A stretch of DNA of 64,000 nt from contig JAOAPI010000046.1 in assembly GCA_025462865.1 (NCBI GenBank), positions 1 through 64,000 of the forward strand, given 5' to 3'. Positions 1 to 64,000 of the stretch are shown in pieces (positions within the stretch are counted from its first letter, which is position 1; each line of letters opens with the position of its first letter). The notes beneath the pieces were generated by a model, which worked only from the letters and a program-made list of their open reading frames with translations, had not been told where the DNA came from and ran no database searches. The stretch is from Candidatus Sulfotelmatobacter sp. GTDB taxonomy: Bacteria; Acidobacteriota; Terriglobia; Terriglobales; Acidobacteriaceae. Position numbers and translations under genes: made by a program.

Positions 1-1223
1 TACGCAAAGACGGTTCACGCTTCTGGGCCAGTGGTGTGATTACCGCGGTACGTGATCAGCGAGGGAAACTGATTGGATTCTCGAAGATTACTCGTGACCT
101 ATCTGACCGTAGACGCGCCGAAGAAGAAGTGCGCAAGCTGGCTTCGCTGGTTGGACACAGCAGCGACTTTATCGGTATCGCCTCCGTCGAAGGCGACGTC
201 CAGTTCTTGAATCCATCGGGCCAGGCTCTGGTCGGGCTCGACGGAGATACAGAAGTCCGCACCACTCGGATACCCGATTACATATTTCATCAGGATATGG
301 ATAGATTCCGGAATCAAGTCTGGCCTTCGATCATGAGAGATGGGGAGTGGGAGGGGGAGATGCGTTTCCGCCACTTCAAGACTGGCGCTGCGATACCCAT
401 GCTTCAGAAAGCCTTCTGCATCAAAGAATCCGGCACCGATCGCCCATTGGCTTTGGCCACGATCAGCCGTGACATTACCGAGCGCAAACGTGCCGAGGAT
501 GAACTGCGGCTGGCGCAGGCTGAAGTAGCTCATGCGTCTCGAGTGATGACCATGGGCGAATTGACGGCGTCCATTGCCCATGAGATCAACCAGCCGCTCG
601 CGGCCATCGTCAATAACGCCAATGCCTGCGGACGATTGCTCGACCTCCAACCGCCCGACCTGGAAGAAGTGCGGCAGGCCGTCGCAGACATCGCGCAGGC
701 AGGAACAAGGGCCGCCGAAGTGATTACCCGCATTCGTGCCCTATTGAAGAAGAAAACTACGGCGCGCGATCGCGTCGACATCAACGAGATCATCCTCGAG
801 GTTCTCGCTCTCGTGACCGGCGAACTGGAAAAGAATCACATTTCCACCCAGACCGATTTGCTTCCCAACTTAACACCGGTGCTGGGAGACCGCATCCAAT
901 TGCAGCAGGTTATCCTGAACCTTATTGTGAATGGCATTGAGGCAATGAGTGCGGTCGCGGATGGCTCCCGCCGATTATTGGTCCGATCGCAGACGCATGA
1001 GTCAGGGAATGTGCTGGTGGCCGTACAAGACACTGGTGCGGGACTAGATCCGAAAAGTGCCCCCCATATTTTTGACGCCTTCTTCACGACGAAAACGGCG
1101 GGGATGGGGATGGGACTGCCTATCTGCCGTTCCATTGTCGAAGCACACGGGGGACGTTTGTCGCTTACTCCCAATCAGAGTGAAGGCGCGACCTTTGAAT
1201 TCACACTTCCAGCCTGTGCGTGA
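1..1223 (+). CDS. PAS-domain sensor histidine kinase, FixL-like (5' end outside window)
   Basis: The reading frame is open to the left edge, so the N-terminus is missing. The first visible residues (RKDGSRFWASG) are the end of a PAS domain, followed by a linker (DLSDRRRAEEE), a second PAS domain at about visible residues 45-160, a HisKA domain with the phospho-acceptor His coded at 579-581 (motif SIAHEINQPLAAI), and a HATPase domain with N box NLIVNGIEAM and glycine boxes DTGAGLD and GMGMGLPICRS. The combination of PAS repeats, the HEINQPL H-box and a FixJ-type regulator overlapping by four bases (GTGA) places it among FixL/TodS-like kinases. No membrane segment is visible in the part present. 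Ligand unknown; haem binding cannot be judged. Confidence 0.93.
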   Translation, partial: RKDGSRFWASGVITAVRDQRGKLIGFSKITRDLSDRRRAEEEVRKLASLVGHSSDFIGIASVEGDVQFLNPSGQALVGLDGDTEVRTTRIPDYIFHQDMDRFRNQVWPSIMRDGEWEGEMRFRHFKTGAAIPMLQKAFCIKESGTDRPLALATISRDITERKRAEDELRLAQAEVAHASRVMTMGELTASIAHEINQPLAAIVNNANACGRLLDLQPPDLEEVRQAVADIAQAGTRAAEVITRIRALLKKKTTARDRVDINEIILEVLALVTGELEKNHISTQTDLLPNLTPVLGDRIQLQQVILNLIVNGIEAMSAVADGSRRLLVRSQTHESGNVLVAVQDTGAGLDPKSAPHIFDAFFTTKTAGMGMGLPICRSIVEAHGGRLSLTPNQSEGATFEFTLPACA

Positions 1224-1855
1224 AAGCCATGAAAGAAGCTGCACCCGTTGTTTTTGTTGTGGACGACGATCCAATGGTCTGCGCGTCCATGAAAAGACTG
1301 ATTCGAACCCTGGGTCTGGAGGTCCAAACCTTTACCTCAGCTCAGGATTTTCTGCGCGCAAAGCGCCCGGATGCACCGGGGTGCCTGGTGCTCGACGTCC
1401 GTCTGCCTGATCTAAGTGGTCTGGACCTGCAACAAGAGCTCGCCAAAGCGAAGATTGACATCCCCGTAGTATTTGTCACCGGTCACGCCGATATTCCCAT
1501 GTCGGTTCGCGCCATGAAGGCCGGGGCCGTCGAGTTTCTGACCAAGCCTTTTCGGGAGCAAGATCTCCTGGAGGCAATTCAGCACGGCATTGGAAGACAT
1601 CGCACGGTAAGAGAACAGCGAGCCGCGATGGGAGAACTGCAGGAGCGTGTCGATTTGCTGACTCCTCGCGAGCGTGAAGTCTTCCCCCTCGTCGCCAGCG
1701 GATTATTGAACAAACAGATTGCTGACCAACTGGGTGCCAGCGAGAAAACAATCAAGATTCATCGCGGACAACTGATGCGAAAAATGCAAGCCAATTCCCT
1801 GGCTGATCTGGTCCGCATGAGCGAGCGGCTGAAACTCCTTTCCCCAAGGTCCTAG
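1220..1855 (+). CDS. FixJ-family response regulator (REC + LuxR HTH)
   Basis: This 211-residue DNA-binding response regulator has a receiver domain with acidic pocket VVDDDP (residues 13-18), phospho-acceptor D59 in LVLDVRLPD, conserved Thr in FVTGHAD and Lys in LTKPF. A FixJ-type LuxR helix-turn-helix follows from about residue 140 (LTPREREVFPLVASG, then NKQIADQLGASEKTIKIH). It starts with GTG overlapping the stop of the kinase upstream; an in-frame ATG lies at 1229. Translational coupling and domain type make it the probable partner of that kinase. The REC sequence resembles that of the next regulator at 1931. Confidence 0.93.
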   Translation: MKAMKEAAPVVFVVDDDPMVCASMKRLIRTLGLEVQTFTSAQDFLRAKRPDAPGCLVLDVRLPDLSGLDLQQELAKAKIDIPVVFVTGHADIPMSVRAMKAGAVEFLTKPFREQDLLEAIQHGIGRHRTVREQRAAMGELQERVDLLTPREREVFPLVASGLLNKQIADQLGASEKTIKIHRGQLMRKMQANSLADLVRMSERLKLLSPRS

Positions 1856-1930
1856 GACGCTCGGACTAAGGCCTAATAGACACGAAGCGTCTTCAGAGCT
1901 ATTTTTCACTTGTAAGCAGGAGATAAAGCG

Positions 1931-2398
1931 ATGAACTGTATCCCTCTACATGCGGTTGACTTTCGAGTAACAGCGAATCGTATGGACAATGCCGTTTTGT
2001 CGGCGACGACTCCGTTAGGCGGGGAATTGGATACTACCCCTGCCAGACGCATAGCTATTGTGGATGACGACAAGTGGGTTCTGAAATCCCTTGAAAGGTT
2101 AGTGAAGTCTGCGGGGTTCAAAGTCGAGACCTTCATTTCAGCAGAGGATTTCCTGCAATCTGGTAACGATTCAGCCACGATCTGCGTCATCCTCGACATC
2201 GGCCTGCCGGGAATGAGCGGTCTCGATCTGCAGCGCCAATTGATTGCGGAGAACTCGCAAGTACCAATCATTTTTGTTTCGGCACATGACGAATCCGAAA
2301 TGCAGACGCAGGCTCTGGCAGGGGGAGCGATAGCTTTCCTGTGCAAGCCTTTCAACGACAAAGCTTTGCTGGATGCCGTCAGTTCAGCGGTGAAGTAG
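1931..2398 (+). CDS. Single-domain response regulator receiver protein
   Basis: This 155-residue protein is a receiver domain (VDDDK at 45-48, phospho-acceptor D89 in VILDIGLPG, FVSAHDE, Lys in LCKPF) behind a 40-residue N-terminal extension with no recognised motif. There is no output domain, so it probably acts by protein contact or as a phosphate sink or relay. The start is supported by AGGAG nine bases before the ATG. Its receiver is closest in wording to that of the FixJ-like regulator just upstream (SGLDLQ, TFxSAxDFL), suggesting duplication with loss of the HTH. No partner can be assigned with certainty. Confidence 0.88.
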   Translation: MNCIPLHAVDFRVTANRMDNAVLSATTPLGGELDTTPARRIAIVDDDKWVLKSLERLVKSAGFKVETFISAEDFLQSGNDSATICVILDIGLPGMSGLDLQRQLIAENSQVPIIFVSAHDESEMQTQALAGGAIAFLCKPFNDKALLDAVSSAVK

Positions 2399-2545
2399 TC
2401 AAGAGTATCGCCACTGCAAAAACTTCAGTTTGTGACCGTTTGCGCCGCGCGGTTTTCAAAGTCGCCACATTCGCCGAAGTAGTGAAGCAAACGAGAGGAC
2501 GAGTTCAGTTAACGGATACTTGGAAAATTCAAAGTGGAGGATGTG

Positions 2546-3403
2546 ATGAACACGCTTAAGAGGATGTCCGATAGTCGCGCGCGCGGCGCGGTAAACGTAG
2601 GCAGACTTCCAAATAGGTTCGAACCCATATCTCCGGAATCAAGTCTGGAAGAGATTTTGCGAAGAGAGGAGAGGCTGCCTAAACAGTCGTTGAGTGGCAA
2701 AAGCCAACATCGGATTGCTTCATCGCATCAGGAACCACACTTCCTTCCAGAACCAATTCAGAGCACAGGACCTCTCAATCTCATGGTGGCCGATGATCAT
2801 CCAGTGGTGCGGGAAGGCCTGGTAGCGATGATTGAGCGTCAACCGAACATGCGGGTTATTGCCCAGGCCAGTAATGGCCGCGAAGCAGTGGACAACTTTC
2901 TGAATCACCGGCCCGATGTTGGGCTTTTAGATTTGAGGATGCCGGTTATGAATGGTGTGGATGCGGTCGTCGCAATCTGCGAGAAAGCACCAACTGCACG
3001 GCTAATCATTCTGACTACATACCAGGTCCAAGAGGATATCTATCGAGCATTACGCGCCGGCGCCTTAGGGTACGTTCTAAAAGATGCTCCAGCAGAGGAA
3101 CTAGTGGACTCGATCCGTGCGGTAAGCGGCGGGCGGACGTGGATTCCGCCTGCTGTCGGAGCCATGCTGGCAAAGCGCCTTACTGATCGCGAGCTAACGG
3201 CACGCGAGACAGAAGTTCTTGGAATATTAGCCATTGGCAAAAGCAATAAAGAGATTGGAGTTGCATTCAACATCAGCGAAGCCACTGTCAAAGTGCACGT
3301 AACTCATATCCTCGAGAAACTAAAGGTTACCGGACGCACGGAAGCGATCAACGTCGCTGTAAGGCGCGGACTGGTCAATATCGATTCTCCAGTGGCGGCC
3401 TGA
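2546..3403 (+). CDS. NarL/DegU-type response regulator with N-terminal extension
   Basis: Response regulator with receiver domain from about residue 77 (LMVADDHPVVREGL, phospho-acceptor D129 in LLDLRMPVMNG, LTTYQ, Lys in VLKDA) and a C-terminal LuxR/NarL helix-turn-helix (LTARETEVLGILAIGKSNKE, then ISEATVKVHVTHILEKL). I chose ATG 2546 (285 residues) because GTGGAGG lies directly upstream; an in-frame GTG at 2534 is part of that ribosome site. The first 75 residues, rich in Arg, Ser and Glu, are unusual for this family and match no domain I know. The HisKA_3 kinase 70 bases downstream is the likely partner. Confidence 0.92.
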   Translation: MNTLKRMSDSRARGAVNVGRLPNRFEPISPESSLEEILRREERLPKQSLSGKSQHRIASSHQEPHFLPEPIQSTGPLNLMVADDHPVVREGLVAMIERQPNMRVIAQASNGREAVDNFLNHRPDVGLLDLRMPVMNGVDAVVAICEKAPTARLIILTTYQVQEDIYRALRAGALGYVLKDAPAEELVDSIRAVSGGRTWIPPAVGAMLAKRLTDRELTARETEVLGILAIGKSNKEIGVAFNISEATVKVHVTHILEKLKVTGRTEAINVAVRRGLVNIDSPVAA

Positions 3404-3472
3404 TCTTTCGTCAGTGGAATAATCTCCCCCCGTGCAGTGCGGGGGCTTGCTACGAACTCAAAGGGAGTACAT

Positions 3473-4618
3473 ATGAAAGCGAATAGTATCTCCACAATTC
3501 GTAAAATGAACCGCCCCGAAGGCCTGCCAGCGGTTGTTGGCAAGTCGGACGATTCGCTCACAGGGTTCGAGAAGGGACCTCGCTTCAGGTACTGGATGCA
3601 GAGCGCGTCGATGGAGATGGTGATGCTCCAGGTAAAGGACGGCATACTGGTTTGCGACGCCCAGGGGATTATCGTGCTGGCTAACGCGGGCGCAAAACAA
3701 TTAGCCCGGCAGAATCCGGAAGGCAAAGCGCTGGATCTGCTCGAAGACATTTGGGGCGAGTTGTTCGATCTCAATGGTTCTTCCATACCGGTGGAAGCTT
3801 GGCCTCTCATGAAAGCCTTGCGCGGTGAAAGAGTCTCACACAAAGAGTGCCGCTTGATTCGGCTGGACGGGAGCGCTTCTGATCTTCTGTTCAGTGCCAG
3901 CCCGATCATAGATTTGGCGCGGCGAATCGTTGGGGCAGTGGCTACGCTCACCGACATCAGCGAGCAGAAGCGAGAGGAAGCTATTCAGCATGAAGAAGCG
4001 CTTGAAAGAGAACGCAGCCGGATGGCGACACACATTCACGACACGGTCTCCCAAAGCTTGACTGCAATCAGCCTTCAACTGCAGGCGGTGGAACACGAGC
4101 TCCATCAAAACCTTGGCACAGCCGAGAATTACTTGCACAGTGCCATCGGTGTGGCTCGCGACAGTCTCGCCGATCTCCGGCGATGCATATGGACTCTCTC
4201 CCATGAGTCGCTGGAAGGCGAGGATCTGGCTGAGGCGTTGTCTTTTCTGGCAGACAGGCTTTTTACCGCGACGCCTCTGAAACTCGAGCTCTCCCTTCAA
4301 CGGGAGGCCGCCAGCCTGCCACGGGAAGTGCGGCATGAGATCTTGTGGATCAGTAAGGAAGCTTTGGCCAATGTGCTTAAGCATTCCGAGGCTACCAAAG
4401 TTCGCATTGAGTTGCTGTGCGGAGAAAAGGAAGTGCAATTACGCGTCGAGGACAATGGCTGCGGATTTGGACCGGACCGGTCGTCGAGAACCAAAGGCAG
4501 TTTTGGTCTGATCAGTATGCGAAAACGTGCTCAGCGTTTAGGTGGTCACGTGGCCGTGGATAGTCAGCCGGGAAGAGGCACAAACGTCTTAGCCGTCGTG
4601 CCCTTCCTTCGCGATTGA
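3473..4618 (+). CDS. NarX/DegS-type sensor histidine kinase (PAS + HisKA_3)
   Basis: This 381-residue kinase has a PAS-like domain at about residues 45-165 (VKDGILVCDAQGIIVLANAG), a HisKA_3 dimerisation domain with phospho-acceptor His189 in HIHDTVSQSL, and a HATPase_c domain (KEALANVLKHSEATKV, VEDNGCGFG, GSFGLISMRKRAQRLGG). HisKA_3 kinases usually pair with NarL-type regulators, and the gene directly upstream is one. I chose ATG 3473, preceded by GGGAG, over the GTG at 3437. No transmembrane helix is apparent, so it probably senses a cytoplasmic signal. Confidence 0.92.
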   Translation: MKANSISTIRKMNRPEGLPAVVGKSDDSLTGFEKGPRFRYWMQSASMEMVMLQVKDGILVCDAQGIIVLANAGAKQLARQNPEGKALDLLEDIWGELFDLNGSSIPVEAWPLMKALRGERVSHKECRLIRLDGSASDLLFSASPIIDLARRIVGAVATLTDISEQKREEAIQHEEALERERSRMATHIHDTVSQSLTAISLQLQAVEHELHQNLGTAENYLHSAIGVARDSLADLRRCIWTLSHESLEGEDLAEALSFLADRLFTATPLKLELSLQREAASLPREVRHEILWISKEALANVLKHSEATKVRIELLCGEKEVQLRVEDNGCGFGPDRSSRTKGSFGLISMRKRAQRLGGHVAVDSQPGRGTNVLAVVPFLRD

Positions 4619-4918
4619 AGTACTACCCAGGCTGTGCTCCGAACGAAGCGCCGACTGGTGGCGACTACGGCCAAAGTCGCATCACCGCGTGGGACCGTGG
4701 CGGCACCGCATCGTAATTGCACTATCGGAATTGCACTTCATCCTCGCGATGAATTGTTGGAAGTCTTTAGCAGTAGCTAGGATTGGTTTTTCATTATCGG
4801 TGACGACACGAAGGCATTCGCATGATGACATTGTGCGATTTCAGCCAAGCGGCCGCCGAGAAGCATCGGACCATGGCAAATGATGAACGAAGCACGGAAT
4901 TGATAGGGAGGTGCCGTT
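4619..4918. other. Intergenic stretch without a recognisable gene
   Basis: About 300 bases lie between the kinase and the small orphan gene. Open frames here are short and have no family resemblance or good ribosome site. No tRNA fold, terminator with a T-run or clear palindrome was seen. The end carries the AGGGAGG ribosome site of the next gene, near 4905-4912. Confidence 0.5.
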
Positions 4919-5161
4919 GTGAACGGGCACAATCTGAAACTGGTTGGTAACATCAGCGACATCTGTCGCGCTGCGCTCTATGAGGACCACCAGGAGCGAG
5001 TGACTGTATCAGTCGAGGGAGCAGAACCATTGTATGCAGAACTCCGTTTGCCGAATCAGGCGGGATGGGTGCTAGGCCAAAGGGTGCTCGTCGTAATTAT
5101 TTCCGCTTCATCTGAAGGCAACGGCACGCAGCCGGGCACGGATTCTATTTCTCTGCTTTAA
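4919..5161 (+). CDS. Small conserved orphan protein, paralogue of the 12079 gene
   Basis: This 80-residue acidic cytosolic protein has no family I can name. It starts with GTG, supported by AGGGAGG a few bases upstream. Its core (VSVEGAEPLYAELRLPN) aligns with the core of the protein at 12079-12330 (IAVEGGDDMYREIRIKN), and both have a preceding G-x-[IV]-x-x-I segment and a following hydrophobic strand (VLVVI against VEVTV). A small beta-rich fold is likely. Function unknown; it sits at the edge of a block of stress and envelope genes. Confidence 0.6.
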   Translation: MNGHNLKLVGNISDICRAALYEDHQERVTVSVEGAEPLYAELRLPNQAGWVLGQRVLVVIISASSEGNGTQPGTDSISLL

Positions 5162-5234
5162 CTCTGTTCGTGAGCGGGATTTTCCGGCAGGAATATGAAG
5201 GGTGACTGCCTTGCCGTCAACAAGTCCGAGACGA

Positions 5235-5855
5235 TTACATTTGATCTGATTGCTTTTCCTGAGCCCCAACTTCAGGATTGTGCGCAACCAGCACCATGGC
5301 CGGACGCAGTAAACGATCTTTTAGTTTGTAACCTCGGCGCACATCCTTCAAAACATGGTTGTCTTCCGCGACCTTGGTGTCCACTACCTCAACGGCTTCA
5401 TGCAGGTGGGGATCGAAGGGTTCGCCGTTCGCCTGAATCGGTCGCAATCCAAGAGAGCTCAATGAATCCTGCAATTGTTTTCGGATCAAGTCGATGCCTG
5501 CGCGGAATTCTTCCACGTTCTGGTACGGCGCCTGCAAGGCCCAATCAAAACCATCGAGTACGGGCAACAGAGACTTGATCGCATCCGCTAATGCCAACTC
5601 TTTGAACTCATCCTGTTCTCTGGCCAAACGTTTGCGTGTGTTTTCGAACTCCGCTTGCGTGCGGGCCAAGCGATCGAGCAACTCCTCGCGCTCTGTCTTT
5701 ATTTTTTCCCGGCCGGTGGAGAATTCCTGTGCAGAAGCGGCAGCCGCTTTCTCTCCCTGTCCAATGCTGGAAGAGTCTTTTGCGGACGAGGCTTCGTGTC
5801 TCGCAACTCTGCCCGGTAGTTCAGTGTGCGACGAGGCGCTACCGTTGGCCATGAT
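5235..5855 (-). CDS. grpE: GrpE nucleotide exchange factor
   Basis: GrpE releases ADP from the DnaK chaperone. The protein has a polar N-terminus, a long coiled coil (ARTQAEFENTRKRLAREQDE), and the characteristic C-terminal beta domain with FDPHLHEAVEVV and VRRGYKLKDRLLRPAMV. Length (206 residues from ATG 5855) is normal. GAAGGGA eight bases upstream supports ATG 5855 over the in-frame TTG at 5867. No dnaK or dnaJ lies in the window, so this is a detached and possibly second GrpE copy. The HdeD-like gene lies immediately upstream on the same strand. Confidence 0.94.
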   Translation of the reverse strand: MMANGSASSHTELPGRVARHEASSAKDSSSIGQGEKAAAASAQEFSTGREKIKTEREELLDRLARTQAEFENTRKRLAREQDEFKELALADAIKSLLPVLDGFDWALQAPYQNVEEFRAGIDLIRKQLQDSLSSLGLRPIQANGEPFDPHLHEAVEVVDTKVAEDNHVLKDVRRGYKLKDRLLRPAMVLVAHNPEVGAQEKQSDQM

Positions 5856-5873
5856 TTTTCCCTTCAATTCGCA

Positions 5874-6452
5874 TCAGGCTGCTTGCCTCAACTGTCCGGG
5901 CAGTGGCAGGCTGTGAAGTGCGAAGGCGAACATTACGTAGGCCCAACCCCGCAAGATCAGCGAAATCCCCACCGCGACTCCTAGAAACCAAAATCCCGAC
6001 CAGGGCCACTCTGCCCAAAGTAAAATCCCCAGAAGAAGCGTCACTGCCCCATCGAAGGCCGACCATCCCCAGTTAGGAAACTTTAATCGGACAGCCATTA
6101 CGATTCGGAAGATGCCGATCACAGTGAAAAACGAAGCAAAGAGCAATGTCCAAGCCAGCGCGCCGGCCACGGGATGGGTAACAATGAGCAGACCAATCAG
6201 CACTCCCAGGATCCCGCCAGCGAGGTGGAGAAAAATTCCTCCCCACTTTCTCATTCGAAGCGCGTGAATCATCTCTACTACGCCACTCGCCACAATCAGC
6301 CAGCCTAGCACTAACACGGTTCCTATCGCGGCGGCCGGGGCAATGATAAGCGCCACGGTCCCCAGAAGCAGCATGACGATTCCCAGAGTCAGGAACCATC
6401 CCCATTTCTGACGAAGATTTTCAAATCCTAGAAGCAATGGAGTTGCCATCAT
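5874..6452 (-). CDS. HdeD-like (DUF308) membrane protein
   Basis: From ATG 6452 (or the adjacent ATG 6449) the product is about 192 residues with six predicted membrane helices (for example LTLGIVMLLLGTVALII, GTVLVLGWLIVASGVVEMI, LAGGILGVLIGLLIV). Length and repeated helix pairs fit the HdeD/DUF308 family of inner-membrane proteins linked in enterobacteria to acid resistance. The frame extends upstream to 6638, but GAGGG before the ATG pair and the family length argue for the shorter form. It sits 18 bases upstream of grpE on the same strand, a likely stress operon. The exact role here is unknown. Confidence 0.87.
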   Translation of the reverse strand: MMATPLLLGFENLRQKWGWFLTLGIVMLLLGTVALIIAPAAAIGTVLVLGWLIVASGVVEMIHALRMRKWGGIFLHLAGGILGVLIGLLIVTHPVAGALAWTLLFASFFTVIGIFRIVMAVRLKFPNWGWSAFDGAVTLLLGILLWAEWPWSGFWFLGVAVGISLILRGWAYVMFAFALHSLPLPGQLRQAA

Positions 6453-6828
6453 GGTATCCCTCGCGATGTATGCCGGCTGGTTGCCGGCGATGGAGATGGG
6501 GGACAGTGAAACGGTTCTCCCTTGCAGAGAAAAACTGTCCCCCCACCTGGCGCGCCTCGCCTGGAAGTCTTTCACCAGGCCAAGCGCCACAAGGTGCATC
6601 TCTGTTCGGATGCTATTGAAATGCGTATCCTCGGGCAATTCCTCATGAGGCTGAAGGGCGCTTCCGAGAAGGTGTGTACAAGCCGTTCCAACCCAAGTAA
6701 GAGAGTCTTCTACGACCTAGGTGTTAGGGACAACCTTGGGCGATACAATACCATCGGATAAGCGAATCGCTTCTGGACCGGCTGACGGCCAGGTCGAGTC
6801 CAGTGCGACAAAAGATGCGGGAGACAAT
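6453..6828. other. Divergent intergenic region between hdeD-like and thioredoxin genes
   Basis: About 375 bases separate two divergent genes and must hold both promoters. Short frames occur here as upstream extensions of both flanking genes, but they lack ribosome sites and family resemblance. I could not assign convincing -35/-10 pairs or an operator. Confidence 0.45.
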
Positions 6829-7275
6829 ATGGGCATAATTCGAACCTGCAAAGCCTGTGGCCGCATGAACCGCATTCCAGCGGCGCGTCTCGCCGATACG
6901 GGACGGTGTGGAGTTTGCAAGGCACCGTTGCCGCCCGTCGACGAACCGCTGGAGGTTGATCCTCAGGTATTCGACGACATTATTCAAAACGCCCGTGTCC
7001 CCGTCCTGGTGGATTTCTGGGCTTCGTGGTGTGGACCATGCCGAATGGCGGCGCCGGAAGTTGAGCGTACGGCCGCCGATATGGCCGGCCGAGCGGTAGT
7101 CGTGAAGGTCAATACAGAACGCTATCCAGAGTTAGCCGCACGATTCAACGTGCGAGGCATTCCAAACTTCATTGTCTTCAGCGAGGGTCATCCTGTAGCG
7201 CAACAGGCGGGATTGGTCGGCCACGATCAAATGGAAACCTGGTTGAAATCTGCGATTTCTCCATCTGCCGCTTAA
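6829..7275 (+). CDS. trxC: Thioredoxin 2-like protein with N-terminal zinc motif
   Basis: This 148-residue thioredoxin has two extra Cys pairs at the N-terminus (C7/C10 in CKAC and C27/C30 in CGVC), the zinc-binding feature of Trx2/TrxC, followed by a thioredoxin fold with active site WCGPC (C68, C71) and the cis-Pro motif RGIPNF. It reduces protein disulfides in the cytoplasm and in known TrxC proteins supports oxidative-stress defence. ATG 6829 has GCGGGAGA upstream; the longer frame from 6721 adds residues unlike the family. Confidence 0.93.
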   Translation: MGIIRTCKACGRMNRIPAARLADTGRCGVCKAPLPPVDEPLEVDPQVFDDIIQNARVPVLVDFWASWCGPCRMAAPEVERTAADMAGRAVVVKVNTERYPELAARFNVRGIPNFIVFSEGHPVAQQAGLVGHDQMETWLKSAISPSAA

Positions 7276-7496
7276 TTCGTGGGCGGCCCACATGACTTGT
7301 AGTTCCTAAGTCGTAGAAGTTTCCCGGACGCCAGTCGAACCACGTTGTAGGTTGCCTTTCTGAATCTCTCTTCATTCCCACGATGAATTGTTATTGGGCG
7401 GCGATGGCCGCTAACATCCGAAGCTGCGAGAAGCTCGCTGCCCAGGGCCGATATCGAGAGAGCCGCAGCAACAAAAAGGCGGAGCGCCGAGAATAG
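7276..7496. other. Intergenic stretch, nothing recognised
   Basis: Short region after the thioredoxin gene. A weak palindrome (GTGGG-CGG-CCCAC near 7279-7291) lacks a T-run. Together with the doubtful small frame that follows, about 457 bases here contain no secure gene. Confidence 0.4.
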
Positions 7497-7691
7497 ATGA
7501 GCGCTGAGAGAGTACAGGCGAGGGGCGCGATAGCGAGCGGCAAGATGGATGTCTTGTATTTGTTTGCACGCGCAATTCAATGGCGCAACGGTGACCAGAG
7601 TGCCGGCTGGGAATTGCTGGATGCGCGAACGTCGTCAGACCCCGGTACTCGGGCCGTTGCGGAATCATTTTTATGTTGTGCGCGCGACTAA
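7497..7691 (+). CDS. Possible small HEAT-like protein
   Basis: This 64-residue frame ends with GWELLDARTSSDPGTRAVAE, which reads like one alpha-helical HEAT-type repeat, preceded by an amphipathic helix (LYLFARAIQWRNGD). A GGAG about ten bases before ATG 7497 could serve as ribosome site; ATG 7545 is an alternative start. It lies just before and on the same strand as the VWA protein gene. It may be a real small gene or chance; no motif fixes a function. Confidence 0.35.
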   Translation: MSAERVQARGAIASGKMDVLYLFARAIQWRNGDQSAGWELLDARTSSDPGTRAVAESFLCCARD

Positions 7692-7733
7692 CTCGTTTTG
7701 GATGCGACCAATCCTTTTTCAAAGGCGAAGCCG

Positions 7734-8861
7734 ATGCGCTTGATTACAAATGCTAACAATTGCCGATTCCCGCTGCTGACGCTGCTATTGCTCTTTATCA
7801 GTATCAGTGGGGCGAAAATCAGCCAGAGTCAGGAATCTGCCGGTCAACCCAACTCCAACCAGGCAGAACAGATCCGCGTACCCAATCGCTCGCCTAATGC
7901 TCTGTTCCAAGGCAAACAAGGCAAACAGAAAACAGAGATACACTTCGATCCTGCCAGCAACATGGTAACGATGAAGCTGCTGGTGCAGGATTCAAGTGGC
8001 TATTTCATTCCGAATATTCGGCGTGAGAATTTCGCTGTGTACGAGAACGGAGTCCGACAGCAAATTGACACGGTTGAGATCGAGCATCCCGCTGTTTCGC
8101 TGGGACTGCTCATTGAATTCGGTGGTCGCGCACCGGGATTCAATCGGCTCCTGGGCGAGCAAGTCTCCAGTGCGAGCCGTCAACTCTTAGAGGAGGCAGG
8201 GCATGAGGACAAGATTGCGGTATGGAAATACAGCGACAAAGTGGAGAAACTTGCGGATTTCTCGACAACACACGATACGCTTGAAACTCTCTTTTACTCA
8301 CTCGGAACGCCAGAAGTTTCCGAGACAAACCTCTACGATGCCCTGATTTTCAGCTTGGATCAGATGCGAGGAGTAACGGGACGCAAAGCTCTCATCTTGA
8401 TTTCCTCTGGAATTGATACGTTCAGCAAGGCTACTTACCAGGATGCGCTGAAGGCCGCGGGAGAATCCGATTCTCCGATCTACGCGATCAGCTTGACGCG
8501 AAGCTTACGAAATCTCCTGGACCTGCATGATCTCACAGCTTCGGTTGGACGAATTGATTGGGACAAAGCAGACAAAGAACTACAAAACATCGCCATGGTT
8601 TCCGGTGGCCGCGCCTACACTCCACAAAACACACTCAACCTTTCCTCGATTTACGACGACGTGATGGAAAATCTCAAAACTAGGTACGTGATTACCTACC
8701 GGTCGTCCACAAAAGATGTGACTTCTCCGCGCACAGTGCGGGTCGAGTTAGTGAATCCCAAGACGGGCGGCTCTCTGCGGATTGTTGATGCAGCGGGCAA
8801 AGCCGTTCACGCGAGTGTGGTTTTGCAAAGCAGCTATTTGCCAACTGCTTCAGGCAAGTGA
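7734..8861 (+). CDS. VWFA-related Acidobacteria-type secreted protein
   Basis: This 375-residue protein has a signal peptide (PLLTLLLLFISISGA, about residues 12-28), a strand-rich segment (LLVQDSSGYFIPNIRRENFA) typical of the Acidobacteria VWFA-related family, and a von Willebrand A-like domain from about residue 115 (ALILISSGIDTFS). The expected DxSxS metal site after the first strand is replaced by EFGGR, so metal-dependent adhesion is doubtful. ATG 7734 precedes a good signal peptide and is preferred over TTG 7698. Such proteins are numerous in Acidobacteria genomes and their function is unknown. Probably periplasmic or surface-exposed. Confidence 0.85.
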   Translation: MRLITNANNCRFPLLTLLLLFISISGAKISQSQESAGQPNSNQAEQIRVPNRSPNALFQGKQGKQKTEIHFDPASNMVTMKLLVQDSSGYFIPNIRRENFAVYENGVRQQIDTVEIEHPAVSLGLLIEFGGRAPGFNRLLGEQVSSASRQLLEEAGHEDKIAVWKYSDKVEKLADFSTTHDTLETLFYSLGTPEVSETNLYDALIFSLDQMRGVTGRKALILISSGIDTFSKATYQDALKAAGESDSPIYAISLTRSLRNLLDLHDLTASVGRIDWDKADKELQNIAMVSGGRAYTPQNTLNLSSIYDDVMENLKTRYVITYRSSTKDVTSPRTVRVELVNPKTGGSLRIVDAAGKAVHASVVLQSSYLPTASGK

Positions 8862-9032
8862 TGTCCGCAACGTGGAATACTCGACGGAAGCGTAGCCTTC
8901 CGGTCCAATCCTTACGGCTAAGGTCGTAATTCCCTTTTGCTCTTACGAAGAATTGTCTTGACCAGTCCCGCCGCGTAGCCTCAGGAGGATGAAGTTTTCG
9001 ATTGCTCTAGTGAGCTTCAAGGAGATTGAATC

Positions 9033-9374
9033 ATGAAAAGCTTAAAGTTATCACTGCTGGCGCTCAGTTTGACTCTATGGGTTGTGGCTGTGTCTCAGGC
9101 AACCCCGCAACAAAACGGCAGCCAACAGGGCGCCGGTCAGCAAAACCAAATGGACCAGACGCAAGCCAACTCAAAAGCCAATCAGAACATGTCGGGAAGC
9201 GTTAGTTCCAGCGGCAAGAATTTTGTGAATGACAAGGATAATAAGAAATATAAGGTGGATAACCCAGATGCTCTGAAGGGGCACGAGGGGCAACACGTGC
9301 AGATCATCGTACACGTCGACCCCGATACGGGAGATCTCCACATCATGCAGATCGAAATGCCCGATCAGCGATAA
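9033..9374 (+). CDS. Small secreted protein with Gln/Asn-rich linker
   Basis: This 113-residue protein has a clear signal peptide (LLALSLTLWVVAVSQA), a low-complexity Gln/Asn/Ser linker (about residues 25-62) and a compact C-terminal domain (FVNDKDNKKYKVDNPDAL, then GHEGQHVQIIVHVD). The last part resembles small secreted domains I associate with DUF5818 in Acidobacteria, from memory only. GGAG lies about nine bases before the ATG. Probably periplasmic; role unknown. Confidence 0.75.
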   Translation: MKSLKLSLLALSLTLWVVAVSQATPQQNGSQQGAGQQNQMDQTQANSKANQNMSGSVSSSGKNFVNDKDNKKYKVDNPDALKGHEGQHVQIIVHVDPDTGDLHIMQIEMPDQR

Positions 9375-9778
9375 GAGTTTTTCGACGCGTTTGAGTCGGA
9401 TCCGGCAACGATGCGGTCTACGTGGACGGCCATGCTCGGCATCTTTGAAGCTCCTCAAAGACCCGGGCGGAAAGTCCACCCTCAGACCGCGTCGCTGTCG
9501 CAACTGTGAAAGCGATGCTCGGCACCATGAACACCTCAGCGGCCTTGACCGATGGCTGGGGTGGATGTCAAACTATTGCTGGCAAAAGAAATACACGGCG
9601 GTTGTTTTGCTGCATACAATCTCGGCACAACCCACGTACAATGGAACCGGGATGTTGGGGAGCATCTGGGCCCTTCGCCCAAATGTGGGAACGTTAAGCT
9701 ACGTGCTTTCAACGTCATAGACTTTCCCCCTCCAGTCCATTACGTTAATTCTGAAACAATTTAGGATCCGCTGATTCC
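9375..9778. other. 404-base intergenic region before secG
   Basis: Open frames cross this region (for example 9391-9720 on the plus strand) but have no recognisable family, signal peptide or ribosome site, and their composition looks non-coding. A GC-rich part at about 9400-9500 contains repeated GATGC(T/G)CGGC-like words (CATGCTCGGCATC near 9431, GATGCTCGGCACC near 9513). It could be structured RNA or decayed sequence. I could not fold it into a known RNA. Confidence 0.4.
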
Positions 9779-10111
9779 ATGATTATTCTTGTCACCACTA
9801 TCCACGTCATCGTTTGCCTCTTTCTCATTATTGTTGTGCTGCTCCAAAGCGGTAAGGCGGGCGACATTTCCGCAGCCTTTGGCGGCCAGGGTAGTCAAGC
9901 CGCATTCGGACCCCGCGGGGCAGCGACCGCCCTCTCCAAAGCGACCACGCTCTCGGCAGTTTTGTTCATGCTAACGTCGGTGACGCTCTCCATCTATGCC
10001 ATCAAACATGGCGGACCCGGTTCCGTGTTGCAGGGAGTGAAATCCGCGCCGGTCAAAACGCAGCCGGCAGCGCCCGCACCAGCTCCGGCCACTCCGCCGG
10101 TGAAAAAGTAA
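9779..10111 (+). CDS. secG: Preprotein translocase subunit SecG
   Basis: SecG is the small accessory subunit of the SecYEG export channel. This 110-residue protein shows the family pattern: an N-terminal membrane helix (IHVIVCLFLIIVVLLQSGK), the conserved loop GDISAAFGGQGSQAAFG, a second helix (LSAVLFMLTSVTLSIYAI) and an Ala/Pro-rich cytoplasmic tail (APAPAPATPPVKK) common in SecG of this phylum. Confidence 0.95.
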   Translation: MIILVTTIHVIVCLFLIIVVLLQSGKAGDISAAFGGQGSQAAFGPRGAATALSKATTLSAVLFMLTSVTLSIYAIKHGGPGSVLQGVKSAPVKTQPAAPAPAPATPPVKK

Positions 10112-10303
10112 ACCTCGAATCCTGTTGAAAGTCTTCCCTTCCCTGGAATTCTCGACACGACTCTTCACTCGTGCCACCTTCATTTCGAGCGCCTATCGTG
10201 CAGTTCTCCACTGCGCAGGTTGCGGGTTTTGCTGTAATTGTATTTGCCGCAATCGGGTGCTACCATCCGAATATCGGCACTTATAGCCGCGGAGGTATCG
10301 ACA

Positions 10304-10618
10304 ATGTCGGATCGAGATGGCAACGGTTTTGTGTGGTTTTTGGCGGGACTGGGCGTGGGCGCGGCTGTCGGAATCTTATATGCTCCGCAGCCTGGCACCG
10401 AGACCCGGGAAGCACTTCGCGCCCGAGCCGAAGAGGGCCGCGATTACATGAAGACGCGAGCTCGCGATGCCCGCAATCAGGCTTCCGAGTGGGTAGATCG
10501 CGGTCGCGACGTCGTGAATCAGCAGAAGGATCAGTTCAAAGCCGCATACGAGGCCGGACGGCAGGCCTATCAGGAAGCCACGACTGAGACCACTGCCGGA
10601 GCCCCTAAGAACCTGTAA
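10304..10618 (+). CDS. YtxH-domain protein
   Basis: This 104-residue protein has one N-terminal membrane helix (FVWFLAGLGVGAAVGILYAP) followed by a long charged amphipathic helix (EALRARAEEGRDYMKTRARD), the layout of the YtxH/DUF883-like family. The motif GILYAPQPGTETRE is typical. ATG 10304 is chosen because GCGGAGG lies just upstream. A DUF948-like gene follows, a pairing often seen in Gram-positive bacteria and Acidobacteria. A membrane-anchored stress role is suggested for the family, but the molecular function is unknown. Confidence 0.87.
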   Translation: MSDRDGNGFVWFLAGLGVGAAVGILYAPQPGTETREALRARAEEGRDYMKTRARDARNQASEWVDRGRDVVNQQKDQFKAAYEAGRQAYQEATTETTAGAPKNL

Positions 10619-10675
10619 ATTTGGGTCTGCGGCGCCGGCAAAAATACCAGCTGACGCCGCAGGAAAGCTTTTTTT

Positions 10676-11197
10676 ATGGAAAACCTTACGACTATCTTCA
10701 TTGGCGTGACGGCGGTAGCCGTTCTTCTGCAGGCGGGCCTCCTGCTCGGGATGTACCTGGCCATGCGAAAAACCAGCACGCGCCTGGAGTCGCTGGCCGA
10801 AGAAGTAAAAACCAAGGCGCTACCCGCAATTGACTCGGCGCAGGCGTTGCTGAACGATATCCGCCCCAAGCTCGAAGTGATAGCGGAAAATCTATCGGTC
10901 GCCACGTCCACAGTCCGCGGCCAATTGGAACGCGTCGATGCCACTGTAAATGATGTTGTGGATCGTGCACGACTGCAAGTGATTCGGGCTGATGACCTGC
11001 TCAACCGCACGCTGGATAAAGTGGAAGAAACCTCGGAGATTGTTCACAAGACTGTGGTTTCACCGGTACGCCAAGTGTCCGGCTTAGTTCGCGGGGTGAC
11101 GGCTGGCATTGAGTTTCTGATCGGCCGCCGCGGCCGCGCAAACGGACGCAGCCGAGATGTGCGGCGTCCGGTGCCGCAGGACGAGATGTTCATCTAG
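10676..11197 (+). CDS. DUF948-like membrane-anchored coiled-coil protein
   Basis: This 173-residue protein has an N-terminal membrane helix (IFIGVTAVAVLLQAGLLLGM) and long helical segments with regularly spaced Val, Leu and Asp (DSAQALLNDIRPKLEVIAEN), as in DUF948 proteins. The basic C-terminus (RRGRANGRSRDVRR) may contact nucleic acid or lipid head groups. It follows the YtxH gene by 57 bases on the same strand. A hairpin (GCGACT/AGTCGC, 11205-11222) lies just after the stop but lacks a T-run. Function unknown. Confidence 0.78.
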   Translation: MENLTTIFIGVTAVAVLLQAGLLLGMYLAMRKTSTRLESLAEEVKTKALPAIDSAQALLNDIRPKLEVIAENLSVATSTVRGQLERVDATVNDVVDRARLQVIRADDLLNRTLDKVEETSEIVHKTVVSPVRQVSGLVRGVTAGIEFLIGRRGRANGRSRDVRRPVPQDEMFI

Positions 11198-11259
11198 ATC
11201 GGTTGCGACTCCTTTCAGTCGCGGCTGAAAGACATTCCGAACCTTCCTGATTTTTGCTC

Positions 11260-11643
11260 ATGCGTTATTTGGTCCGAGCTCGTCTTAAATCCGGCTGTGA
11301 GCTTAGTCTGCTCGATTCCATTCATAATGAGACACTCGGCGAAGGCTCCGTCGCCGAGGGCGAATATCTGCGCAATATGAATGCGGCGAGACGCTCCGCA
11401 GATAATACTGTCCGCTGGGTCGAGATCTGCTACTGCCCCACTCCGCTACAGGAAGAACGTCCCTACTGGGAAGAATATTTCGATCTCATAAAAGTGCAGG
11501 ACGCCCACGACCGCCGCAAGTGCCGTGACCAGAACGGAACTGAACCTTGGGCTTGTGGAAACTGTGACTGCACTGCGCGCCTGGAAAGCAAGCTGAAAGG
11601 ATCCGGCACGGGTTTCCTCGATTCGCTTTCCACCAAGAAGTAG
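11260..11643 (+). CDS. Conserved hypothetical protein with C-terminal Cys cluster
   Basis: This 127-residue protein begins RYLVRARLKSGCELSLLDSI, is probably a small alpha/beta fold, and carries a Cys-rich segment near the C-terminus (KCRDQNG...WACGNCDCTA) that could bind a metal. I chose ATG 11260; a TTG two codons earlier is possible. Ribosome site weak. I do not recognise a named family. It stands alone between the DUF948-like gene and a small helical protein. Confidence 0.65.
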   Translation: MRYLVRARLKSGCELSLLDSIHNETLGEGSVAEGEYLRNMNAARRSADNTVRWVEICYCPTPLQEERPYWEEYFDLIKVQDAHDRRKCRDQNGTEPWACGNCDCTARLESKLKGSGTGFLDSLSTKK

Positions 11644-11830
11644 CCAGCCATCCAGTAGGTCTAGGCATCAAACAAATGGGGGAATATACCTCTTTACCTG
11701 ATATTTTTTACGTTCGTCTGCCCAGGGCGCGGCTGGGCGCTTGGCTCCTACAAGTTTGGCAGTATTGTTTCAATTCCCTGGCCGCACTACAAGAACACCA
11801 CGCCCACTACGTTCCTCAAAATGGTGAATT

Positions 11831-12022
11831 ATGGATGGACCTAGCGTCGAGGAACTGCGGGACGAGCTGCAACGGCTGATGCAGGAGCAAATTGAGAGTT
11901 TAGCCAGACAAACATTCCTGGGCATTACCCCAGAAGATTTGCGCCAGGAAAAGGAGCGACTGCTGCGCATCCGCGAAGTGTCTGCTGATTTTTTGGAGGC
12001 CTTAAAGAGGATGGCGCCGTAG
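11831..12022 (+). CDS. Small helical protein of unknown function
   Basis: This 63-residue, highly charged, helix-only frame (VEELRDELQRLMQEQIESL, then EDLRQEKERLLRIREVSA) has heptad-like spacing and protein-like composition, which suggests a real small gene. Ribosome site weak. It lies 57 bases before the orphan at 12079 on the same strand. No function can be assigned. Confidence 0.55.
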   Translation: MDGPSVEELRDELQRLMQEQIESLARQTFLGITPEDLRQEKERLLRIREVSADFLEALKRMAP

Positions 12023-12078
12023 ACTCGAATCAGGTTTACGAAAGTAGCGTAGAGACGTTACTGTCGAAAGGAAAATCT

Positions 12079-12330
12079 ATGACGGACAAGCCAAGTGTAA
12101 CCCTACCCGGAACGGTTGAAAAAATCATAAAACCCTCACACCCGAATCAATCCGAGAAGGCTCAGATTGCTGTTGAAGGGGGTGACGACATGTACCGCGA
12201 AATCAGGATTAAGAATTCGCTTGGCAACAACAACGGCGGTGATGTGCGCCTTAAGGAGGGCGCAGAAGTTGAAGTCACTGTTGAAGCCGATCCACAGGCA
12301 ACAACGCCCAAGGGCAAAGAAAAACATTAA
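12079..12330 (+). CDS. Small conserved orphan protein, paralogue of the 4919 gene
   Basis: This 83-residue protein has a strong ribosome site (AAAGGAAAA before ATG). The pattern is G-T-V-x-x-I near the start, then AQIAVEGGDDMYREIRIKN, VRLKEGAEVEVTVE and a Lys-rich tail. Spacing and residues match the product of 4919-5161, so the two are members of one small family, probably beta-stranded. Cytosolic; function unknown. Confidence 0.65.
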   Translation: MTDKPSVTLPGTVEKIIKPSHPNQSEKAQIAVEGGDDMYREIRIKNSLGNNNGGDVRLKEGAEVEVTVEADPQATTPKGKEKH

Positions 12331-12441
12331 CGCTATTTTACGTTGATGTGACTCGGGAGCTGTCCTTCCGCTACTAGGAGCACATCAGCGACCTCGCTCT
12401 TTCTCGCGCATCAACATCGAGCAAGACTACGCGCGCAGATT

Positions 12442-13554
12442 CTAGGAAATCCACCCGCCGCCGAAGACAACGTCATCGTCGTAAAACACAGCAGCCTGGC
12501 CCGGAGTAATGGCGCGCTGCGGCTCATCAAAGGTGACCAGAACCTCATCTGCACCAACTTTTTCCAGCACGGCGGCAGCGGGTTCGTGACGGTGACGAAT
12601 TTTCACAGTGACTCGCATGGGCTCGCGCAGTTCGGCAGTCGCGATCAGATTCACGCGGCGCGCGCGCAGCGTCCGCGAGTAAAGATGCTCATCCGCGCCG
12701 ACGATCACTTGCTTGTCAGCTCCGTTGATCTGGATCACATAAAGGGGCGACCCCGTTGCCACGCCCAGGCCTTTGCGCTGACCGACCGTGAAGTTGTGAA
12801 CGCCGCCATGTTCGCCAATCACTTCCCCGTCCGTGGTCACCAGTTCGCCCGCTGTATCAGGTAAGGCGTCACCCCGTTCCGCCAAATAGGCATCGATGAA
12901 ACGCTTGTAATCACCACCGGGGACGAAGCATATCTCCTGCGAATCCGGCTTCTCCGCAAGAGCCAAGCCCTGCTTGCGGGCCAGCTCTCGAACCTCCGGT
13001 TTCGTCATTCTGCCAAGAGGAAAGAGGGTGCGACTGAGTTGCTGTTGAGTCAGACCGAACAGGAAATAAGTCTGGTCCTTGCTGCGATCGGCCGGGCGCT
13101 TCAGCAGCCAGCGCTCACGTGCGTCATCAAACTCGACTCGAGCGTAGTGGCCCGTGGCTACGCTATCAGCGCCGATCTGTTGCGCGACCGCGAGCAGTTG
13201 ATCAAATTTCAAATGATTGTTGCACAGGCTGCAGGGGATCGGTGTGCGTCCGGAAAGATATTCCGCAACGAACGGACGCACTACGTCGCGCTCGAATCGC
13301 TCTTCATGATTGACAACGTAATACGGAATGCCGATGTGCTCCGCCACGCGCCGCGCATCATAGACATCGTCGAGCGAGCAGCAGCGGCCCGTTACCGTCT
13401 CGGGCATGCCTTCGTGGCCAGCAAGCCGCCTCTGGTTCCACAGCTGCATAGTCAGGCCAATAATGTTGTGCCCGTCTGCGCGCAGCATCGCCGCGACGGT
13501 GGAAGAATCAACTCCACCCGACATGGCGACGGCGATGGTTTGAGTCATTGTCAT
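12442..13554 (-). CDS. mnmA: tRNA-specific 2-thiouridylase MnmA
   Basis: MnmA adenylates and thiolates U34 of Lys, Glu and Gln tRNAs. The protein shows the PP-loop AMSGGVDSS, the first catalytic Cys motif (PCSLCNNHLKF), the second (SQEICFVPGGDYKRF), and a C-terminal beta-barrel (VGQRKGLGVATG). Length (370 residues from ATG 13554) is normal. The ATG at 13548 (MTQTIAV) is also possible; the frame extends to 13572. The cysteine desulfurase gene ends about 20 bases upstream on the same strand, so the sulfur donor and the thiolase are co-transcribed. Confidence 0.95.
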   Translation of the reverse strand: MTMTQTIAVAMSGGVDSSTVAAMLRADGHNIIGLTMQLWNQRRLAGHEGMPETVTGRCCSLDDVYDARRVAEHIGIPYYVVNHEERFERDVVRPFVAEYLSGRTPIPCSLCNNHLKFDQLLAVAQQIGADSVATGHYARVEFDDARERWLLKRPADRSKDQTYFLFGLTQQQLSRTLFPLGRMTKPEVRELARKQGLALAEKPDSQEICFVPGGDYKRFIDAYLAERGDALPDTAGELVTTDGEVIGEHGGVHNFTVGQRKGLGVATGSPLYVIQINGADKQVIVGADEHLYSRTLRARRVNLIATAELREPMRVTVKIRHRHEPAAAVLEKVGADEVLVTFDEPQRAITPGQAAVFYDDDVVFGGGWIS

Positions 13555-13575
13555 AGGATGGCTAAATGCCAACGG

Positions 13576-14745
13576 CTAACTGCTAATTACGGCTTTCCTG
13601 AACGTCGGCGACAACTCTCTCAGCCGCGTCACGGTCTCGAGCACCAACCCAACCGCCAGATCGATGTCTTCCGCAGTGTTCTGCTTCCCCAGGCTAAACC
13701 GAATACTGGCGCGAGCACGGTCATTGCTCAGACCCATTGCCATAAGCACATGAGACGGCTCAATCGCGCCCGACGAACAGGCGGCGCCCGTCGAGACGGC
13801 CAATCCCTTGAGATCGAGTGCGATCACCATCGACTCGCCGTCGACATGATCAAAGTAAATGTTGGACGTATTCGGCACGCGCGTCGCGCCTCCGCCATTC
13901 ACGGCAGCTTCTTCGACGTGAGAGAGAATTCCCTGCTGCAGGCGGTCGCGCATTGCTGAAATTTTTTCGTTATCGCCACGCTCGAACCCTTCCATCGCCA
14001 ATTTCGCGGCCTTACCCAGAGCGACGATTCCCGGAACATTTTCCGTGCCTGCCCGGCGCGAACGTTCATGCCGTCCACCATAAAACAACGGCTGGATACG
14101 CGTTCCCTTGCGGACGTAAAGCGCTCCAACGCCCTGCGGTGCATGCATTTTGTGGCCGGAAATCGAAAGCGTGTGGCAACCGATCCGCCTCACATCGATT
14201 GGGACCTTGCCCACGGCTTGAACTGCGTCCGTATGAAAGGAGACTCCAGCCTCAACGGCGATCTTTCCAACTTCCTCGACCGGTTGCAGCACTCCGGTTT
14301 CATTATTTGCCATCATGATCGAAATCAGCCTCGTCGTGGGACGCAATGCCCGCCGCACATCATCGGGATCAACCATGCCCCGGCCGTCCACCGGAACATA
14401 CGTGACGTCGCAGCCTGTTTCCTGCATGTGTTTGCAGGCATGCAGCACGGCATGGTGCTCGATGCTGGAAGTAATCAGGTGATCGCCCGCACTGGCCAGT
14501 CCCGCAATTGCCAGGTTGTCGCTCTCGGTTCCGCCGCTGGTGAACACGAGCTCAGCGGCTCGGCAGTTTAATAACGAAGCCACGGAATCTCGCGCCTGCT
14601 CGACTGCGGCACGCGTCTCCTGCCCATGATGGTGGATCGATGAGGCATTGCCAAAGTGCTCGCCGAAGTATGGACGCATGGCGTCAAACACCTCCAGGAG
14701 CACCGGCGTAGTGGCATTATTGTCGAGGTAAATGCGCCGCATCAT
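13576..14745 (-). CDS. Cysteine desulfurase (NifS/IscS family)
   Basis: This PLP enzyme takes sulfur from cysteine as a persulfide. It shows the start RRIYLDNNATTPV, the cofactor Lys in SISGHKMHAPQG, the catalytic Cys in STGAACSSGAIEPSHVL, and RAGTENVPGIV. From ATG 14745 (or the adjacent 14742) it is about 390 residues, normal for the family; the longer frame to 14832 adds unrelated residues. Located directly before mnmA, it most likely feeds tRNA 2-thiolation and possibly Fe-S assembly. No iscU or iscA is adjacent. Confidence 0.94.
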   Translation of the reverse strand: MMRRIYLDNNATTPVLLEVFDAMRPYFGEHFGNASSIHHHGQETRAAVEQARDSVASLLNCRAAELVFTSGGTESDNLAIAGLASAGDHLITSSIEHHAVLHACKHMQETGCDVTYVPVDGRGMVDPDDVRRALRPTTRLISIMMANNETGVLQPVEEVGKIAVEAGVSFHTDAVQAVGKVPIDVRRIGCHTLSISGHKMHAPQGVGALYVRKGTRIQPLFYGGRHERSRRAGTENVPGIVALGKAAKLAMEGFERGDNEKISAMRDRLQQGILSHVEEAAVNGGGATRVPNTSNIYFDHVDGESMVIALDLKGLAVSTGAACSSGAIEPSHVLMAMGLSNDRARASIRFSLGKQNTAEDIDLAVGLVLETVTRLRELSPTFRKAVISS

Positions 14746-14856
14746 GCTTACTATTCTACAGGGTTTGGCAGGATAGGCTTCGGAATCATCCCTCCAAGAG
14801 AAGTGTGGAGTCCGGAGATGCGGCTCAGACATTAGGAGATCATCAAATTTGATCGA

Positions 14857-15999
14857 TCAGCGTTTTTCCATCGCTAGGTAACGATTGGGATACTCCGGAC
14901 CCTGATACTCAGCCCGCGGACGAATCAAACGGTTGTCATCGAGTTGCTCGATCACGTGCGCCGCCCAGCCGCTGATGCGAGAGACGGCAAATACCGGCGT
15001 AAACATGTCTTCATCGATGCCTAACACGTGATATGTGGAAGCAGAATAAAAGTCCACGTTGGCGTTGAGTTTCTTTTCCGCTTTCACGAACTTTTCGATT
15101 TTGTCCGACATCTCGTACCATTGTGGCTGCCCGCTCGATTTCCCCAGATCGCGCGACATTACGCGCAAGTGCGTGGCCCGCGGATCTTCAGTGTGATACA
15201 CGCGATGGCCGAAGCCGGGAACTTTTTTCTTTTGCGCCAGCATGTCACGCACGTGGGCAATGGGATCAGATTTCTTCCGATCAATTGCATCCAGTATTCG
15301 GAATACAGCCTCGTTTGCTCCGCCATGAAGCGGCCCCTTCAGCGCTCCGATCGCCGACGTGATCGCGGAATGCATGTCTGACAAAGTCGCCGCGGTTACA
15401 CGAGCCGCAAACGTGGACGCATTCAACTCATGATCCGCATGCAGGATCAGGGCGATGTCGAGCGCCCGTTCGGCCGTCGATGAAGGCTTGGTTCCATTCA
15501 ACTGCAGCAAGAAGTTCGCGGCGTGCGAGAGAGAGCGGTCCGCCTCAACCACTGGTTTGCCTTTGCGAATACGGTCGTAGGCAGCGACAATCATCGCGAT
15601 CTGCGAAGTCAGCCGGATGGCCTTGCGAACGTTGGCTTCGTGATCGTTGTTCTTATCGTCTGCGTCGTAAAAAGCCAGCGCCGAAACCGTGGTCCGCAGC
15701 ACATCCATTGGCAGCGCCGTCTTCGGAACGCTGCGGAGCAACGCGATAATCGCCGGATCCAATTGGCGCTCCTGCGCCAAGCGCTGCTGCAAATCCTTTA
15801 ACTCGCTTTGATTGGGCAGACGTCCAAACCAAAGCAGGTAGCAGGTCTCCTCAAAACTGGAATGCTCGGCCAGTTCGTGAATGTCAATGCCGCGATAGGC
15901 GAGCACACCACGGTCTCCATCGATATAACAAATGCTGGAGTTGGTAGCGACAATGCCTTCCATGCCCTTAGGGCCGACGGAACTGGTGACGCTGGACAT
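14857..15999 (-). CDS. Citrate synthase (citrate/2-methylcitrate synthase family)
   Basis: Condenses acetyl-CoA with oxaloacetate (or propionyl-CoA in the methylcitrate branch). The catalytic motifs are visible: His in LHADHELNASTFAARV, His in GFGHRVYHTEDPRA, and Asp in NVDFYSAS, plus KGPLHGGANEAVF. From ATG 15999, 381 residues is the short dimeric type. GCGAGA upstream supports this start over the extension to 16095. Whether it is the TCA enzyme or PrpC cannot be decided from sequence; no prpB or prpD is adjacent. Confidence 0.93.
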   Translation of the reverse strand: MSSVTSSVGPKGMEGIVATNSSICYIDGDRGVLAYRGIDIHELAEHSSFEETCYLLWFGRLPNQSELKDLQQRLAQERQLDPAIIALLRSVPKTALPMDVLRTTVSALAFYDADDKNNDHEANVRKAIRLTSQIAMIVAAYDRIRKGKPVVEADRSLSHAANFLLQLNGTKPSSTAERALDIALILHADHELNASTFAARVTAATLSDMHSAITSAIGALKGPLHGGANEAVFRILDAIDRKKSDPIAHVRDMLAQKKKVPGFGHRVYHTEDPRATHLRVMSRDLGKSSGQPQWYEMSDKIEKFVKAEKKLNANVDFYSASTYHVLGIDEDMFTPVFAVSRISGWAAHVIEQLDDNRLIRPRAEYQGPEYPNRYLAMEKR

Positions 16000-16226
16000 A
16001 ATTTCTCGCTTCGTGTGATTGAACACCGTTGCGGAGCCGGGCGCGGGAGGAGCGCGAGGAAGGCAACTTTCTTTTATACGCGAAAAACGGCTCACATTCC
16101 ATAGACCCCAGTGACTCCGTTAGCCGCATTTTGCAGCGGCCTCGAATCGCGGCGTATATTAAGAGGTTCGTTCAAAACTCGCCGAGGACGCTGTAATCGC
16201 CCGTCATGATCCGCTGGAGGATTTCC

Positions 16227-18323
16227 ATGAAACGTGTTTTATCGATTTGCCTTGCCCTGTTTCTTATTCTTTCGACCGGGGCATCGGCGGACGAAGGCAT
16301 GTGGCTCTACAACGAGCCTCCGAAAGACAAAATCAAAGCTAAATATGGCTACGAACTGACTCAGCAATGGCTGGACCACCTACGCCTGTCTTCGGTGCGG
16401 TTCAACAATGGTGGTTCGGGCTCATTCGTCTCTGCGAATGGATTGACCTTCACTAATCACCACGTGGGCGCCGGATGCGTACAACAACTCTCTAGCGAGG
16501 GGCATGACTATATTAAATCCGGCTTCTACGCAAAGACCCAGGCCGACGAGCGCAAGTGCCCCAACCTCGAACTGAACGAATTGGTCGGTATCGAAGACGT
16601 TACTGAAAGAGTGAATGCCGGCATAAAACCGGAAATGTCTGCTGCTGATGCGGGACAGGCGCAGCGCGCCGCGATGTCAAGAATTGAAAAAGACTGCGGG
16701 AGTTCCACCGGCCTCCGCTGTGATGTTGTCACTTTCTATTCTGGTCAGGTTTATAACCTTTACAAGTACAAAAAGTTTACCGATGTTCGCCTGGTGTTTG
16801 CGCCCGAGTTCGATGCCGCGTTCTTTGGTGGAGATCCCGACAACTTCAACTATCCGCGTTACGATCTCGACATCACATTTTTCCGGGTATATGAAGACGG
16901 CCATCCCGCGCACCTCGAGAACTATTTGCAATGGTCGCGCACCGGCGTGAAGGATGGCGACCTGATTTTCGTTTCCGGCCACCCCGGCAATACCAGCCGC
17001 ATGCAGACGATGGCCCAGATGGAATTTTCACGAGATGTTGGTTATCCAATGACGCTCGCTTCGCTGAAGCGTCGCATCGCGCTGCTGCAGGAGTTCAGCA
17101 AACAGTCGGAAGAAAACTCCCGCATCGCGAAGGAAGACCTCTTCGGGCTGCAAAACGCTCAAAAGGCGGTTACGGGCTACAACTCCGGATTGCTCGACAA
17201 GTCAATTATGGACGCTAAGGCCGCCGACGAGGCAAAGCTGCGAGCGGCCTACAAAGCGGATATGAAAAACTCCGCGCCCGATCCGTGGGACGAGATTGCT
17301 CGAGCTATGGATCAGCAGCGCGAGATTTATCCTCAACTCAGTTATCTCGAACGGCTTCGCGGATTTGCCTCCGGTCTTCCCGAGATCGCCCGCGTGCTTG
17401 TGCGGTCCGCCGAAGAAAAGAGCAAACCGAGTGCGGAGCGGTTGCGTGAATTTCGCGATTCCGCCCTGGCTTCGCTCGAACAGCAGCTGTTTTCGACAGC
17501 CCCGGTATATAAGAGTCTTGACACGGTCCTTCTTGCGGACTCTCTATCTGAAATGCAGGAGGCGCTCGGCAAGGACAATGCTGATGTGCAAAAGGTCCTG
17601 AACGGCAGAACTCCGGCCGATGCCGCGAAGGAAATAATTGCGGGCACCAAACTCGATGACGTGGCCGTGCGCAAACAATTGTATGAAGGCGGCAAGGTCG
17701 CAATCGCAGCCAGCAGCGATCCTCTGATTGTTGCCATGAGGGCAATTGAGCCAGATGCTCGCGCTCTTCGCAAGCAATATGACGACAAGGTGGACTCCGT
17801 GGTCCGCCGCGACGGCACTCTCATCACAAAAGCGCGTTTTGCGCAAAGCGGCTTTACTCAGCCGCCGGATGCGACTTTTACCTTACGATTGAGCTATGGT
17901 GCTGTTAAAGGTTATAGAGAAAACGGGAAAGATATTCGGTACTTCACAACCATGGCTGGCGCCTTTGAACATGCCGCTGAGCACAATAATCAGCCGCCCT
18001 ACAACCTGGCACAAAGTTGGATGAATTCGAAGTCCAAGGTAGATTTGAAGACGCCGCTGAACTTCGTCTCGACGGCCGACATTATCGGCGGCAATTCCGG
18101 TTCGCCCATTGTTAATAGGCAGGGCGAAGTGGTAGGGATTATTTTCGACGGCAACATTGAATCTCTGCCATGGCAATTCGCATACAGCGACTCGCAAGGC
18201 CGAGCGGTATCCGTGGACTCGCGTGGCATTCAAGAAGCGCTGCGTAAGATTTATGGCGCGACAGGCCTGGCGGATGAATTGTTGGGCAGTAAAGCGGAGC
18301 CCGCCGGAGCAGGAAAGAAATAA
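16227..18323 (+). CDS. S46-family dipeptidyl-peptidase (DPP7/DPP11-like)
   Basis: A periplasmic serine peptidase that removes dipeptides from peptide N-termini. It has a signal peptide (LSICLALFLILSTGASA), the catalytic His in LTFTNHHVG (about residue 79), Asp in YPRYDLDITFFRVY, and Ser in GGNSGSPIVNRQGEVVG, followed by the S46 signature FDGNIESL. Length is 698 residues, as in the family. ATG 16227 follows TGGAGG closely, so the upstream ATG 16206 is rejected. DPP7/DPP11 are used by non-sugar-fermenting bacteria to take up peptides. Stands alone between divergent and convergent neighbours. Confidence 0.95.
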   Translation: MKRVLSICLALFLILSTGASADEGMWLYNEPPKDKIKAKYGYELTQQWLDHLRLSSVRFNNGGSGSFVSANGLTFTNHHVGAGCVQQLSSEGHDYIKSGFYAKTQADERKCPNLELNELVGIEDVTERVNAGIKPEMSAADAGQAQRAAMSRIEKDCGSSTGLRCDVVTFYSGQVYNLYKYKKFTDVRLVFAPEFDAAFFGGDPDNFNYPRYDLDITFFRVYEDGHPAHLENYLQWSRTGVKDGDLIFVSGHPGNTSRMQTMAQMEFSRDVGYPMTLASLKRRIALLQEFSKQSEENSRIAKEDLFGLQNAQKAVTGYNSGLLDKSIMDAKAADEAKLRAAYKADMKNSAPDPWDEIARAMDQQREIYPQLSYLERLRGFASGLPEIARVLVRSAEEKSKPSAERLREFRDSALASLEQQLFSTAPVYKSLDTVLLADSLSEMQEALGKDNADVQKVLNGRTPADAAKEIIAGTKLDDVAVRKQLYEGGKVAIAASSDPLIVAMRAIEPDARALRKQYDDKVDSVVRRDGTLITKARFAQSGFTQPPDATFTLRLSYGAVKGYRENGKDIRYFTTMAGAFEHAAEHNNQPPYNLAQSWMNSKSKVDLKTPLNFVSTADIIGGNSGSPIVNRQGEVVGIIFDGNIESLPWQFAYSDSQGRAVSVDSRGIQEALRKIYGATGLADELLGSKAEPAGAGKK

Positions 18324-18346
18324 ACCTACAGCCCTCATACCACTGC

Positions 18347-19189
18347 TTACGTGGGCCAAATGCGCAGTGCCGTTTTGCTCAGAATCTGCTGCTGCATTTC
18401 TGCGCTCAGAGGCAGGGCGCGGAACTCTTCCAGATTTTTCTTGATATCGGGCACGCCTGGGCCCGGCCAATCTGTGCCGAACAGAGTCTTGTCGGCAATT
18501 TCGTCGAGGCGTGGAAAATAATTGAGCAACGTCTTGGGAGGAATTCCGCTGATGTCAAGATACACATTGGGATGACGGCGGATAAGAAAAAATGCCGTCT
18601 GCATCCACAGCGGACGGCCCCCATGGGCAAGCAGGATCTTGAGCTTGGGAAAATCGACCGCTACATCATCGACGTACATTGGATCGCCATATTTATTTCG
18701 CGCGCCGGGAAAGATCGAGGTCCCCGTGTGAAACATTACCGGCACACCATTCGCCTCGGCAGCGCGGTAAATGATTTCCAGCTCCTTAACTCCATTCAGA
18801 TAATCGTTCGGAAATAAAAGCTGATGCGGGGGATGAATCTTGATCATTCGAATCCCCAACCGTAGAATCTGCTCCATATCCGCAAGAACGTTCGTAGTGT
18901 GCCGTGGATGCAGGCTGCCGCATGAAAGTAATCGTTTCGGATCTTCCTTAACGTAATCCGCAATAAATTGATTTACGCCGTTGGTAAAGCCGATCACTTC
19001 AGGAGCGACGTAGTTGATAAGCACGGCGCGATCAATGCCACAAGCGTCAAGGTGCTTAAGGAACGATTTAGGCGAACGGCAATATTCGCTGATCTCTTCG
19101 AAGTTCGCGCGCTTCTTTTTCATGAGATCCAGCGCGTGGGGCTTGAACATCTCCATGGGCTGGATATGAATGTGGCAATCGGTGATCAT
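18347..19189 (-). CDS. Amidohydrolase_2 family metal-dependent hydrolase or decarboxylase
   Basis: This 280-residue TIM-barrel protein has the N-terminal metal motif DCHIHIQP, a middle IKIHPPH, FHTGTS, LAHGG, and the C-terminal metal Asp in FGTDWPGPG. This pattern is shared by ACMSD-like decarboxylases and related hydrolases acting on aromatic or ring-cleavage products. ATG 19189 is ten bases downstream of the Hcr FAD-subunit stop, so it is the last gene of the aromatic cluster. Substrate unknown; a role on a ring-derived acid is inferred from position. Confidence 0.85.
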   Translation of the reverse strand: MITDCHIHIQPMEMFKPHALDLMKKKRANFEEISEYCRSPKSFLKHLDACGIDRAVLINYVAPEVIGFTNGVNQFIADYVKEDPKRLLSCGSLHPRHTTNVLADMEQILRLGIRMIKIHPPHQLLFPNDYLNGVKELEIIYRAAEANGVPVMFHTGTSIFPGARNKYGDPMYVDDVAVDFPKLKILLAHGGRPLWMQTAFFLIRRHPNVYLDISGIPPKTLLNYFPRLDEIADKTLFGTDWPGPGVPDIKKNLEEFRALPLSAEMQQQILSKTALRIWPT

Positions 19190-19199
19190 TCGAAGTGGC

Positions 19200-20183
19200 T
19201 CAACTACTCGCCGCCGCAAGCACAGCCCGCTTGGTGAAGACTCGAATCATTTCCCGCCGATACTCAGGGGTCAGCGCCGAAGTTGTCAATGGCTTGGCGG
19301 CACGCGCCGCGAGGTCGCCGACGGCATCGGCTAGCGCTTCGTCGACTGCCTGTCCGATCAGCATCTCGCCGGCTCGCTGCACCAGAAGCGGCGCTGGATT
19401 CACAGCGGTCATCGCGATTCGTGCGTCCGCTACATGACCGTTCGATCGCTTCATTACCACCGCAACCCCCGCCAGTGGATAGTCAATGGACCCGCGAACT
19501 CGCAGCTTACGGTAAACCCCGCGATAGTCGGCCGATTCCGCAGGCAGAAACACTCGCGTGACCAGTTCGTTTGGTTGCAGCTTCCGGTAATCCATTCCGT
19601 CGCCGGTGTAGAACTGCTGCAAGGGAATTCTTCGTTTACCATTCGGGCCGGAGATTTCAATCTCGGTATTCAGACAAAGCAATGCTGGGGGCGTGTCTCC
19701 CGAAAACGCAGCCCAGCACTTGGCTCCGCCTGGAGCGACATGGCAAAGATTGCCGTCCTTCTTAATGCAAAATCCGCAACCCTTGCGCCAGGTTAACGAC
19801 TGGTTGTACCAAAGGCAGCGAGTATCAAGACAGATGTTGCCGCCGATCGTTCCCATGTTGCGCAGCACCGGAGAAGCAACGGTCGCCGCCGCTTCGGTGA
19901 GCACCGGAAAATGTTGGCGCAAGTGTGGCGACTTTTCAATGCCGCTAAGGGTCGTAAGAGCGCCAATCTCCACTGCGCCCCCGGATTGCGGCCGTATTCC
20001 GCGCATCTCGGCGACGCAATGCAAGTCCAACACATACTCCGGCTCAAAAAGCTTTTGCCGCATCGACGGAATCAGGTCCGTGCCTCCCGCCAGCACACGA
20101 ATATTTCCCGCGCGCTCCGCAAGAAACGCTATGGCTTCGTCGATGGTGCGGGGGCGAAGCAGTCTGAATTGCGGAAGGCTCAA
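19200..20183 (-). CDS. hcrB: FAD subunit of a 4-hydroxybenzoyl-CoA reductase-like molybdenum hydroxylase
   Basis: This 327-residue xanthine-dehydrogenase-family FAD subunit has FAD motifs VLAGGTDLIPSM and NMGTIGGNICLDTRC. After the second motif comes an insertion with four Cys at 123, 139, 147 and 156 (CGFCIKKDGNLCHVAPGG...KC). From memory, spacing 16-8-9 equals that of the extra [4Fe-4S] ligands of Thauera HcrB (122, 138, 146, 155); ordinary CO or xanthine dehydrogenases lack this loop. It starts with TTG overlapping the upstream stop (TTGA), with GGGAGG just before. In HCR this cluster carries electrons from ferredoxin to FAD. Confidence 0.85.
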   Translation of the reverse strand: MSLPQFRLLRPRTIDEAIAFLAERAGNIRVLAGGTDLIPSMRQKLFEPEYVLDLHCVAEMRGIRPQSGGAVEIGALTTLSGIEKSPHLRQHFPVLTEAAATVASPVLRNMGTIGGNICLDTRCLWYNQSLTWRKGCGFCIKKDGNLCHVAPGGAKCWAAFSGDTPPALLCLNTEIEISGPNGKRRIPLQQFYTGDGMDYRKLQPNELVTRVFLPAESADYRGVYRKLRVRGSIDYPLAGVAVVMKRSNGHVADARIAMTAVNPAPLLVQRAGEMLIGQAVDEALADAVGDLAARAAKPLTTSALTPEYRREMIRVFTKRAVLAAASS

Positions 20184-22762
20184 TCCGCGCCTCCCACCAC
20201 CGGTGATTCTCTTCGGCTCGGATCCAGCCTATGGCGTTCGGGGCCTTTGCCCTTAAAGCACAACGATCCTCCGTGCTCGCGAAAACGTGGCGGCGAGGTC
20301 GGGTCAATGCCTTCGGTCATGTTCAAGGTCTTAGCATTCTTCTTCGCGCGCAATGCTGCCAATACTCGCTCCGGAGTGAACGGCGATTCATGCAACCGCA
20401 CTCCTACCGCATCGTAAATCGCATTCGAAATCGCCGGGATGGTTGCGGCCAGCGAACCTTCGCTGCATTCCTTGGCACCGAACGGACCTTCGGGATCGAT
20501 GCTCTCGACAATGATAGCTTCAACTTCGGGCGACTCCACTGACGACGGACTGCGATATTCCAGCATTCCCGCATTCATCAGCATGCCGTCTTTCCAGACC
20601 ATTTCTTCCGTCAGCGCCTGTCCCATTCCCATCCAGACCGATCCGATGATCTGGCCTTGGACCGAGACCGGATTCAGAGCGCGCCCGCAATCGTGCGCGG
20701 CCCACACTTTATGAACCGTGACTTCACCGGTATCTTCGTCCACACTGACTTCGGCTACCTGTGCGGAATATGAATACGCAGGCGACGGCCCCACGCCTCC
20801 ACCTTTATGTTTCCCGCCTCGTGCTTCCGGCGGTGGCGCGTAGGAACCCGTGCCGGTGAGCGCGCCGTGAAAATCAATCGCTGCGACTACGGCCTCTTCG
20901 AACGTCATCCATTCCTTGGGACCTTCTTCTTTCCGCTTCTGCTGCAATGAGCCGCGCAGGATTTGCCCTTCCACGCGCCCGCTGACAGAAGCTCCCGCCT
21001 GCGTCACTTCCGCTTCTTCCTTTTGATCCTTATTCGCCGCCGACGCCACACTTCCCTTTTTGAGAACAAGATCATCCCGAAACACGATATTGTCGGCGGC
21101 GCAGTTCATCTTCTTCGCCGCGGCTGCTGCGATTCTCTTCTTTACCTCTTCGGCCGCGCGCAACGTCGCGTTCCCTGCCATGAACGTAACCCGGCTGGAA
21201 TACGATCCAATATCGATTGGAGTCAGATCGGTATCGGCGGCGATTATTCTCACGCGACCGAGCGAGCATCCCAGCACTTCGGCGGCAATTTGTGCCGTCA
21301 TTGTGTCCGATCCCTGACCAATTTCAGATGCGCCCGTGTATACGACCACGCCACCGTCGCGGTCGATCTTGATATTCACCGTCGAGTGCGGCATGTCAGA
21401 GCGGATAATCGAATTTGCCGCCCCGCTTACATAATGGCTGCATGCGATCCCGAGACCGCGCCCCCTCGGCAGCTTGCCCTTCCGCTGGTTCCACCCCGAG
21501 CGGTCAACCGTCTTCTCAATGCACTCCGGCAAGCCGTAGCTCTGCACTCGCAAGCCGTTGACGGTAATGCATGGCGGCTTGAGCAGATTTCGCTTCCGAA
21601 TTTCCGCCGGATCCATTCCGATTTTCACGGCAAGTTCGTCCAGTTGCGATTCGAAAGCGAAGCGTACGTTGACGGTCCCATGGCCGCGCATTGCCCCACA
21701 CGCCGGTTTGTTGGTGAGCACGCGATAGCCGTCGTACTGAATGTGCGGAATATCGTAAAGCGCGCCGAGCAACGCTCCAGAGTAAAGAATCGTGACCACG
21801 CCGTACGAACAGTACGCTCCGCCATCTTGTACCACGCGGGCCTTCACGGCGGTAATACGGCCGTCGTTCGTCACTCCAGTTTTCAGATCGATGATGGTGC
21901 GCGGACGTCCGCGATGCGCCCAGAAAACTTCTTCCCGCGTATAAGTGATCTTCACCGGCGCTTGCGCCTTGCGCGCTGCCACCGCCGCAATGATCTCCAG
22001 CGGAATCACTTCACTCTTTCCTCCGAATCCGCCACCCACCAGCGGCTTGATCACTCGGATTTGTGCCATCGGCATTTCCAGCACCAGCGACAACTTGTGC
22101 TGGAGGTAGTACGGCACCTGCGTGGAGGACCAGACCGTCAGGCGTCCCATCTTTCCCGTGTGTGGATCGAGTTCGAACGAGGCCAGCGTGGAGTGTGGTT
22201 CCATAGCGGCGTGCGTCACTTCATTGGCGATGAAGCGCGCTTCGGCGATGTGATCGGCTTCGGCAAAGCCTTGGTCTGGATCGCCGAACACGTGGTGATA
22301 ATCTTTTTCCAGATTGCCGGGCTTGTTGTCGTGGATCAGATCGGTCTTTGCCTTCATCGACTCTTCAGGATCGAAGTACGCCGGCAGAACCTCGTACTCC
22401 ACATCGATGAGCTCCAAAGCTTTCTCGGCGACCGATTCGGAAACTGCGACCACGCATGCAACGTTATCTCCCACGTACCGCACCTTATCGAGCGCGAGTG
22501 CGTGCTCGTCGTGGCCGACGGGGAGAATTCCGTAAGGATTAGGCGCGTCTTTGCCGATAACGACAGCTACGACGCCGCCAAGCGCCTCCGCGCGGCTGGC
22601 ATCGATCGACTTGATCCGCGCATGAGGATACGGCGAATGCAGAATCTTTCCAACCAGCATCCCTGGTACGCGGAGGTCGTCCGTGTACTTGCCGCTGCCG
22701 GTGGTCTTCTCGGCGGCGTCGACCATCGCGGTAGGTTTGCCGATGATGGAAAATGTATTCAT
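20180..22762 (-). CDS. hcrA: Molybdopterin subunit of a 4-hydroxybenzoyl-CoA reductase-like enzyme
   Basis: This large catalytic subunit (860 residues from ATG 22762) shows the XDH-family order: AxH domain (GKYTDDLRVPGMLVGKIL), then cofactor motifs VGGGFGGKSEVIPLE, CGAMRGHGTVNVRFA, ASEIGQGSDTM, and the catalytic Glu in GAKECSEGSLAA. HCR HcrA is about 770 residues; the excess is a charged insert near residues 580-630 (NKDQKEEAEVTQAG, QQKRKEEGPKEW) and a tail of about 30 residues. The gene overlaps hcrB by four bases. With the 2Fe-2S and FAD subunits it forms a heterotrimer that probably acts on an aromatic CoA thioester. Confidence 0.85.
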   Translation of the reverse strand: MNTFSIIGKPTAMVDAAEKTTGSGKYTDDLRVPGMLVGKILHSPYPHARIKSIDASRAEALGGVVAVVIGKDAPNPYGILPVGHDEHALALDKVRYVGDNVACVVAVSESVAEKALELIDVEYEVLPAYFDPEESMKAKTDLIHDNKPGNLEKDYHHVFGDPDQGFAEADHIAEARFIANEVTHAAMEPHSTLASFELDPHTGKMGRLTVWSSTQVPYYLQHKLSLVLEMPMAQIRVIKPLVGGGFGGKSEVIPLEIIAAVAARKAQAPVKITYTREEVFWAHRGRPRTIIDLKTGVTNDGRITAVKARVVQDGGAYCSYGVVTILYSGALLGALYDIPHIQYDGYRVLTNKPACGAMRGHGTVNVRFAFESQLDELAVKIGMDPAEIRKRNLLKPPCITVNGLRVQSYGLPECIEKTVDRSGWNQRKGKLPRGRGLGIACSHYVSGAANSIIRSDMPHSTVNIKIDRDGGVVVYTGASEIGQGSDTMTAQIAAEVLGCSLGRVRIIAADTDLTPIDIGSYSSRVTFMAGNATLRAAEEVKKRIAAAAAKKMNCAADNIVFRDDLVLKKGSVASAANKDQKEEAEVTQAGASVSGRVEGQILRGSLQQKRKEEGPKEWMTFEEAVVAAIDFHGALTGTGSYAPPPEARGGKHKGGGVGPSPAYSYSAQVAEVSVDEDTGEVTVHKVWAAHDCGRALNPVSVQGQIIGSVWMGMGQALTEEMVWKDGMLMNAGMLEYRSPSSVESPEVEAIIVESIDPEGPFGAKECSEGSLAATIPAISNAIYDAVGVRLHESPFTPERVLAALRAKKNAKTLNMTEGIDPTSPPRFREHGGSLCFKGKGPERHRLDPSRRESPVVGGAD

Positions 22763-22773
22763 TGTTTCGTTTA

Positions 22774-22798
22774 TCATTCCGGGCGGAGCGGGGAATCC
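22774..22798. repeat. Copy 1 of a TCATTCCG...GCGGGGAATC intergenic repeat
   Basis: A 25-base sequence (begins TCATTCCGGGCGG, ends GGGGAATCC) related to copies at 28187-28210 and 57014-57038. It lies just upstream of the molybdopterin-subunit start and supplies the ATG of the longer reading frame at 22777, a reason to prefer ATG 22762. Confidence 0.55.
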
Positions 22799-22819
22799 AT
22801 TTTCTGCTTGCAGCTACTC

Positions 22820-23308
22820 CTACCTGGTCGTCATCCCGCGCTGCTCCGCCGCAATCGCCGACCGAATCGCTTCATACATCTGGCTATACCCAGTACAGCG
22901 GCACAAATTGCTACTCAGGGCCATGCGAACGTCCGCTTCCGAGGCATTTGGATTCTCCGCCAATAATGATTTCACCGTCATGATGAATCCCGGAGTGCAA
23001 AATCCACACTGTGCGCCCCCCCAGTCGCCATAGGCCTTTTGTATCGCGGCTAGGCTGCCGTGTTCGCTCACGCCTTCGACAGTGGTGATCTCGTGCTCCT
23101 GACAACTCGCCGCCAGGAGCGTGCATGACATCATGGCAACACCATCGACCAGCACAGTGCACGCACCGCACGACGACTCATCGCAGCCGCGTTTCGAACC
23201 AGTAAGTTCCAAGTCTTGACGCAGCACATCCAGCAGCAGCGCACTGGGCTCGATCGCAAGCTCGTAACCGCGGCCGTTGACTCTCAGCTCGATGAGTTCT
23301 TTTTTCAT
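22820..23308 (-). CDS. hcrC: 2Fe-2S subunit of the 4-hydroxybenzoyl-CoA reductase-like enzyme
   Basis: This 162-residue electron-transfer subunit has a plant-type [2Fe-2S] site (GCDESSCGACTVLVDG then SCTLLA) and a second [2Fe-2S] site in the C-terminal helical domain (CGFCTPGF and CRCTGY). The pattern is diagnostic for xanthine-oxidase-family small subunits including HcrC. It precedes the molybdopterin and FAD subunits, giving order C-A-B. A 57-base gap with one diverged repeat separates it from the molybdopterin subunit. Confidence 0.92.
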   Translation of the reverse strand: MKKELIELRVNGRGYELAIEPSALLLDVLRQDLELTGSKRGCDESSCGACTVLVDGVAMMSCTLLAASCQEHEITTVEGVSEHGSLAAIQKAYGDWGGAQCGFCTPGFIMTVKSLLAENPNASEADVRMALSSNLCRCTGYSQMYEAIRSAIAAEQRGMTTR

Positions 23309-23396
23309 GAAGAAACAACTTCTGGCTGCTAGCTACCGGCTTCTAGCGAACCATACTGCTTGTACCTGCGAGAAGCCAGCAACCGGTCGCTCGAAG

Positions 23397-23720
23397 CTAG
23401 TACAGCGGCACACTCCCATCCACTTGGCGCGACCAGGCATCGATGCCCCCGCGCATGGACTGAGCCTTTTCGAACCCCTGCTGCCGCAACCATACGGTCA
23501 CGTTCATCGATCGCACGCCATGATGGCAAATCACTACGATGTGATTCTCCGGATCCAATTCCTGATGTGCCCTCGACGGCACATCTCCCATGGGAATCAA
23601 CTTCGCTCCTGCCATGCTGGCCGTTTCAAACTCCCACGGCTCGCGGACATCGAGCAGAGTGAACTCTTCTTTCTCGTCGAGCTTCGTCTTCACTTCTTCG
23701 GGCGTGATCTCGTAATCCAT
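23397..23720 (-). CDS. Rhodanese-like protein
   Basis: This 107-residue single-domain rhodanese has active-site Cys in ICHHGVRS and signature strands LLDVREPWEFE and MRGGIDAW. Such proteins carry sulfane sulfur or act as sulfurtransferases. AGGGAAG lies before the ATG, and the upstream crotonase stop is four bases away, so it is translated within the catabolic operon. Sulfur supply to the molybdenum cofactor or Fe-S clusters of the neighbouring Hcr-like enzyme is an inference from position. Confidence 0.9.
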   Translation of the reverse strand: MDYEITPEEVKTKLDEKEEFTLLDVREPWEFETASMAGAKLIPMGDVPSRAHQELDPENHIVVICHHGVRSMNVTVWLRQQGFEKAQSMRGGIDAWSRQVDGSVPLY

Positions 23721-23723
23721 GTG

Positions 23724-24512
23724 CTACTTCCCTGCCCATTTCGGTTTGCGCTTCTCGAGGAATGCCAACGTTCCCTCGCGCACGTCCGACGTCTTCATTA
23801 ACTCTTCAAGATAGATCTTTTCAGCCCGCGCCAGGCCCTTATCGAAGTGCATCGCGTCCCAGGCATAGATTGCCTTTTTCGTGACAGCAAGCGCTGCGGG
23901 ACTTGAGGCGAGTAGCGCCTCCACAGTGGAGTCGACAACGCGCGTGAGTTCTTCATCAGCCACAGAACGATTGGCCAGACCTATCTCCGCGGCTTCAGCG
24001 CCAGTAATTGTGCGGCCGGTTAAGATCAATTCTGAAGCCCGCTTCTGCCCCACCAGAGCCGCCAGCGCTGTGCACGCCACAGGCGGATAACATGCCAGCT
24101 TGATTTCGGGAAATCCCCATTGCGCCGACGCGGCGGTGTACACGAGGTCGCAGATCATGCTTAGTTCCGCGCCACCCCCAAGGCAATGCCCGTGCACGGC
24201 AGCAACGGTGACCTTCTTACTGGAAACCAAAAGGCGGACGACTCCGTGGAACTTGGTCAACATCTCCTCGATCTTGTCAGGAGTGTGCGCCGCGACATCA
24301 ACGCCAGCTGAAAAGCCCTTGCCATCGCCGCTGAGCACGACAACGGCAATATCCGAGCGGGCTTCTACTTCCGCCAATGCCTGCGCCAACTCCTCCATCA
24401 TCGGAATATCGATGACGTTCAAGGGGGAATTGCGCAAGCGAATGTTTGCCACAAAAGGGCGGATGTCCACCGCCAAGCGCGCCAGACTAGATTCCACGAA
24501 ACCGCTCGTCAT
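23724..24512 (-). CDS. Enoyl-CoA hydratase family protein (dienoyl-CoA hydratase-like)
   Basis: This 262-residue crotonase has oxyanion-hole segments GKGFSAGVDVAAH and GHCLGGGAELSMICD and substrate loop WGFPEIKLACYPPVAC. The PPVAC loop recalls cyclohexa-1,5-diene-1-carbonyl-CoA hydratases of benzoyl-CoA catabolism (from memory). The usual first catalytic Glu position reads Ala-Glu-Leu (GGGAELS), and the second Glu region is FPEIKL. It lies between the BoxB-like gene and the rhodanese on the same strand. It may hydrate or open a ring-modified aromatic CoA ester. Exact reaction unknown. Confidence 0.85.
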   Translation of the reverse strand: MTSGFVESSLARLAVDIRPFVANIRLRNSPLNVIDIPMMEELAQALAEVEARSDIAVVVLSGDGKGFSAGVDVAAHTPDKIEEMLTKFHGVVRLLVSSKKVTVAAVHGHCLGGGAELSMICDLVYTAASAQWGFPEIKLACYPPVACTALAALVGQKRASELILTGRTITGAEAAEIGLANRSVADEELTRVVDSTVEALLASSPAALAVTKKAIYAWDAMHFDKGLARAEKIYLEELMKTSDVREGTLAFLEKRKPKWAGK

Positions 24513-24546
24513 GTTTTTCTCTGCGTCTCTGTGCCTCTGTGGTGAG
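24513..24546. repeat. CTCTGTG-type interspersed repeat, copy 1
   Basis: A low-complexity word series (CTCTGCGTCTCTGTGCCTCTGTGGTGAG) occupies the gap between the BoxB-like stop (24552) and the crotonase start (24512). It therefore forms the leader and ribosome-site region of the crotonase (GCAGAGAAAAAC before ATG). A related sequence on the other strand is at 63638-63668 in the lysS end. Confidence 0.6.
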
Positions 24547-24551
24547 AACCG

Positions 24552-25727
24552 CTACAAATTGATCGCAGACTTCCGTACTTCGCCAATGCTCGCCAGCGGA
24601 TCACGGGCTCCCGTTTTCTCAGCGATCCATTTTTTCTCGGTATCAATAATGTCGAGCAGCAACTTTTTGTCTGCCGGGCCTGGCATGTACTCAGTCAGGT
24701 GCTCTTCGTAGGCACGATCGTCGAGCGTTTCACCCGTCTGCGCGTGAAACTTCTGTCCCGCCCAGCGGCCGATCTCGCGATTGAACTTGATGTTTGGCGC
24801 ATACAACTTCGGTTGCCCAGGCTTCAATGCGCTGTTGAAACGCTCAATCAATCCCGAGACTTCGTCACGATAAAGGTTGCGGTTGTAGTCGTTCAAATCA
24901 TCAAGATCTGGAGCGCGCTCGTTCTTGGGCTCGTCGTATCTTCCCTTTACACCCCACACATAAGCCCAGTGCGCGGACGAAGAATGATCGGTACCGAACA
25001 AGTCGTAGGAACTTGAAATCCACTTGTTGAGATATTTCTGAATCAGCCAGCCTGGGATTACACCCGCCTCCACAATGCGACGAAGGCCGTCGTTGCCGGT
25101 GCCCATGTGAAACGCCTCTTCTCGAAGCATGTACGACATGGAGCGTCCCAGCGGCGCGAACGCGGAATATTTCAGCATCTGCAACTGGAATTTTCCGTCC
25201 CGATCGACGAAGTCGGTGTAGGTAAAGAAATCCATCCAGTTGTCAACATTCACGTTAAAAGCACCGAGCAGTCGCTTGTTGTCAAACGCGCGCCGCTCGA
25301 GCATCTTCTGCGCTTCAACTTTGCCTGAATAGCCGAAGTGATCCACCAGCAACGCGCACATCTGCCAGCCATGGCGCATCTCTTCGATCATGACGCGCGT
25401 AATAGCGCGTCGGTCCCAGTCCGTAGGCGCGTTTTCCAAAAGATTGCGCTGCTGCTCGACGCTGGCAAACTCGGTATCGCCCTGATAAACGATCATATTC
25501 ATCAAGGCGTCGCGCATCTGCTGCGTGGGAATCTGACGGAGATTCTCCCACTTGCGGCGGCCCTTGTACGATCCAAACTCAATCTCTTCAGTATCAATCG
25601 CACCATAGAGCGTGTCGAAGTGGAAAGCCTCGATGTCTTTCGTGTTGACGCCAATATCTTTACGCCAGTCGTTGAACATGCCTTCCCAGTCACTGAAGGT
25701 CCCGATTTTCGCTACTTTGCCCGGCAT
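24552..25727 (-). CDS. boxB: BoxB-like benzoyl-CoA 2,3-epoxidase (di-iron) subunit
   Basis: This 391-residue ferritin-like di-iron protein matches BoxB, the oxygenase component that epoxidises benzoyl-CoA. Matching landmarks recalled from Azoarcus BoxB are QGDTEFASVEQQR, the iron-ligand helix EEMRHGWQM, HFGYSGKVEAQKMLERR, DRDGKFQLQML, the second ligand helix REEAFHMGTG and QKYLNKWISSSYDLFG. BoxB is about 470 residues, so this form is shorter, lacking part of the C-terminal half. PaaA of phenylacetate degradation is a distant relative and fits less well. GGAG precedes ATG. No boxA reductase gene is in the window. Confidence 0.85.
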   Translation of the reverse strand: MPGKVAKIGTFSDWEGMFNDWRKDIGVNTKDIEAFHFDTLYGAIDTEEIEFGSYKGRRKWENLRQIPTQQMRDALMNMIVYQGDTEFASVEQQRNLLENAPTDWDRRAITRVMIEEMRHGWQMCALLVDHFGYSGKVEAQKMLERRAFDNKRLLGAFNVNVDNWMDFFTYTDFVDRDGKFQLQMLKYSAFAPLGRSMSYMLREEAFHMGTGNDGLRRIVEAGVIPGWLIQKYLNKWISSSYDLFGTDHSSSAHWAYVWGVKGRYDEPKNERAPDLDDLNDYNRNLYRDEVSGLIERFNSALKPGQPKLYAPNIKFNREIGRWAGQKFHAQTGETLDDRAYEEHLTEYMPGPADKKLLLDIIDTEKKWIAEKTGARDPLASIGEVRKSAINL

Positions 25728-25740
25728 AATAACTCCGCTC

Positions 25741-27204
25741 CTACGCTATATTCAGCCAAACTGTTTTCAACTCCGTGTAATGCTCAATCGCGTGCGCTCC
25801 CAACTCGCGGCCGAAGCCGGAGCTCTTGTAACCGCCAAAGGGCAGCGAAGCGTCCATCAGTCCGTAAGTGTTAATCCAAACTGTCCCGGCTTTCAGGCGA
25901 CGCGAGACTATGTGCGCCCGTTTCACGTCGCGCGTCCAGACGGCCGCCGCCAAGCCATAGGGATTATTGTTGGCCTGCTCGATGACTTCGTCGACATCGT
26001 CGAATGTCAACACGGAAAGCACTGGACCGAATATCTCTTCCCGCGCGATTGTCATGTCGTTCTTCACATCCCCAAAAATCGTCGGCTCGATGAAGAACCC
26101 CTTGCCGCCATCCACATTGACCCGGTTGCCGCCAGCGACCAGCTTGGCCCCGTCTTTCTTCCCGGCCTCAATGTATCCAAGCACCGTCTTCATCTGCTCC
26201 GCGCTAACAATCGCTCCCAGCCGTGTCTGAGGATCGAGCGGGTCCGCCGGACGCATCTTGGCGGCGCGCGCCGCGAGCTTTTCAGTAAACTCGTCCTTCA
26301 CTTTGCTTTCGAGAAAGAGCCGCGAACCCGCATTGCAGACTTCGCCTTTGCCGTAGAAAATTCCAGTGATCGCGCCCTTCACGGCGCTGTCGATATCGGA
26401 ATCGGCAAAAACAATATTCGGTGATTTCCCGCCGAGTTCGAGCGTGATGCGCTTCACCGTATCGGCCGCGCTCCGCATAATTTCCTGGCCGACGGCGGTC
26501 GAACCGGTAAACGCAATTTTGTCGATCCCGGGATGTTGGACCATCGCCCTGCCCACAGCACCCGGGCCGGTAATGATATTGATCACGCCCACGGGCACGC
26601 CCGCTTCGATCGCCAACTTCCCAAAGCGCAATGTGCTTAGCGAAGTCTGGCTGGCCGGCTTCAACACGATGGTGTTGCCGCAAGCCAGCGCCGGGCCGAG
26701 CTTCCACGAAGCAAGCAATAAAGGAAAATTCCAGGGAACGATTAGGCCGACTACGCCGACAGGTTCGCGAAGTGTGTAAGTAAATGCGGTTTCGAGAGTG
26801 TTGACGGTCTCGCCGTGGATCTTCGTCGCGAGGCCTGCGTAATAGCGCAGAACATCGACAACCATCGGGATGTCGACATAGCGGGATTCAAAAATCGGCT
26901 TGCCGTTGTCAAGCGTCTCCAGTTCGGCAAACTCGTCGATATTTTTTTCCAGCAGATCGGCGAGCTTCCAGATCAGTCGCCCGCGCTCGCTGGCAGACAT
27001 CTTTCGCCACGGACCGTTCCGATCTTCGAGAGCGCGGCGAGCTGCCTCGACCGCACGGTCTACATCTGTACTCGAACCTTCCGCGATCTGCGTCAACACT
27101 TCGCCAGTGGCCGGATTGATGGTGTCGAACTTCTTCGCACCATCTACCCACTGCCCATCGATCAGCAGACGCCCGGGTTCAACCTTTACTTTAGCCGCAA
27201 GCAT
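25741..27204 (-). CDS. NAD(P)-dependent aldehyde dehydrogenase
   Basis: This 487-residue ALDH-superfamily enzyme has VPWNFPLLLASWK, cofactor-binding FTGSTAVGQ, catalytic Glu in LELGGKSPNIV, catalytic Cys in GEVCNAGSR, and EEIFGPVLSV. It is of the ALDH1/betaine-aldehyde type rather than the BoxD type, judging by the ending (PFGGYKSSGFGRELG). It lies 13 bases before the BoxB-like gene, so it may oxidise the aldehyde released on ring cleavage (in the box pathway, 3,4-dehydroadipyl-CoA semialdehyde). That substrate is an inference. Confidence 0.93.
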   Translation of the reverse strand: MLAAKVKVEPGRLLIDGQWVDGAKKFDTINPATGEVLTQIAEGSSTDVDRAVEAARRALEDRNGPWRKMSASERGRLIWKLADLLEKNIDEFAELETLDNGKPIFESRYVDIPMVVDVLRYYAGLATKIHGETVNTLETAFTYTLREPVGVVGLIVPWNFPLLLASWKLGPALACGNTIVLKPASQTSLSTLRFGKLAIEAGVPVGVINIITGPGAVGRAMVQHPGIDKIAFTGSTAVGQEIMRSAADTVKRITLELGGKSPNIVFADSDIDSAVKGAITGIFYGKGEVCNAGSRLFLESKVKDEFTEKLAARAAKMRPADPLDPQTRLGAIVSAEQMKTVLGYIEAGKKDGAKLVAGGNRVNVDGGKGFFIEPTIFGDVKNDMTIAREEIFGPVLSVLTFDDVDEVIEQANNNPYGLAAAVWTRDVKRAHIVSRRLKAGTVWINTYGLMDASLPFGGYKSSGFGRELGAHAIEHYTELKTVWLNIA

Positions 27205-27320
27205 CGATTCTCTTCTTTCCTCGTAACTCTTTCCTCATAACGCCGTTCACAGTAACGCCGGCGTCCCATCGGCTGTCGGGCGGGAATCTCGCCGTCCTGC
27301 ACGGTACTAGCTACTAGGTA

Positions 27321-28142
27321 TCACTTCGCCTTAAATGCCGCCGGCCGTTTCTCCACATATGCAGCCAGTCCTTCCTTCGCATCCTCGCTCTGGAAAAGGA
27401 TCTGCTGGTTCTCGCGCTCAACCGCCAGCGCCGACTCCATGGGAATCTCCCAGCCGGTCTGCACCGCGCGCTTGATCCGCCCGACCGCCTTCGCTGCTTT
27501 GTTCGGCGGACAGAACTGCTTCGCGTACTCCATCATGTTTTCCATGAAGCCGTCGCGTTCGTAAATGTCGTTGATAATTCCAAGCTCCTGTGCTTCTTCA
27601 AATGAAAAGGTGTTGCCCGTGACCATCAACTCGATGGCCTTGCTCTTTCCCACCAGCCGCGAGAGCCGCTGCGTGCCGCCAGTCCCGGGAAGCACTCCGA
27701 GGTTCACTTCTGGCAGCCCGATTTTTCCCGCATCCTTGCGCGCAATGCGGATATCGGCAGCCATCGCGATCTCCAGCCCGCCGCCGACGCAATGGCCGTT
27801 AATCGCGGCAATCACCAACTTTGGCGTATGCTCCAGCCTCAGCAGCATTTCGTTGGCGTGCAGGCAGAAGTAATACTTGAACGTCGGATCGACGCTGGAA
27901 AGCATCTTGATATTGGCTCCGGCGGAAAAGAACTTGTCGCCAGCGCCCGTCAACAGGATGACGTAGACATCATTCTCCATGCGCGCGCGTAGGATTGCCT
28001 CATCGAGCTGCCGGTTCATTTCATAGGTGTAAGTATTGGCTGGCGGGTCGCACATCTCGATAACGGCTACGCCGCTGTCCGTGCGGTAGTTGACAAGCTG
28101 TTTAGTGGTTTCGCCGGTCGCCGGCTGCGTTATGGTCGCCAT
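27321..28142 (-). CDS. Enoyl-CoA hydratase/isomerase family protein
   Basis: This 273-residue crotonase has oxyanion-hole motifs DKFFSAGANIKML and GHCVGGGLEIAMAAD and the segment LPEVNLGVLPGTGGTQRL with the catalytic Glu, so all residues for hydratase activity are present. AAGGAG before the ATG is the strongest ribosome site of the cluster, and this is the first structural gene after the TetR regulator. It may act in beta-oxidation of the ring-opened acyl-CoA, or together with the second crotonase take the place of the missing two-domain BoxC. Confidence 0.92.
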   Translation of the reverse strand: MATITQPATGETTKQLVNYRTDSGVAVIEMCDPPANTYTYEMNRQLDEAILRARMENDVYVILLTGAGDKFFSAGANIKMLSSVDPTFKYYFCLHANEMLLRLEHTPKLVIAAINGHCVGGGLEIAMAADIRIARKDAGKIGLPEVNLGVLPGTGGTQRLSRLVGKSKAIELMVTGNTFSFEEAQELGIINDIYERDGFMENMMEYAKQFCPPNKAAKAVGRIKRAVQTGWEIPMESALAVERENQQILFQSEDAKEGLAAYVEKRPAAFKAK

Positions 28143-28186
28143 ATTTGTAGCTCCTTATATCGTCGTGAAGATCAATATCTCAACTG

Positions 28187-28210
28187 TCATTCCGCGCGAA
28201 GCGAGGAACC
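28187..28210. repeat. Copy 2 of the TCATTCCG...GAGGAACC intergenic repeat
   Basis: A 24-base sequence (begins TCATTCCGCGCGAAG, ends GAGGAACC) in the 102-base gap between the TetR gene and the first structural gene. It matches copies at 22774 and 57014. It could be a transcript-end or processing site; no T-run follows. Confidence 0.6.
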
Positions 28211-28244
28211 TTAGGCTTCGCCGGAAGTAAAACTAGGTCCGTCG

Positions 28245-28907
28245 TCAGCGCACATCCCTGCGCGTACGAGTTCCGTTCATCACGCCACGCAGAAACACAT
28301 CGCCCATCTCGCGCGCGATCTGCTCCGCATCGGCGTCGACTTTGGGATTGTGCCAGGTGTAAATCCAATTCATCATGCCGAAAAGGCTCAGCACCGCAAT
28401 GCGCGTGGAAAACTGCAAACCTCGGTCTCGTTTTAGGTCATCCAGCAACCCCACGCAGATGCGGTAATATTCGCGCTTGATTGCTGCAACTTCGGAAGCG
28501 AAGCCATTCTTGAGCGCCTCAGCCTCGTGCGACAGCACCTTCATGCCTGCTTGATTGGCAAGGAAATATTCCAGGTGATTGAGAATGAAAATGCGAATGC
28601 GCTGTTCTGGGTCGCTTATCCCCTGCAACCGTGATTTCAGGCGCTGCACAATGGTTGTGAACGTATGCTTCTGAATCAGGAACAGCAGCCGCTCCTTAGA
28701 TTCGAAGTAGTAGTAAAGACCTGCCAGCGACATGCCGCTCGCGCGTGAAAGATCGCGCATCGATGCGCCTTCGTATCCTTTTTTGCAGAAGACATCGGTA
28801 GCGTGGGTGAGGATCTCTGACAGCCGCTTGTCGAAGCGGGTTGCGGGCGGGGATGCGGCCCGATAACGGCGTGCAGAAACCCGAGCTGCGGTGGAGGGAC
28901 TCGCCAT
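28245..28907 (-). CDS. TetR-family transcriptional regulator
   Basis: This 220-residue regulator has a 25-residue basic N-terminal tail, a TetR helix-turn-helix (ILTHATDVFCKKGYEGASMR, then GMSLAGLYYYFESKERLL) and an all-helical ligand domain as in regulators of acyl-CoA pathways. It is the first gene of the minus-strand aromatic cluster. A perfect inverted repeat (28930-28947) lies 23 bases before its start, suggesting autorepression relieved by a pathway CoA thioester; this is inference. Start by first in-frame ATG; ribosome site weak. Confidence 0.93.
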   Translation of the reverse strand: MASPSTAARVSARRYRAASPPATRFDKRLSEILTHATDVFCKKGYEGASMRDLSRASGMSLAGLYYYFESKERLLFLIQKHTFTTIVQRLKSRLQGISDPEQRIRIFILNHLEYFLANQAGMKVLSHEAEALKNGFASEVAAIKREYYRICVGLLDDLKRDRGLQFSTRIAVLSLFGMMNWIYTWHNPKVDADAEQIAREMGDVFLRGVMNGTRTRRDVR

Positions 28908-28929
28908 AAGTTGCCGAAGGCGACTCTAA

Positions 28930-28947
28930 TTCGAACGTTCGTTCGAA
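28930..28947. promoter_or_regulatory. Candidate TetR operator (inverted repeat)
   Basis: TTCGAAC-GTTC-GTTCGAA is a perfect 7-base inverted repeat with a 4-base spacer, also containing the inner palindrome CGAACGTTCG. Position 23 bases upstream of the TetR start codon and symmetry of this size are typical of TetR-family operators. No second full copy was seen elsewhere in the cluster. Confidence 0.6.
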
Positions 28948-29010
28948 CTCAGTATACGGCAAAGGCGAGTTCGGACACAAGACTTCGGATCAGGACGAAA
29001 AGTTCGTCCC

Positions 29011-30087
29011 TTAGTTTCTGATGTCGGCCAGCAGTCGCTCCACTTCGCTTTTCACTTCCCCTGTCGTCGGCAGCAGCGGCAGCCGCGCCGGGCCCCCGAA
29101 GTATCCGTTGAAGTCCATGCCGTGCTTCACGCCCGGAATGCCAAATTCACCAACAATTTTCTGACCCGCCTGGACGATGCGTTCCTGCTTCAGCTTTGCC
29201 AATTCAGCGTCGCCTTCCTTCCATGCCGCATATATCTCATAACACGCGGTGGGGGCCACGCAAGCAAAAGCCAAAATCGCCCCCGCAGCTCCGGCATCGA
29301 GCGACGGATGCAGCTTCTGCGCTGCGCCTACGAGCACCTGGAAGCCAACCTCTTTTTGCCGGGTCTTCATCTTGCCAACAGTCGTAACTGCGGCCGAGGA
29401 CAGCTTTCCCAGGGGCGGACCCGCCAACGCCGCGACCTGTACGAGTTCTCCGCCGTTACCATCCGCTATCGAGCTGGCGGCCGCGAGCATACGCGGCGTT
29501 ACCGCATCAAAAGTCTCCGTAACAGTGGCGCTCCGCCGGATGTGGCTCGTGCCTTCAACCATCTTGCGAACTTTTTCAACGTCCCCGCTCGATTCCTTAA
29601 TCCCGATCAGATTCGGATGCTCCGCTAGTTCAATCACCAGTTCCGCGGGAATGTCGTAGCCCGTGGCCTGCGGAAAACTGTAAATGATTACTGGCAGCGG
29701 CGAGCGGTCGGCTACAGTGCGGTAAAAAGCCAGAATGTTGGCCGGCTGCATCTGCTTCTTGTAGTAATGCGGCGTGCGCACCATGGCCACGTCATAGCCC
29801 AGTTCCGCGGCGTACTCGGTGAGACGCAACGTTTCAATGGCCGACTCGATCCCAGTGCCTGCGATCAGTACCTTGTTCGGCGGCGCCACATCGCGAATGG
29901 ATTTCAGCACATCGCGGCGTTCCTGATCGGAGAGGAAAATGGCCTCTCCAGTTGAACCAAGCGCAACGATGCCGGCAGAAGGCGTCCGCGAATACCGCTC
30001 GACGTTGCTCTCAAGCTTTTTGAAATAGACGTTGCCGTCGGGATAAAACGGCGTAGTGACGGGAGGAAAGATACCGTGAAGGAGCAT
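29011..30087 (-). CDS. DapA-family lyase/synthase with internal insertion
   Basis: A TIM-barrel Schiff-base aldolase of the dihydrodipicolinate synthase/N-acetylneuraminate lyase family: start GIFPPVTTPFYPDG, GSTGEAIFLS, catalytic Tyr in IIYSFPQATGYD, Schiff-base Lys in LIGIKESSGD, GAAQKLHPSLDAGAAGAI. The 358 residues from ATG 30087 exceed the usual 290-300 because about 60 extra residues (rich in Ala, Thr and Val) lie between the Lys strand and the GAAQ segment. Substrate cannot be fixed; 4-hydroxy-2-oxoglutarate aldolase-like and pyruvate-dependent lyases are candidates. It lies upstream of the TetR gene on the same strand. Confidence 0.85.
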   Translation of the reverse strand: MLLHGIFPPVTTPFYPDGNVYFKKLESNVERYSRTPSAGIVALGSTGEAIFLSDQERRDVLKSIRDVAPPNKVLIAGTGIESAIETLRLTEYAAELGYDVAMVRTPHYYKKQMQPANILAFYRTVADRSPLPVIIYSFPQATGYDIPAELVIELAEHPNLIGIKESSGDVEKVRKMVEGTSHIRRSATVTETFDAVTPRMLAAASSIADGNGGELVQVAALAGPPLGKLSSAAVTTVGKMKTRQKEVGFQVLVGAAQKLHPSLDAGAAGAILAFACVAPTACYEIYAAWKEGDAELAKLKQERIVQAGQKIVGEFGIPGVKHGMDFNGYFGGPARLPLLPTTGEVKSEVERLLADIRN

Positions 30088-30127
30088 GAGTAATTCTAAA
30101 CGAACAGACCCCGGGAACGAGAACGGT

Positions 30128-30556
30128 TTACAAAAACTTGGGTTCCGGCACTCCGCCAAGCTGGACCAACAGGCTTAGCTGGTCCCAGCTATCCCAGGCT
30201 TCGACAATCTGCCCGTCGACAAAGCGCTGGATGCTGATGCCGTTTACACTAACGCTCTTATTCGCCGGCGCTATTCCAAGAAACGGAGCAGTGTGGGTCA
30301 TGGCGATTGTCCAGCGAGCCACAACTTTATCTCCTTGCTCAATCGTCTCGTGGATCTCAACGTGAATGTTTGAGAAAGCAGACCGGATCCTGCGCCACAG
30401 TACCTTGAACTCTTCCGGACCGTGAATATCGGCGCCGTGTTGCGCCTGCCCCTGGCCTATTGCTTTCTTGGAGCACATCGCGTCTATCGTCTCTTCGCGG
30501 CCTTGGTTCCAGACTTCCTCGAACCACTTACGGATTAGAGCGGAATTTCCAGCCAT
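30128..30556 (-). CDS. SnoaL-like ester cyclase family protein
   Basis: A roughly 142-residue NTF2-fold protein: LIRKWFEEVWNQGREETID, GPEEFKVLWRRIRSAFSNIH, VVARWTIAMTHTAPFLGI and SIQRFVDGQIVEAWDSWDQL follow the SnoaL/polyketide-cyclase-like pattern. ATG 30556 is preferred over 30565. It is probably a small cytosolic enzyme or ligand-binding protein. The function of most such proteins is unknown. It lies between carB and the DapA-like gene, same strand. Confidence 0.85.
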   Translation of the reverse strand: MAGNSALIRKWFEEVWNQGREETIDAMCSKKAIGQGQAQHGADIHGPEEFKVLWRRIRSAFSNIHVEIHETIEQGDKVVARWTIAMTHTAPFLGIAPANKSVSVNGISIQRFVDGQIVEAWDSWDQLSLLVQLGGVPEPKFL

Positions 30557-30587
30557 GGCAACCACCTCGTCACGTTTCGGAAATCAG

Positions 30588-33500
30588 CTAGCGTCGGACC
30601 GTCCCGCGTTCGGCGTGCAACTGCTGTAGCGCTCGTATGTTGACTTCGCCGCGTTGCAGCGCCGCAATTCCTTCCGCAGCCGCGCGAGCGGCCGAAAGCG
30701 TGGTAATCGTCGGAATCCGCGCCATCACCGCAGCCCGCCGAATCGCCTTCTCGTCGAACCATGGCTCAAGTCCTGTAGGCGTATTCACGATTAGATGAAT
30801 GCGCTGGCCCTTGATCAAATCCACCACGTTCGGGCGGCCTTCTTTCACTTTGTAGACACGCTCAACTTTCATCCCCGCGGCCTCGATCACATCGCCCGTA
30901 CCGGAAGTAGCCACCAGCTTGAATCCCATGAGGACAAATTTACGGGCCACTTCCGCGACATAGCGCTTATCGTGGTCGGTCACACTGATGAAAACTGTAC
31001 CCTCGGTCGGGAGCTTCTGGCCGGCCGCCAACTGCGCCTTTGCGAACGCCTCGCCAAAGGTGTCGCCCACACCCATCACTTCGCCGGTGGATTTCATCTC
31101 CGGCCCCAACACGGTGTCGACACCAGGAAATTTGTTCCACGGAAAGACCGGCGACTTCACGTAGTAGCAGCTTCCGGTGTCGAGGTCGGCACGGCTGTCA
31201 ATATTTTCCGGCAGGAATTCTCGCAGCTTGCGTCCGGTCATCAGCCGAGCCGCAATCTTCGCCAACGGCACGCCCGTAGCCTTCGAGACATAAGGAACGG
31301 TCCGAGAGGCCCGCGGGTTCACCTCCAAAACGTAAACTGTTCCGCCCTCGGCGCCATTACCGGAGCTGCCATTGCCGCGCGGGATGGCGAACTGAATATT
31401 CATCAGCCCCACCACCTTCAGTGCCCGCGCCAGCTTAAACGTGTATTCGCGCATTCGGTCCATGAGTGGTTGCGGAATATCCACGGCCGGCAGCACACAT
31501 GACGAATCGCCGGAGTGGATGCCGGCCTCCTCGATATGTTGCATGATGCCGCCGATCACCACATCTTCGCCGTCGGAGAGCGCATCGACATCCACTTCAA
31601 TTGCATCTTCGAGAAAGTGATCAATCAGCACGGGACGATCGTGCGAGTACTCGACCGCCTCTTTCATGTACCGCACCACGGATTCTTCGTCGTATGCAAT
31701 CACCATGGCGCGACCGCCCAGCACATAAGAAGGCCGCACGACCACAGGATACTGAACACGCTTTGCGCCTTCGATGGCCTCTTCAAGCGAGGTTGCCATC
31801 ACCCCCGCAGCCTGCGGAATTTGCAGTTCCTCCAGCAGCTTGTTGAAATGTTTGCGATCTTCGGCGAGATCGATCGACTCCGGAGAGGTGCCGATAATGT
31901 TTAGGCCTGCCGCCTTGAGCGGCAAAGCGAGGTTAAGCGGAGTCTGCCCGCCGAACTGCACGATCACTCCGCACGGCGCGCCTTTCGATGTCTCGTGCTG
32001 ATAGATTGCCCAAACATCTTCAAACGTGAGCGGTTCAAAATACAAACGGTCGCTAGTATCGTAGTCGGTCGAGACAGTTTCAGGATTGCAGTTGATCATG
32101 ATCGTCTCGTAACCGTCTTCGTGAAGTGCAAACGACGCGTGACAGCAGCAATAATCGAATTCAATTCCCTGCCCGATGCGGTTCGGTCCGCTGCCTAGAA
32201 TGATGATTTTCTTTTTGTCGGTTGGCGCAGCTTCATCTTCGTCTTCGTACGTCGAGTAGAGATACGGAGTAAAGCTCTCAAACTCTGCCGCGCACGTGTC
32301 CACGCGCTTGTACACCGGAAGCACGCCGTGTTTCTTGCGCAGGTGCCGAACTTTCTCCTGTCCTTCGAGCCGCCATACGTTGGCGAGACGGCCGTCGGAG
32401 AAGCCCATGCGCTTGGCCTCTCGCAGCACCTCCGTCGGAATCGACTCGATCGGATGTTTTTCCAACTCAAGCTGCATATCGTTAATTTCTTTCAGCTGAT
32501 AGAGGAACCACGGATCCATCGAGGTCATCTTCGCGACTTGCTTCACGGTGTGTCCCTGGCGCAGGGCGTATTGGACATAAGCCAGCCGCTCGGGATGCGG
32601 CGTCACCAGGCGTTGTGTCAGGATTTTGGGCTCGATCTTCGCGCCGCCCACGCGCTTTCCGGTATCGAGAGAACGCACGCCTTTCATCAGCGCTTCTTTG
32701 AAGGTGCGGCCAATCGCCATTACTTCGCCGACCGACTTCATCTGCACGCCGAGGTTCTCGTCGGCGCCGGGAAACTTTTCGAATTGCCACTTGGGAATTT
32801 TCACGACCACGTAGTCGAGTGTCGGCTCGAAGCATGCCGGAGTCTTGCGCGTAATGTCGTTGGGAATTTCGTCGAGCGTATAGCCTACGGCGAGTTTCGC
32901 AGCGATCTTGGCAATCGGAAAACCCGTAGCCTTCGATGCAAGCGCCGACGATCGCGACACCCTCGGGTTCATCTCGATCACGACCATGCGCCCGGTCTCG
33001 GGATTAACGCCGAACTGAATGTTCGATCCGCCTGTGTCCACGCCGATTTCGCGGATCACCGCAATTGACGCATCGCGCATCGCCTGGTATTCGCGGTCGG
33101 TCAGCGTTTGCGCCGGAGCGACCGTAATTGAATCGCCCGTATGTACGCCCATGGGGTCGAAGTTTTCGATCGAACAAATGATGATGACGTTGTCCTTGGT
33201 GTCGCGCATCACCTCGAGTTCGAATTCCTTCCATCCCAGCACTGATTCTTCAATCAACGCCTCGTGCACGGGAGAGAGATCTAGTCCGCGCGTCAGAACT
33301 TCCACCAACTCTTCACGGTTAAAAGCGATGCCGCCGCCTGTGCCGCCCAGGGTGAACGACGGCCGCACGATTACAGGGAATCCGATTTTGCCGGCAAACT
33401 CGAGGCCATCTTTCGTGCTGTTCACCAGAGCCGACTTGGGCACGTCGAGCCCGATCTTCTGCATTGCGTCCTTGAAGAAAAGACGGTCTTCGGCCTTCTT

Positions 33501-33887
33501 GATGGCTGCGACATTGGCGCCGATCAAGTTGACGTTGTATTTTTCCAGCACGCCGCCGTCGGAAAGCTCAATCGCCAGGTTGAGAGCAGTCTGTCCTCCG
33601 ACCGTGGGCAACACGGCGAAACCTGCGCCCGGCGAGAGCTCTCGTTCGATGCGGATAATCTCTTCCAAATACTCGAGCGTAAGCGGCTCGATGTAAGTGC
33701 GGTCGGCAATTTCCGGATCGGTCATGATGGTCGCCGGATTGGAGTTGGCCAGCACCACCTCATAACCCTCAGACTTGAGCGCCTTGCAAGCCTGCGTGCC
33801 CGAGTAATCAAACTCCGCCGACTGCCCAATGACGATGGGCCCGGAACCGAGAATCAGGATTTTCGAGATATCAGTGCGTTTAGGCAT
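30588..33887 (-). CDS. carB: Carbamoyl-phosphate synthase large subunit
   Basis: CarB makes carbamoyl phosphate from bicarbonate, ammonia and two ATP for pyrimidine and arginine synthesis. The 1099-residue protein has the full order: first ATP-grasp half ([33 protein letters not shown]), oligomerisation domain, second ATP-grasp half ([34 protein letters not shown]), and a C-terminal MGS-like allosteric domain ([15 protein letters not shown]). Its ATG directly follows the TAG of the transposase gene (TAGATG), and no strong ribosome site of its own is visible. carA lies beyond the insertion. Confidence 0.97.
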
Positions 33888-34505
33888 CTATGATGCGATC
33901 TTCCCCGGTTTGTCTTGATCTGGATTGTTGTGGCCGCCCTTGCTTTCAAAGGGCGCTGTTTCAGCCGCGCCGCTAGGCTTCTTGCCTTGAAGGGGCGCGC
34001 CTTCAGGCGCGCCGTATGAGTCTTGCTGAAGAACGGGCTTTAGCCCCTGAGGCACGGGGTCCAATTCGACATCGGCCAACGCCGACGAAAACGGATACTT
34101 TTCGGCCCGCTCACACAAATGCTTGCGCACAGGGTTCTCTCGAATGTAAGCAACGTGATGTAGAAGATCTTCAGCATCGCGAATCCGATGATCCGAAAAT
34201 CCTTTCTGCCAAACTTCCATATTTGAGGCGAGCTCTTTCTTGACTCGATAGGAGAACCCACCCTTTATAAATTGGACGGCCTTCTCCAAACTTGTCTTGG
34301 GTGTAAGAAGAACATGGATGTGGTCGGGCATGATAACAAATTCATGAAGCAGGTAAGACGTATCGCGATAGTGATACAGCACGTTAATGAGCAATCTGGC
34401 CCAACCCTCGTTCCGAAAAAGAGCGCGACGTTCCCAAGTCTGCGTTGAGACCATGTAGGTCCGGTCGTTATGAGTTGCATGTTCTCTCTTCGGTCTCAAG
34501 GCCAA
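33888..34505 (-). CDS. REP-associated tyrosine transposase (Y1_Tnp/RAYT) with repeat-coded tail
   Basis: This 205-residue IS200/IS605-like single-domain nuclease has HUH motif MPDHIHVLL (residues about 58-66) and the candidate nucleophile Tyr in GGFSYRVKKE, then WQKGFSDHRIRDAEDLL and YIRENPVRKHLCERAEKYPFS, all typical of RAYT proteins that act on palindromic REP sequences. After about residue 150 the protein is coded by repeat DNA (QDSYGAPEGAPLQGKK), unlike the family. The gene is inserted between carA and carB in the same orientation and is flanked by nested inverted repeats. Confidence 0.92.
   Translation of the reverse strand: MALRPKREHATHNDRTYMVSTQTWERRALFRNEGWARLLINVLYHYRDTSYLLHEFVIMPDHIHVLLTPKTSLEKAVQFIKGGFSYRVKKELASNMEVWQKGFSDHRIRDAEDLLHHVAYIRENPVRKHLCERAEKYPFSSALADVELDPVPQGLKPVLQQDSYGAPEGAPLQGKKPSGAAETAPFESKGGHNNPDQDKPGKIAS
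33988..34052. repeat. Left end of the REP element (two hairpins)
   Basis: 33988-34016 (29 bases, GGCGCGCC-TTCA-GGCGCGCC core) is the exact reverse complement of 34542-34570, and 34035-34052 (18 bases, GGGCTTTAGCCC core) is the exact reverse complement of 34506-34523. Both pairs are separated by 18 bases of diverged sequence on either side. Each segment is itself a hairpin. This copy lies within the 3' coding part of the transposase gene. Confidence 0.9.
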
Positions 34506-34570
34506 CCTCAGGGGCTAAAGCCCAAATTCCTCTGTGTCCTGTACGGCGCGCCTGAAGGCGCGCCCCTTCA
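34506..34570. repeat. Right end of the REP element (two hairpins)
   Basis: Inverted partner of 33988-34052, located between the transposase start (34505) and the carA stop (34582). The segments are 34506-34523 and 34542-34570. The whole inverted unit is 65 bases per side and spans 583 bases including the transposase core. On carA transcripts these hairpins would form directly after the carA stop. Confidence 0.9.
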
Positions 34571-34581
34571 AATCGCTCCCC

Positions 34582-35712
34582 TCACCCTTTCCACTCCTCC
34601 ATCATCTTCACAAAATCCTTAAACAGATAATGCGAATCGTGCGGCCCCGGCGCGGCTTCGGGGTGATACTGCACGCTGAATAGAGGCAGGTTGCGATGGC
34701 GCAGGCCTTCCAATGTCGAATCGTTCAAATCGACGTGCGTGAGTTCGACTTCGCTGTCAGGCAGCGAATCCGGGTCGACCGCAAAGTTGTGGTTATGAGC
34801 GGTGATCTCAATCTTGCCCGTAGCCAACTGCTTCACCGGATGGTTCCCGCCATGGTGTCCAAACTTTAGCTTGAAGGTCTTTCCACCCAGCGCAATCCCC
34901 GTAAGCTGATGTCCAAGACAAATTCCAAAGATCGGCTGCCGTCCCATCAGGCGGCGAATCGAATCCACTGCATATGTACACGGTTCCGGATCGCCTGGGC
35001 CGTTCGACAGAAACACTCCGTCGGGCTTTAGAGCGAGCACGTCTTCCGAAGTGGTCTGCGCAGGCACAACCGTTACCCGGCATCCCTCTCCGCGTAACTT
35101 ACGCAGAATGTTCTGCTTGATGCCGAAATCGTAAGCCACTACATGAAATCGCTCCGGCTCATCTTTCACGCCGACCATCGCCACGGGCTCGTGAGAGCGC
35201 TCTCCTACTTCCCACACATAAGGCCGCTTCGTGCTGACCTCTTTCGCAAGGTCAGTGCCGTCCATCTTCGGAATCAAGTTTGCTTTCGCAACGAGCTTCT
35301 CGGCGTCGCTCTCGATGGTTGAGACCACGCCGCGCATCACGCCGTGATCGCGCAAGTGCCGCACCAGCGCGCGCGTATCGATATCCGAAAGCACCGGCAC
35401 TTTGAATTGCTCGAGATATTCTTCAGCCACTTGTTGCGAGCGCCAGTTCGAACTCACCTTCGAAAACTCGCGCACGATCAGCCCTTCGATCCACGGACGC
35501 GTAGCTTCGTTGTCTTCCTGGTTAGTTCCGTAGTTGCCGATCTGAGGGTTGGTCAGGACAACGATTTGTCCTGAGTAGGAAGGGTCGGTGAAAATTTCCT
35601 GGTAGCCAGTGATTGAAGTATTGAAAACGACTTCGCCGTAGCACTCGCCTTTGGCGCCGTAACCTTTGCCTCGGAAGACTCGCCCGTCTTCCAGCGCAAG
35701 GATAGCCTGCAT
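34582..35712 (-). CDS. carA: Carbamoyl-phosphate synthase small subunit
   Basis: The glutaminase subunit that supplies ammonia to CarB. This 376-residue protein has the N-terminal CPSase domain (LALEDGRVFRGKGYGAKGE, NTSITGYQEIFTDPSY) and a class I glutamine amidotransferase domain with VFLSNGPGDPEP, catalytic Cys in IFGICLGHQL, and His/Glu in YHPEAAPGPHDS. In most genomes carA and carB are adjacent; here they are about 695 bases apart because of the REP-transposase element. Confidence 0.97.
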   Translation of the reverse strand: MQAILALEDGRVFRGKGYGAKGECYGEVVFNTSITGYQEIFTDPSYSGQIVVLTNPQIGNYGTNQEDNEATRPWIEGLIVREFSKVSSNWRSQQVAEEYLEQFKVPVLSDIDTRALVRHLRDHGVMRGVVSTIESDAEKLVAKANLIPKMDGTDLAKEVSTKRPYVWEVGERSHEPVAMVGVKDEPERFHVVAYDFGIKQNILRKLRGEGCRVTVVPAQTTSEDVLALKPDGVFLSNGPGDPEPCTYAVDSIRRLMGRQPIFGICLGHQLTGIALGGKTFKLKFGHHGGNHPVKQLATGKIEITAHNHNFAVDPDSLPDSEVELTHVDLNDSTLEGLRHRNLPLFSVQYHPEAAPGPHDSHYLFKDFVKMMEEWKG

Positions 35713-35836
35713 TCTCGCTCCAATGTGTGGATTTAAAGGATTTTATCAGGGATTGGCTTAAGGGCCAAGCGCGGAACGCTACGCGGATGTGGAAATCTCG
35801 ATCTTGAAGGTTTCGATCTTGCCTAATCTAAATCGT

Positions 35837-36442
35837 TTATCGCACCCTACCCAGCTTATCCATCGGCCAATATCCGAATACGGCCTTGCCGTAAATATAG
35901 CTCTGGTTTACTGGACCGAAATCCCGGCTGTCGTTCGACATGGAGCGATGATCGCCCAGAACGAAGAATGACTCTGCCGGAACTAACGTCTCCGGATAAG
36001 AACGCGCGTCGGCATACGCGGGCGGTACGTAGTCTTCCTCAATGGCTTCGCCATTGACATAAACTTGTCCACTGTCGATGCGGATACGATCCCCCGCCGC
36101 TCCTATCACCCGCTTGATATAGCTCTTCGATGGGTCGCGCGGATATCGAAAGACAACAATATCCCCGCGCGATATCGGTTCCAGCCGATAAACAAACTTG
36201 TTGACGAAAATGCGCTCCTGGTCTTCGAGCGACGGCATCATGCTCGTGCCTTCGACTTTCACCGGCTGGTAGATGAAGACGATAATGAAGGCCGAGATCG
36301 CCAGCGAGACAATCAGGTCGCGCAGCCAAACTCCCAGTGCCGGACGTAAGCGTGCTGCCGAATTTGAATCCGGCGGTACCGGCCCGTGAACCGGCGAGAT
36401 CTGCCCAGTCACGGGATCCTTAGGTGTTAGTGCTTCGACCAT
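35837..36442 (-). CDS. lepB: Signal peptidase I
   Basis: A membrane-bound serine/lysine protease that cleaves export signals. This 201-residue protein has one N-terminal membrane helix (LIVSLAISAFIIVFIYQP), nucleophile Ser67 in VEGTSMMPSL, general base Lys110 in SKSYIKRVIG, box D GDRIRIDSGQVYVNG and box E VLGDHRSMSNDSRDFG. A 35-residue Pro-rich cytoplasmic leader precedes the helix. Confidence 0.95.
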   Translation of the reverse strand: MVEALTPKDPVTGQISPVHGPVPPDSNSAARLRPALGVWLRDLIVSLAISAFIIVFIYQPVKVEGTSMMPSLEDQERIFVNKFVYRLEPISRGDIVVFRYPRDPSKSYIKRVIGAAGDRIRIDSGQVYVNGEAIEEDYVPPAYADARSYPETLVPAESFFVLGDHRSMSNDSRDFGPVNQSYIYGKAVFGYWPMDKLGRVR

Positions 36443-36574
36443 TCGCCTTCCTATTGTATACAGATCGCAAGAGCATGGTTGCGAGTTGTACGACCCGCAT
36501 ATCCTTCCCGTCTAGACCTTTCCCTTCTACCGCTCGCGCTGAAGCCGGGTTAAAATCAGTAGAGGAGATTCTTC

Positions 36575-37060
36575 ATGAAGCCGTCCAGCCTGCTGCGACA
36601 CAAATATGTTCATCGCGCCCTCACTTTGATTTTTCTTCTGACGGTCACTCTCACCGTGTCGGCCCAGTGGACGGCCCAGCAAGAAGAAGGGGGCGTTCCC
36701 GCGTACAACGCGGGCCCGCCGCCAAAGGGCACGAAGCTCCCCGCCACCCTGACCAAGGCAGACCTGTGGGGAGCGGACGCGCAGTATTCCTACCAGACGC
36801 ATGCCTACGAACTAGCGGCGAAGATTCCGGTTGTCCTGCACCAGCAGCCTTGCTATTGCTATTGCGAGCGCATGGGCCACAACAGCCTGCATACCTGCTT
36901 TGAAACGTCGCATGGCGCGCAATGCTCCACTTGCTTGAAGGAGCTGTACTACTCCTATCAACAGAGCAAGAAGGGGAAAACTGCAGCACAGATCCGTGCC
37001 GGCATCATCAAGGGTGAATGGAAACAGATCGATCTGCAGTCGGCGGCGACCATTAATTAG
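36575..37060 (+). CDS. Secreted PCYCGC-type cysteine-rich protein
   Basis: This 161-residue protein has a signal peptide (LTLIFLLTVTLTVSAQ) and a C-terminal Cys domain from about residue 92 (QQPCYCYCERMGHNSLHTCF, then CSTCLKELYYSYQQ). The PCYC...C...C pattern is that of the PCYCGC domain of Bacillus and Acidobacteria lipoproteins. AGGAG before the ATG fixes the start. Likely periplasmic, perhaps metal- or haem-related by its Cys cluster; function not established. Confidence 0.82.
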   Translation: MKPSSLLRHKYVHRALTLIFLLTVTLTVSAQWTAQQEEGGVPAYNAGPPPKGTKLPATLTKADLWGADAQYSYQTHAYELAAKIPVVLHQQPCYCYCERMGHNSLHTCFETSHGAQCSTCLKELYYSYQQSKKGKTAAQIRAGIIKGEWKQIDLQSAATIN

Positions 37061-37264
37061 TAGCGAGTCCGCATACCTGGTGCCGAGACAGACTGTCTAG
37101 CCATCCAACGGCGTGGCTGTTGCTCGATACTCGCACTAGGTACTCGGTACTGCCTCTACCAATTGCTCTCTACCCGCCCTTTGAGTGATACTTGAGTATT
37201 CGCTCTTCGAGTTTCAGGAAACAAGGAGTCCCCTATTACGACGAGCACAGGAAAAATTCTTCAC

Positions 37265-37843
37265 ATGGCTCAAAAAGCTACCCCTAAGAAAGCATCCATC
37301 CCCGAGGATCCGCGGGTCACGCAGGCAATGCAGAATTACGAAGCCGGATTGCGCGCATTGCAGGAGCATAAATTCGAGAAGGCGAAGCCGCTGTTCCAGA
37401 AGGTACTCGCCGGCCCCAGCAAAGAACTGACCGACCGGGCATCCGTGCATCTCAGTATTTGCAACCAGCACCTTGAGCGCTCGACTGCCACGCAATTCAA
37501 GAGCGTGGAAGAGCACTACGACTACGCGGTCTCCCTAATGAACGTGGGAGATTACGTCACCGCCCGGGAGCACATCGAGAAGTTACTCAAGCAATCGCCG
37601 AAGACCGATTTTGTTATCTACGGTCTCGCGGCACTTGATTGCCTGACTGGTCACGTAGAAGACGCTCTCAAGCATCTGGACGAGTCGCTTCGCCTGAATC
37701 CCAGCCTGCGCTACCAGGCACGCAACGACTCTGATTTTCACAACCTGGCCGAGGATCCTCGCTTTACAGAGCTGCTATACCCGGATCCGGCAGCAGACCT
37801 TTCCGTGCCACAAGGTTCTTTCCGGGAAGACGAATCTTTTTAA
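37265..37843 (+). CDS. TPR-repeat protein
   Basis: This 192-residue soluble protein has tetratricopeptide-like helices (AMQNYEAGLRALQEHKFEKA, HYDYAVSLMNVGDYVTAREH, ALKHLDESLRLNPSLRYQA). The final part (LAEDPRFTELLYPD) is common at the end of Acidobacteria TPR proteins. It lies 20 bases before the YvcK-like gene on the same strand and is probably co-transcribed. Likely a protein-interaction adaptor; partner unknown. Confidence 0.85.
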   Translation: MAQKATPKKASIPEDPRVTQAMQNYEAGLRALQEHKFEKAKPLFQKVLAGPSKELTDRASVHLSICNQHLERSTATQFKSVEEHYDYAVSLMNVGDYVTAREHIEKLLKQSPKTDFVIYGLAALDCLTGHVEDALKHLDESLRLNPSLRYQARNDSDFHNLAEDPRFTELLYPDPAADLSVPQGSFREDESF

Positions 37844-37863
37844 CCGGCAAACGAAGTTCTCGG

Positions 37864-38940
37864 ATGGAACCCAGAATCGTGGATCTTTTGTCCTCGGAGA
37901 AGTTCACGCGCGAACGTAGTCTTCGCGTAGTCGCCATTGGCGGCGGCACCGGCCTTTCGACCCTGCTGAAGGGACTCAAACGTTTCGTTCTCACTCCCTC
38001 GGAGATGGCGGTAGCTCAACCGGGGTTGCCGGTCATCCGCGACCTGTGCGCCGTTGTTACCGTCAGCGACGATGGTGGTTCCAGTGGTCGCCTGCGCAAG
38101 GAACTGAACATGCTTCCTCCCGGCGACATCCGCAACTGTATCGTCGCCCTCAGCGAGGACGAAGCTTTACTCTCTCAACTTTTCCGTCATCGTTTCGAGA
38201 AAGGGTCCGGTCTCGAAGGCCACAGCTTTGGCAACTTGTTTTTAGCCGCACTAACCGACATCACTCATGATTTTTCCGAAGCCGTGCGGCTTTCTTCAGA
38301 AATTCTGGTGACCCGCGGCCATATTCATCCTGCAACTACATCGAATATCGAACTGGAAGCGCTAATGGAGGATGGCACGCGCGTCCGCGGCGAAACCAAT
38401 ATCACCGCCAGCAAAGTTCGCATTCAGGAACTTTTCCTCGTTCCCCCCAATGTCGAGCCCTTGCCGCAAACCCTCGACGCCATCGCCCGCGCCGATATCA
38501 TCAGCATCGGCCCCGGCTCGCTGTTCACCAGCCTCATCCCCAACTTGCTGGTCCATGGCATCTCGGATGCCATTGTGAACTCGCCCGCCATCAAGGTTTA
38601 TATCTGCAACCTCATGACGCAGGCCAATGAAAGTCTCGGGCTGACGGCCGCCGATCACATTCGCGCCCTCAATCGGCACGCGGGGCAACAGATTTTCGAC
38701 TACGCTCTCATCAATCGCACACCGATTTCGAACGAACTGAAGGCCAAGTACGCGCTTGAGGGTGCATGTCAGATCGTTGCCGATCTCAATGCCATCGAAG
38801 CTCTCGGTGTAATTCCGGTTCTGGGGGACTATCTGGAAGAAGATGGGGTCGCCCGCCACAAAACCGCGCGCGTCGCCAGCGATCTGTTGCAACTTGCGTC
38901 AGCCGTGGGCGCGGAGCGCAAGGGCTCGTCCGCTGAATAG
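37864..38940 (+). CDS. YvcK/GlmR-like gluconeogenesis factor (CofD family)
   Basis: This 358-residue protein has the nucleotide-sugar-binding start VVAIGGGTGLSTLLKGLK, TVSDDGGSSGRLRKEL, PPGDIRNCIVAL, GHSFGNLFLAAL and SIGPGSLFTSLIPNL. These are the markers of YvcK (UDP-GlcNAc-binding regulator of wall precursor metabolism), while true CofD is linked to F420 synthesis. No F420 genes are near; glmU, another UDP-GlcNAc gene, lies 7 kb away. Confidence 0.92.
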   Translation: MEPRIVDLLSSEKFTRERSLRVVAIGGGTGLSTLLKGLKRFVLTPSEMAVAQPGLPVIRDLCAVVTVSDDGGSSGRLRKELNMLPPGDIRNCIVALSEDEALLSQLFRHRFEKGSGLEGHSFGNLFLAALTDITHDFSEAVRLSSEILVTRGHIHPATTSNIELEALMEDGTRVRGETNITASKVRIQELFLVPPNVEPLPQTLDAIARADIISIGPGSLFTSLIPNLLVHGISDAIVNSPAIKVYICNLMTQANESLGLTAADHIRALNRHAGQQIFDYALINRTPISNELKAKYALEGACQIVADLNAIEALGVIPVLGDYLEEDGVARHKTARVASDLLQLASAVGAERKGSSAE

Positions 38941-39001
38941 CTTTAATCACTCCCCACTTCTCCCTTTCCCCCGTTACTTGTAATCGCTAGAATGTTCGCA
39001 T

Positions 39002-39463
39002 ATGAAAACGGCAGGGGTGACGAAGTCGACGATTGCAGCTGTGCTAGCAACTATTGCGCTTATCGGCGCAGCCAACGCGCAACGCGACAAGAACGAAGAA
39101 CCCACGGCGGTACTGAACTTTATCGTCCTCAAAGAAGACAACAGTAAACCTGTTCGTAATGCGGCAGTAATTATGCATCCGGTAAACGGACACGGCCAAC
39201 AAAGCCGGGGCGGACTCGAACTCAAAACCGATGCCGACGGCAAGACTAGCTTCGATGGCATTCCTTACGGAAAACTACGCGTGCAAATTTTAGCTTCGGG
39301 ATTCCAGACTTTCGGCGAAGATTACGACATCAATCAGGGAAGAATGAATTTCACAGTCAAGCTGAAACGCCCGCAGGGCCAGTATTCAATTTACGATGAA
39401 CATCCTGGCGACAAAAAAGACGAGAAGGCGCCCGCACCCGATCCAAAAGCCAAGCCGCAATAG
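39002..39463 (+). CDS. Secreted carboxypeptidase-regulatory-like (Ig-fold) protein
   Basis: This 153-residue protein has a signal peptide (AAVLATIALIGAANAQ) and one transthyretin-like beta domain (LKTDADGKTSFDGIPYGKLR, VQILASGFQTFGEDYDI), as in carboxypeptidase-regulatory domains common in Acidobacteria surface proteins. The C-terminal tail is Lys/Asp/Pro rich (DKKDEKAPAPDPKAKPQ). Probably periplasmic or surface-associated; function unknown. Confidence 0.8.
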   Translation: MKTAGVTKSTIAAVLATIALIGAANAQRDKNEEPTAVLNFIVLKEDNSKPVRNAAVIMHPVNGHGQQSRGGLELKTDADGKTSFDGIPYGKLRVQILASGFQTFGEDYDINQGRMNFTVKLKRPQGQYSIYDEHPGDKKDEKAPAPDPKAKPQ

Positions 39464-39539
39464 TTTCGTCATGCGGTTCGGCGGGTAATCGTGCAATTTG
39501 TAGGTGGATGTAGAATCTCAGCGACACCAACCTTTACCT

Positions 39540-39920
39540 ATGCCCTATCTGCTCAAAACCGAGCCTAGCGTTTATTCGTTCGCCGATCTGCAAGGGGAAA
39601 AGACAACCACCTGGGATGGGGTCACCAATCCGGTGGCCGTGAAGAATCTTCGCGGCATGAAATCCGGAGAGCGGCTCATCATCTACCACACCGGAGACGA
39701 GAAGAGCGCCATCGGAACCGCCACAGTGGTGTCGGTGGAGACCGCCGATCCGAAAAATCCGCAAGTGAAAATCAGCGCTGGCAAGCCGCTGGCCAAGCCG
39801 GTGACGCTCGCCGAGATGAAGGCCAACAAACTGTTTGCGGATTCTCCCCTGGTCCGACAAGGGCGCTTGAGCGTCGTGCCGCTCACGGATCCGCAATACA
39901 AACTGCTTACGGAAAAATGA
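39540..39920 (+). CDS. EVE-domain protein
   Basis: This 127-residue PUA-like EVE-domain protein has the start YLLKTEPSVYSFADLQ, TTWDGVTNPVAVKNLRGMK, IIYHTGDEKSAIGTATVV and SPLVRQGRLSVVPLTD, which follow the family closely. EVE domains are thought to bind modified bases in DNA or RNA. ATG 39540 is chosen because homology begins there; the frame extends to 39504. It stands alone; partner unknown. Confidence 0.9.
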   Translation: MPYLLKTEPSVYSFADLQGEKTTTWDGVTNPVAVKNLRGMKSGERLIIYHTGDEKSAIGTATVVSVETADPKNPQVKISAGKPLAKPVTLAEMKANKLFADSPLVRQGRLSVVPLTDPQYKLLTEK

Positions 39921-40147
39921 CGTCGCAATACTTTGGCCAGAAACTTAGACCCGCGGCCCATCGATCATAATTATCCCGTCCTCCTCCCGGTCCGGCACAT
40001 TTCGACAACTAAGCAGGAAAATCTCTATACAGCCGAAACCTGAGCTGAAAAGTCGCAGGCAAATGCGCTCCATCCTTCGCAAAGGGCGAAGAGTGGAAGG
40101 GTATTTCGTGCGCGTGAGAGTTCACCATTCGCGCACCCGGTTTCTAC

Positions 40148-40501
40148 CTAGTGCGCTTTGGCGTCCCGGCGAATCAGCGCGTGATCGACAAAGAAGCCAA
40201 CTCCAATGGCCAGGGGAATCACCCCAAACGTCGCCGCAATCATCGCATCGGGCTCAGCCCGCCCAATCAACGTGAAAGTGACGATGTAACCCAGCGCGCC
40301 GGCCACCAGCAAAATTCCGGACCGGCGTGAGCGCGCCGCCTCCGAAAGTTCCGGTTGCATGGGCACTTCGACGCCACGCGCGATTGCCGCAAGACGTTCC
40401 TCACTACGCAGCTTGCGGACGCGGAAAAATGTATACATGGCCGCCATCGGAATTCCGAAGACCATGATCACCGCCGCCAGTCCCACAAAGTTACCGTCCA
40501 T
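40148..40501 (-). CDS. DUF6249-like two-helix membrane protein
   Basis: This 117-residue protein has an N-terminal membrane helix (FVGLAAVIMVFGIPMAAMYT), the cytoplasmic segment RSEERLAAIARGVEVPM typical of DUF6249 proteins, and two further helices (ILLVAGALGYIVTFTL, MIAATFGVIPLAIGVGFFV). AGGAGGG before ATG 40501 fixes the start over the extension to 40567. Function unknown. Confidence 0.8.
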   Translation of the reverse strand: MDGNFVGLAAVIMVFGIPMAAMYTFFRVRKLRSEERLAAIARGVEVPMQPELSEAARSRRSGILLVAGALGYIVTFTLIGRAEPDAMIAATFGVIPLAIGVGFFVDHALIRRDAKAH

Positions 40502-40728
40502 ATTCCCTCCTGTACGACGCCCAGGACTTGGCCTGAACGCCCTGCCATGATTTACGCAGGGCGGCAAAAAAAGTTCCCTCGATTCGCGATTTGTCTTAAC
40601 ATCAATCCGTTATTTCGATTTAAGGAGCTCGGAATGAGCTGGACCAAGCCGTGCGGTCCTCCGAGGTTCAGTCGATTCGGAAGTGCAGGTGTTGCTTCCG
40701 TCGCAGTAGCCCGGCTATTCTCTGACCT

Positions 40729-42201
40729 ATGCCTACGCTAGTGGAGTGTGTCCCGAATTTTTCGGAGGGGTGCGACCGCGCCAAGGTCGACGCTATTGTC
40801 AGCGCCATGAAGATGGATGGCGTCTACCTGCTCGACCGGGAGATGGACGCGGACCACAATCGCAGCGTAATCACTTTGGTGGGCGAGCGGGAGGCGATTC
40901 AGGAGGCGGCGATTCGCGGCGTAGGGAAGGCCGCGGAGCTAATCGACCTGAATGTGCATAAGGGAGCGCATCCGCGGATGGGAGCAGCAGATGTGGTGCC
41001 ATTCATTCCGATCGATGGTGTGACCATTGAAGATTGCGTAGCGATGGCGCGGCATGTGGGGGAAGAAATCTGGAAGAGATTTCAGATTCCGGTTTATTTG
41101 TACGAGGCGGCGGCTGCGACGCCGGAGCGGCAGAATCTGGAGCACATACGGCGTGGCCAGTTTGAAGGAATCAGGGCAGAGATTGAGAAGAATGCCGCGC
41201 GAAAGCCGGACTTCGGCGAGGCGCGCGTGCACCCGACAGCTGGGGCCACCGTGGTGGGAGCCCGCAAGTTTCTGATTGCCTACAACGTATTTTTGAACAC
41301 GCCCGATGTAGAGATCGCCAAGAAGATTGCCAAGGCAGTACGATTTTCAAGTGGCGGGATGCGGTTCGTGAAGGGTGCGGGATTTCTGGTGCGGGGCCTG
41401 GCGCAGGTCTCGATGAACCTGACGGACTTCGAGCAGACGCCGGTGCATCGAGTATTTGAAGTGGTGAAGCGCGAGGCGGCACGATATGGAGTGATGCCGG
41501 TATCCAGCGAGATCGTCGGGCTGATTCCGAAGAAAGCGCTCGAGCAGGCGGCGGAATGGTTTCTGCAGGTAGAGAATTTCGATTCTTCGCTGATTCTCGA
41601 GAATCGGTTGATGGCGGTGATGAGTGGAAAAGCCGCGGTAGGAGGGTTGCGTGCCGGAGTCGAGCCCTTTGTTGAGCAACTGGCCGCCCCCACGGCAACC
41701 CCTGGCGGGGGGAGTGCGGCTGCGGCTGCGGCTGCGATGGCCGCGGGATTGGCCACGATGGTCGCATCCATGTCGCGAGGGAAGAAGGCGTACTCGCAAT
41801 ATGAAGCGCAACTGAGCGCAGCAATTGCGCGCCTGGAGCCATTGCGGGAGGAGTTGAAGTCCGCAGTAAATGCGGATGCAGAGGCTTACGATGCGGTAAT
41901 GAAGGCATATAAGCTGGCGAAGAACGATCCTGGCGGCGCGGACGCGCTGATCGACGCAGCCTTGAAACTGGCAACGGGAGTGCCGCTAAGCGTGGCGGAA
42001 AAGACGCATGAAGTATTAGAGATCGCGGAGAGTCTGTTTGCAATCACCAATCCGAATATGAAATCCGACTTGACGACGGCGCAGGCTTTGGCGCAGGCAG
42101 CGATTACCGGGGCGCTAGCCAATGTGGAAATTAATTTGGGGTCGTTGAAGGATGAGGTTTTTACGGCGGAAGTGCGGAGGAGGGTGGGGGCAATAAAGTA
42201 A
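40729..42201 (+). CDS. ftcD: Fused glutamate formiminotransferase / formimidoyl-THF cyclodeaminase
   Basis: A bifunctional enzyme of histidine degradation: formimino transfer from formiminoglutamate to tetrahydrofolate, then cyclodeamination. This 490-residue protein has the N-terminal transferase (ECVPNFSEGCDRAKVDAI, KGAHPRMGAADVVPFIP, catalytic His region), a middle domain (ARKFLIAYNVFLNTPDVEIA) and a C-terminal cyclodeaminase (APTATPGGGSAAAAAAAMAA, NPNMKSDLTTAQALAQAAI). No hutH, hutU or hutI is adjacent. Confidence 0.95.
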   Translation: MPTLVECVPNFSEGCDRAKVDAIVSAMKMDGVYLLDREMDADHNRSVITLVGEREAIQEAAIRGVGKAAELIDLNVHKGAHPRMGAADVVPFIPIDGVTIEDCVAMARHVGEEIWKRFQIPVYLYEAAAATPERQNLEHIRRGQFEGIRAEIEKNAARKPDFGEARVHPTAGATVVGARKFLIAYNVFLNTPDVEIAKKIAKAVRFSSGGMRFVKGAGFLVRGLAQVSMNLTDFEQTPVHRVFEVVKREAARYGVMPVSSEIVGLIPKKALEQAAEWFLQVENFDSSLILENRLMAVMSGKAAVGGLRAGVEPFVEQLAAPTATPGGGSAAAAAAAMAAGLATMVASMSRGKKAYSQYEAQLSAAIARLEPLREELKSAVNADAEAYDAVMKAYKLAKNDPGGADALIDAALKLATGVPLSVAEKTHEVLEIAESLFAITNPNMKSDLTTAQALAQAAITGALANVEINLGSLKDEVFTAEVRRRVGAIK

Positions 42202-42229
42202 CGCTATAATTTACGCGTTGGAGGCAAGG

Positions 42230-42787
42230 ATGCCCGAAGTCCCGCAAGCAACGCCCCAAGCGGCCACAACTCGGAATGGCCGATGGATGACAGTCCTGAT
42301 CGTTTCGATTGGCCTGTTGTCGCTCGTTGGTTTCGCGTTCTTAAAATTGTCGCAGGGTTCCTCCCTCCGATTGAGAACGTGTTTTAAGGACGTTAACGGC
42401 CTTTCTTCCGGTGCTAAGGTACGATTGGCTGGTGTCGATATTGGCACCGTCCGAGGGGTGAAAGCCCAACCCGAGAATAAAGCTTGCCCAGCCTCCGTCG
42501 AGATGGAAATCCAAACTTCTTACGAATTGAAAATACCTCAAGACAGCGTGGCTTCGACAGCAACCGCAGGACTTCTCGGAGAAACATACCTGGTGATCGA
42601 TGCCTCGCAGGCTTCCGGCACACCTACCCGTAATGGTGACCTGCTAACTAGCAAAGAGAGTGTTAAGGTGACAGCCGAGACTGTAGTTCGCGCTGTGAAG
42701 GCCATCGGAGTCCTCAAGCAATTCGCTGACGAGGAAAAAGACGCCAGCGCTGAGTCAACCAAAACACCAGCCACACAAACGAAGTGA
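42230..42787 (+). CDS. MCE/MlaD-domain lipid-transport protein
   Basis: This 185-residue protein has one N-terminal membrane helix (MTVLIVSIGLLSLVGFAFL) and an MCE domain (VNGLSSGAKVRLAGVDIGTV, VASTATAGLLGETYLVID). Known MlaD proteins form hexameric lipid-binding rings with an ABC permease and ATPase. None of these partners is near, so this is an orphan MCE gene. TTGGAGG before ATG 42230 supports this start over TTG 42218. Confidence 0.87.
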   Translation: MPEVPQATPQAATTRNGRWMTVLIVSIGLLSLVGFAFLKLSQGSSLRLRTCFKDVNGLSSGAKVRLAGVDIGTVRGVKAQPENKACPASVEMEIQTSYELKIPQDSVASTATAGLLGETYLVIDASQASGTPTRNGDLLTSKESVKVTAETVVRAVKAIGVLKQFADEEKDASAESTKTPATQTK

Positions 42788-42803
42788 ACCTGTTTTCCCC
42801 ATT

Positions 42804-44354
42804 CTAATCTCCCGCGCTAACCGCCGGTGCTGGCTCCGTTTTGGTTCGAGAGTCCCACCAAGCTTCAACACCTTGTTTGACCAGCTTGAAAATGGTCTGA
42901 CGGTTTTCCGAAATTACTTTCCACCAGGCAAAGCGGCCTAGCATGGGAAAGTAAATTCCGCGAAAACAAAGGCGGGCGATCAGGATGTTAACGCGATAGC
43001 CGAGCGGTTGGTCGGCGAGCGAATCAACTGCTTGAGCAATGGCTTTGGGTCCATAGGCATGGGACCAGCCGTATTTCACTTCGGCATGGGCTTCGTCGAT
43101 GCTCATCTTCAGTGGAGTGTGAGCCATGGCGAAGGGAATGAACTCCTGCCAATGTTTTGGACGCGTGAGACGGCCTGAGTCTGCAAGGCGTTTCAGCAGC
43201 GGAGTTCCGGGCAAGGGAGTGAGCAGGCCGAAGATCGGCAAACCTGGGGGCCAGGTACGAACCTGTTCCAGCGTGCGCTCCGCTGCACCGACGGTGTCGT
43301 TGTCCATTCCAAAGATGAACGACGTGATGGCGTAGACGTTGCGTTGCGCCAGGCGTTGTAGTACAGCGGCATATTCTTCGGGTTTGTTGAATCCTTTATT
43401 GACGTCTTTCAAATTGGCTGGATCGATGGACTCCATGCCGATGAAAACCCACTTGCCGCCGGAAGCGGCGATGAGGTCCACGAGTTCCTGATCGCGCAGG
43501 AGATTCGCGCTGATCTGCGCGACCCAATTTACTTGGGCGCCAGCGGCAATGATGTCACGCAGCAGCGACTTTGTACGCTTGATGTTGATGGCGAAATTAT
43601 CGTCGATAAAGAAGACCGCAATCTGGCCGCGCTCTTCGCGGGCGCGAGCTTTCAGCAGTAAGAGTTCATTGACGACGCTTTCGTTAGTGCGAAAGCGGAT
43701 GGAGTCTCCGAAAAAGCCGGTCACAGTGCAGAACTCACAGCCATATGGACAACCACGTCCCGACTCGACGGGGACAATGCGAAACGTTCCCCAGCCTTCG
43801 CCAAGTTTCTGCAGCCACTTCTTGGCCGACTTGGGAACCAGATTGAATTGGCGGAGATCGATGGTATCCCATGGAATGACGGGGTACTGCTTCAGAGACG
43901 GCTTGAGCTCTTTTCCAGCTGCGTCGACGGGAGCGTAAATATCCTGCAACTGACCGCCTGCGGCGTCACTGACAATTCGAGGCCAAGTATCATCGGCTTC
44001 GCCGAGTGCGACCGCGTCGGCGTGGCGCGGGCCACCATCGCGGCCTAACGCTTCGTCCGCCATCTCGGTGACGTGGGGACCGCCCATTACTACTGGCACT
44101 CCCACCGCCCGTACCGCGTCTGCCATGCGATACGCTTTGGCGATCATACGAGTCATGGCGCCAATGCCGACCAGATCAATTTTCTGGTCGATGACGTAAC
44201 GAGCGATTCCAGCTTCGTCCATCGGTTGAGCATTGCCATCAATGAGCACGACTTCATGTTCGGAAGGAGTTAATGATTGCAGTAGGAACATCCAGAGGTG
44301 AGGCATGAAGTTGCGGGTAACCCCATTGTCGGGGTTGTACAGTAGAATTTTCAA
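42804..44354 (-). CDS. B12-binding radical SAM protein with DUF4070-like C-terminus
   Basis: This 516-residue protein has a cobalamin-binding Rossmann domain (MKILLYNPDNGVTRNFMPHL, VPVVMGGPHVTEMADEAL), a radical SAM domain with cluster motif GRGCPYGCEFCTVTGFFG, and a C-terminal DUF4070-type segment (LTRPKHWQEFIPFAMAHTPL). Such proteins methylate or rearrange lipids and natural products (relatives of hopanoid HpnJ). Substrate unknown. It stands alone, convergent with the MCE gene and divergent from the secreted orphan. Confidence 0.92.
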   Translation of the reverse strand: MKILLYNPDNGVTRNFMPHLWMFLLQSLTPSEHEVVLIDGNAQPMDEAGIARYVIDQKIDLVGIGAMTRMIAKAYRMADAVRAVGVPVVMGGPHVTEMADEALGRDGGPRHADAVALGEADDTWPRIVSDAAGGQLQDIYAPVDAAGKELKPSLKQYPVIPWDTIDLRQFNLVPKSAKKWLQKLGEGWGTFRIVPVESGRGCPYGCEFCTVTGFFGDSIRFRTNESVVNELLLLKARAREERGQIAVFFIDDNFAINIKRTKSLLRDIIAAGAQVNWVAQISANLLRDQELVDLIAASGGKWVFIGMESIDPANLKDVNKGFNKPEEYAAVLQRLAQRNVYAITSFIFGMDNDTVGAAERTLEQVRTWPPGLPIFGLLTPLPGTPLLKRLADSGRLTRPKHWQEFIPFAMAHTPLKMSIDEAHAEVKYGWSHAYGPKAIAQAVDSLADQPLGYRVNILIARLCFRGIYFPMLGRFAWWKVISENRQTIFKLVKQGVEAWWDSRTKTEPAPAVSAGD

Positions 44355-44518
44355 TATTTCCCTGATTTCTCAAGCGCCCAGGACGAGAAGAATATGGGTG
44401 CGGTGGCGTACAGAATGTTGGAAGCATCATACACGAGTCGAGTTGGCCGGACCCCTAAATTGTCTCGGACTGGGAGCAGGCAGTTCCGAATTGGTTACAG
44501 GGCTAGCACTTTCGGATT

Positions 44519-44548
44519 TGGCACTCATTTGGCCAACAGGCTTAGAAT
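44519..44548 (+). promoter_or_regulatory. Weak candidate promoter for the 44633 gene
   Basis: TGGCAC at 44519-44524 followed by TTGGC with GC at 44532-44533 keeps the GG-N10-GC spacing of sigma-54 promoters, with one mismatch at the -12 element. The same area also offers a sigma-70-like pair (TTGGCA 44518-44523, TAGAAT 44543-44548) with a long 19-base spacer. Either could drive the gene about 100 bases downstream. Confidence 0.25.
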
Positions 44549-44632
44549 ATGAACACCACAGTTAACGGGAAGTCTTAAATCGGCATCTAAATTTGCAAGA
44601 TATTGGCCATTTCCCGTTCGTCTTAGGAAATC

Positions 44633-45637
44633 ATGTTCAAGAAATCAATGTTTAAGAAAACAATTATGAGGTCCCACGCCGTTATGAAAACCGTTAAGGC
44701 TGGTCTAGTCTCACTGCTGAGCTGCGCCGTACTGGGCATGTTCAGTATGACCGTGCAGGCGATGCCACTCAACTCGTGGGCGCGTGCGGTTGTTCCCGCG
44801 GATCTGCAGCAATTGATCTCGGTGGACTACCGGGCTCTAAAAGACTCCTCCACCGCGATGAAATTGAAGGAGCAGGTGCTGCCCGACAACTTGAAAGAGT
44901 TTGAGAGCGCGCTGAAGGGGCTTGGAATCGACCCCGAAAAGGATGTGGATACGTTGTCGTTCGCCTCATTCCGCACGCCGAAGCAGGCGATAAAGGCGGT
45001 AGGTGTCGCGGCGGGATCGTTCTCCATGAAGACCGTCCTGAAGAAAATGACTGCGCAGCACATCAAGCCAACCAAGTACCGTACGTCGAATCTTTATGCC
45101 ATGGACGGCGGCATGATCATGAGTTTTCTGGACGACAGCACGCTGTTGTTTGGCGACAGTTCGGCGGTGAAATTCGCACTGGATACGCGCGACGGACAGA
45201 TATTGAACGTGGATACGAACTCCACCATGTCGGACATGATGTCGGACGTGGATTCTGCTCCAGTGTGGAGCATCCTGGACCAACTGGGCACGCAGAATGT
45301 AATGCGGTCGGCTCTCGGTGATGCAGCCAAGATTGCGGATTATGACACCATCAAGAAGCGTTTACTAGGTTCGCGTTACACGCTGAGTTTTAATAGCGGA
45401 GTTAATTTCGACCTTACTGTGGTCTCCTCTGATGCCCTGAGCGCGGCGACGTTGTCGTCGCTGGTCAAGGCCGGCCTGCTATACAAAAAGATGAACGCCA
45501 CCGCTGCTGAAAAAGTGGCAATGGATAACACCAGCGTGGAATCCGATGGGTCGAATGTGCAATTCCATTTCAAATCGAGCGATCAGCAGTTTCAATCGCT
45601 GATGCATTCGGAACTCTTTGCGGCGGTCTCGCACTAA
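44633..45637 (+). CDS. Secreted orphan protein (Acidobacteria type)
   Basis: This 334-residue protein has an N-terminal positively charged stretch and signal peptide (LVSLLSCAVLGMFSMTVQAM). The mature part has alternating helices and strands (LQQLISVDYRALKDSSTAMK, DTLSFASFRTPKQAIKAVG, SFLDDSTLLFGDSSAVKFAL), resembling proteins of unknown function in this phylum. AGGA lies before ATG 44633; ATG 44684 would give a more typical signal peptide. No enzymatic motif seen. A strong terminator follows. Confidence 0.78.
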   Translation: MFKKSMFKKTIMRSHAVMKTVKAGLVSLLSCAVLGMFSMTVQAMPLNSWARAVVPADLQQLISVDYRALKDSSTAMKLKEQVLPDNLKEFESALKGLGIDPEKDVDTLSFASFRTPKQAIKAVGVAAGSFSMKTVLKKMTAQHIKPTKYRTSNLYAMDGGMIMSFLDDSTLLFGDSSAVKFALDTRDGQILNVDTNSTMSDMMSDVDSAPVWSILDQLGTQNVMRSALGDAAKIADYDTIKKRLLGSRYTLSFNSGVNFDLTVVSSDALSAATLSSLVKAGLLYKKMNATAAEKVAMDNTSVESDGSNVQFHFKSSDQQFQSLMHSELFAAVSH

Positions 45638-45663
45638 ATACAAAAACATATTCCACCAAGGAG

Positions 45664-45703
45664 GCACTAAGATACGGCTCAAAACCGGCTCTTAGTGCTT
45701 TTT
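45664..45703 (+). terminator. Rho-independent terminator
   Basis: GCACTAAGA (45664-45672) pairs perfectly with TCTTAGTGC (45690-45698) around a 17-base loop, followed by TTTTT. It ends the plus-strand orphan gene and lies just before the convergent glmU stop at 45714. Confidence 0.85.
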
Positions 45704-45713
45704 GTTTGTGAAT

Positions 45714-47153
45714 TTATTTCGGCTTGCGTGCGGCGCGCCGTGCGCTGGCCCAGCCTTGCTTCACGATCTGCTGCGCACGGCCAAGGGCTAGGCCGTCCGC
45801 GGGAACATCGCTGGTGATGCAGGAGGCGGCGGCAACGTATGCGCCCTTGCCAACGCGAACAGGCGCGACCAGCGTACTGTCGCTGCCGATGAACACGTCG
45901 TCTTCAATGATGGTGGTGTGCTTGTGAACTCCGTCATAGTTGCAGGTGATGGTTCCCGCTCCGATGTTGACGCCGGCGCCAATCTCAGCGTTGCCCAGGT
46001 ACGTAAGGTGGTTCGCCTTCGATCCTTTGCCGAGCTTGATCTTTTTGGTCTCGACGAAATTTCCGACATGAGCGCCTTCTCCGATATCGCTGCCGGAGCG
46101 CAGATGGGAATAGGGGCCGAGAATCGCGTTAGGGCCAATGCGCGCTTCTTCGAGAATGCATCCCGGACGAATGAAAACGCCAGCGCCGATCTCGGAATCG
46201 CGAATGACTGAGTAGGAGCGGATACGGCACCCAGAGCCAATGCGCGAGCGGCCAAGAATTTGGACAAAGGGTTCGATCACTGTATCGGGGGCGATTTCGA
46301 CGTCGGCATCGATCACGCACATCGCGGGATAGAAAATGGTGACGCCCTCGGCCATAAGTTGAAGGCACTTCGTCATTCGCATTTGTTGATCGAGAACCGC
46401 GAGCTCGGCGCGCGTATTCGCACCCAGAACTTCCTGAGAGTTTTTGGTTTTCCAGACTACGACCGGCTGCTTTGCTCGGCGGAGAACCGCAGCCATATCC
46501 GTGAGGTAGTACTCGGCGTGCGGATTTGCGGTGGAGAGTTTCTCGATGTGCGAGAACAGTTGCGGAACTGAGAAGACATAGAAGCCGGCGTTGATTTCGG
46601 TAACTTTCTTCTGGACGGGGCTGGCGGATTTTTCTTCGACGACTGCCTGCACTTCGGCGCTGCGGGCTGATCTGCGAACGACGCGGCCATAGCCTGTCGG
46701 TTGGTCGAGATCGGCGCTGAGCAACGTCATAGTGGCTTGCTCGTCCAGATGGAAATTGAGCAGGCGGGCGATGGTTTGCGGTGTGATTTGCGGGGCATCC
46801 CCCGAGAGTACGATGACATGGTCGTAGTCAGTAAGCGGCTCGCGGGCGACCATGAGAGCGTGACCGGTGCCGCGCTGTTCGGATTGCAGCACGAAGTTGA
46901 CGCCGGTGTGTGCGACGGCCGCGCGGACGCGGTCGGCGTCGTGACCGATGATGGCGAAAATATCGGCGGGTGGAACTACGCGCGTTGCGGCGGCGATCAC
47001 GTGCGCCAGCAGTGGCTTGCCGCCAACCTCGTGCAGCACCTTGGGAAGCTGCGACTTCAGGCGAGTGCCTTTGCCCGCGGCCATAATCGCAACGGCTATG
47101 CGGGGAGCGGTTGCTGACGTCTTCGAGGAAACTGCTTTCCCGGATTTCTTCAT
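45714..47153 (-). CDS. glmU: Bifunctional GlmU (GlcN-1-P acetyltransferase / GlcNAc-1-P uridyltransferase)
   Basis: Makes UDP-GlcNAc for peptidoglycan and lipopolysaccharide. This 479-residue protein has an N-terminal uridyltransferase (IMAAGKGTRLKSQLPKVLHE, QSEQRGTGHALMVA, VLSGDAPQI) and a C-terminal left-handed beta-helix acetyltransferase (GPYSHLRSGSDIGEGAHVGN, KANHLTYLGNAEIGAGVNIG, GAGTITCNYDGVHKHTT, FIGSDSTLVAPV). Length slightly above the usual 456 because of a Lys/Ser-rich N-terminus and a basic C-terminus. Confidence 0.97.
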   Translation of the reverse strand: MKKSGKAVSSKTSATAPRIAVAIMAAGKGTRLKSQLPKVLHEVGGKPLLAHVIAAATRVVPPADIFAIIGHDADRVRAAVAHTGVNFVLQSEQRGTGHALMVAREPLTDYDHVIVLSGDAPQITPQTIARLLNFHLDEQATMTLLSADLDQPTGYGRVVRRSARSAEVQAVVEEKSASPVQKKVTEINAGFYVFSVPQLFSHIEKLSTANPHAEYYLTDMAAVLRRAKQPVVVWKTKNSQEVLGANTRAELAVLDQQMRMTKCLQLMAEGVTIFYPAMCVIDADVEIAPDTVIEPFVQILGRSRIGSGCRIRSYSVIRDSEIGAGVFIRPGCILEEARIGPNAILGPYSHLRSGSDIGEGAHVGNFVETKKIKLGKGSKANHLTYLGNAEIGAGVNIGAGTITCNYDGVHKHTTIIEDDVFIGSDSTLVAPVRVGKGAYVAAASCITSDVPADGLALGRAQQIVKQGWASARRAARKPK

Positions 47154-47227
47154 TTTTTCAACTATACCTTGAGCGGGGAACGCGCAAAAAGGTGCACCCT
47201 TTCAAAACGATTTCATGGACCCGCGCT

Positions 47228-47998
47228 TCACAATCCCAGTCCACCATCGACCGCGAGAATCTGGCCGGTGATGAACTGAGGGGCGGTGGCAAAAAAGAGG
47301 ACGGCGGCGGTGATTTCGTCGGCGCGGCCGTTGCGCTGCATTGGAGTTTGTTTCGCCATACGGTTCATGAAGGCTGCCGCTGATTTCTCACGGAGATCGA
47401 TCATGCCGGGGGCGACCGCGTTCACAGCAATTTCAGGAGCGAGCGCTTTTGCCATAACCTTGGTCAGCATGTGCAAGGCGGCTTTGGAGGAACAGTAATG
47501 CGCGTGCGTAGGCCAGGGGCGCAAGCCGCCCAGCGATCCCATATGAATAATTTTGGCTTCGATTTTTTCTGAGCTTCCGGAACGTTTTCGGCGCATCCAC
47601 TTGAGGGCTTCTCGCGAAACCAGGAATGGTCCGCGAGTGTTGGAGGCGAACATGTCGTCCCATTGGCGCACAGTGAGGCGTTCGAAATCAGCCGTTGCGT
47701 AGTTGGCTGCGTTGTTGACGAGAATGTCGATGCGGCCCAGCTCGCGGCCAACATCTTTCATCATGGCTTTCACGCTGGATTCGTCGGAGACGTCGCAACG
47801 GAGGGCAAAGGATCGCACACCGTGGCTGGAAAGATCGACGACGGTCTGTTGCGCTTCGCGAGCCGAATTGCGAAACGTGATGGCAACATCGGCGCCAGCT
47901 TGGGCGAGCGCGAGGGCGGAGGAGCGTCCCAGACGGCGTGCTGCGCCGGTGATTAGGCAGGTTTTACCACGCAGGGGTTTGCCGGGGTCTTGGGGCAT
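47228..47998 (-). CDS. Short-chain dehydrogenase/reductase (pteridine reductase-like)
   Basis: A roughly 256-residue SDR: cofactor motif CLITGAARRLGRSSALALA, NNAANYATADF, catalytic Ser in IIHMGSLGGL, catalytic YCSSK, and GQILAVDGGLGL. The TGAARRLGR variant of the glycine motif is the one seen in pteridine reductase/FolM-like SDRs, which prefer NADPH. ATG 47998 is preferred over 48025. Substrate uncertain. Confidence 0.9.
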   Translation of the reverse strand: MPQDPGKPLRGKTCLITGAARRLGRSSALALAQAGADVAITFRNSAREAQQTVVDLSSHGVRSFALRCDVSDESSVKAMMKDVGRELGRIDILVNNAANYATADFERLTVRQWDDMFASNTRGPFLVSREALKWMRRKRSGSSEKIEAKIIHMGSLGGLRPWPTHAHYCSSKAALHMLTKVMAKALAPEIAVNAVAPGMIDLREKSAAAFMNRMAKQTPMQRNGRADEITAAVLFFATAPQFITGQILAVDGGLGL

Positions 47999-48147
47999 GC
48001 GGAATTCTACCGCGAATGGGGACACCCCTCGTCATTAACCACTAGGGAGCACGACGGTACACCTAGGACCGAGGCCTGCATAGCTCTCTGGGCTTACCCT
48101 CAATTTCCCAGTGGAATCGGCGGCATGGAGAAGGCTACAATCCGACC

Positions 48148-48393
48148 GTGCCAGACTCGCGACAGGTCGTGGTCTATTCGCGCAAGGGTTGTCACCTCTG
48201 CGAAGTAGTGAAGGAGAGCCTCACAAAACTCTCGCGCCGCGGCGGCTTTACGTGGCAGGAAGTGGACGTGGACAGCGATAATGATCTGCGCCGTCAGTTC
48301 AACGATGAAGTGCCGGTTGTCTTCATCGATGGGCGCAAGGCCTTCAAGTACCGCATGGATGAGCGGGAGTTCTTGCGCAGGCTGGTCAGTTGA
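48148..48393 (+). CDS. Glutaredoxin-like thiol protein (DUF836 type)
   Basis: This 81-residue thioredoxin-fold protein has redox motif CHLC (KGCHLCEVVKESL), cis-Pro segment EVPVVFIDGRKAF and a short C-terminus. It matches the glutaredoxin-related family of 80-90 residues. Start is GTG 48148, the first codon compatible with the family. Likely cytosolic thiol redox function; partner unknown. Confidence 0.87.
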   Translation: MPDSRQVVVYSRKGCHLCEVVKESLTKLSRRGGFTWQEVDVDSDNDLRRQFNDEVPVVFIDGRKAFKYRMDEREFLRRLVS

Positions 48394-48563
48394 CCGGGTA
48401 GGAATCTCCCGCAGTTAACATACCGCCACGTATGCGCCATTCATATACTGGACTACACAGGAGCAGCTTCCTTCCATCACTGCGAGGTTTCATCTTTGCG
48501 CCTAAAATCGCTGAAACAGAGGAGATAGCCTAAGGCACGTTAGTTACCTTGCCGCCCTGCACG

Positions 48564-49100
48564 ATGTACGGCATTCTCGAAAAGATGTCGGAAATCCAAC
48601 AGCTTGCGGACCTGGGCACGGAGGAGAGCACTCCGGAGTTGATCTGCGCGCGCGTGGCCAAGATTTTCCGTGTAAGCGAAACGGAAGTTGCGCTGCTGGA
48701 GCTGAGCGGAAGCATGCTCAACTTTTTGTATCCCGCTGAGTTGAAAACGGCGGGGGCGATTCCGCTTTCCAGTTCAGCGGTAGCTGCCCGCACAGCGAGG
48801 AGTAAGCAGGCGGAATTGTTCAACGGCTTCGCGGAAGTAAAACACTTCAGCATTTTTGAATTGGTTAAGCTGGGCGACACCGGACTGGACGATCAAGTCA
48901 TTCAGAAGCTCATGTCCGCCCCTATCCTTGGACGGCATGGAGAAGTGGAGGGCGTGATTCAAGTCTCGCGCAAGGCTCCGCGCCTAGCCGCGGCGGGGCC
49001 GGATTTTACTGCTGACGATCTGCGGAAGCTTGAATCTGTGGCCCGGTTTGTGGGAATGCTGATGGCCAAAGGCCCAGCCGTTGTCCCGAGCCCAGGCTGA
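48564..49100 (+). CDS. GAF-like domain protein
   Basis: A roughly 178-residue single GAF-like domain: helix EIQQLADLGTEESTPELICA, core strands FRVSETEVALLELSGSMLNF and IPLSSSAVAARTARSKQAEL, ending FTADDLRKLESVARFVGMLM, the typical GAF exit helix. No output domain is present. Start uncertain among TTG 48549, ATG 48564 and ATG 48585. Probably a small sensor or an adaptor; no ligand can be inferred. Confidence 0.82.
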   Translation: MYGILEKMSEIQQLADLGTEESTPELICARVAKIFRVSETEVALLELSGSMLNFLYPAELKTAGAIPLSSSAVAARTARSKQAELFNGFAEVKHFSIFELVKLGDTGLDDQVIQKLMSAPILGRHGEVEGVIQVSRKAPRLAAAGPDFTADDLRKLESVARFVGMLMAKGPAVVPSPG

Positions 49101-49154
49101 AACTCATCGCGGGTGAAAGCGGTTCGGGCACTGTATGGACGCGTGAAGTCCAAC

Positions 49155-50228
49155 TTAGCGTTCGTTTTTCAGGTTCAAAACCAACGACTTGATATCCGGC
49201 TGTCGCAGATTATGTGAATCAGCGTAGTAGACCACGAACACTTTGCGATCGCCCATCGAGAGCGGCCAACAATAGCCACCGTCTATGACATCACCCGTGT
49301 AGGTATCCAGTACGATGCGATTTCTAAATGTCTTCCCGCCGTCAAACGAAGTGAACAGCACAAACTCATGGGGAGGCGCATGTGAATCAAACTGACGGCC
49401 AAACAAGAGCAAGGCCTTTCCCACGCGAATAAGTTGCGGAAGCTGAAGAACTCCAACTTGCGACGTGTAGTCGATTTGGTTCCCCCAAGTCACCCCTGAA
49501 TCGTCGGAAAAATGAGCCCAGGTACTTGTGTTTAGATTGTCCCGGCTGACTGCTAGAAATCTCGTTGCGCCAACTTGCGCGATCGCAGTTTCGTTTATGC
49601 CAGCATCACCCGTCTGTCTGATGATTGACCGTTTCTTCCAACTGGAGCCACTGTCTACAGAATCCCAAAGCATTGAGTCGTTCGTGCCATCGCCATGGGG
49701 CCCGTATGATGCGGCATACATAGTCCCAGCGACGGTCAGAAAGGCCGTGGGAAAAGCGTAGGTGTTGCTGACTGGATTATCAAAAAAAGTAAAGGGGCCC
49801 CAAGTCAAACCGTTGTCCTGCGACAAGCTGTATGCCGACCCAGCTACTCCATTAGGATCCAACTGGACGAACTCAATCAGCAATCTCCCATCCGTGGTCA
49901 ATGCCAATGTGGGATCAGGTTGTGAAGTGTTGAAATACACCACCTCAGGGCCCCAAGTTCGGCCGCGGTCCAGGCTCCGCCTCAAAATCACCAGTGGACT
50001 GTTAACATGATCACGGCCTTTTCTGTAGGAGAGAACCCAATCTCCATTTTCCGCTCGCGCAACCGCGGGCGTGTTGTTGTAAGAGCCATCGCTCTCGATT
50101 ACCTGTCTGTCCATGATGGTGAAGTTGAAGTGTTCTGGCGTATCGTCTCTTGCGGGGATCTGTGATGGCGAACTGGCGCAACAAACCGTCGAAGTGACGA
50201 TGACCATGAACCGCAATATCGTTTTCAT
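49155..50228 (-). CDS. Secreted Asp-box (sialidase/BNR-like) beta-propeller protein
   Basis: This 357-residue protein has a signal peptide (MVIVTSTVCCASS; the Cys pair could be a lipobox) and five Asp-box repeats S-x-D-x-G-x-[TS]-[WF]: SLDRGRTWG, SQDNGLTWG, SVDSGSSWK, SDDSGVTWG, SFDGGKTF. This is the six-bladed propeller of the sialidase superfamily. The catalytic Arg triad and nucleophile Tyr of true sialidases cannot be confirmed, so activity is open. Possibly a glycan hydrolase or binding protein at the cell surface. Confidence 0.85.
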   Translation of the reverse strand: MKTILRFMVIVTSTVCCASSPSQIPARDDTPEHFNFTIMDRQVIESDGSYNNTPAVARAENGDWVLSYRKGRDHVNSPLVILRRSLDRGRTWGPEVVYFNTSQPDPTLALTTDGRLLIEFVQLDPNGVAGSAYSLSQDNGLTWGPFTFFDNPVSNTYAFPTAFLTVAGTMYAASYGPHGDGTNDSMLWDSVDSGSSWKKRSIIRQTGDAGINETAIAQVGATRFLAVSRDNLNTSTWAHFSDDSGVTWGNQIDYTSQVGVLQLPQLIRVGKALLLFGRQFDSHAPPHEFVLFTSFDGGKTFRNRIVLDTYTGDVIDGGYCWPLSMGDRKVFVVYYADSHNLRQPDIKSLVLNLKNER

Positions 50229-50408
50229 TTCGTGCGATTATAATCCTGCGTTCAAAATCCGCCTGGCGGAGTACCTAGTTATTTAACCTATAAGTGACGA
50301 GTGGGCCGATTAACAGAGCCCCCTACACAAGTTAGGCCGACCTGAGTAGCGAACTCACGACTCTCCAGGAGCCGAATTCCCATCGCCATCCGCTACAATC
50401 ATCCCGCC

Positions 50409-51998
50409 ATGTTGCGCACCCAACTCTACGCTGATCCCGACAACATCTTTGTGCATGACGCGATTCTCGCGTCTTGCCGGCGTTATGCGGAGAAGACCGC
50501 GCTGGTGGATGCGTCGTGCGGACGTCGGCTCAGTTATGCGGAATATGGAGAGACGGTGCAGGCGTTGGCGCGCGGGCTGGTTGCGGCGGGAGTGAAGCCG
50601 GGGGAAGTGATCGCTATCTTTCTGGCCAATTCGTGGGAGTTCTGTGCCGCTTACCATGCAGCCACGCTGGCCGGAGTTGTTCCGACACTGCTGAATCCGA
50701 CTTATCGCGAGCGGGAAGTGCGACATCAGCTGTCGAATTCGGGAGCGGTGTTACTGATCACGGACCGCACGAACATTGACGGGATCAATCTTGCGGGGCT
50801 GCCGAATCTGCGGCGCGTTTATTGCACGCGAGAGCAGGGATGTGGCGCCGAGAATTTTTCTGAACTGTCGAAGCCGGTGAGCGCTACAGTTCCGTTGCCC
50901 GGGGTATCGTCGCAGAAAACTTTGGCGGCGCTGCCTTATTCGAGCGGGACGACGGGAATGCCGAAGGGCGTGATGCTTTCGCATCACAACCTGGTGGCGA
51001 ACGTTTATCAATTGCTTGGTCCGGGCGCCGTGATGATGACGGCAGCGGACAACATCCTCTGCTTCCTGCCGCTGTATCACATCTACGGGCTGAACGTGAT
51101 GCTCAATCCCGCGCTGATGACGGGAGCGACTCTGGTGTTGATGCCGAGGTTCAACGTCCAACAGCTGGCTTCGTTGCTTATAGAAGAAGCAATCTCCATG
51201 ATACCGCTGGTGCCGCCGGCGATGAATGCTCTGTGCCTGGCAGCGGAGGCTGGCGAATTTCCGAAGAATCATTCGGTACAGTGGGTGAAGTCGGGGGCGG
51301 CGCCGCTTGCGCCGGACTTGCCACGAAGATTCACCTCGCTGACTGGCATCCCCGTGCGCCAAGGATATGGGATGACCGAGGCATCGCCCGTAACGCATGT
51401 TGGTTATTTGGAACCAGAACTTTACCGGCCGGATTCGATTGGGCATCCTCTGGTGCAAACCGAATGCAGAGTGATGGGGCAGGAGATGACGGGTTCCGGG
51501 GAAAGTGTGGCGGAAGTTCCGGAGGGCGTTCCGGGAGAACTGGTGATGCGCGGTCCGCAGTTCATGCGAGGTTACTGGAAGGAGCCGGAAGCGACGGCGG
51601 CCGTGCTGCGCGACGGATGGTATTGGTCAGGTGACATTGTCACGCGCGATCCTGAAGGCTTTTACAGGGTCGTTGACCGCCTCAAGGAAATGATCAAGTA
51701 CAAAGGATTTCCTGTGGCGCCAGCGGAGGTGGAGGCGGTATTGCTGGAACATCCGGCCGTGCGCGAGTGCGGAGTGGTAGGACGTCGAGATGTGGCAGCG
51801 GGCGAAATTCCGGTGGCTTTTGTTGCGCTGCGCGAAGGATTTATGAACTGCAAGAAAATGGAAGAAGAGTTGTGCACCTTTGTCGCTGAGCGACTCACTC
51901 GGTACAAGCAACCGCGGGAGGTGCATTTTGTTGAGGTCGTCCCCAAGACGGCTTCGGGTAAGATTCTGCGGCGGGAGCTGCGGCAGTTGATTCGCTGA
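50409..51998 (+). CDS. AMP-dependent acyl-CoA ligase (4-coumarate:CoA ligase-like)
   Basis: This 529-residue ANL-superfamily enzyme has P-loop YSSGTTGMPKGVMLSHHN, adenylate motif GYGMTEASPVTH, hinge VDRLKEMIKYKGFPVAPAE, and catalytic Lys in KTASGKILRREL. The K-G-F-x-V-A-P-A-E hinge is that of 4-coumarate:CoA ligase and luciferase-like enzymes. It would activate an aromatic or medium-chain acid to its CoA thioester. It lies 22 kb from the aromatic-CoA cluster but could supply it; this link is speculative. Confidence 0.93.
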   Translation: MLRTQLYADPDNIFVHDAILASCRRYAEKTALVDASCGRRLSYAEYGETVQALARGLVAAGVKPGEVIAIFLANSWEFCAAYHAATLAGVVPTLLNPTYREREVRHQLSNSGAVLLITDRTNIDGINLAGLPNLRRVYCTREQGCGAENFSELSKPVSATVPLPGVSSQKTLAALPYSSGTTGMPKGVMLSHHNLVANVYQLLGPGAVMMTAADNILCFLPLYHIYGLNVMLNPALMTGATLVLMPRFNVQQLASLLIEEAISMIPLVPPAMNALCLAAEAGEFPKNHSVQWVKSGAAPLAPDLPRRFTSLTGIPVRQGYGMTEASPVTHVGYLEPELYRPDSIGHPLVQTECRVMGQEMTGSGESVAEVPEGVPGELVMRGPQFMRGYWKEPEATAAVLRDGWYWSGDIVTRDPEGFYRVVDRLKEMIKYKGFPVAPAEVEAVLLEHPAVRECGVVGRRDVAAGEIPVAFVALREGFMNCKKMEEELCTFVAERLTRYKQPREVHFVEVVPKTASGKILRRELRQLIR

Positions 51999-52114
51999 GA
52001 CGAGCGAATAAGAGTCACTTGGCGATCGGATACCGTTTGCCGTGAAGCATAGCGCTGTGGCAGAGGTCAGAACACTTTGTGTAAACCGCTTCGAAAACCA
52101 AAACGAAACGATTT

Positions 52115-55100
52115 CTACTTCGCTCCCAATCCGTCCTTCTCGTGATAATTCGGATACACCGGCCTCTGATATTTCGGAAGCGGATGCTCTTTCAACTGCT
52201 GCAGCACGACCTCAATCGCTTTGTCGAGTTGGGCATCGTGTCCCTGGCGGTAGGCCGCGGGATCCAGATCGACTTCAATGTCTGGAGGAACTCCATGGTT
52301 CTCCACCTCCCAATCGCCGTTAAGGCCGTAGATTGCGGCACGCGGCGCGGTGACATGACCGCCATCGATCAGTTCTGGATAGCCGCCAATCCCAACCAGG
52401 CCGCCCCATGTTCTCTTGCCAATCAGCGGTCCCAGCGCAGCCTTGCGGAAGTACCACGGCAGCGCGTCGCCGCCAGACCCTGACATTTCGTTGATGATCA
52501 TTACCTTCGGACCGTAGATCGCCGCCGACGGACTCGACCAGTCATGGCCTTCGCGCGTGACCACCTTGCTCATAATCGGCCGCCGTAAATAATCGACAAC
52601 GTAATCGGCGAGCTGGCCGCCTTCGTTGAATCTTTCATCGATGATCGCCGCCTCTTTGCCCACCTGCGAGAAAAAATAACGGTTGAAGCTGGTGTAGCCT
52701 CCACCTCCCGTATTCGGCATGTAGACGTATGCCACGCGACCCCCGGTCGCCTTGTCCACCGCGCGGCGATTGCCTTCAATCCACGCCAGGTGGCGTAGAT
52801 TTTCTTCGCTTTCAACCGGTACCACCGTGACCTCGCGCGCGTCCTTAGCATCCGGATTCGCGCCGATCTTCAGCACTACCTGCTTGCCCGCTGTCTCCTC
52901 AAAGAAGCTATAGATGTTGTCCTGCGCGTGCAGCTCTCGCCCATTCACCGCCAGAATGTAATCGCCAGACTTCGCGTTGACGCCCGGCTGCGTTAGTGGC
53001 GCCTGCAAACCCGGATTCCAGTTTTCTCCGTCATACACCTTCGCAATGCGGTAACGACCGTTCTCAAGGCTGTAGTCGGCGCCGAGCAGTCCGCCCTTCA
53101 CTTTCTTCGGCTCCGGCTGTTCTCCACCACCCACGAACATGTGGCCCACTGTGAGCTCGCCCAGGCACTCCTGAAACAAATAGGTGAGCTCTTCGCGAGA
53201 CGCAATGCCCTCCAGATACGGCTCATATTTCTTCTTCGCCTTTTCCAGATCGAGTCCGTGATAGTGAGGATCATAAAAAAAGTCGCGTTCGATCCGCCAC
53301 GTTTCGTTATAAATCTGTTTCCACATGGCTCGCGGTTCAACGTAAACCTCCCAGCCATCCAGCTTTAGTGGTCCGAGGCCAGGCTTAGGCGGCCCGCCGG
53401 GACTGGGCGCTTCCTCGGCTGATGCCGTCGCCCACGCCTCACCTTTGCGGTAAAGAATTTTGTCGCCGTCGAAGGAAACCGCGAAGTCGTTGACTTCCTC
53501 GATCCATTTGTCGACCTTGCGCTTACTTAAATCAAATTTCTGAATTGTCGTCGGCAAGTTTTGCTGGTCGTCTTCCGTCACAACACTCGGAGCCTCTTGC
53601 AGAAATAAAATGCCCGACTTCCCCGACAGCATATTGGTGTAATTCTTTGCTGGAATCGGTAGGGAGAGAATGCGCTGGCCGATTCCCTCTCGATCAATCT
53701 TCACAACTACCGGTTCATCTTTCGTGTCCTTGTCCTTGTCCTTATCCTTGCCGTCTTTGTGGGAATCCCTGTCCGCGGATTTTTCCCCAGCTTTGCCTTT
53801 ATCTTTCTCCTTTTGCTTATCTTTAGTTTTGTCTTTATCTTTGTCGGAATCTTTATCCGAAGACCTACCCTTGTCAGCCGCGCCGGCTTTCTCCTCATCG
53901 CTTTCTGGCGCCAATGGTGACGGCAAGTCCTTGTTCAGCACGACGACATATGCGCTGCGAGAAACCCGGTGCTCGTCGCTGGACATGTCTAGTCCCGCCG
54001 TTGAAAGCCCAACGTCAGTCGATGCCGTGAAGTAAAGATACTTTCCGTTTTTATCGAAGCTGGGATAAACCGCATCGCTCATCCCATCGGTGATCTGGAA
54101 AGCCTTGCTCTGCTCCAGCGAATAAACAAACACCGCGTGCAATCCGCTGGGGAGTTGCCTGGCGTAGGCGACCCACTTGCTGTCCGGGGCCCATGTCTGG
54201 CCGAGTTGCGTCGGACCGAAACCTCCGAAGTAATCGGAATCAATCAGCTTCGGCTGAGCATTGTCAATATCGACGTACCAGAGATTCAAGCGCTTGTCAG
54301 AATAGGCGATCTTCTTGCTGTCGGGCGACCACGTCGGACCGTAGAAAAACGACGGCGGATTGCCCAGACTGATGTGGCGCACTTCGCCCAGGCCGTTTTG
54401 CCCGCGGACACATAACTCGTATTCGCCGTGCTCGTCCGAAAAGTAAGCGATGGATTTTCCATCCGGCGACCACGCAGGATCGCGATCGGCCGCCGCCGGA
54501 CTTCGCGTCAGGTTACGGATATCGCCTTTATCGGTGGGCACCGTGAAAATTTCTCCCCAAGCCTCAAACACGGCGCGCGCCCCGGTAGGGGAAATTCCAA
54601 AATTCTGAATGCGCTTGGGTTCGACCTTGGCAAAATGCGGCCGCACCGCATCCAGATCTCCATCCACATGAATCGAAACATTTTTCGCCTGATGCGTATT
54701 CACGTCATAGAGCTTGATCGCTCCAAACTGCTCGATGACAATGGCATCCGGGCCCGCCGATGCGGTTTTGAAATCCAGACCATCGCTGTGCAGAGCTTCC
54801 GACACTTGCTTTGTCTTGCTGTCGTAAGCAAACAAACTCACCGGACCATTGCGGTCTGAAAGAAAATAAATCGTATCGCCCACCCACATGGGATAGTGGT
54901 CATTCGAATTCTCCCGCGGAACCTTCACCACGCTCGAATCTTTCAAATCAGCAATCCAGATAGGCGTAGTCTGCCCGCCGTGGTAACGCTTCCAGGCCGC
55001 TTGCCATTGCGGATGCGGTACATACGCCAGGTGAGAGCCGTCCGGAGAGAAAGAGGTCTCCTCGCCAATAGGAACCGGCAGTTTCGTGGGAAAGCCACCC

Positions 55101-55561
55101 TCCACAGGCACGGTATATAGTTGGTCCTCGAAGTGGCGGAAGCTGCTGCCCCACGAGTTGAACAAAATCTGCTTGCCGTCCGGCGTCCACCCCAGAACCT
55201 CTTCGTCCGCTGGATGGAACGTAAGCCGCCGCGGCACGCCTCCCCCAGCCGCGACCACATAGACATCGCGGTTCCCCTCATACTCGCCGGTAAAAGCAAT
55301 CATCGTTCCATCCGGAGAAAAACTAGGCACCGTTTCAACGCCAACACCAGATGTGATCCGCCGCGCATCGCCCCCATCGCGGCTCACGATCCAGAGATCG
55401 CCGCCATAGTTAAATACAATCTGCGTCTTGCTCACAGTCGGAAAGCGCAACAGCAATCGCGCATCGCTCTGAGCAAAAGAGGCTAAAGGGAAAACTGAAA
55501 GCAGAAATGTCAGGATCAGGATCAAGATCGGGGCGAACACCCCCCGGAGGGCTCTGCGCAT
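52115..55561 (-). CDS. Tricorn-like S41 protease with Lys/Asp-rich insert
   Basis: This 1148-residue exported protease has a signal peptide (LILILTFLLSVFPLASFAQ), N-terminal beta-propeller repeats (FSPDGTMIAFTGEYEGNRDV, WSPDGKSIAYFSDEHGEYEL), a second propeller, a low-complexity insert at about residues 552-617 (runs of KDKDKDK), then a PDZ domain (KSGDYILAVNGRELHAQDN) and the C-terminal protease with catalytic Ser in NEMSGSGGDALPW. Tricorn degrades peptides of 6-12 residues from upstream proteases. This is the bacterial periplasmic form. Confidence 0.93.
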   Translation of the reverse strand: MRRALRGVFAPILILILTFLLSVFPLASFAQSDARLLLRFPTVSKTQIVFNYGGDLWIVSRDGGDARRITSGVGVETVPSFSPDGTMIAFTGEYEGNRDVYVVAAGGGVPRRLTFHPADEEVLGWTPDGKQILFNSWGSSFRHFEDQLYTVPVEGGFPTKLPVPIGEETSFSPDGSHLAYVPHPQWQAAWKRYHGGQTTPIWIADLKDSSVVKVPRENSNDHYPMWVGDTIYFLSDRNGPVSLFAYDSKTKQVSEALHSDGLDFKTASAGPDAIVIEQFGAIKLYDVNTHQAKNVSIHVDGDLDAVRPHFAKVEPKRIQNFGISPTGARAVFEAWGEIFTVPTDKGDIRNLTRSPAAADRDPAWSPDGKSIAYFSDEHGEYELCVRGQNGLGEVRHISLGNPPSFFYGPTWSPDSKKIAYSDKRLNLWYVDIDNAQPKLIDSDYFGGFGPTQLGQTWAPDSKWVAYARQLPSGLHAVFVYSLEQSKAFQITDGMSDAVYPSFDKNGKYLYFTASTDVGLSTAGLDMSSDEHRVSRSAYVVVLNKDLPSPLAPESDEEKAGAADKGRSSDKDSDKDKDKTKDKQKEKDKGKAGEKSADRDSHKDGKDKDKDKDTKDEPVVVKIDREGIGQRILSLPIPAKNYTNMLSGKSGILFLQEAPSVVTEDDQQNLPTTIQKFDLSKRKVDKWIEEVNDFAVSFDGDKILYRKGEAWATASAEEAPSPGGPPKPGLGPLKLDGWEVYVEPRAMWKQIYNETWRIERDFFYDPHYHGLDLEKAKKKYEPYLEGIASREELTYLFQECLGELTVGHMFVGGGEQPEPKKVKGGLLGADYSLENGRYRIAKVYDGENWNPGLQAPLTQPGVNAKSGDYILAVNGRELHAQDNIYSFFEETAGKQVVLKIGANPDAKDAREVTVVPVESEENLRHLAWIEGNRRAVDKATGGRVAYVYMPNTGGGGYTSFNRYFFSQVGKEAAIIDERFNEGGQLADYVVDYLRRPIMSKVVTREGHDWSSPSAAIYGPKVMIINEMSGSGGDALPWYFRKAALGPLIGKRTWGGLVGIGGYPELIDGGHVTAPRAAIYGLNGDWEVENHGVPPDIEVDLDPAAYRQGHDAQLDKAIEVVLQQLKEHPLPKYQRPVYPNYHEKDGLGAK

Positions 55562-55686
55562 GTTGAACTCCTGAAAATTCCTCGATGGGTGACCGGAAAT
55601 CTTAGTGCGCCGTAGGCAACATGGTCAAATTTTCTCAACTTCGCGAATCTTCGTCTCTTTCGTCGAGGAGGTTAGGTTTCCAAGTC

Positions 55687-56952
55687 TTACGGCGTTTTCG
55701 TCTTCTTTCCTGGCAACCCCGCCGGATTCTCGTGCGTGCGTTCGCGGAAGCTTCCCCGCATTCCCGCCGCCAGGGAAATGCTCGACTCACCGAACTTGTC
55801 GCGCAGGCGATCGGCTACCGCCAGCGCATCTTTCCATCGTTGCTGCCGCCCACCTTCGAGCAAGCTGATCTGCTCTGCCTGCCCCTCAAATGACGAGGCC
55901 TGCACTCCTAGAAGGCGCACTTCTCTCCCGGGCTTCCAATTCTTGCAAAATAGTGTTCGCGCCTGCTCGAAGATCTCGCCATCAAGTTGAGTAGGCGACG
56001 GCAAAGTATGGGCGCGAGTGATCGTTGTGAAATCCTTGTAACGCAGCTTAAGCTGAATGGTGCGCGCGTAAAATTTCGATTCCCTCAACCGTCGCGCTAC
56101 CATTTCTGAAAGCCGCATCAGAGTCGCTTCCAGCTGTCTCGCATCCGCGGTATCGTCGTTGTAAGTGTGTTCGTGACTGATGGATTTCGCGTCGGAATCG
56201 GCCCCAACCTCGGAATCGAACCATCCGCCAGCATCTTTACCGCGCGCTTTCCCAGCGAGCGCCAGCCCCCATTTTCCGAACCGTTCTTCCAGTTCAGATT
56301 CTTCCAGCCGTGCCAGATCTCCGACCTTCTTGATTCCTAATTTATGGAGATGACTCTCCATCACTTTGCCAACTCCCGGAATCTCACGTACGTCCAGCGG
56401 CGCAAGAAACTTCGATTCTTCGCCCGGAACAATCCAGAGCACCCCGTTGGGTTTAGCTTGCGCGGAAGAAACTTTCGCAATCAGCCTCGACGATCCAATG
56501 CCGATCGAACAATTCAGGCCAGTTTCTTCTTTCATCCGTTGGTGCAACTTGTGCGCCGCTCGCAACGGCGGACCGTGCAGGCGCGCCGTCCCCGTCATGT
56601 CGAGGTAAGCTTCGTCAATGGAAGCCATTTCCACTTGCGGCGAGAATGCCGTAAGCACTTTGAAAACTTTTTCGGAGCACTCGCGATAACGCTCCGGGTG
56701 GCCATCAACAAAAATGGCCTGCGGGCACAACTTCGCCGCCGTTCTTAGCGGCAAGGCCGAATGCACGCCAAACTTCCGAGCCTCATACGACGCCGCCGAA
56801 ACCACCCCGCGCTCGTGCCGCTGCCCGCCAACCACGACAGCTTTGCCTTTTAGGGAAGGATCGTGCAATTCTTCCACCGACACGAAGAACGCATCCATGT
56901 CGACATGAAAGATGGTTCGGGCGAACCCAGGCAGTTGAGATGCAGCAGACAT
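55687..56952 (-). CDS. dinB: DNA polymerase IV
   Basis: A Y-family error-prone translesion polymerase. This 421-residue protein has catalytic motifs FHVDMDAFFVSVEELHDP and MASIDEAYLDMTG, the steric-gate region, helix-hairpin-helix LDVREIPGVGKVMESHLHKL, and a little-finger domain (ARTIQLKLRYKDFTTITRAH). The C-terminal tail beyond the little finger is basic (PGKKTKTP), without a clear beta-clamp motif. No LexA box was identified upstream. Confidence 0.95.
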   Translation of the reverse strand: MSAASQLPGFARTIFHVDMDAFFVSVEELHDPSLKGKAVVVGGQRHERGVVSAASYEARKFGVHSALPLRTAAKLCPQAIFVDGHPERYRECSEKVFKVLTAFSPQVEMASIDEAYLDMTGTARLHGPPLRAAHKLHQRMKEETGLNCSIGIGSSRLIAKVSSAQAKPNGVLWIVPGEESKFLAPLDVREIPGVGKVMESHLHKLGIKKVGDLARLEESELEERFGKWGLALAGKARGKDAGGWFDSEVGADSDAKSISHEHTYNDDTADARQLEATLMRLSEMVARRLRESKFYARTIQLKLRYKDFTTITRAHTLPSPTQLDGEIFEQARTLFCKNWKPGREVRLLGVQASSFEGQAEQISLLEGGRQQRWKDALAVADRLRDKFGESSISLAAGMRGSFRERTHENPAGLPGKKTKTP

Positions 56953-57013
56953 GCAGAACGAATTCTAGCAGCCGAACGAAACGGCGGAGACCGATATAAT
57001 ACTGGAAGGCTGG

Positions 57014-57038
57014 TCATCCCGAACGTAGCGACGGAATC
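57014..57038. repeat. Copy 3 of the TCATYCCG...GGAATC intergenic repeat
   Basis: A 25-base sequence (begins TCATCCCGAACGTAG, ends CGGAATC) in the gap between the glgA stop and the dinB start. It aligns with the copies at 22774 and 28187 without gaps. Confidence 0.55.
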
Positions 57039-57048
57039 AAAGTGGGCT

Positions 57049-58527
57049 CTACGCCAGCACCTTTTCCAGCACCGGCGTCACTCCCCGCGCCTGACGCACT
57101 CGCTCATAAATCTTGCCGTACTCGCGCGCCGAAGCGTTCCAGGAGAAATCCTTGTTCATGCCATTGCGCATCAGCACCTGCCACGAGGTCTGATCGCGAA
57201 ACGCCTGCAGCGCCTGCTTGATCGTCAGCAGCAGCGATTCGCCGTTGTACTCAGTAAACTTGAATCCCGTACCTTTGCCTGAGCGCGCATCCCACGGCTC
57301 AATCGTATCGTCCAGACCACCCGTAGCTCGCACAATCGGCACAGTGCCGTATTTCAAACTGTAGATCTGATTCAACCCGCACGGCTCATACTTCGAAGGC
57401 ATCAGGAACATGTCGGACCCAGCCTCGATCTTGTGCGCAATCGCATTGTCATAAGCCACTTTGACGGCAATCTTGTTAGGAAATTGCTTGTTGAGCCGCA
57501 CAAACATTTCTTCATACTGCTTGTCGCCCGCTCCCAGCGCTACTACGATCATTTCCTCGCGCGCCAGCCGGTCCATGATTTGCGCGATCAGATCGAAACC
57601 TTTTTGAGCCGCAAAGCGAGACACGATGCCGATTACCGGCACCTTCGGATCGGCGTTGCTCACCCCGAACGCCGCCAGCAGATCCTTTTTGCAAAGCGCC
57701 TTGCCCGCCAGATCCTGCGGAGAATATTTCGCCACGATGAATTTGTCAGCCTGCGGGCTCCACTCGTCATAGTCCACGCCATTCAAAATCCCGGTCACAG
57801 TCGCCGCGCGGTCGCGCAGCACACCCTCCAGCCCAAACCCGTACTCGGCAGTCTGAATCTCCTGGCTGTACTTGCGGCTGACGGTGGTGACGTAGTCGGA
57901 ATAAGTGAGCGCGCCCTTCAGAAAATTTACCTGGCCAAAAAATTCCATCTTTGACATCGTGAACAAATCCCAGGGCAGCATCAACAACGGCAGCGTCTCC
58001 GGCGGAAACAAGCCCTGATAACCCATATTGTGGATGGTGAACACGGTTCCTACATCGCGGAACGCTGGGTCCTCCGCATATACTGTTTTCAGCAACACCG
58101 GCACCAGCGCCGACTGCCAATCGTGGCAATGGAAAACCTGCGGCACTCCAAGGATTTTCGTCGCTTCCAGCACCGCGCGGGAGAAAAGCGCGAACCGCTC
58201 CGCGTTATCCGGATAATCGCCCGCCGGGGTTCCGTAAAGCGCGTCGCGATCAAAGTACTCAGGGTAGTCGACGAAGTAGAACTTCACCCCAGACTGGCTT
58301 CCCCCTGCCACAACGGAAGCGAAGCGATACCTATCGTCAAACGGAATAGTGATGCTCTTCACCACAACGCTTGGCTCTGCCAATTTGGTTTGGCGGTAGC
58401 GAGGCAGATAAACGCTCACTTGGTGCCCCAGGGCTGCTAAAGCCCGCGGCAATGCCCCTACCACATCGGCCAAACCGCCAGTTTTGGAAAATGGCACGCC
58501 TTCTGAAGCAACAAATGCGATATGCAT
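57049..58527 (-). CDS. glgA: Glycogen synthase (ADP-glucose type)
   Basis: A GT5 glycosyltransferase that extends alpha-1,4-glucan from ADP-glucose. This 492-residue protein has the N-terminal KTGGLADVVGALPRAL motif, FHCHDWQSALVPVLL, TIHNMGYQGLFPP, and C-terminal PSKYEPCGLNQIYSLKYGTV with the catalytic Glu. AGGAGG precedes the ATG. No glgB or glgC is adjacent. Confidence 0.95.
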   Translation of the reverse strand: MHIAFVASEGVPFSKTGGLADVVGALPRALAALGHQVSVYLPRYRQTKLAEPSVVVKSITIPFDDRYRFASVVAGGSQSGVKFYFVDYPEYFDRDALYGTPAGDYPDNAERFALFSRAVLEATKILGVPQVFHCHDWQSALVPVLLKTVYAEDPAFRDVGTVFTIHNMGYQGLFPPETLPLLMLPWDLFTMSKMEFFGQVNFLKGALTYSDYVTTVSRKYSQEIQTAEYGFGLEGVLRDRAATVTGILNGVDYDEWSPQADKFIVAKYSPQDLAGKALCKKDLLAAFGVSNADPKVPVIGIVSRFAAQKGFDLIAQIMDRLAREEMIVVALGAGDKQYEEMFVRLNKQFPNKIAVKVAYDNAIAHKIEAGSDMFLMPSKYEPCGLNQIYSLKYGTVPIVRATGGLDDTIEPWDARSGKGTGFKFTEYNGESLLLTIKQALQAFRDQTSWQVLMRNGMNKDFSWNASAREYGKIYERVRQARGVTPVLEKVLA

Positions 58528-58660
58528 GAACCCTCCTCAGCAAGACCCGCTTTTCGCGGGCACGATATGATGGAATGTATTTCGCGGGAACAACTGTCCC
58601 GCGCAAAAGTTCGGACGCGGGCAACTTTTCAGTCTATAGCCCGAGGAAAAGAGGGTCAAC

Positions 58661-59539
58661 GTGCCGAAGGTCGTCTCCACTCGCCGTCCCCAGCATAAGC
58701 CCAAATTGGGACAGCACTTCCTCGCCGACGACGGTTTTGCCTTGCAAATCGTCGACGCTCTCGGCGATGTTTCGCAGCACACTGTGCTCGAAATCGGCCC
58801 CGGCCGCGGCGTCCTCACTTCCCTGCTCGCCAAGCGCGCGCGCCGCCTCATCGCCGTCGAACTGGACCGAGTTCTCGCCGCTCAGCTTCGCCTGCGTTTC
58901 GGAATGTTTTCCAACGTCGAGGTGATCGAGGCAGATATTCTCTCCGTCGACGTCGACTCTCTCTTTGGACCCAAGCCCGGCCTGCGCCGCCCCGGCATCG
59001 AATTCAAACCCACGCCCGCCAAAGTCATCGGAAATCTGCCTTACTACATTACGTCTGATATCCTTCTGCGTTTATTTGACTATTCTTCGTACTTTGATAC
59101 GCTCGTTCTCCTCGTTCAGCGCGAGGTCGCAGACCGCATTGCCGCCGAACCTGGCGGCCGCGACTATGGCCTGCTCTCTGCTACTGCGCAACTCAATGCC
59201 CGCGTCGAAAAGCTTTTCACTCTTCCCCCAGACGCTTTCGCGCCACCTCCCAAGGTGCATTCCACCGCTCTTAGGCTTACTATGGCGCCCCGCTATCAAA
59301 AGCTTGGACTCGAGACGGATGGCCGGATAAACCATGGCTTTATAGATTTCCTAAAGCTCTCGTTTGCTCAGAAGCGCAAAACTCTTTGGAACAATCTCAA
59401 GTCAAACTACGCGGAGCCCGATCTGCGCGCGGCTTTGAATAAGGCAAAAATAAAACCCGCCGCGCGCGCCGAGACCTTGAGTCTGGAACAGAGTGCCGCA
59501 TTGTTTCGCGCCTTGCGAAACTCCCGCGGCGCCTCGTAG
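58661..59539 (+). CDS. ksgA: 16S rRNA (A1518/A1519) dimethyltransferase
   Basis: Dimethylates two adjacent adenines near the 3' end of 16S rRNA. This 292-residue protein has KLGQHFLADD, SAM-binding VLEIGPGRGVLTSLLA, catalytic VIGNLPYYITSDILLRLF, VQREVADRI and the C-terminal KLSFAQKRKTLWNNLK. Start is GTG 58661 with GAGGG upstream. A 10-residue insert rich in Pro and Arg (LRRPGIEFKPTPA) precedes the catalytic motif. Confidence 0.96.
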   Translation: MPKVVSTRRPQHKPKLGQHFLADDGFALQIVDALGDVSQHTVLEIGPGRGVLTSLLAKRARRLIAVELDRVLAAQLRLRFGMFSNVEVIEADILSVDVDSLFGPKPGLRRPGIEFKPTPAKVIGNLPYYITSDILLRLFDYSSYFDTLVLLVQREVADRIAAEPGGRDYGLLSATAQLNARVEKLFTLPPDAFAPPPKVHSTALRLTMAPRYQKLGLETDGRINHGFIDFLKLSFAQKRKTLWNNLKSNYAEPDLRAALNKAKIKPAARAETLSLEQSAALFRALRNSRGAS

Positions 59540-59600
59540 CATAAGGTCAAGAGTCCGTTGCTCTTTTCGAGAACTTCTCTTATCGGAGAAGACTACCCCG

Positions 59601-60428
59601 ATGACCGCGACCCCCATCCGCCATCCCGCCGTCGCCGGACGGTTCTATCCCAGCGGTCCCGAAGTTTTGCGCGAAGAAGTCCGCAGCTACCTCACTCGCC
59701 GCCAGGAAATAAAAAAGATTCGCGCCTTTGGCTGCCTCGCCCCGCACGCGGGCTACATGTATTCCGGCCATGTGGCTGGAGCCGTATTTGCGGCGATCGA
59801 GATTCCGGATCTCTGTTTGATCCTGTGCCCGAACCACACCGGCGTGGGTCATCCACTCGCAATCATGAGCGAAGGCGCATGGCAAACTCCGCTGGGTAAT
59901 GTTCCCATCGACAACAACTTCGCCACCGCACTCAAGCAGGCCTGTCAACTTCTGCAGGAAGATTCTTCCGCTCACCGGAACGAGCACGCGGTTGAAGTCG
60001 AGTTGCCATTCCTGCAATCTCTGCAACCCAATCTCAAATTTGTTCCCATCGCGCTGGGTACGTCGCAGTTCGAAGCCCTTGAGCAACTCGGCAATGCCAT
60101 TGCGGACGTCATTAAGGAGCATAACGGACGCGTACTGATCATTGCCTCCAGCGACATGAATCATTACGAATCCGACGCCACCACGCGGCTGAAAGATCAC
60201 ATTGCAATTGAACCCATGCTGCTCCTCGATGCCCGAGTTCTCTACAACGCAGTCATCCAAAACAACATCAGCATGTGCGGCTTCGGCCCGGCTATCGCCA
60301 TGCTCACCGCAGCAAAAAAGCTCGGCGCAAAAGGCGCCGAGCTTGTAGAGTACGCAACTTCAGGCGATATTTCCGGCGACCGCGACCTGGTCGTCGGCTA
60401 TGCCGGCATCATCGTTCCTGCACGCTAG
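59601..60428 (+). CDS. amrB: MEMO1-family protein (AmmeMemoRadiSam protein B)
   Basis: This 275-residue protein of the MEMO family has the start IRHPAVAGRFYPSGPEVLRE, metal-like His in LAPHAGYMYSGHVAGAVF, LCPNHTGVGHPLAIM, ASSDMNHYES and a YAGII ending. Usually encoded with AmmeR and a radical SAM partner; neither is adjacent. ATG 59601 has GGAGA upstream; the frame extends to 59493 inside ksgA. Its stop overlaps that of the convergent neighbour by CTAG. Confidence 0.92.
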   Translation: MTATPIRHPAVAGRFYPSGPEVLREEVRSYLTRRQEIKKIRAFGCLAPHAGYMYSGHVAGAVFAAIEIPDLCLILCPNHTGVGHPLAIMSEGAWQTPLGNVPIDNNFATALKQACQLLQEDSSAHRNEHAVEVELPFLQSLQPNLKFVPIALGTSQFEALEQLGNAIADVIKEHNGRVLIIASSDMNHYESDATTRLKDHIAIEPMLLLDARVLYNAVIQNNISMCGFGPAIAMLTAAKKLGAKGAELVEYATSGDISGDRDLVVGYAGIIVPAR

Positions 60429-60748
60429 TTGTGATGCTCGTGCTCTTCGTGTTCTTCGTGATTGTGCCGCCAGTTCCAATACGCCCGTCGTTCATTTCGC
60501 TTTAGCCGGTCATAGTCCACATAAGCCTCGTGCCGCCCTTCCAGCCAGCCCCGGTACGCCCTATCCTCACGGTTATCCCAGTTGTGATAGTCCTTGTGGT
60601 AAGGGTCATAGACGCGGCGGTTTTCCCGCTCGCGCTCGCGTTCACGTTCTTCGTGATCTTGCGCGACCACGGGTCTGGCGATTGCCAGCGGCATTCCCAA
60701 CGCCGCCGTCAATAGAATGGTGCCCAAATGGCGATATCCACGATGCAT
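60425..60748 (-). CDS. Secreted small protein with Arg/Glu and His/Glu-rich segments
   Basis: This 107-residue protein has a signal peptide (LGTILLTAALGMPLAIA), a charged Arg/Glu stretch (EERERERERENRR), a Tyr/Trp/Asp-rich middle (VYDPYHKDYHNWDNREDRAY) and a His/Glu tail (HEEHEEHEHHN) that could bind metal. GAGGAAT before the ATG supports the start. Similar small periplasmic proteins occur in this phylum; function unknown. Confidence 0.78.
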   Translation of the reverse strand: MHRGYRHLGTILLTAALGMPLAIARPVVAQDHEERERERERENRRVYDPYHKDYHNWDNREDRAYRGWLEGRHEAYVDYDRLKRNERRAYWNWRHNHEEHEEHEHHN

Positions 60749-60781
60749 GTATTCCTCCGTTTCAGTTTATGGTTTCATTAA

Positions 60782-61060
60782 TTAGACGTTAGCGGCATGA
60801 TCAGCGGCAGCTGGAGTCAGCTGCGCTGCACAGGATTCTGTTTCTGCCTCTTCGTCCCGCGTCGATCCAACCTCAAATCCAAAATTCGTCAGCGCTTGCA
60901 GCTTTTCGCGTAATTCCTGCACCCGGCCCTGCCTTTCGTAGCACTCACTTAAACGGGCATCTGTTAACCCCAGGGGCGAATCCAAAGCTTCCATTTGCTT
61001 GTGTAGCAATTGGAAAATCTCCTGCCGCACGGCCATGATCTCGTCGGCTCTAGCTTGCAT
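60782..61060 (-). CDS. Small hypothetical helical protein
   Basis: A 92-residue frame from ATG 61060 (MQARADEIMAVRQEIFQLLH), helical and charged, with an acidic C-terminus. The start is uncertain; the frame reaches 61108. It has no recognised domain and sits next to other orphans. Composition and absence of rare codons favour a real gene, but this is weak. Confidence 0.5.
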   Translation of the reverse strand: MQARADEIMAVRQEIFQLLHKQMEALDSPLGLTDARLSECYERQGRVQELREKLQALTNFGFEVGSTRDEEAETESCAAQLTPAAADHAANV

Positions 61061-61203
61061 GCGCAGCTCCTGTAAAACACCGTCTCGGAAATCACAGTAC
61101 CCCGGCACGGCGAAACGCCCCTATCCGGTAGAAACTGTATTTGCCGGTGTTTCATCCACCATACCCAAATGTTGTGAGGGGAAATCCAGTCACTTCCTGT
61201 GGA

Positions 61204-61545
61204 TTACTGGGAAGAACGCGACTGAAGCGCTTCGGGATTCCGTTTTTTCCAAATAAGCAGATCAGGATTGCGGCGAGAGAATTCCTCCCAGCTCGATCCC
61301 TCGCTTGCCGCCATCCGTTCGCTGATAAGGGCGAAATATGCGCGCGTGAGGTCTTCCTTGTATAGCTGCGGCTTGCCGCACGCCGTGGCGAATCGCTTCA
61401 GCGCCACTACAAATCTTTCAAGTGCCTCGGCAACGGAATATTCGCATAAATACGCAAACGCCACGCGAACGTGATCTGCGTGATGAAATGCATCGCAGGG
61501 AATCAGGCCTCGCTCGAATTGTCTAATGAGTGCGTTGTTGGTCAC
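61204..61545 (-). CDS. Conserved hypothetical His-rich protein
   Basis: A 113-residue protein of a small conserved family that I know only as hypothetical: LIRQFERGLIPCDAFHHADH, RVAFAYLCEYSVAEALERFV, FALISERMAASEGSSWEEFS. Conserved His and Asp in HHADH suggest metal binding. Start GTG 61545 with AGGTGAT upstream. Stands alone on the minus strand. Confidence 0.72.
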   Translation of the reverse strand: MTNNALIRQFERGLIPCDAFHHADHVRVAFAYLCEYSVAEALERFVVALKRFATACGKPQLYKEDLTRAYFALISERMAASEGSSWEEFSRRNPDLLIWKKRNPEALQSRSSQ

Positions 61546-61679
61546 ACATCACCTAATGACGTAGTCAACTTCTTTGCACGTCTAGTCTTCGACCGCTTCA
61601 AGTGAGTTTCGTATCAGGGCACCTCTTCGAGCGTGCCCTTGTGCACCGGCGTGACCGCGACGTTAGGGGATGAGTTCCT

Positions 61680-61973
61680 CTATTTGTCCGCCCCTCGCCG
61701 GTGAGTAGGCCGCGCTTTGATTTCCTTCAAACGATGGCTGGCGCTGGAATCGAGATCAAAATCATAAAAGCGCTTCAGCTCTTGAATTCGTTCCAGAGAG
61801 GCTGGATTGAAAGGCACCTTACCGTCGAAGGCGTGCAGAACAATTCCTTCCAGCAGATCCCCGAGGGTCATGTCGTGATATTCGGCGAAAGCCTTTAGGA
61901 CTTTTAGCAGCCGCTTTTCCATGCGTACGCCGGTTTGAACCCGTTCCACTAGCAACTTTTGATCTTCAGTCAT
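61680..61973 (-). CDS. Small ribbon-helix-helix-like protein
   Basis: This 97-residue protein has an RHH-like N-terminal half (VQTGVRMEKRLLKVLKAFAE, then DMTLGDLLEGIVLHAF), typical of small DNA-binding regulators, and a charged C-terminal half. The ATG is directly preceded by a symmetrical sequence (61975-62002) that could be its operator, as in autoregulated antitoxins. No toxin partner is adjacent. Confidence 0.75.
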   Translation of the reverse strand: MTEDQKLLVERVQTGVRMEKRLLKVLKAFAEYHDMTLGDLLEGIVLHAFDGKVPFNPASLERIQELKRFYDFDLDSSASHRLKEIKARPTHRRGADK

Positions 61974-61974
61974 G

Positions 61975-62002
61975 GTACCAATATACTATATTACATAGGT
62001 AC
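61975..62002. promoter_or_regulatory. Candidate operator/promoter of the RHH-like gene
   Basis: GTACC at 61975-61979 and GGTAC at 61998-62002 form a 5-base inverted repeat around an AT-rich core (AATATACTATATTACATA). This AT-rich patch abuts the start codon and stands out in a GC-rich region; TATA-like words could act as -10 element. Confidence 0.45.
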
Positions 62003-62125
62003 ACGCAACGGACGATGGTGGGAAACGCACGCATCCCAACACACTCCCGCACCGTTGTTTATAATCGCGTTTCACCGTTACTCTTGTGAGCGCCAAAAGG
62101 CGCCATTCCCTGTCAAAGGACTCTC

Positions 62126-63673
62126 TTGGCATTCGACGAAAATGTTTACGAACTGCGGCGCCAGAAGCTCAAGCAGATCGAAGCCCTCGGACAAACCGCC
62201 TACCGCAGCAAATACGACTTCACGCACACAATTCCGCAGATTCTGGCGGACCACTCCGACAAGACCGCTGAGCAACTGGAAAACCCGCGCGTCAATGTGC
62301 GCGTGGCCGGACGCATCATGGCAATCCGTCTGATGGGCAAGGCCGGCTTCAGCCATCTGCAGCAGGGCGGCCAGCGGCTGCAGATTTACGTGAAGAAAGA
62401 TGCTGTAGGAGACGCCGCCTTCGAGTTATACAAGTTGCTCGACCTGGGCGATCACATCGGTGTCAGCGGATATCTATTTCGTACGCGCACCGGGGAACTC
62501 TCGATTCACGTGGAAGAAATCACGTTTCTCAGTAAGGATCTACTGCCGCTGCCGGAAAAGTGGCACGGGCTCACCGATGTCGAACTGCGTTACCGGCAGC
62601 GCTATGTCGATCTCGTGGTGAATCCAGAAGTGCGCGAAGTTTTTTTGAAGCGCAGCAAACTGATACAGTCGCTGCGCCACACGATGGAAGCACATGGATT
62701 TATCGAAGTCGAAACTCCGATGATGCAGCCGATCGCTGGCGGGGCGGTGGCGCGGCCATTCGTAACGCATCACAACACCCTCGACATGGATTTATATCTG
62801 CGCATCGCTCCCGAACTTTACTTAAAGCGGCTGGTTGTGGGCGGATTCGATCGCGTGTATGAAATCAACCGGAACTTTCGCAATGAAGGCCTGGGCTGGC
62901 GTTGGAATCCGGAATTCACCATGCTGGAGTTTTATCAGGCATACACCAACTACCAGGGCGTGATGGATCTCACGCAGGAATTAGTAACCCAGGCGGCAAA
63001 AGATGTCACCGGCGGAACGAAAACAAAATGGGGCGATGCGGAAATTGATTGGGCAAACTGGCAGCGTCTCACCATGCGCGAGGCCATTATTCACTATTGG
63101 CCCGAAAGTGCGGGTGCGAAGCCGGAGATGAGTGATTTCGCGTCCCACGACGGAGTGGAAAAGTTGGTGGAGCGGTTCAACCGGGCGCACGCGCATATGC
63201 CTTACGACCGGAACGAGCCCGTGGGCAAAACGATTGCGAGCTTATTTGAGGCTACTGCGGAAGAGCATCTGACGCAGCCCACAATCATTTACGAATTCCC
63301 CACCGCAGTCTCTCCACTATCGAAGCAGAAGCCGGACGAGCCAGACTGGACGGAGCGGTTCGAAATATTCGCGGGACAGATGGAAATTTCCAACGGCTTC
63401 AGCGAACTCAACGACCCGGAAGACCAGCGGCGGCGATTCGAGGCACAGCTGAAAGAGCGCGAGCGAGGCGATCAGGAAGCGCACCAGATGGATGAAGACT
63501 ACATTCGCGCCCTGTCTTATGGCATGCCGCCGGCCGGTGGCGTCGGCGTAGGCGTGGACCGGCTGTGCATGTTGCTTACTGACTCGCACACCATCCGCGA
63601 TGTGATCTTGTTCCCATTGCTTCGGCCGGAGAAGAGCTTAACCACAGAGGACACAGGGGAGGAAAAACAATAG
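62126..63673 (+). CDS. lysS: Lysyl-tRNA synthetase (class II)
   Basis: Charges tRNA-Lys. This 515-residue protein has an OB-fold anticodon domain (VRVAGRIMAIRLMGKAGFSH), motif 1 region GFIEVETPMMQPIAGGAVAR, motif 2 RNEGLGWRWNPEFTMLEFYQ, and motif 3 GGVGVGVDRLCMLLTDS. The start is TTG 62126 with AAGGA upstream. The final residues (LTTEDTGEEKQ) are coded by a CTCTGTG-type repeat, extending the usual end (FPLLRPE). Confidence 0.96.
   Translation: MAFDENVYELRRQKLKQIEALGQTAYRSKYDFTHTIPQILADHSDKTAEQLENPRVNVRVAGRIMAIRLMGKAGFSHLQQGGQRLQIYVKKDAVGDAAFELYKLLDLGDHIGVSGYLFRTRTGELSIHVEEITFLSKDLLPLPEKWHGLTDVELRYRQRYVDLVVNPEVREVFLKRSKLIQSLRHTMEAHGFIEVETPMMQPIAGGAVARPFVTHHNTLDMDLYLRIAPELYLKRLVVGGFDRVYEINRNFRNEGLGWRWNPEFTMLEFYQAYTNYQGVMDLTQELVTQAAKDVTGGTKTKWGDAEIDWANWQRLTMREAIIHYWPESAGAKPEMSDFASHDGVEKLVERFNRAHAHMPYDRNEPVGKTIASLFEATAEEHLTQPTIIYEFPTAVSPLSKQKPDEPDWTERFEIFAGQMEISNGFSELNDPEDQRRRFEAQLKERERGDQEAHQMDEDYIRALSYGMPPAGGVGVGVDRLCMLLTDSHTIRDVILFPLLRPEKSLTTEDTGEEKQ
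63638..63668. repeat. CTCTGTG-type interspersed repeat, copy 2
   Basis: The 31 bases contain TTAACCACAGAGGACACAGG; read on the other strand they give CTGTGTCCTCTGTGGTTAA, matching the core CTGTGCCTCTGTGGT of the copy at 24513-24546. This copy lies within the last codons of lysS. Confidence 0.6.
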
Positions 63674-63842
63674 GGATTCTTTACCGGGCTGTTCTTCCGC
63701 GCACCCAACAATGCACTAGAATTGAGGCAACAACGTTTTCTATACTTCTTGCATCGGAATTACTGAAGCATTGGCAGCGCTGCCGTACTGTCCGGAACCA
63801 TGGACATTGGGTCGGTAGCGCTTTGCTTTTTTTGTAAGAAAT

Positions 63843-64000
63843 TTACTTCGATGTTTTCGCGCCCTTTTCGGCTGCGGTCCTTTGCGGTTCGTAGGCAGGC
63901 TTGTCGGGGCTGAAGTTCGTGCTGAGATAATCGATCAGCGCATCGCGGTCCGCAGAATCGACAACCGCGCCCCATTTGATCATTTTGTCGACTTCTTTGG
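63843..64000 (-). CDS. C-terminal end of a c-type-cytochrome-like protein (partial)
   Basis: The minus-strand frame is open to the right edge; only the last 52 residues are seen (KEVDKMIKWGAVVDSADRDA, LIDYLSTNFSPDKPAY, Lys-rich end) with stop TAA at 63843-63845. The pattern D-x-M-[IV]-x-W-G-A...D...[IV]-x-Y-L matches the end of cytochrome c domains, where Met is the distal haem ligand. The rest of the gene lies outside the window. Confidence 0.65.
   Translation of the reverse strand, partial: KEVDKMIKWGAVVDSADRDALIDYLSTNFSPDKPAYEPQRTAAEKGAKTSK

Follow-up and report, generated by a model that had tools for sequence, protein, structure and literature searches.

Does one gene cluster in an acidobacterium join the reductive removal of a phenolic hydroxyl group to an oxygen-dependent attack on the same ring? 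The question is raised by a stretch of 64,000 nucleotides (the window) at the start of contig JAOAPI010000046.1 of Candidatus Sulfotelmatobacter sp. (GCA_025462865.1), for which a sequence-only reading had proposed a cluster combining a 4-hydroxybenzoyl-CoA reductase-like enzyme (Hcr) with an aerobic BoxB-like epoxidase. Pfam and NCBIfam profiles recover ten genes, all on the minus strand from 18347 to 28907 and in the order claimed (Table 1). Gaps of about 4–15 bases had been ascribed to several junctions, and these hold at some junctions only: in cluster order the values are 102, 116, 13, 39, 3, 88, 42, -4 and -20 bases (range -20 to 116), the last of which, between HcrB and the amidohydrolase, changes to +10 with an amidohydrolase start at the conserved ATG.

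Table 1. Genes of the cluster, listed in cluster order, with window positions.
Feature	Position	Strand	Basis
TetR-type regulator	28245..28907	-	Pfam TetR_N, TetR_C_24
ECH1, single-domain crotonase; candidate epoxide/oxepin hydrolase or enoyl-CoA hydratase	27321..28142	-	Pfam ECH_1
Aldehyde dehydrogenase (ALDH), proposed BoxD stand-in	25741..27204	-	Pfam Aldedh
BoxBl, BoxB-like diiron protein, proposed benzoyl-CoA epoxidase	24552..25727	-	TIGR03225 match below cut-off, iron ligands, AlphaFold model
ECH2, crotonase	23724..24512	-	Pfam ECH_1
Rhodanese-domain protein	23397..23720	-	Pfam Rhodanese
HcrC, [2Fe-2S] subunit	22820..23308	-	Fer2, Fer2_2; TIGR03193
HcrA, molybdenum subunit, 4-hydroxybenzoyl-CoA reductase	20180..22777	-	TIGR03194 above cut-off
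HcrB, FAD and [4Fe-4S] subunit	19200..20183	-	Best PDB match Thauera HcrB; four cysteines
Amidohydrolase-2 family TIM-barrel protein	18347..19189	-	Pfam Amidohydro_2; ORF opens at 19219, conserved ATG at 19189

The co-localisation is conserved. The gene order recurs in relatives, in which ALDH, Hcr and a CoA-transferase may be gained or lost, and the cluster, with such changes, was found in dozens of Terriglobales genomes. This recurrence indicates that the arrangement is more than chance. The flanking genes, to which we give the putative labels carB-, DapA-, peptidase-, citrate-synthase- and NifS-like by sequence, are kept at many of the same loci, so the conserved order is in part that of a conserved chromosome stretch; since the genomes are also related, both the conserved order and the Fisher values for co-occurrence overstate the case. 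Many of the records that hold a cluster locus are titled soil, bog or palsa.

The Hcr subunits and the BoxB-like protein

The subunits are convincing as a 4-hydroxybenzoyl-CoA reductase by sequence, and the earlier assignment is upheld. HcrA reaches 1034.6 bits on TIGR03194 against a curated equivalog cut-off of 994.55, a modest margin on a model that is not sharply selective, because relatives that lack the HcrB insert reach 961.5 and 865.4 bits, just below the cut-off. HcrA also matches Thauera HcrA with 820.8 bits, compared with 288.6 for the next PDB enzyme, and its Y332 and E773 correspond in the alignment to Thauera Y326 and E726. The closest PDB entry to HcrB is Thauera HcrB, and C123, C139, C147 and C156 align with Thauera C122, C138, C146 and C155, which we take to be the ligands of the [4Fe-4S] cluster. 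All 13 close relatives examined have the four-cysteine insert, and none of four more distant ones does. HcrB (332.6 against 404.55 bits) and HcrC (173.9 against 257.8 bits on TIGR03193) fall under their own equivalog cut-offs, so that HcrA and the HcrB insert carry the reading.

HcrCAB of Thauera aromatica (PDB 1rm6/1sb3) is likewise a three-subunit enzyme of the xanthine-oxidase family, with the same insert and key HcrA residues, but HcrA here is extended at its C terminus and has a longer linker between the two Mo domains, and Hcr is here clustered with an oxygenase-like gene. A plasmid search with HcrA returned 17 records at 32–37% identity, none annotated with any sign of Hcr, and Pfam gave no ferredoxin source for Hcr among the ten cluster genes. 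The predicted activity, dehydroxylation of 4-hydroxybenzoyl-CoA, is very likely.

The proposed epoxidase, BoxBl, is BoxB-like, as the sequence-only reading had it, and a diiron protein, but lies outside the BoxB family as delimited by TIGR03225, on which it scores 224.4 bits against an equivalog cut-off of 499.1 (an annotated Mycetohabitans BoxB scores 893.5). It has 391 residues, compared with 475 in the annotated BoxB, and BoxBl proteins are 34–41% identical to BoxB. In a tree in which the canonical BoxB rows had shortened starts, BoxBl, canonical BoxB and a third clade are separate, but the tree does not fix how they branch relative to one another or whether the two BoxBl clades form one group. 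The BoxB iron ligands E120, E150, H153, D211, E240 and H243 are all kept in the sequences examined (15 of 15 in clade 1, 13 of 13 in clade 2), and in the cluster protein they are E86, E116, H119, D175, E204 and H207. The BoxB benzoyl contacts Q116, T119, S123 and F193 are invariant in these 28 sequences, and F203 is kept in 27. Residue roles for ligands and contacts follow the available text of PMC5489048. Changes appear in the second shell, where F206 is tyrosine in 25 of 28 sequences and T210 is valine or isoleucine in all 28.

An AlphaFold model of BoxBl is closest to BoxB (VIA Z 29–30 over 354–356 residues), compared with a VIA Z of about 15 for the related diiron fold of phenylacetyl-CoA epoxidase, PaaABCE; identity to one PaaA in an alignment is 20–22%, and, in a further difference from that system, no PaaBCDE occurs among the ten cluster genes. 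No reductase for BoxBl was found by Pfam in the same ten genes. BoxBl probably acts on benzoyl-CoA.

Co-occurrence of Hcr with BoxBl and canonical BoxB

The proposed link between Hcr and a benzoyl-CoA epoxidase is supported by a sample of 300 family genomes, in which 90 have Hcr together with BoxB or BoxBl, 28 have BoxB or BoxBl only, 5 have Hcr only and 177 have neither; BoxB or BoxBl is thus present in 90 of 95 genomes with Hcr and in 28 of 205 without it. Counted by genus, the same four classes number 37, 5, 1 and 36. In each of the five Hcr-only genomes a contig ends between Hcr and the expected BoxBl position. Replacement of BoxBl by Bcr-like genes, considered for the Hcr-only genomes G399 and G424, is weakened, since their contigs start inside HcrA.

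The joining is frequent, but Hcr is optional. Of 49 BoxBl loci with sufficient sequence downstream, 18 lack HcrA, and of 24 genomes in which no HcrA was seen at the BoxBl locus, 17 lack Hcr genome-wide, with some of these loci stopping at contig ends. In the family sample Hcr is missing from 25 of 100 BoxBl genomes. BoxBl must therefore serve something besides Hcr. Among 11 clade-2 BoxBl genomes outside the family, HcrA at more than 60% identity occurs only in G131, relatives at 46–51% occur in seven, and three have none at E <= 1e-100. The two halves of the cluster are tied together by G257, where one CoA-transferase subunit lies with the BoxBl half and the other with the Hcr half, about 100 kb apart.

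BoxBl and canonical BoxB are almost mutually exclusive across the 300 genomes, and Hcr is present in 15 of the 18 genomes with canonical BoxB above cut-off and absent from three. The Hcr loci of 12 canonical-BoxB genomes (11 above cut-off, and G497 with a BoxB fragment) retain ECH2, rhodanese, HcrC and HcrA, and lack BoxBl and ALDH. These 12 leave out G463, which has both types, the loci L231, L239 and L243, whose contigs end upstream of HcrC within about 1.5 kb, and the locus L234 in G437, where the 4.1 kb upstream of HcrC contain no other cluster gene. At the only BoxB locus examined by profile, in G339, BoxC, BoxB and BoxD lie together, away from the Hcr locus. A tblastn search with Mycetohabitans BoxA gave no match at E <= 1e-6 in 42 loci; 11 of these were canonical BoxB regions, which gave no match either, so the lack of a nearby BoxA does not set BoxBl apart.

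This alternation of BoxBl and canonical BoxB as partners of the same Hcr cluster, together with the invariant benzoyl contacts, argues against a BoxBl that acts on some other aromatic CoA ester, with Hcr merely in the same regulon. Such a function would fit the separate grouping, the low identity to BoxB, the F206Y and T210V/I changes, the persistence of BoxBl in genomes without Hcr and the lack of a BoxC above cut-off in the window's genome, and we consider it unlikely. Alternatively, Hcr could feed a benzoyl-CoA reductase in an anaerobic or microoxic route, with BoxBl acting only once oxygen appears. G265 has BcrC/B/A/D-like genes, and six of the 14 genomes tested carry PF06050 pairs, among them two that have Hcr but no detected BoxBl or BoxB. 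However, PF06050 was found neither in the window's genome nor in 7 of the 13 other tested genomes, the Bcr-like proteins fall short of their equivalog cut-offs, and at the loci examined Hcr clusters with BoxBl and not with Bcr-like genes, which makes this route very improbable.

Accessory genes and the proposed route

If BoxBl forms an epoxide from benzoyl-CoA, the next question is what opens the ring. ECH1 is present in all 68 BoxBl loci with enough upstream sequence and the TetR gene in 63 of them; a crude exact-match scan of 82 stretches 5' of ECH1 found no common inverted repeat as a TetR operator. ECH1 resembles the N-terminal BoxC domain (33.5% over 194 aa) and is the best match to the BoxC model in its genome, at 83 bits, far under the cut-off of 712. 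No match above the TIGR03222 cut-off for BoxC was found in the window's genome, and such a match is present in 2 of 60 family genomes. ECH1 is our candidate for ring opening, a role that is possible though doubtful. Relatives of ECH1 adjoin BoxB genes of canonical length in seven genomes. ECH1 was rejected as a marker of BoxBl alone, since relatives at E <= 1e-70 occur in 62 of 297 phylum genomes, some beside canonical-length BoxB.

The cluster ALDH has BADH and StyD as its best NCBIfam models, both below cut-off, and NF008868, the model by which BoxD in L255 is named, does not appear in its best 25 of 44 matches. ALDH is present in 39 of 68 BoxBl loci, compared with none of the 12 Hcr loci of canonical-BoxB genomes. 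ECH2 occurs in 44 and rhodanese in 36 of the 49 BoxBl loci with enough downstream sequence. Sulfuration of the Mo cofactor as the sole purpose of the rhodanese was rejected, because the gene persists in loci that lack Hcr. The amidohydrolase model (pLDDT 75.8) is nearest to 3irs, a protein of unknown function, to 5-carboxyvanillate decarboxylase and to LigJ hydratase. No Pfam family matched the small ORFs that separate ECH2 from rhodanese or CoA-transferase in L143, L145 and L060.

CoA-transferase genes were counted in 15 of 49 and 13 of 49 BoxBl loci. The pair, found in relatives and on contig C56 outside the window, is related in both subunits to PDB 1poi (E 7e-42 and 6e-35), and the glutamate region of the beta subunit aligns with 1poi; this glutamate is presumably the catalytic one of glutaconate CoA-transferase. 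A benzoate-CoA ligase above cut-off is encoded elsewhere in the window's genome.

Rather than opening the ring, the ALDH, crotonases and CoA-transferase could form an upper pathway that shortens the side chain of hydroxycinnamates to give 4-hydroxybenzoyl-CoA. The frequent persistence of ECH2, rhodanese and amidohydrolase when BoxBl or Hcr is missing is consistent with this, and a CoA-transferase resembling glutaconate CoA-transferase could activate an acid. The absence of ALDH from all 12 loci in which canonical BoxB replaces BoxBl speaks against it, as do the scores of both crotonases, below the cut-off of the p-hydroxycinnamoyl-CoA hydratase/lyase model, and we think such a pathway not very likely.

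We instead favour, as reasonably probable, a hybrid acidobacterial route for 4-hydroxybenzoate, in which reductive dehydroxylation is followed by ring epoxidation. Hcr would take the para-hydroxyl group off 4-hydroxybenzoyl-CoA to give benzoyl-CoA, and BoxBl, as an oxygen-dependent diiron enzyme, would epoxidise the ring. ECH1, possibly with ECH2, may then open the epoxide or oxepin in place of BoxC, and ALDH would oxidise the resulting semialdehyde in place of BoxD, with the product feeding beta-oxidation. Directly observed are the order of the genes, the Hcr family hallmarks, the conserved active-site residues of BoxBl, the joint occurrence of Hcr with BoxBl or BoxB, and the Hcr clusters of canonical-BoxB genomes that have neither BoxBl nor ALDH; the substrates, the use of oxygen, the ring opening and the electron donors of this route we infer.

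Relation to known pathways and significance

Compared with the aerobic box pathway (BoxA/B/C/D) of Azoarcus evansii and its relatives, BoxBl shares the diiron epoxidase fold, the iron ligands and most benzoyl contacts, and the cluster likewise contains an ALDH as well as a crotonase alignable to the N-terminal part of BoxC. The differences are the shorter epoxidase in a group of its own, and the lack of BoxA, BoxC and a BoxD-type ALDH among the ten cluster genes and of a BoxC above cut-off in the genome. The sequence-only reading knew of no description of this combination, but a similar metabolic link has been proposed for Aromatoleum aromaticum EbN1 with canonical Box enzymes: 3-(4-hydroxyphenyl)propanoate is converted to benzoyl-CoA under oxic and anoxic conditions, with a presumptive reductive dehydroxylation of 4-hydroxybenzoyl-CoA, and the box pathway follows when oxygen is present (PMC9765128). 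The available part of that paper presents a network with the box pathway, and no single cluster with a BoxB-like variant. The literature searched yielded no description of one such gene cluster or of such a variant.

Tentatively, and with slightly less than even confidence, we suggest a second form of aerobic benzoyl-CoA catabolism, independent of BoxC, in which BoxBl, ECH1 and an unrelated ALDH would replace BoxB, BoxC and BoxD, often clustered with 4-hydroxybenzoyl-CoA reductase, so that the phenol would be reduced before oxygen acts on the ring. Lignin and plant phenolics commonly yield 4-hydroxybenzoate, and soil and peat often harbour Terriglobales. The findings suggest that Acidobacteria of these habitats may join, within one route, chemistry that is normally anaerobic to aerobic chemistry. 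The alternation of BoxBl and ALDH with canonical Box genes makes their function directly testable. If the proposal is true, low-potential reductive dehydroxylation and an oxygen-dependent epoxidase can be wired in one gene set, and BoxBl would define a branch of BoxB-like enzymes that operates without BoxC, and the cluster could serve as a marker for this metabolism in metagenomes.

The cluster and its reductase subunits

Contig C141 of the 6.08-Mb genome carries the window and, on the minus strand, the genes for TetR, a crotonase (ECH1), an aldehyde dehydrogenase (ALDH), the BoxB-like diiron protein proposed as a benzoyl-CoA epoxidase (BoxBl), a second crotonase (ECH2), rhodanese, the three subunits HcrC, HcrA and HcrB of a 4-hydroxybenzoyl-CoA reductase (Hcr) and an amidohydrolase, in that order. 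The sequence-only reading had these ten genes, their order and strand right, but the tight junctions that it described hold at some positions only, the successive gaps being 102, 116, 13, 39, 3, 88, 42, -4 and -20 bases. Among the matches listed, the nearest relatives that carry names are genomes assembled from metagenomes, with the titles Acidobacteria, Acidobacteriaceae or Candidatus Sulfotelmatobacter. The window's genome has, on the 4,092-base contig C56, a second BoxB-like gene broken by the contig end, of which 153 residues remain (80% identical).

Coordinates of the cluster and of other features discussed
Sequence	Positions	Strand	Feature
Window (C141)	18347-28907	minus	Ten-gene cluster
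L075 (G000:C56)	1-4092		End of second BoxB-like gene, CoA-transferase beta, ECH2, CoA-transferase alpha
L068	11101-12791		Clade-2 BoxBl adjoining NuoE-like protein, NuoF-like protein also present
L072	6462-8355		Clade-2 BoxBl adjoining NuoE-like protein, NuoF-like protein also present
L225 (G121)	11339-15146		Second xanthine-oxidase-family set near benzoate-CoA ligase gene
L226 (G073)	5213-9006		Second xanthine-oxidase-family set near benzoate-CoA ligase gene
L271 (G265)	7784-14723		BcrC/B/A/D-like genes with adjoining BadH-like dehydrogenase and Rieske-type oxygenase genes

With 1034.6 bits, HcrA exceeds the cut-off of 994.55 set for the 4-hydroxybenzoyl-CoA reductase model, and HcrB and HcrC score under the cut-offs of their own models. 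Taken by itself, the HcrA model does not discriminate sharply, because distant relatives in loci L180 and L179 reach 961.5 and 865.4 bits. In a PDB search Thauera HcrA matched at 820.8 bits and the next enzyme at 288.6. HcrB keeps the cysteine insert, with C123, C139, C147 and C156 aligned to Thauera C122, C138, C146 and C155, which we take to bind the [4Fe-4S] cluster; in a pattern test the insert occurred in 13/13 Hcr-group relatives and in none of four more distant sets, those of L179 and L180 included. HcrA Y332 and E773 are the alignment counterparts of Thauera Y326 and E726, presumably residues with functional roles. Given the HcrA score, the PDB ranking, the insert and these two residues, we take the enzyme to be a genuine Hcr.

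Other sets of this family were also encountered. Those in L225 and L226 have an HcrA-like protein of about 30% identity and do not have the HcrB insert. In L173 (G026:C355) an HcrCAB-like set adjoins an MttB-type methyltransferase, a corrinoid protein, a RACo-type activator and a molybdopterin oxidoreductase, perhaps tying O-demethylation to dehydroxylation.

The BoxB-like protein

The BoxB model has a cut-off of 499.1 bits; BoxBl (391 aa) reaches 224.4 and an annotated Mycetohabitans BoxB 893.5. BoxBl is 34-41% identical to the canonical BoxB group (14 sequences aligned). The phylogeny, a check proposed in the sequence-only reading, places the protein apart from the canonical group, with other short proteins, in a tree that leaves the order of groups unsettled. 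Iron ligands of BoxB are E120, E150, H153, D211, E240 and H243, and second-shell residues include Q116, T119, S123, F193, F203/F206 and T210 (PMC5489048). All six ligands, as well as Q116, T119, S123 and F193, show no variation across 15 sequences of clade 1, which includes the window's protein, and 13 of clade 2, found outside the window's family; F206 is replaced by Y in 25/28 and T210 by V or I in 28/28. The AlphaFold model (mean pLDDT 75.3) has BoxB as its best structural match (Foldseek E 6e-16; VIA Z 29-30, 3.2 A, 354-356 residues). BoxBl thus probably works like BoxB, yet falls outside the BoxB family by the curated criterion. A third BoxB-related clade (L047-L054; eight sequences, 24-32% identical to clade-1 BoxBl) has all diiron ligands and N at the F203 position.

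Conservation of the locus and co-occurrence with Hcr

Conservation was assessed in 80 named BoxBl loci, the best 80 of at least 510 and close relatives only, with six further relatives added; the titles of these 80 are acidobacterial throughout. Genes were counted over loci with enough sequence (n=68 upstream, n=49 downstream). Upstream are ECH1 (68/68), TetR (63/68) and ALDH (39/68); downstream are ECH2 (44/49), the amidohydrolase (39/49), rhodanese (36/49), HcrA (31/49) and CoA-transferase beta (15/49) and alpha (13/49). The CoA-transferase genes, which resemble glutaconate CoA-transferase, flank ECH2, one on each side, and are absent from the window's own locus. The co-occurrence in Acidobacteriota recurs in many loci, with Hcr, ALDH and CoA-transferase variably present and ECH2, rhodanese and the amidohydrolase retained in most versions. 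Since pathway-unrelated flanking genes are also conserved in many loci, gene order by itself counts for little. Genome G257 has the cluster in two parts: TetR, ECH1, ALDH, BoxBl, CoA-transferase beta and ECH2 lie at one site, and CoA-transferase alpha, Hcr and the amidohydrolase about 100 kb away. Each half thus holds one of the two subunits of a single enzyme, which argues that both serve one pathway.

Hcr is an optional module. In 15 loci the interval from rhodanese to amidohydrolase is about 8-339 bases and contains no Hcr. Of 24 genomes without HcrA at the BoxBl locus (some loci incomplete), seven have it elsewhere, and in 17 none was found genome-wide at E <= 1e-100.

Across 297 genomes of the phylum, the family's seven BoxBl genomes are its seven genomes with HcrA at >=78%; outside the family only G131 of 11 clade-2 BoxBl genomes has HcrA above 60% identity. 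Among 300 family genomes, 118 have a BoxB-family match (E <= 1e-20; 18 over the canonical cut-off) and 95 have HcrA (E <= 1e-150). Of the 300, 90 have both, 28 a BoxB-family match without Hcr, five Hcr without a BoxB-family match and 177 neither (Fisher p 1.5e-44), or by genus 37, 5, 1 and 36 (p 8e-16), p-values that ignore relatedness and serve as a guide only. The five Hcr-only genomes (G372, G373, G399, G424, G429) are not clean counter-examples, because contigs end between Hcr and the expected BoxBl position. With sub-cut-off matches typed as BoxBl and a C-terminal fragment in G497 counted as canonical, BoxBl occurs in 100 genomes (75 with Hcr) and canonical BoxB in 19 (16 with Hcr; none found at the same HcrA threshold in G400, G470 and G502). 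G463, and possibly G553 via a short second fragment, have both types; each is listed with 6% contamination.

Exchange for canonical BoxB and the proposed route

Twelve Hcr loci of canonical-BoxB genomes were compared (L227, L229, L230, L232, L233, L235, L236, L237, L240, L241, L242, L244), leaving out G463 (both types), L231, L239 and L243 (contig end close upstream) and L234, where Hcr stands without any other cluster gene across 4.1 kb upstream. All 12 retain ECH2, rhodanese, HcrC and HcrA. None has BoxBl, as follows from the choice of genomes, or ALDH, which does not (0/12 versus 39/68 BoxBl loci; Fisher p 2e-4, ignoring relatedness). A BoxC match adjoins BoxB in 11/11 canonical-BoxB windows examined (L250-L256, L258-L261); in L255 (G339) BoxC reaches 886.7 bits (cut-off 712.3) and a nearby BoxD 718.1 (cut-off 444). 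On the simplest reading, BoxBl plus ALDH take the place of BoxB, BoxC and BoxD and would consume the benzoyl-CoA that Hcr would yield.

The idea of dehydroxylation to benzoyl-CoA followed by the box pathway is already in print for Aromatoleum aromaticum, with the dehydroxylation as a presumptive step under oxic as well as anoxic conditions (PMC9765128). Of the cluster itself, no description was found in literature on the combination, BoxB-like proteins and Acidobacteria (most subscription papers being outside its scope). In PMC10803450 the benzoyl-CoA pathway serves as a marker, for the most part in Betaproteobacteria, and the main text has no word beginning with "acidobacteri".

ECH1 may open the ring. 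Its sequence can be aligned to BoxC in the N-terminal crotonase domain, both catalytic-type glutamates included, and it is present at 6/12 canonical-BoxB Hcr loci versus every BoxBl locus counted (Fisher p 3e-6, ignoring relatedness); this alignment and distribution make it the candidate ring-opening enzyme. A profile search found no BoxC over cut-off in the window's genome.

Clade-2 BoxBl adjoins a NuoE-like [2Fe-2S] protein in 4/13 loci, several incomplete (L068, L069, L071, L072), three of which (L068, L069, L072) also have a NuoF-like protein. The pair is a plausible NADH reductase and could serve the putative BoxBl epoxidase. Neither protein had a match in the loci examined from the window's family, and no reductase gene appeared among the ten genes in a Pfam scan of the cluster.

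Contig C44 of the window's genome encodes a benzoate-CoA ligase that scores over cut-off; PF06050 had no match in this genome. Some relatives have benzoyl-CoA-reductase-like genes and so may be able to use the Hcr product without oxygen.
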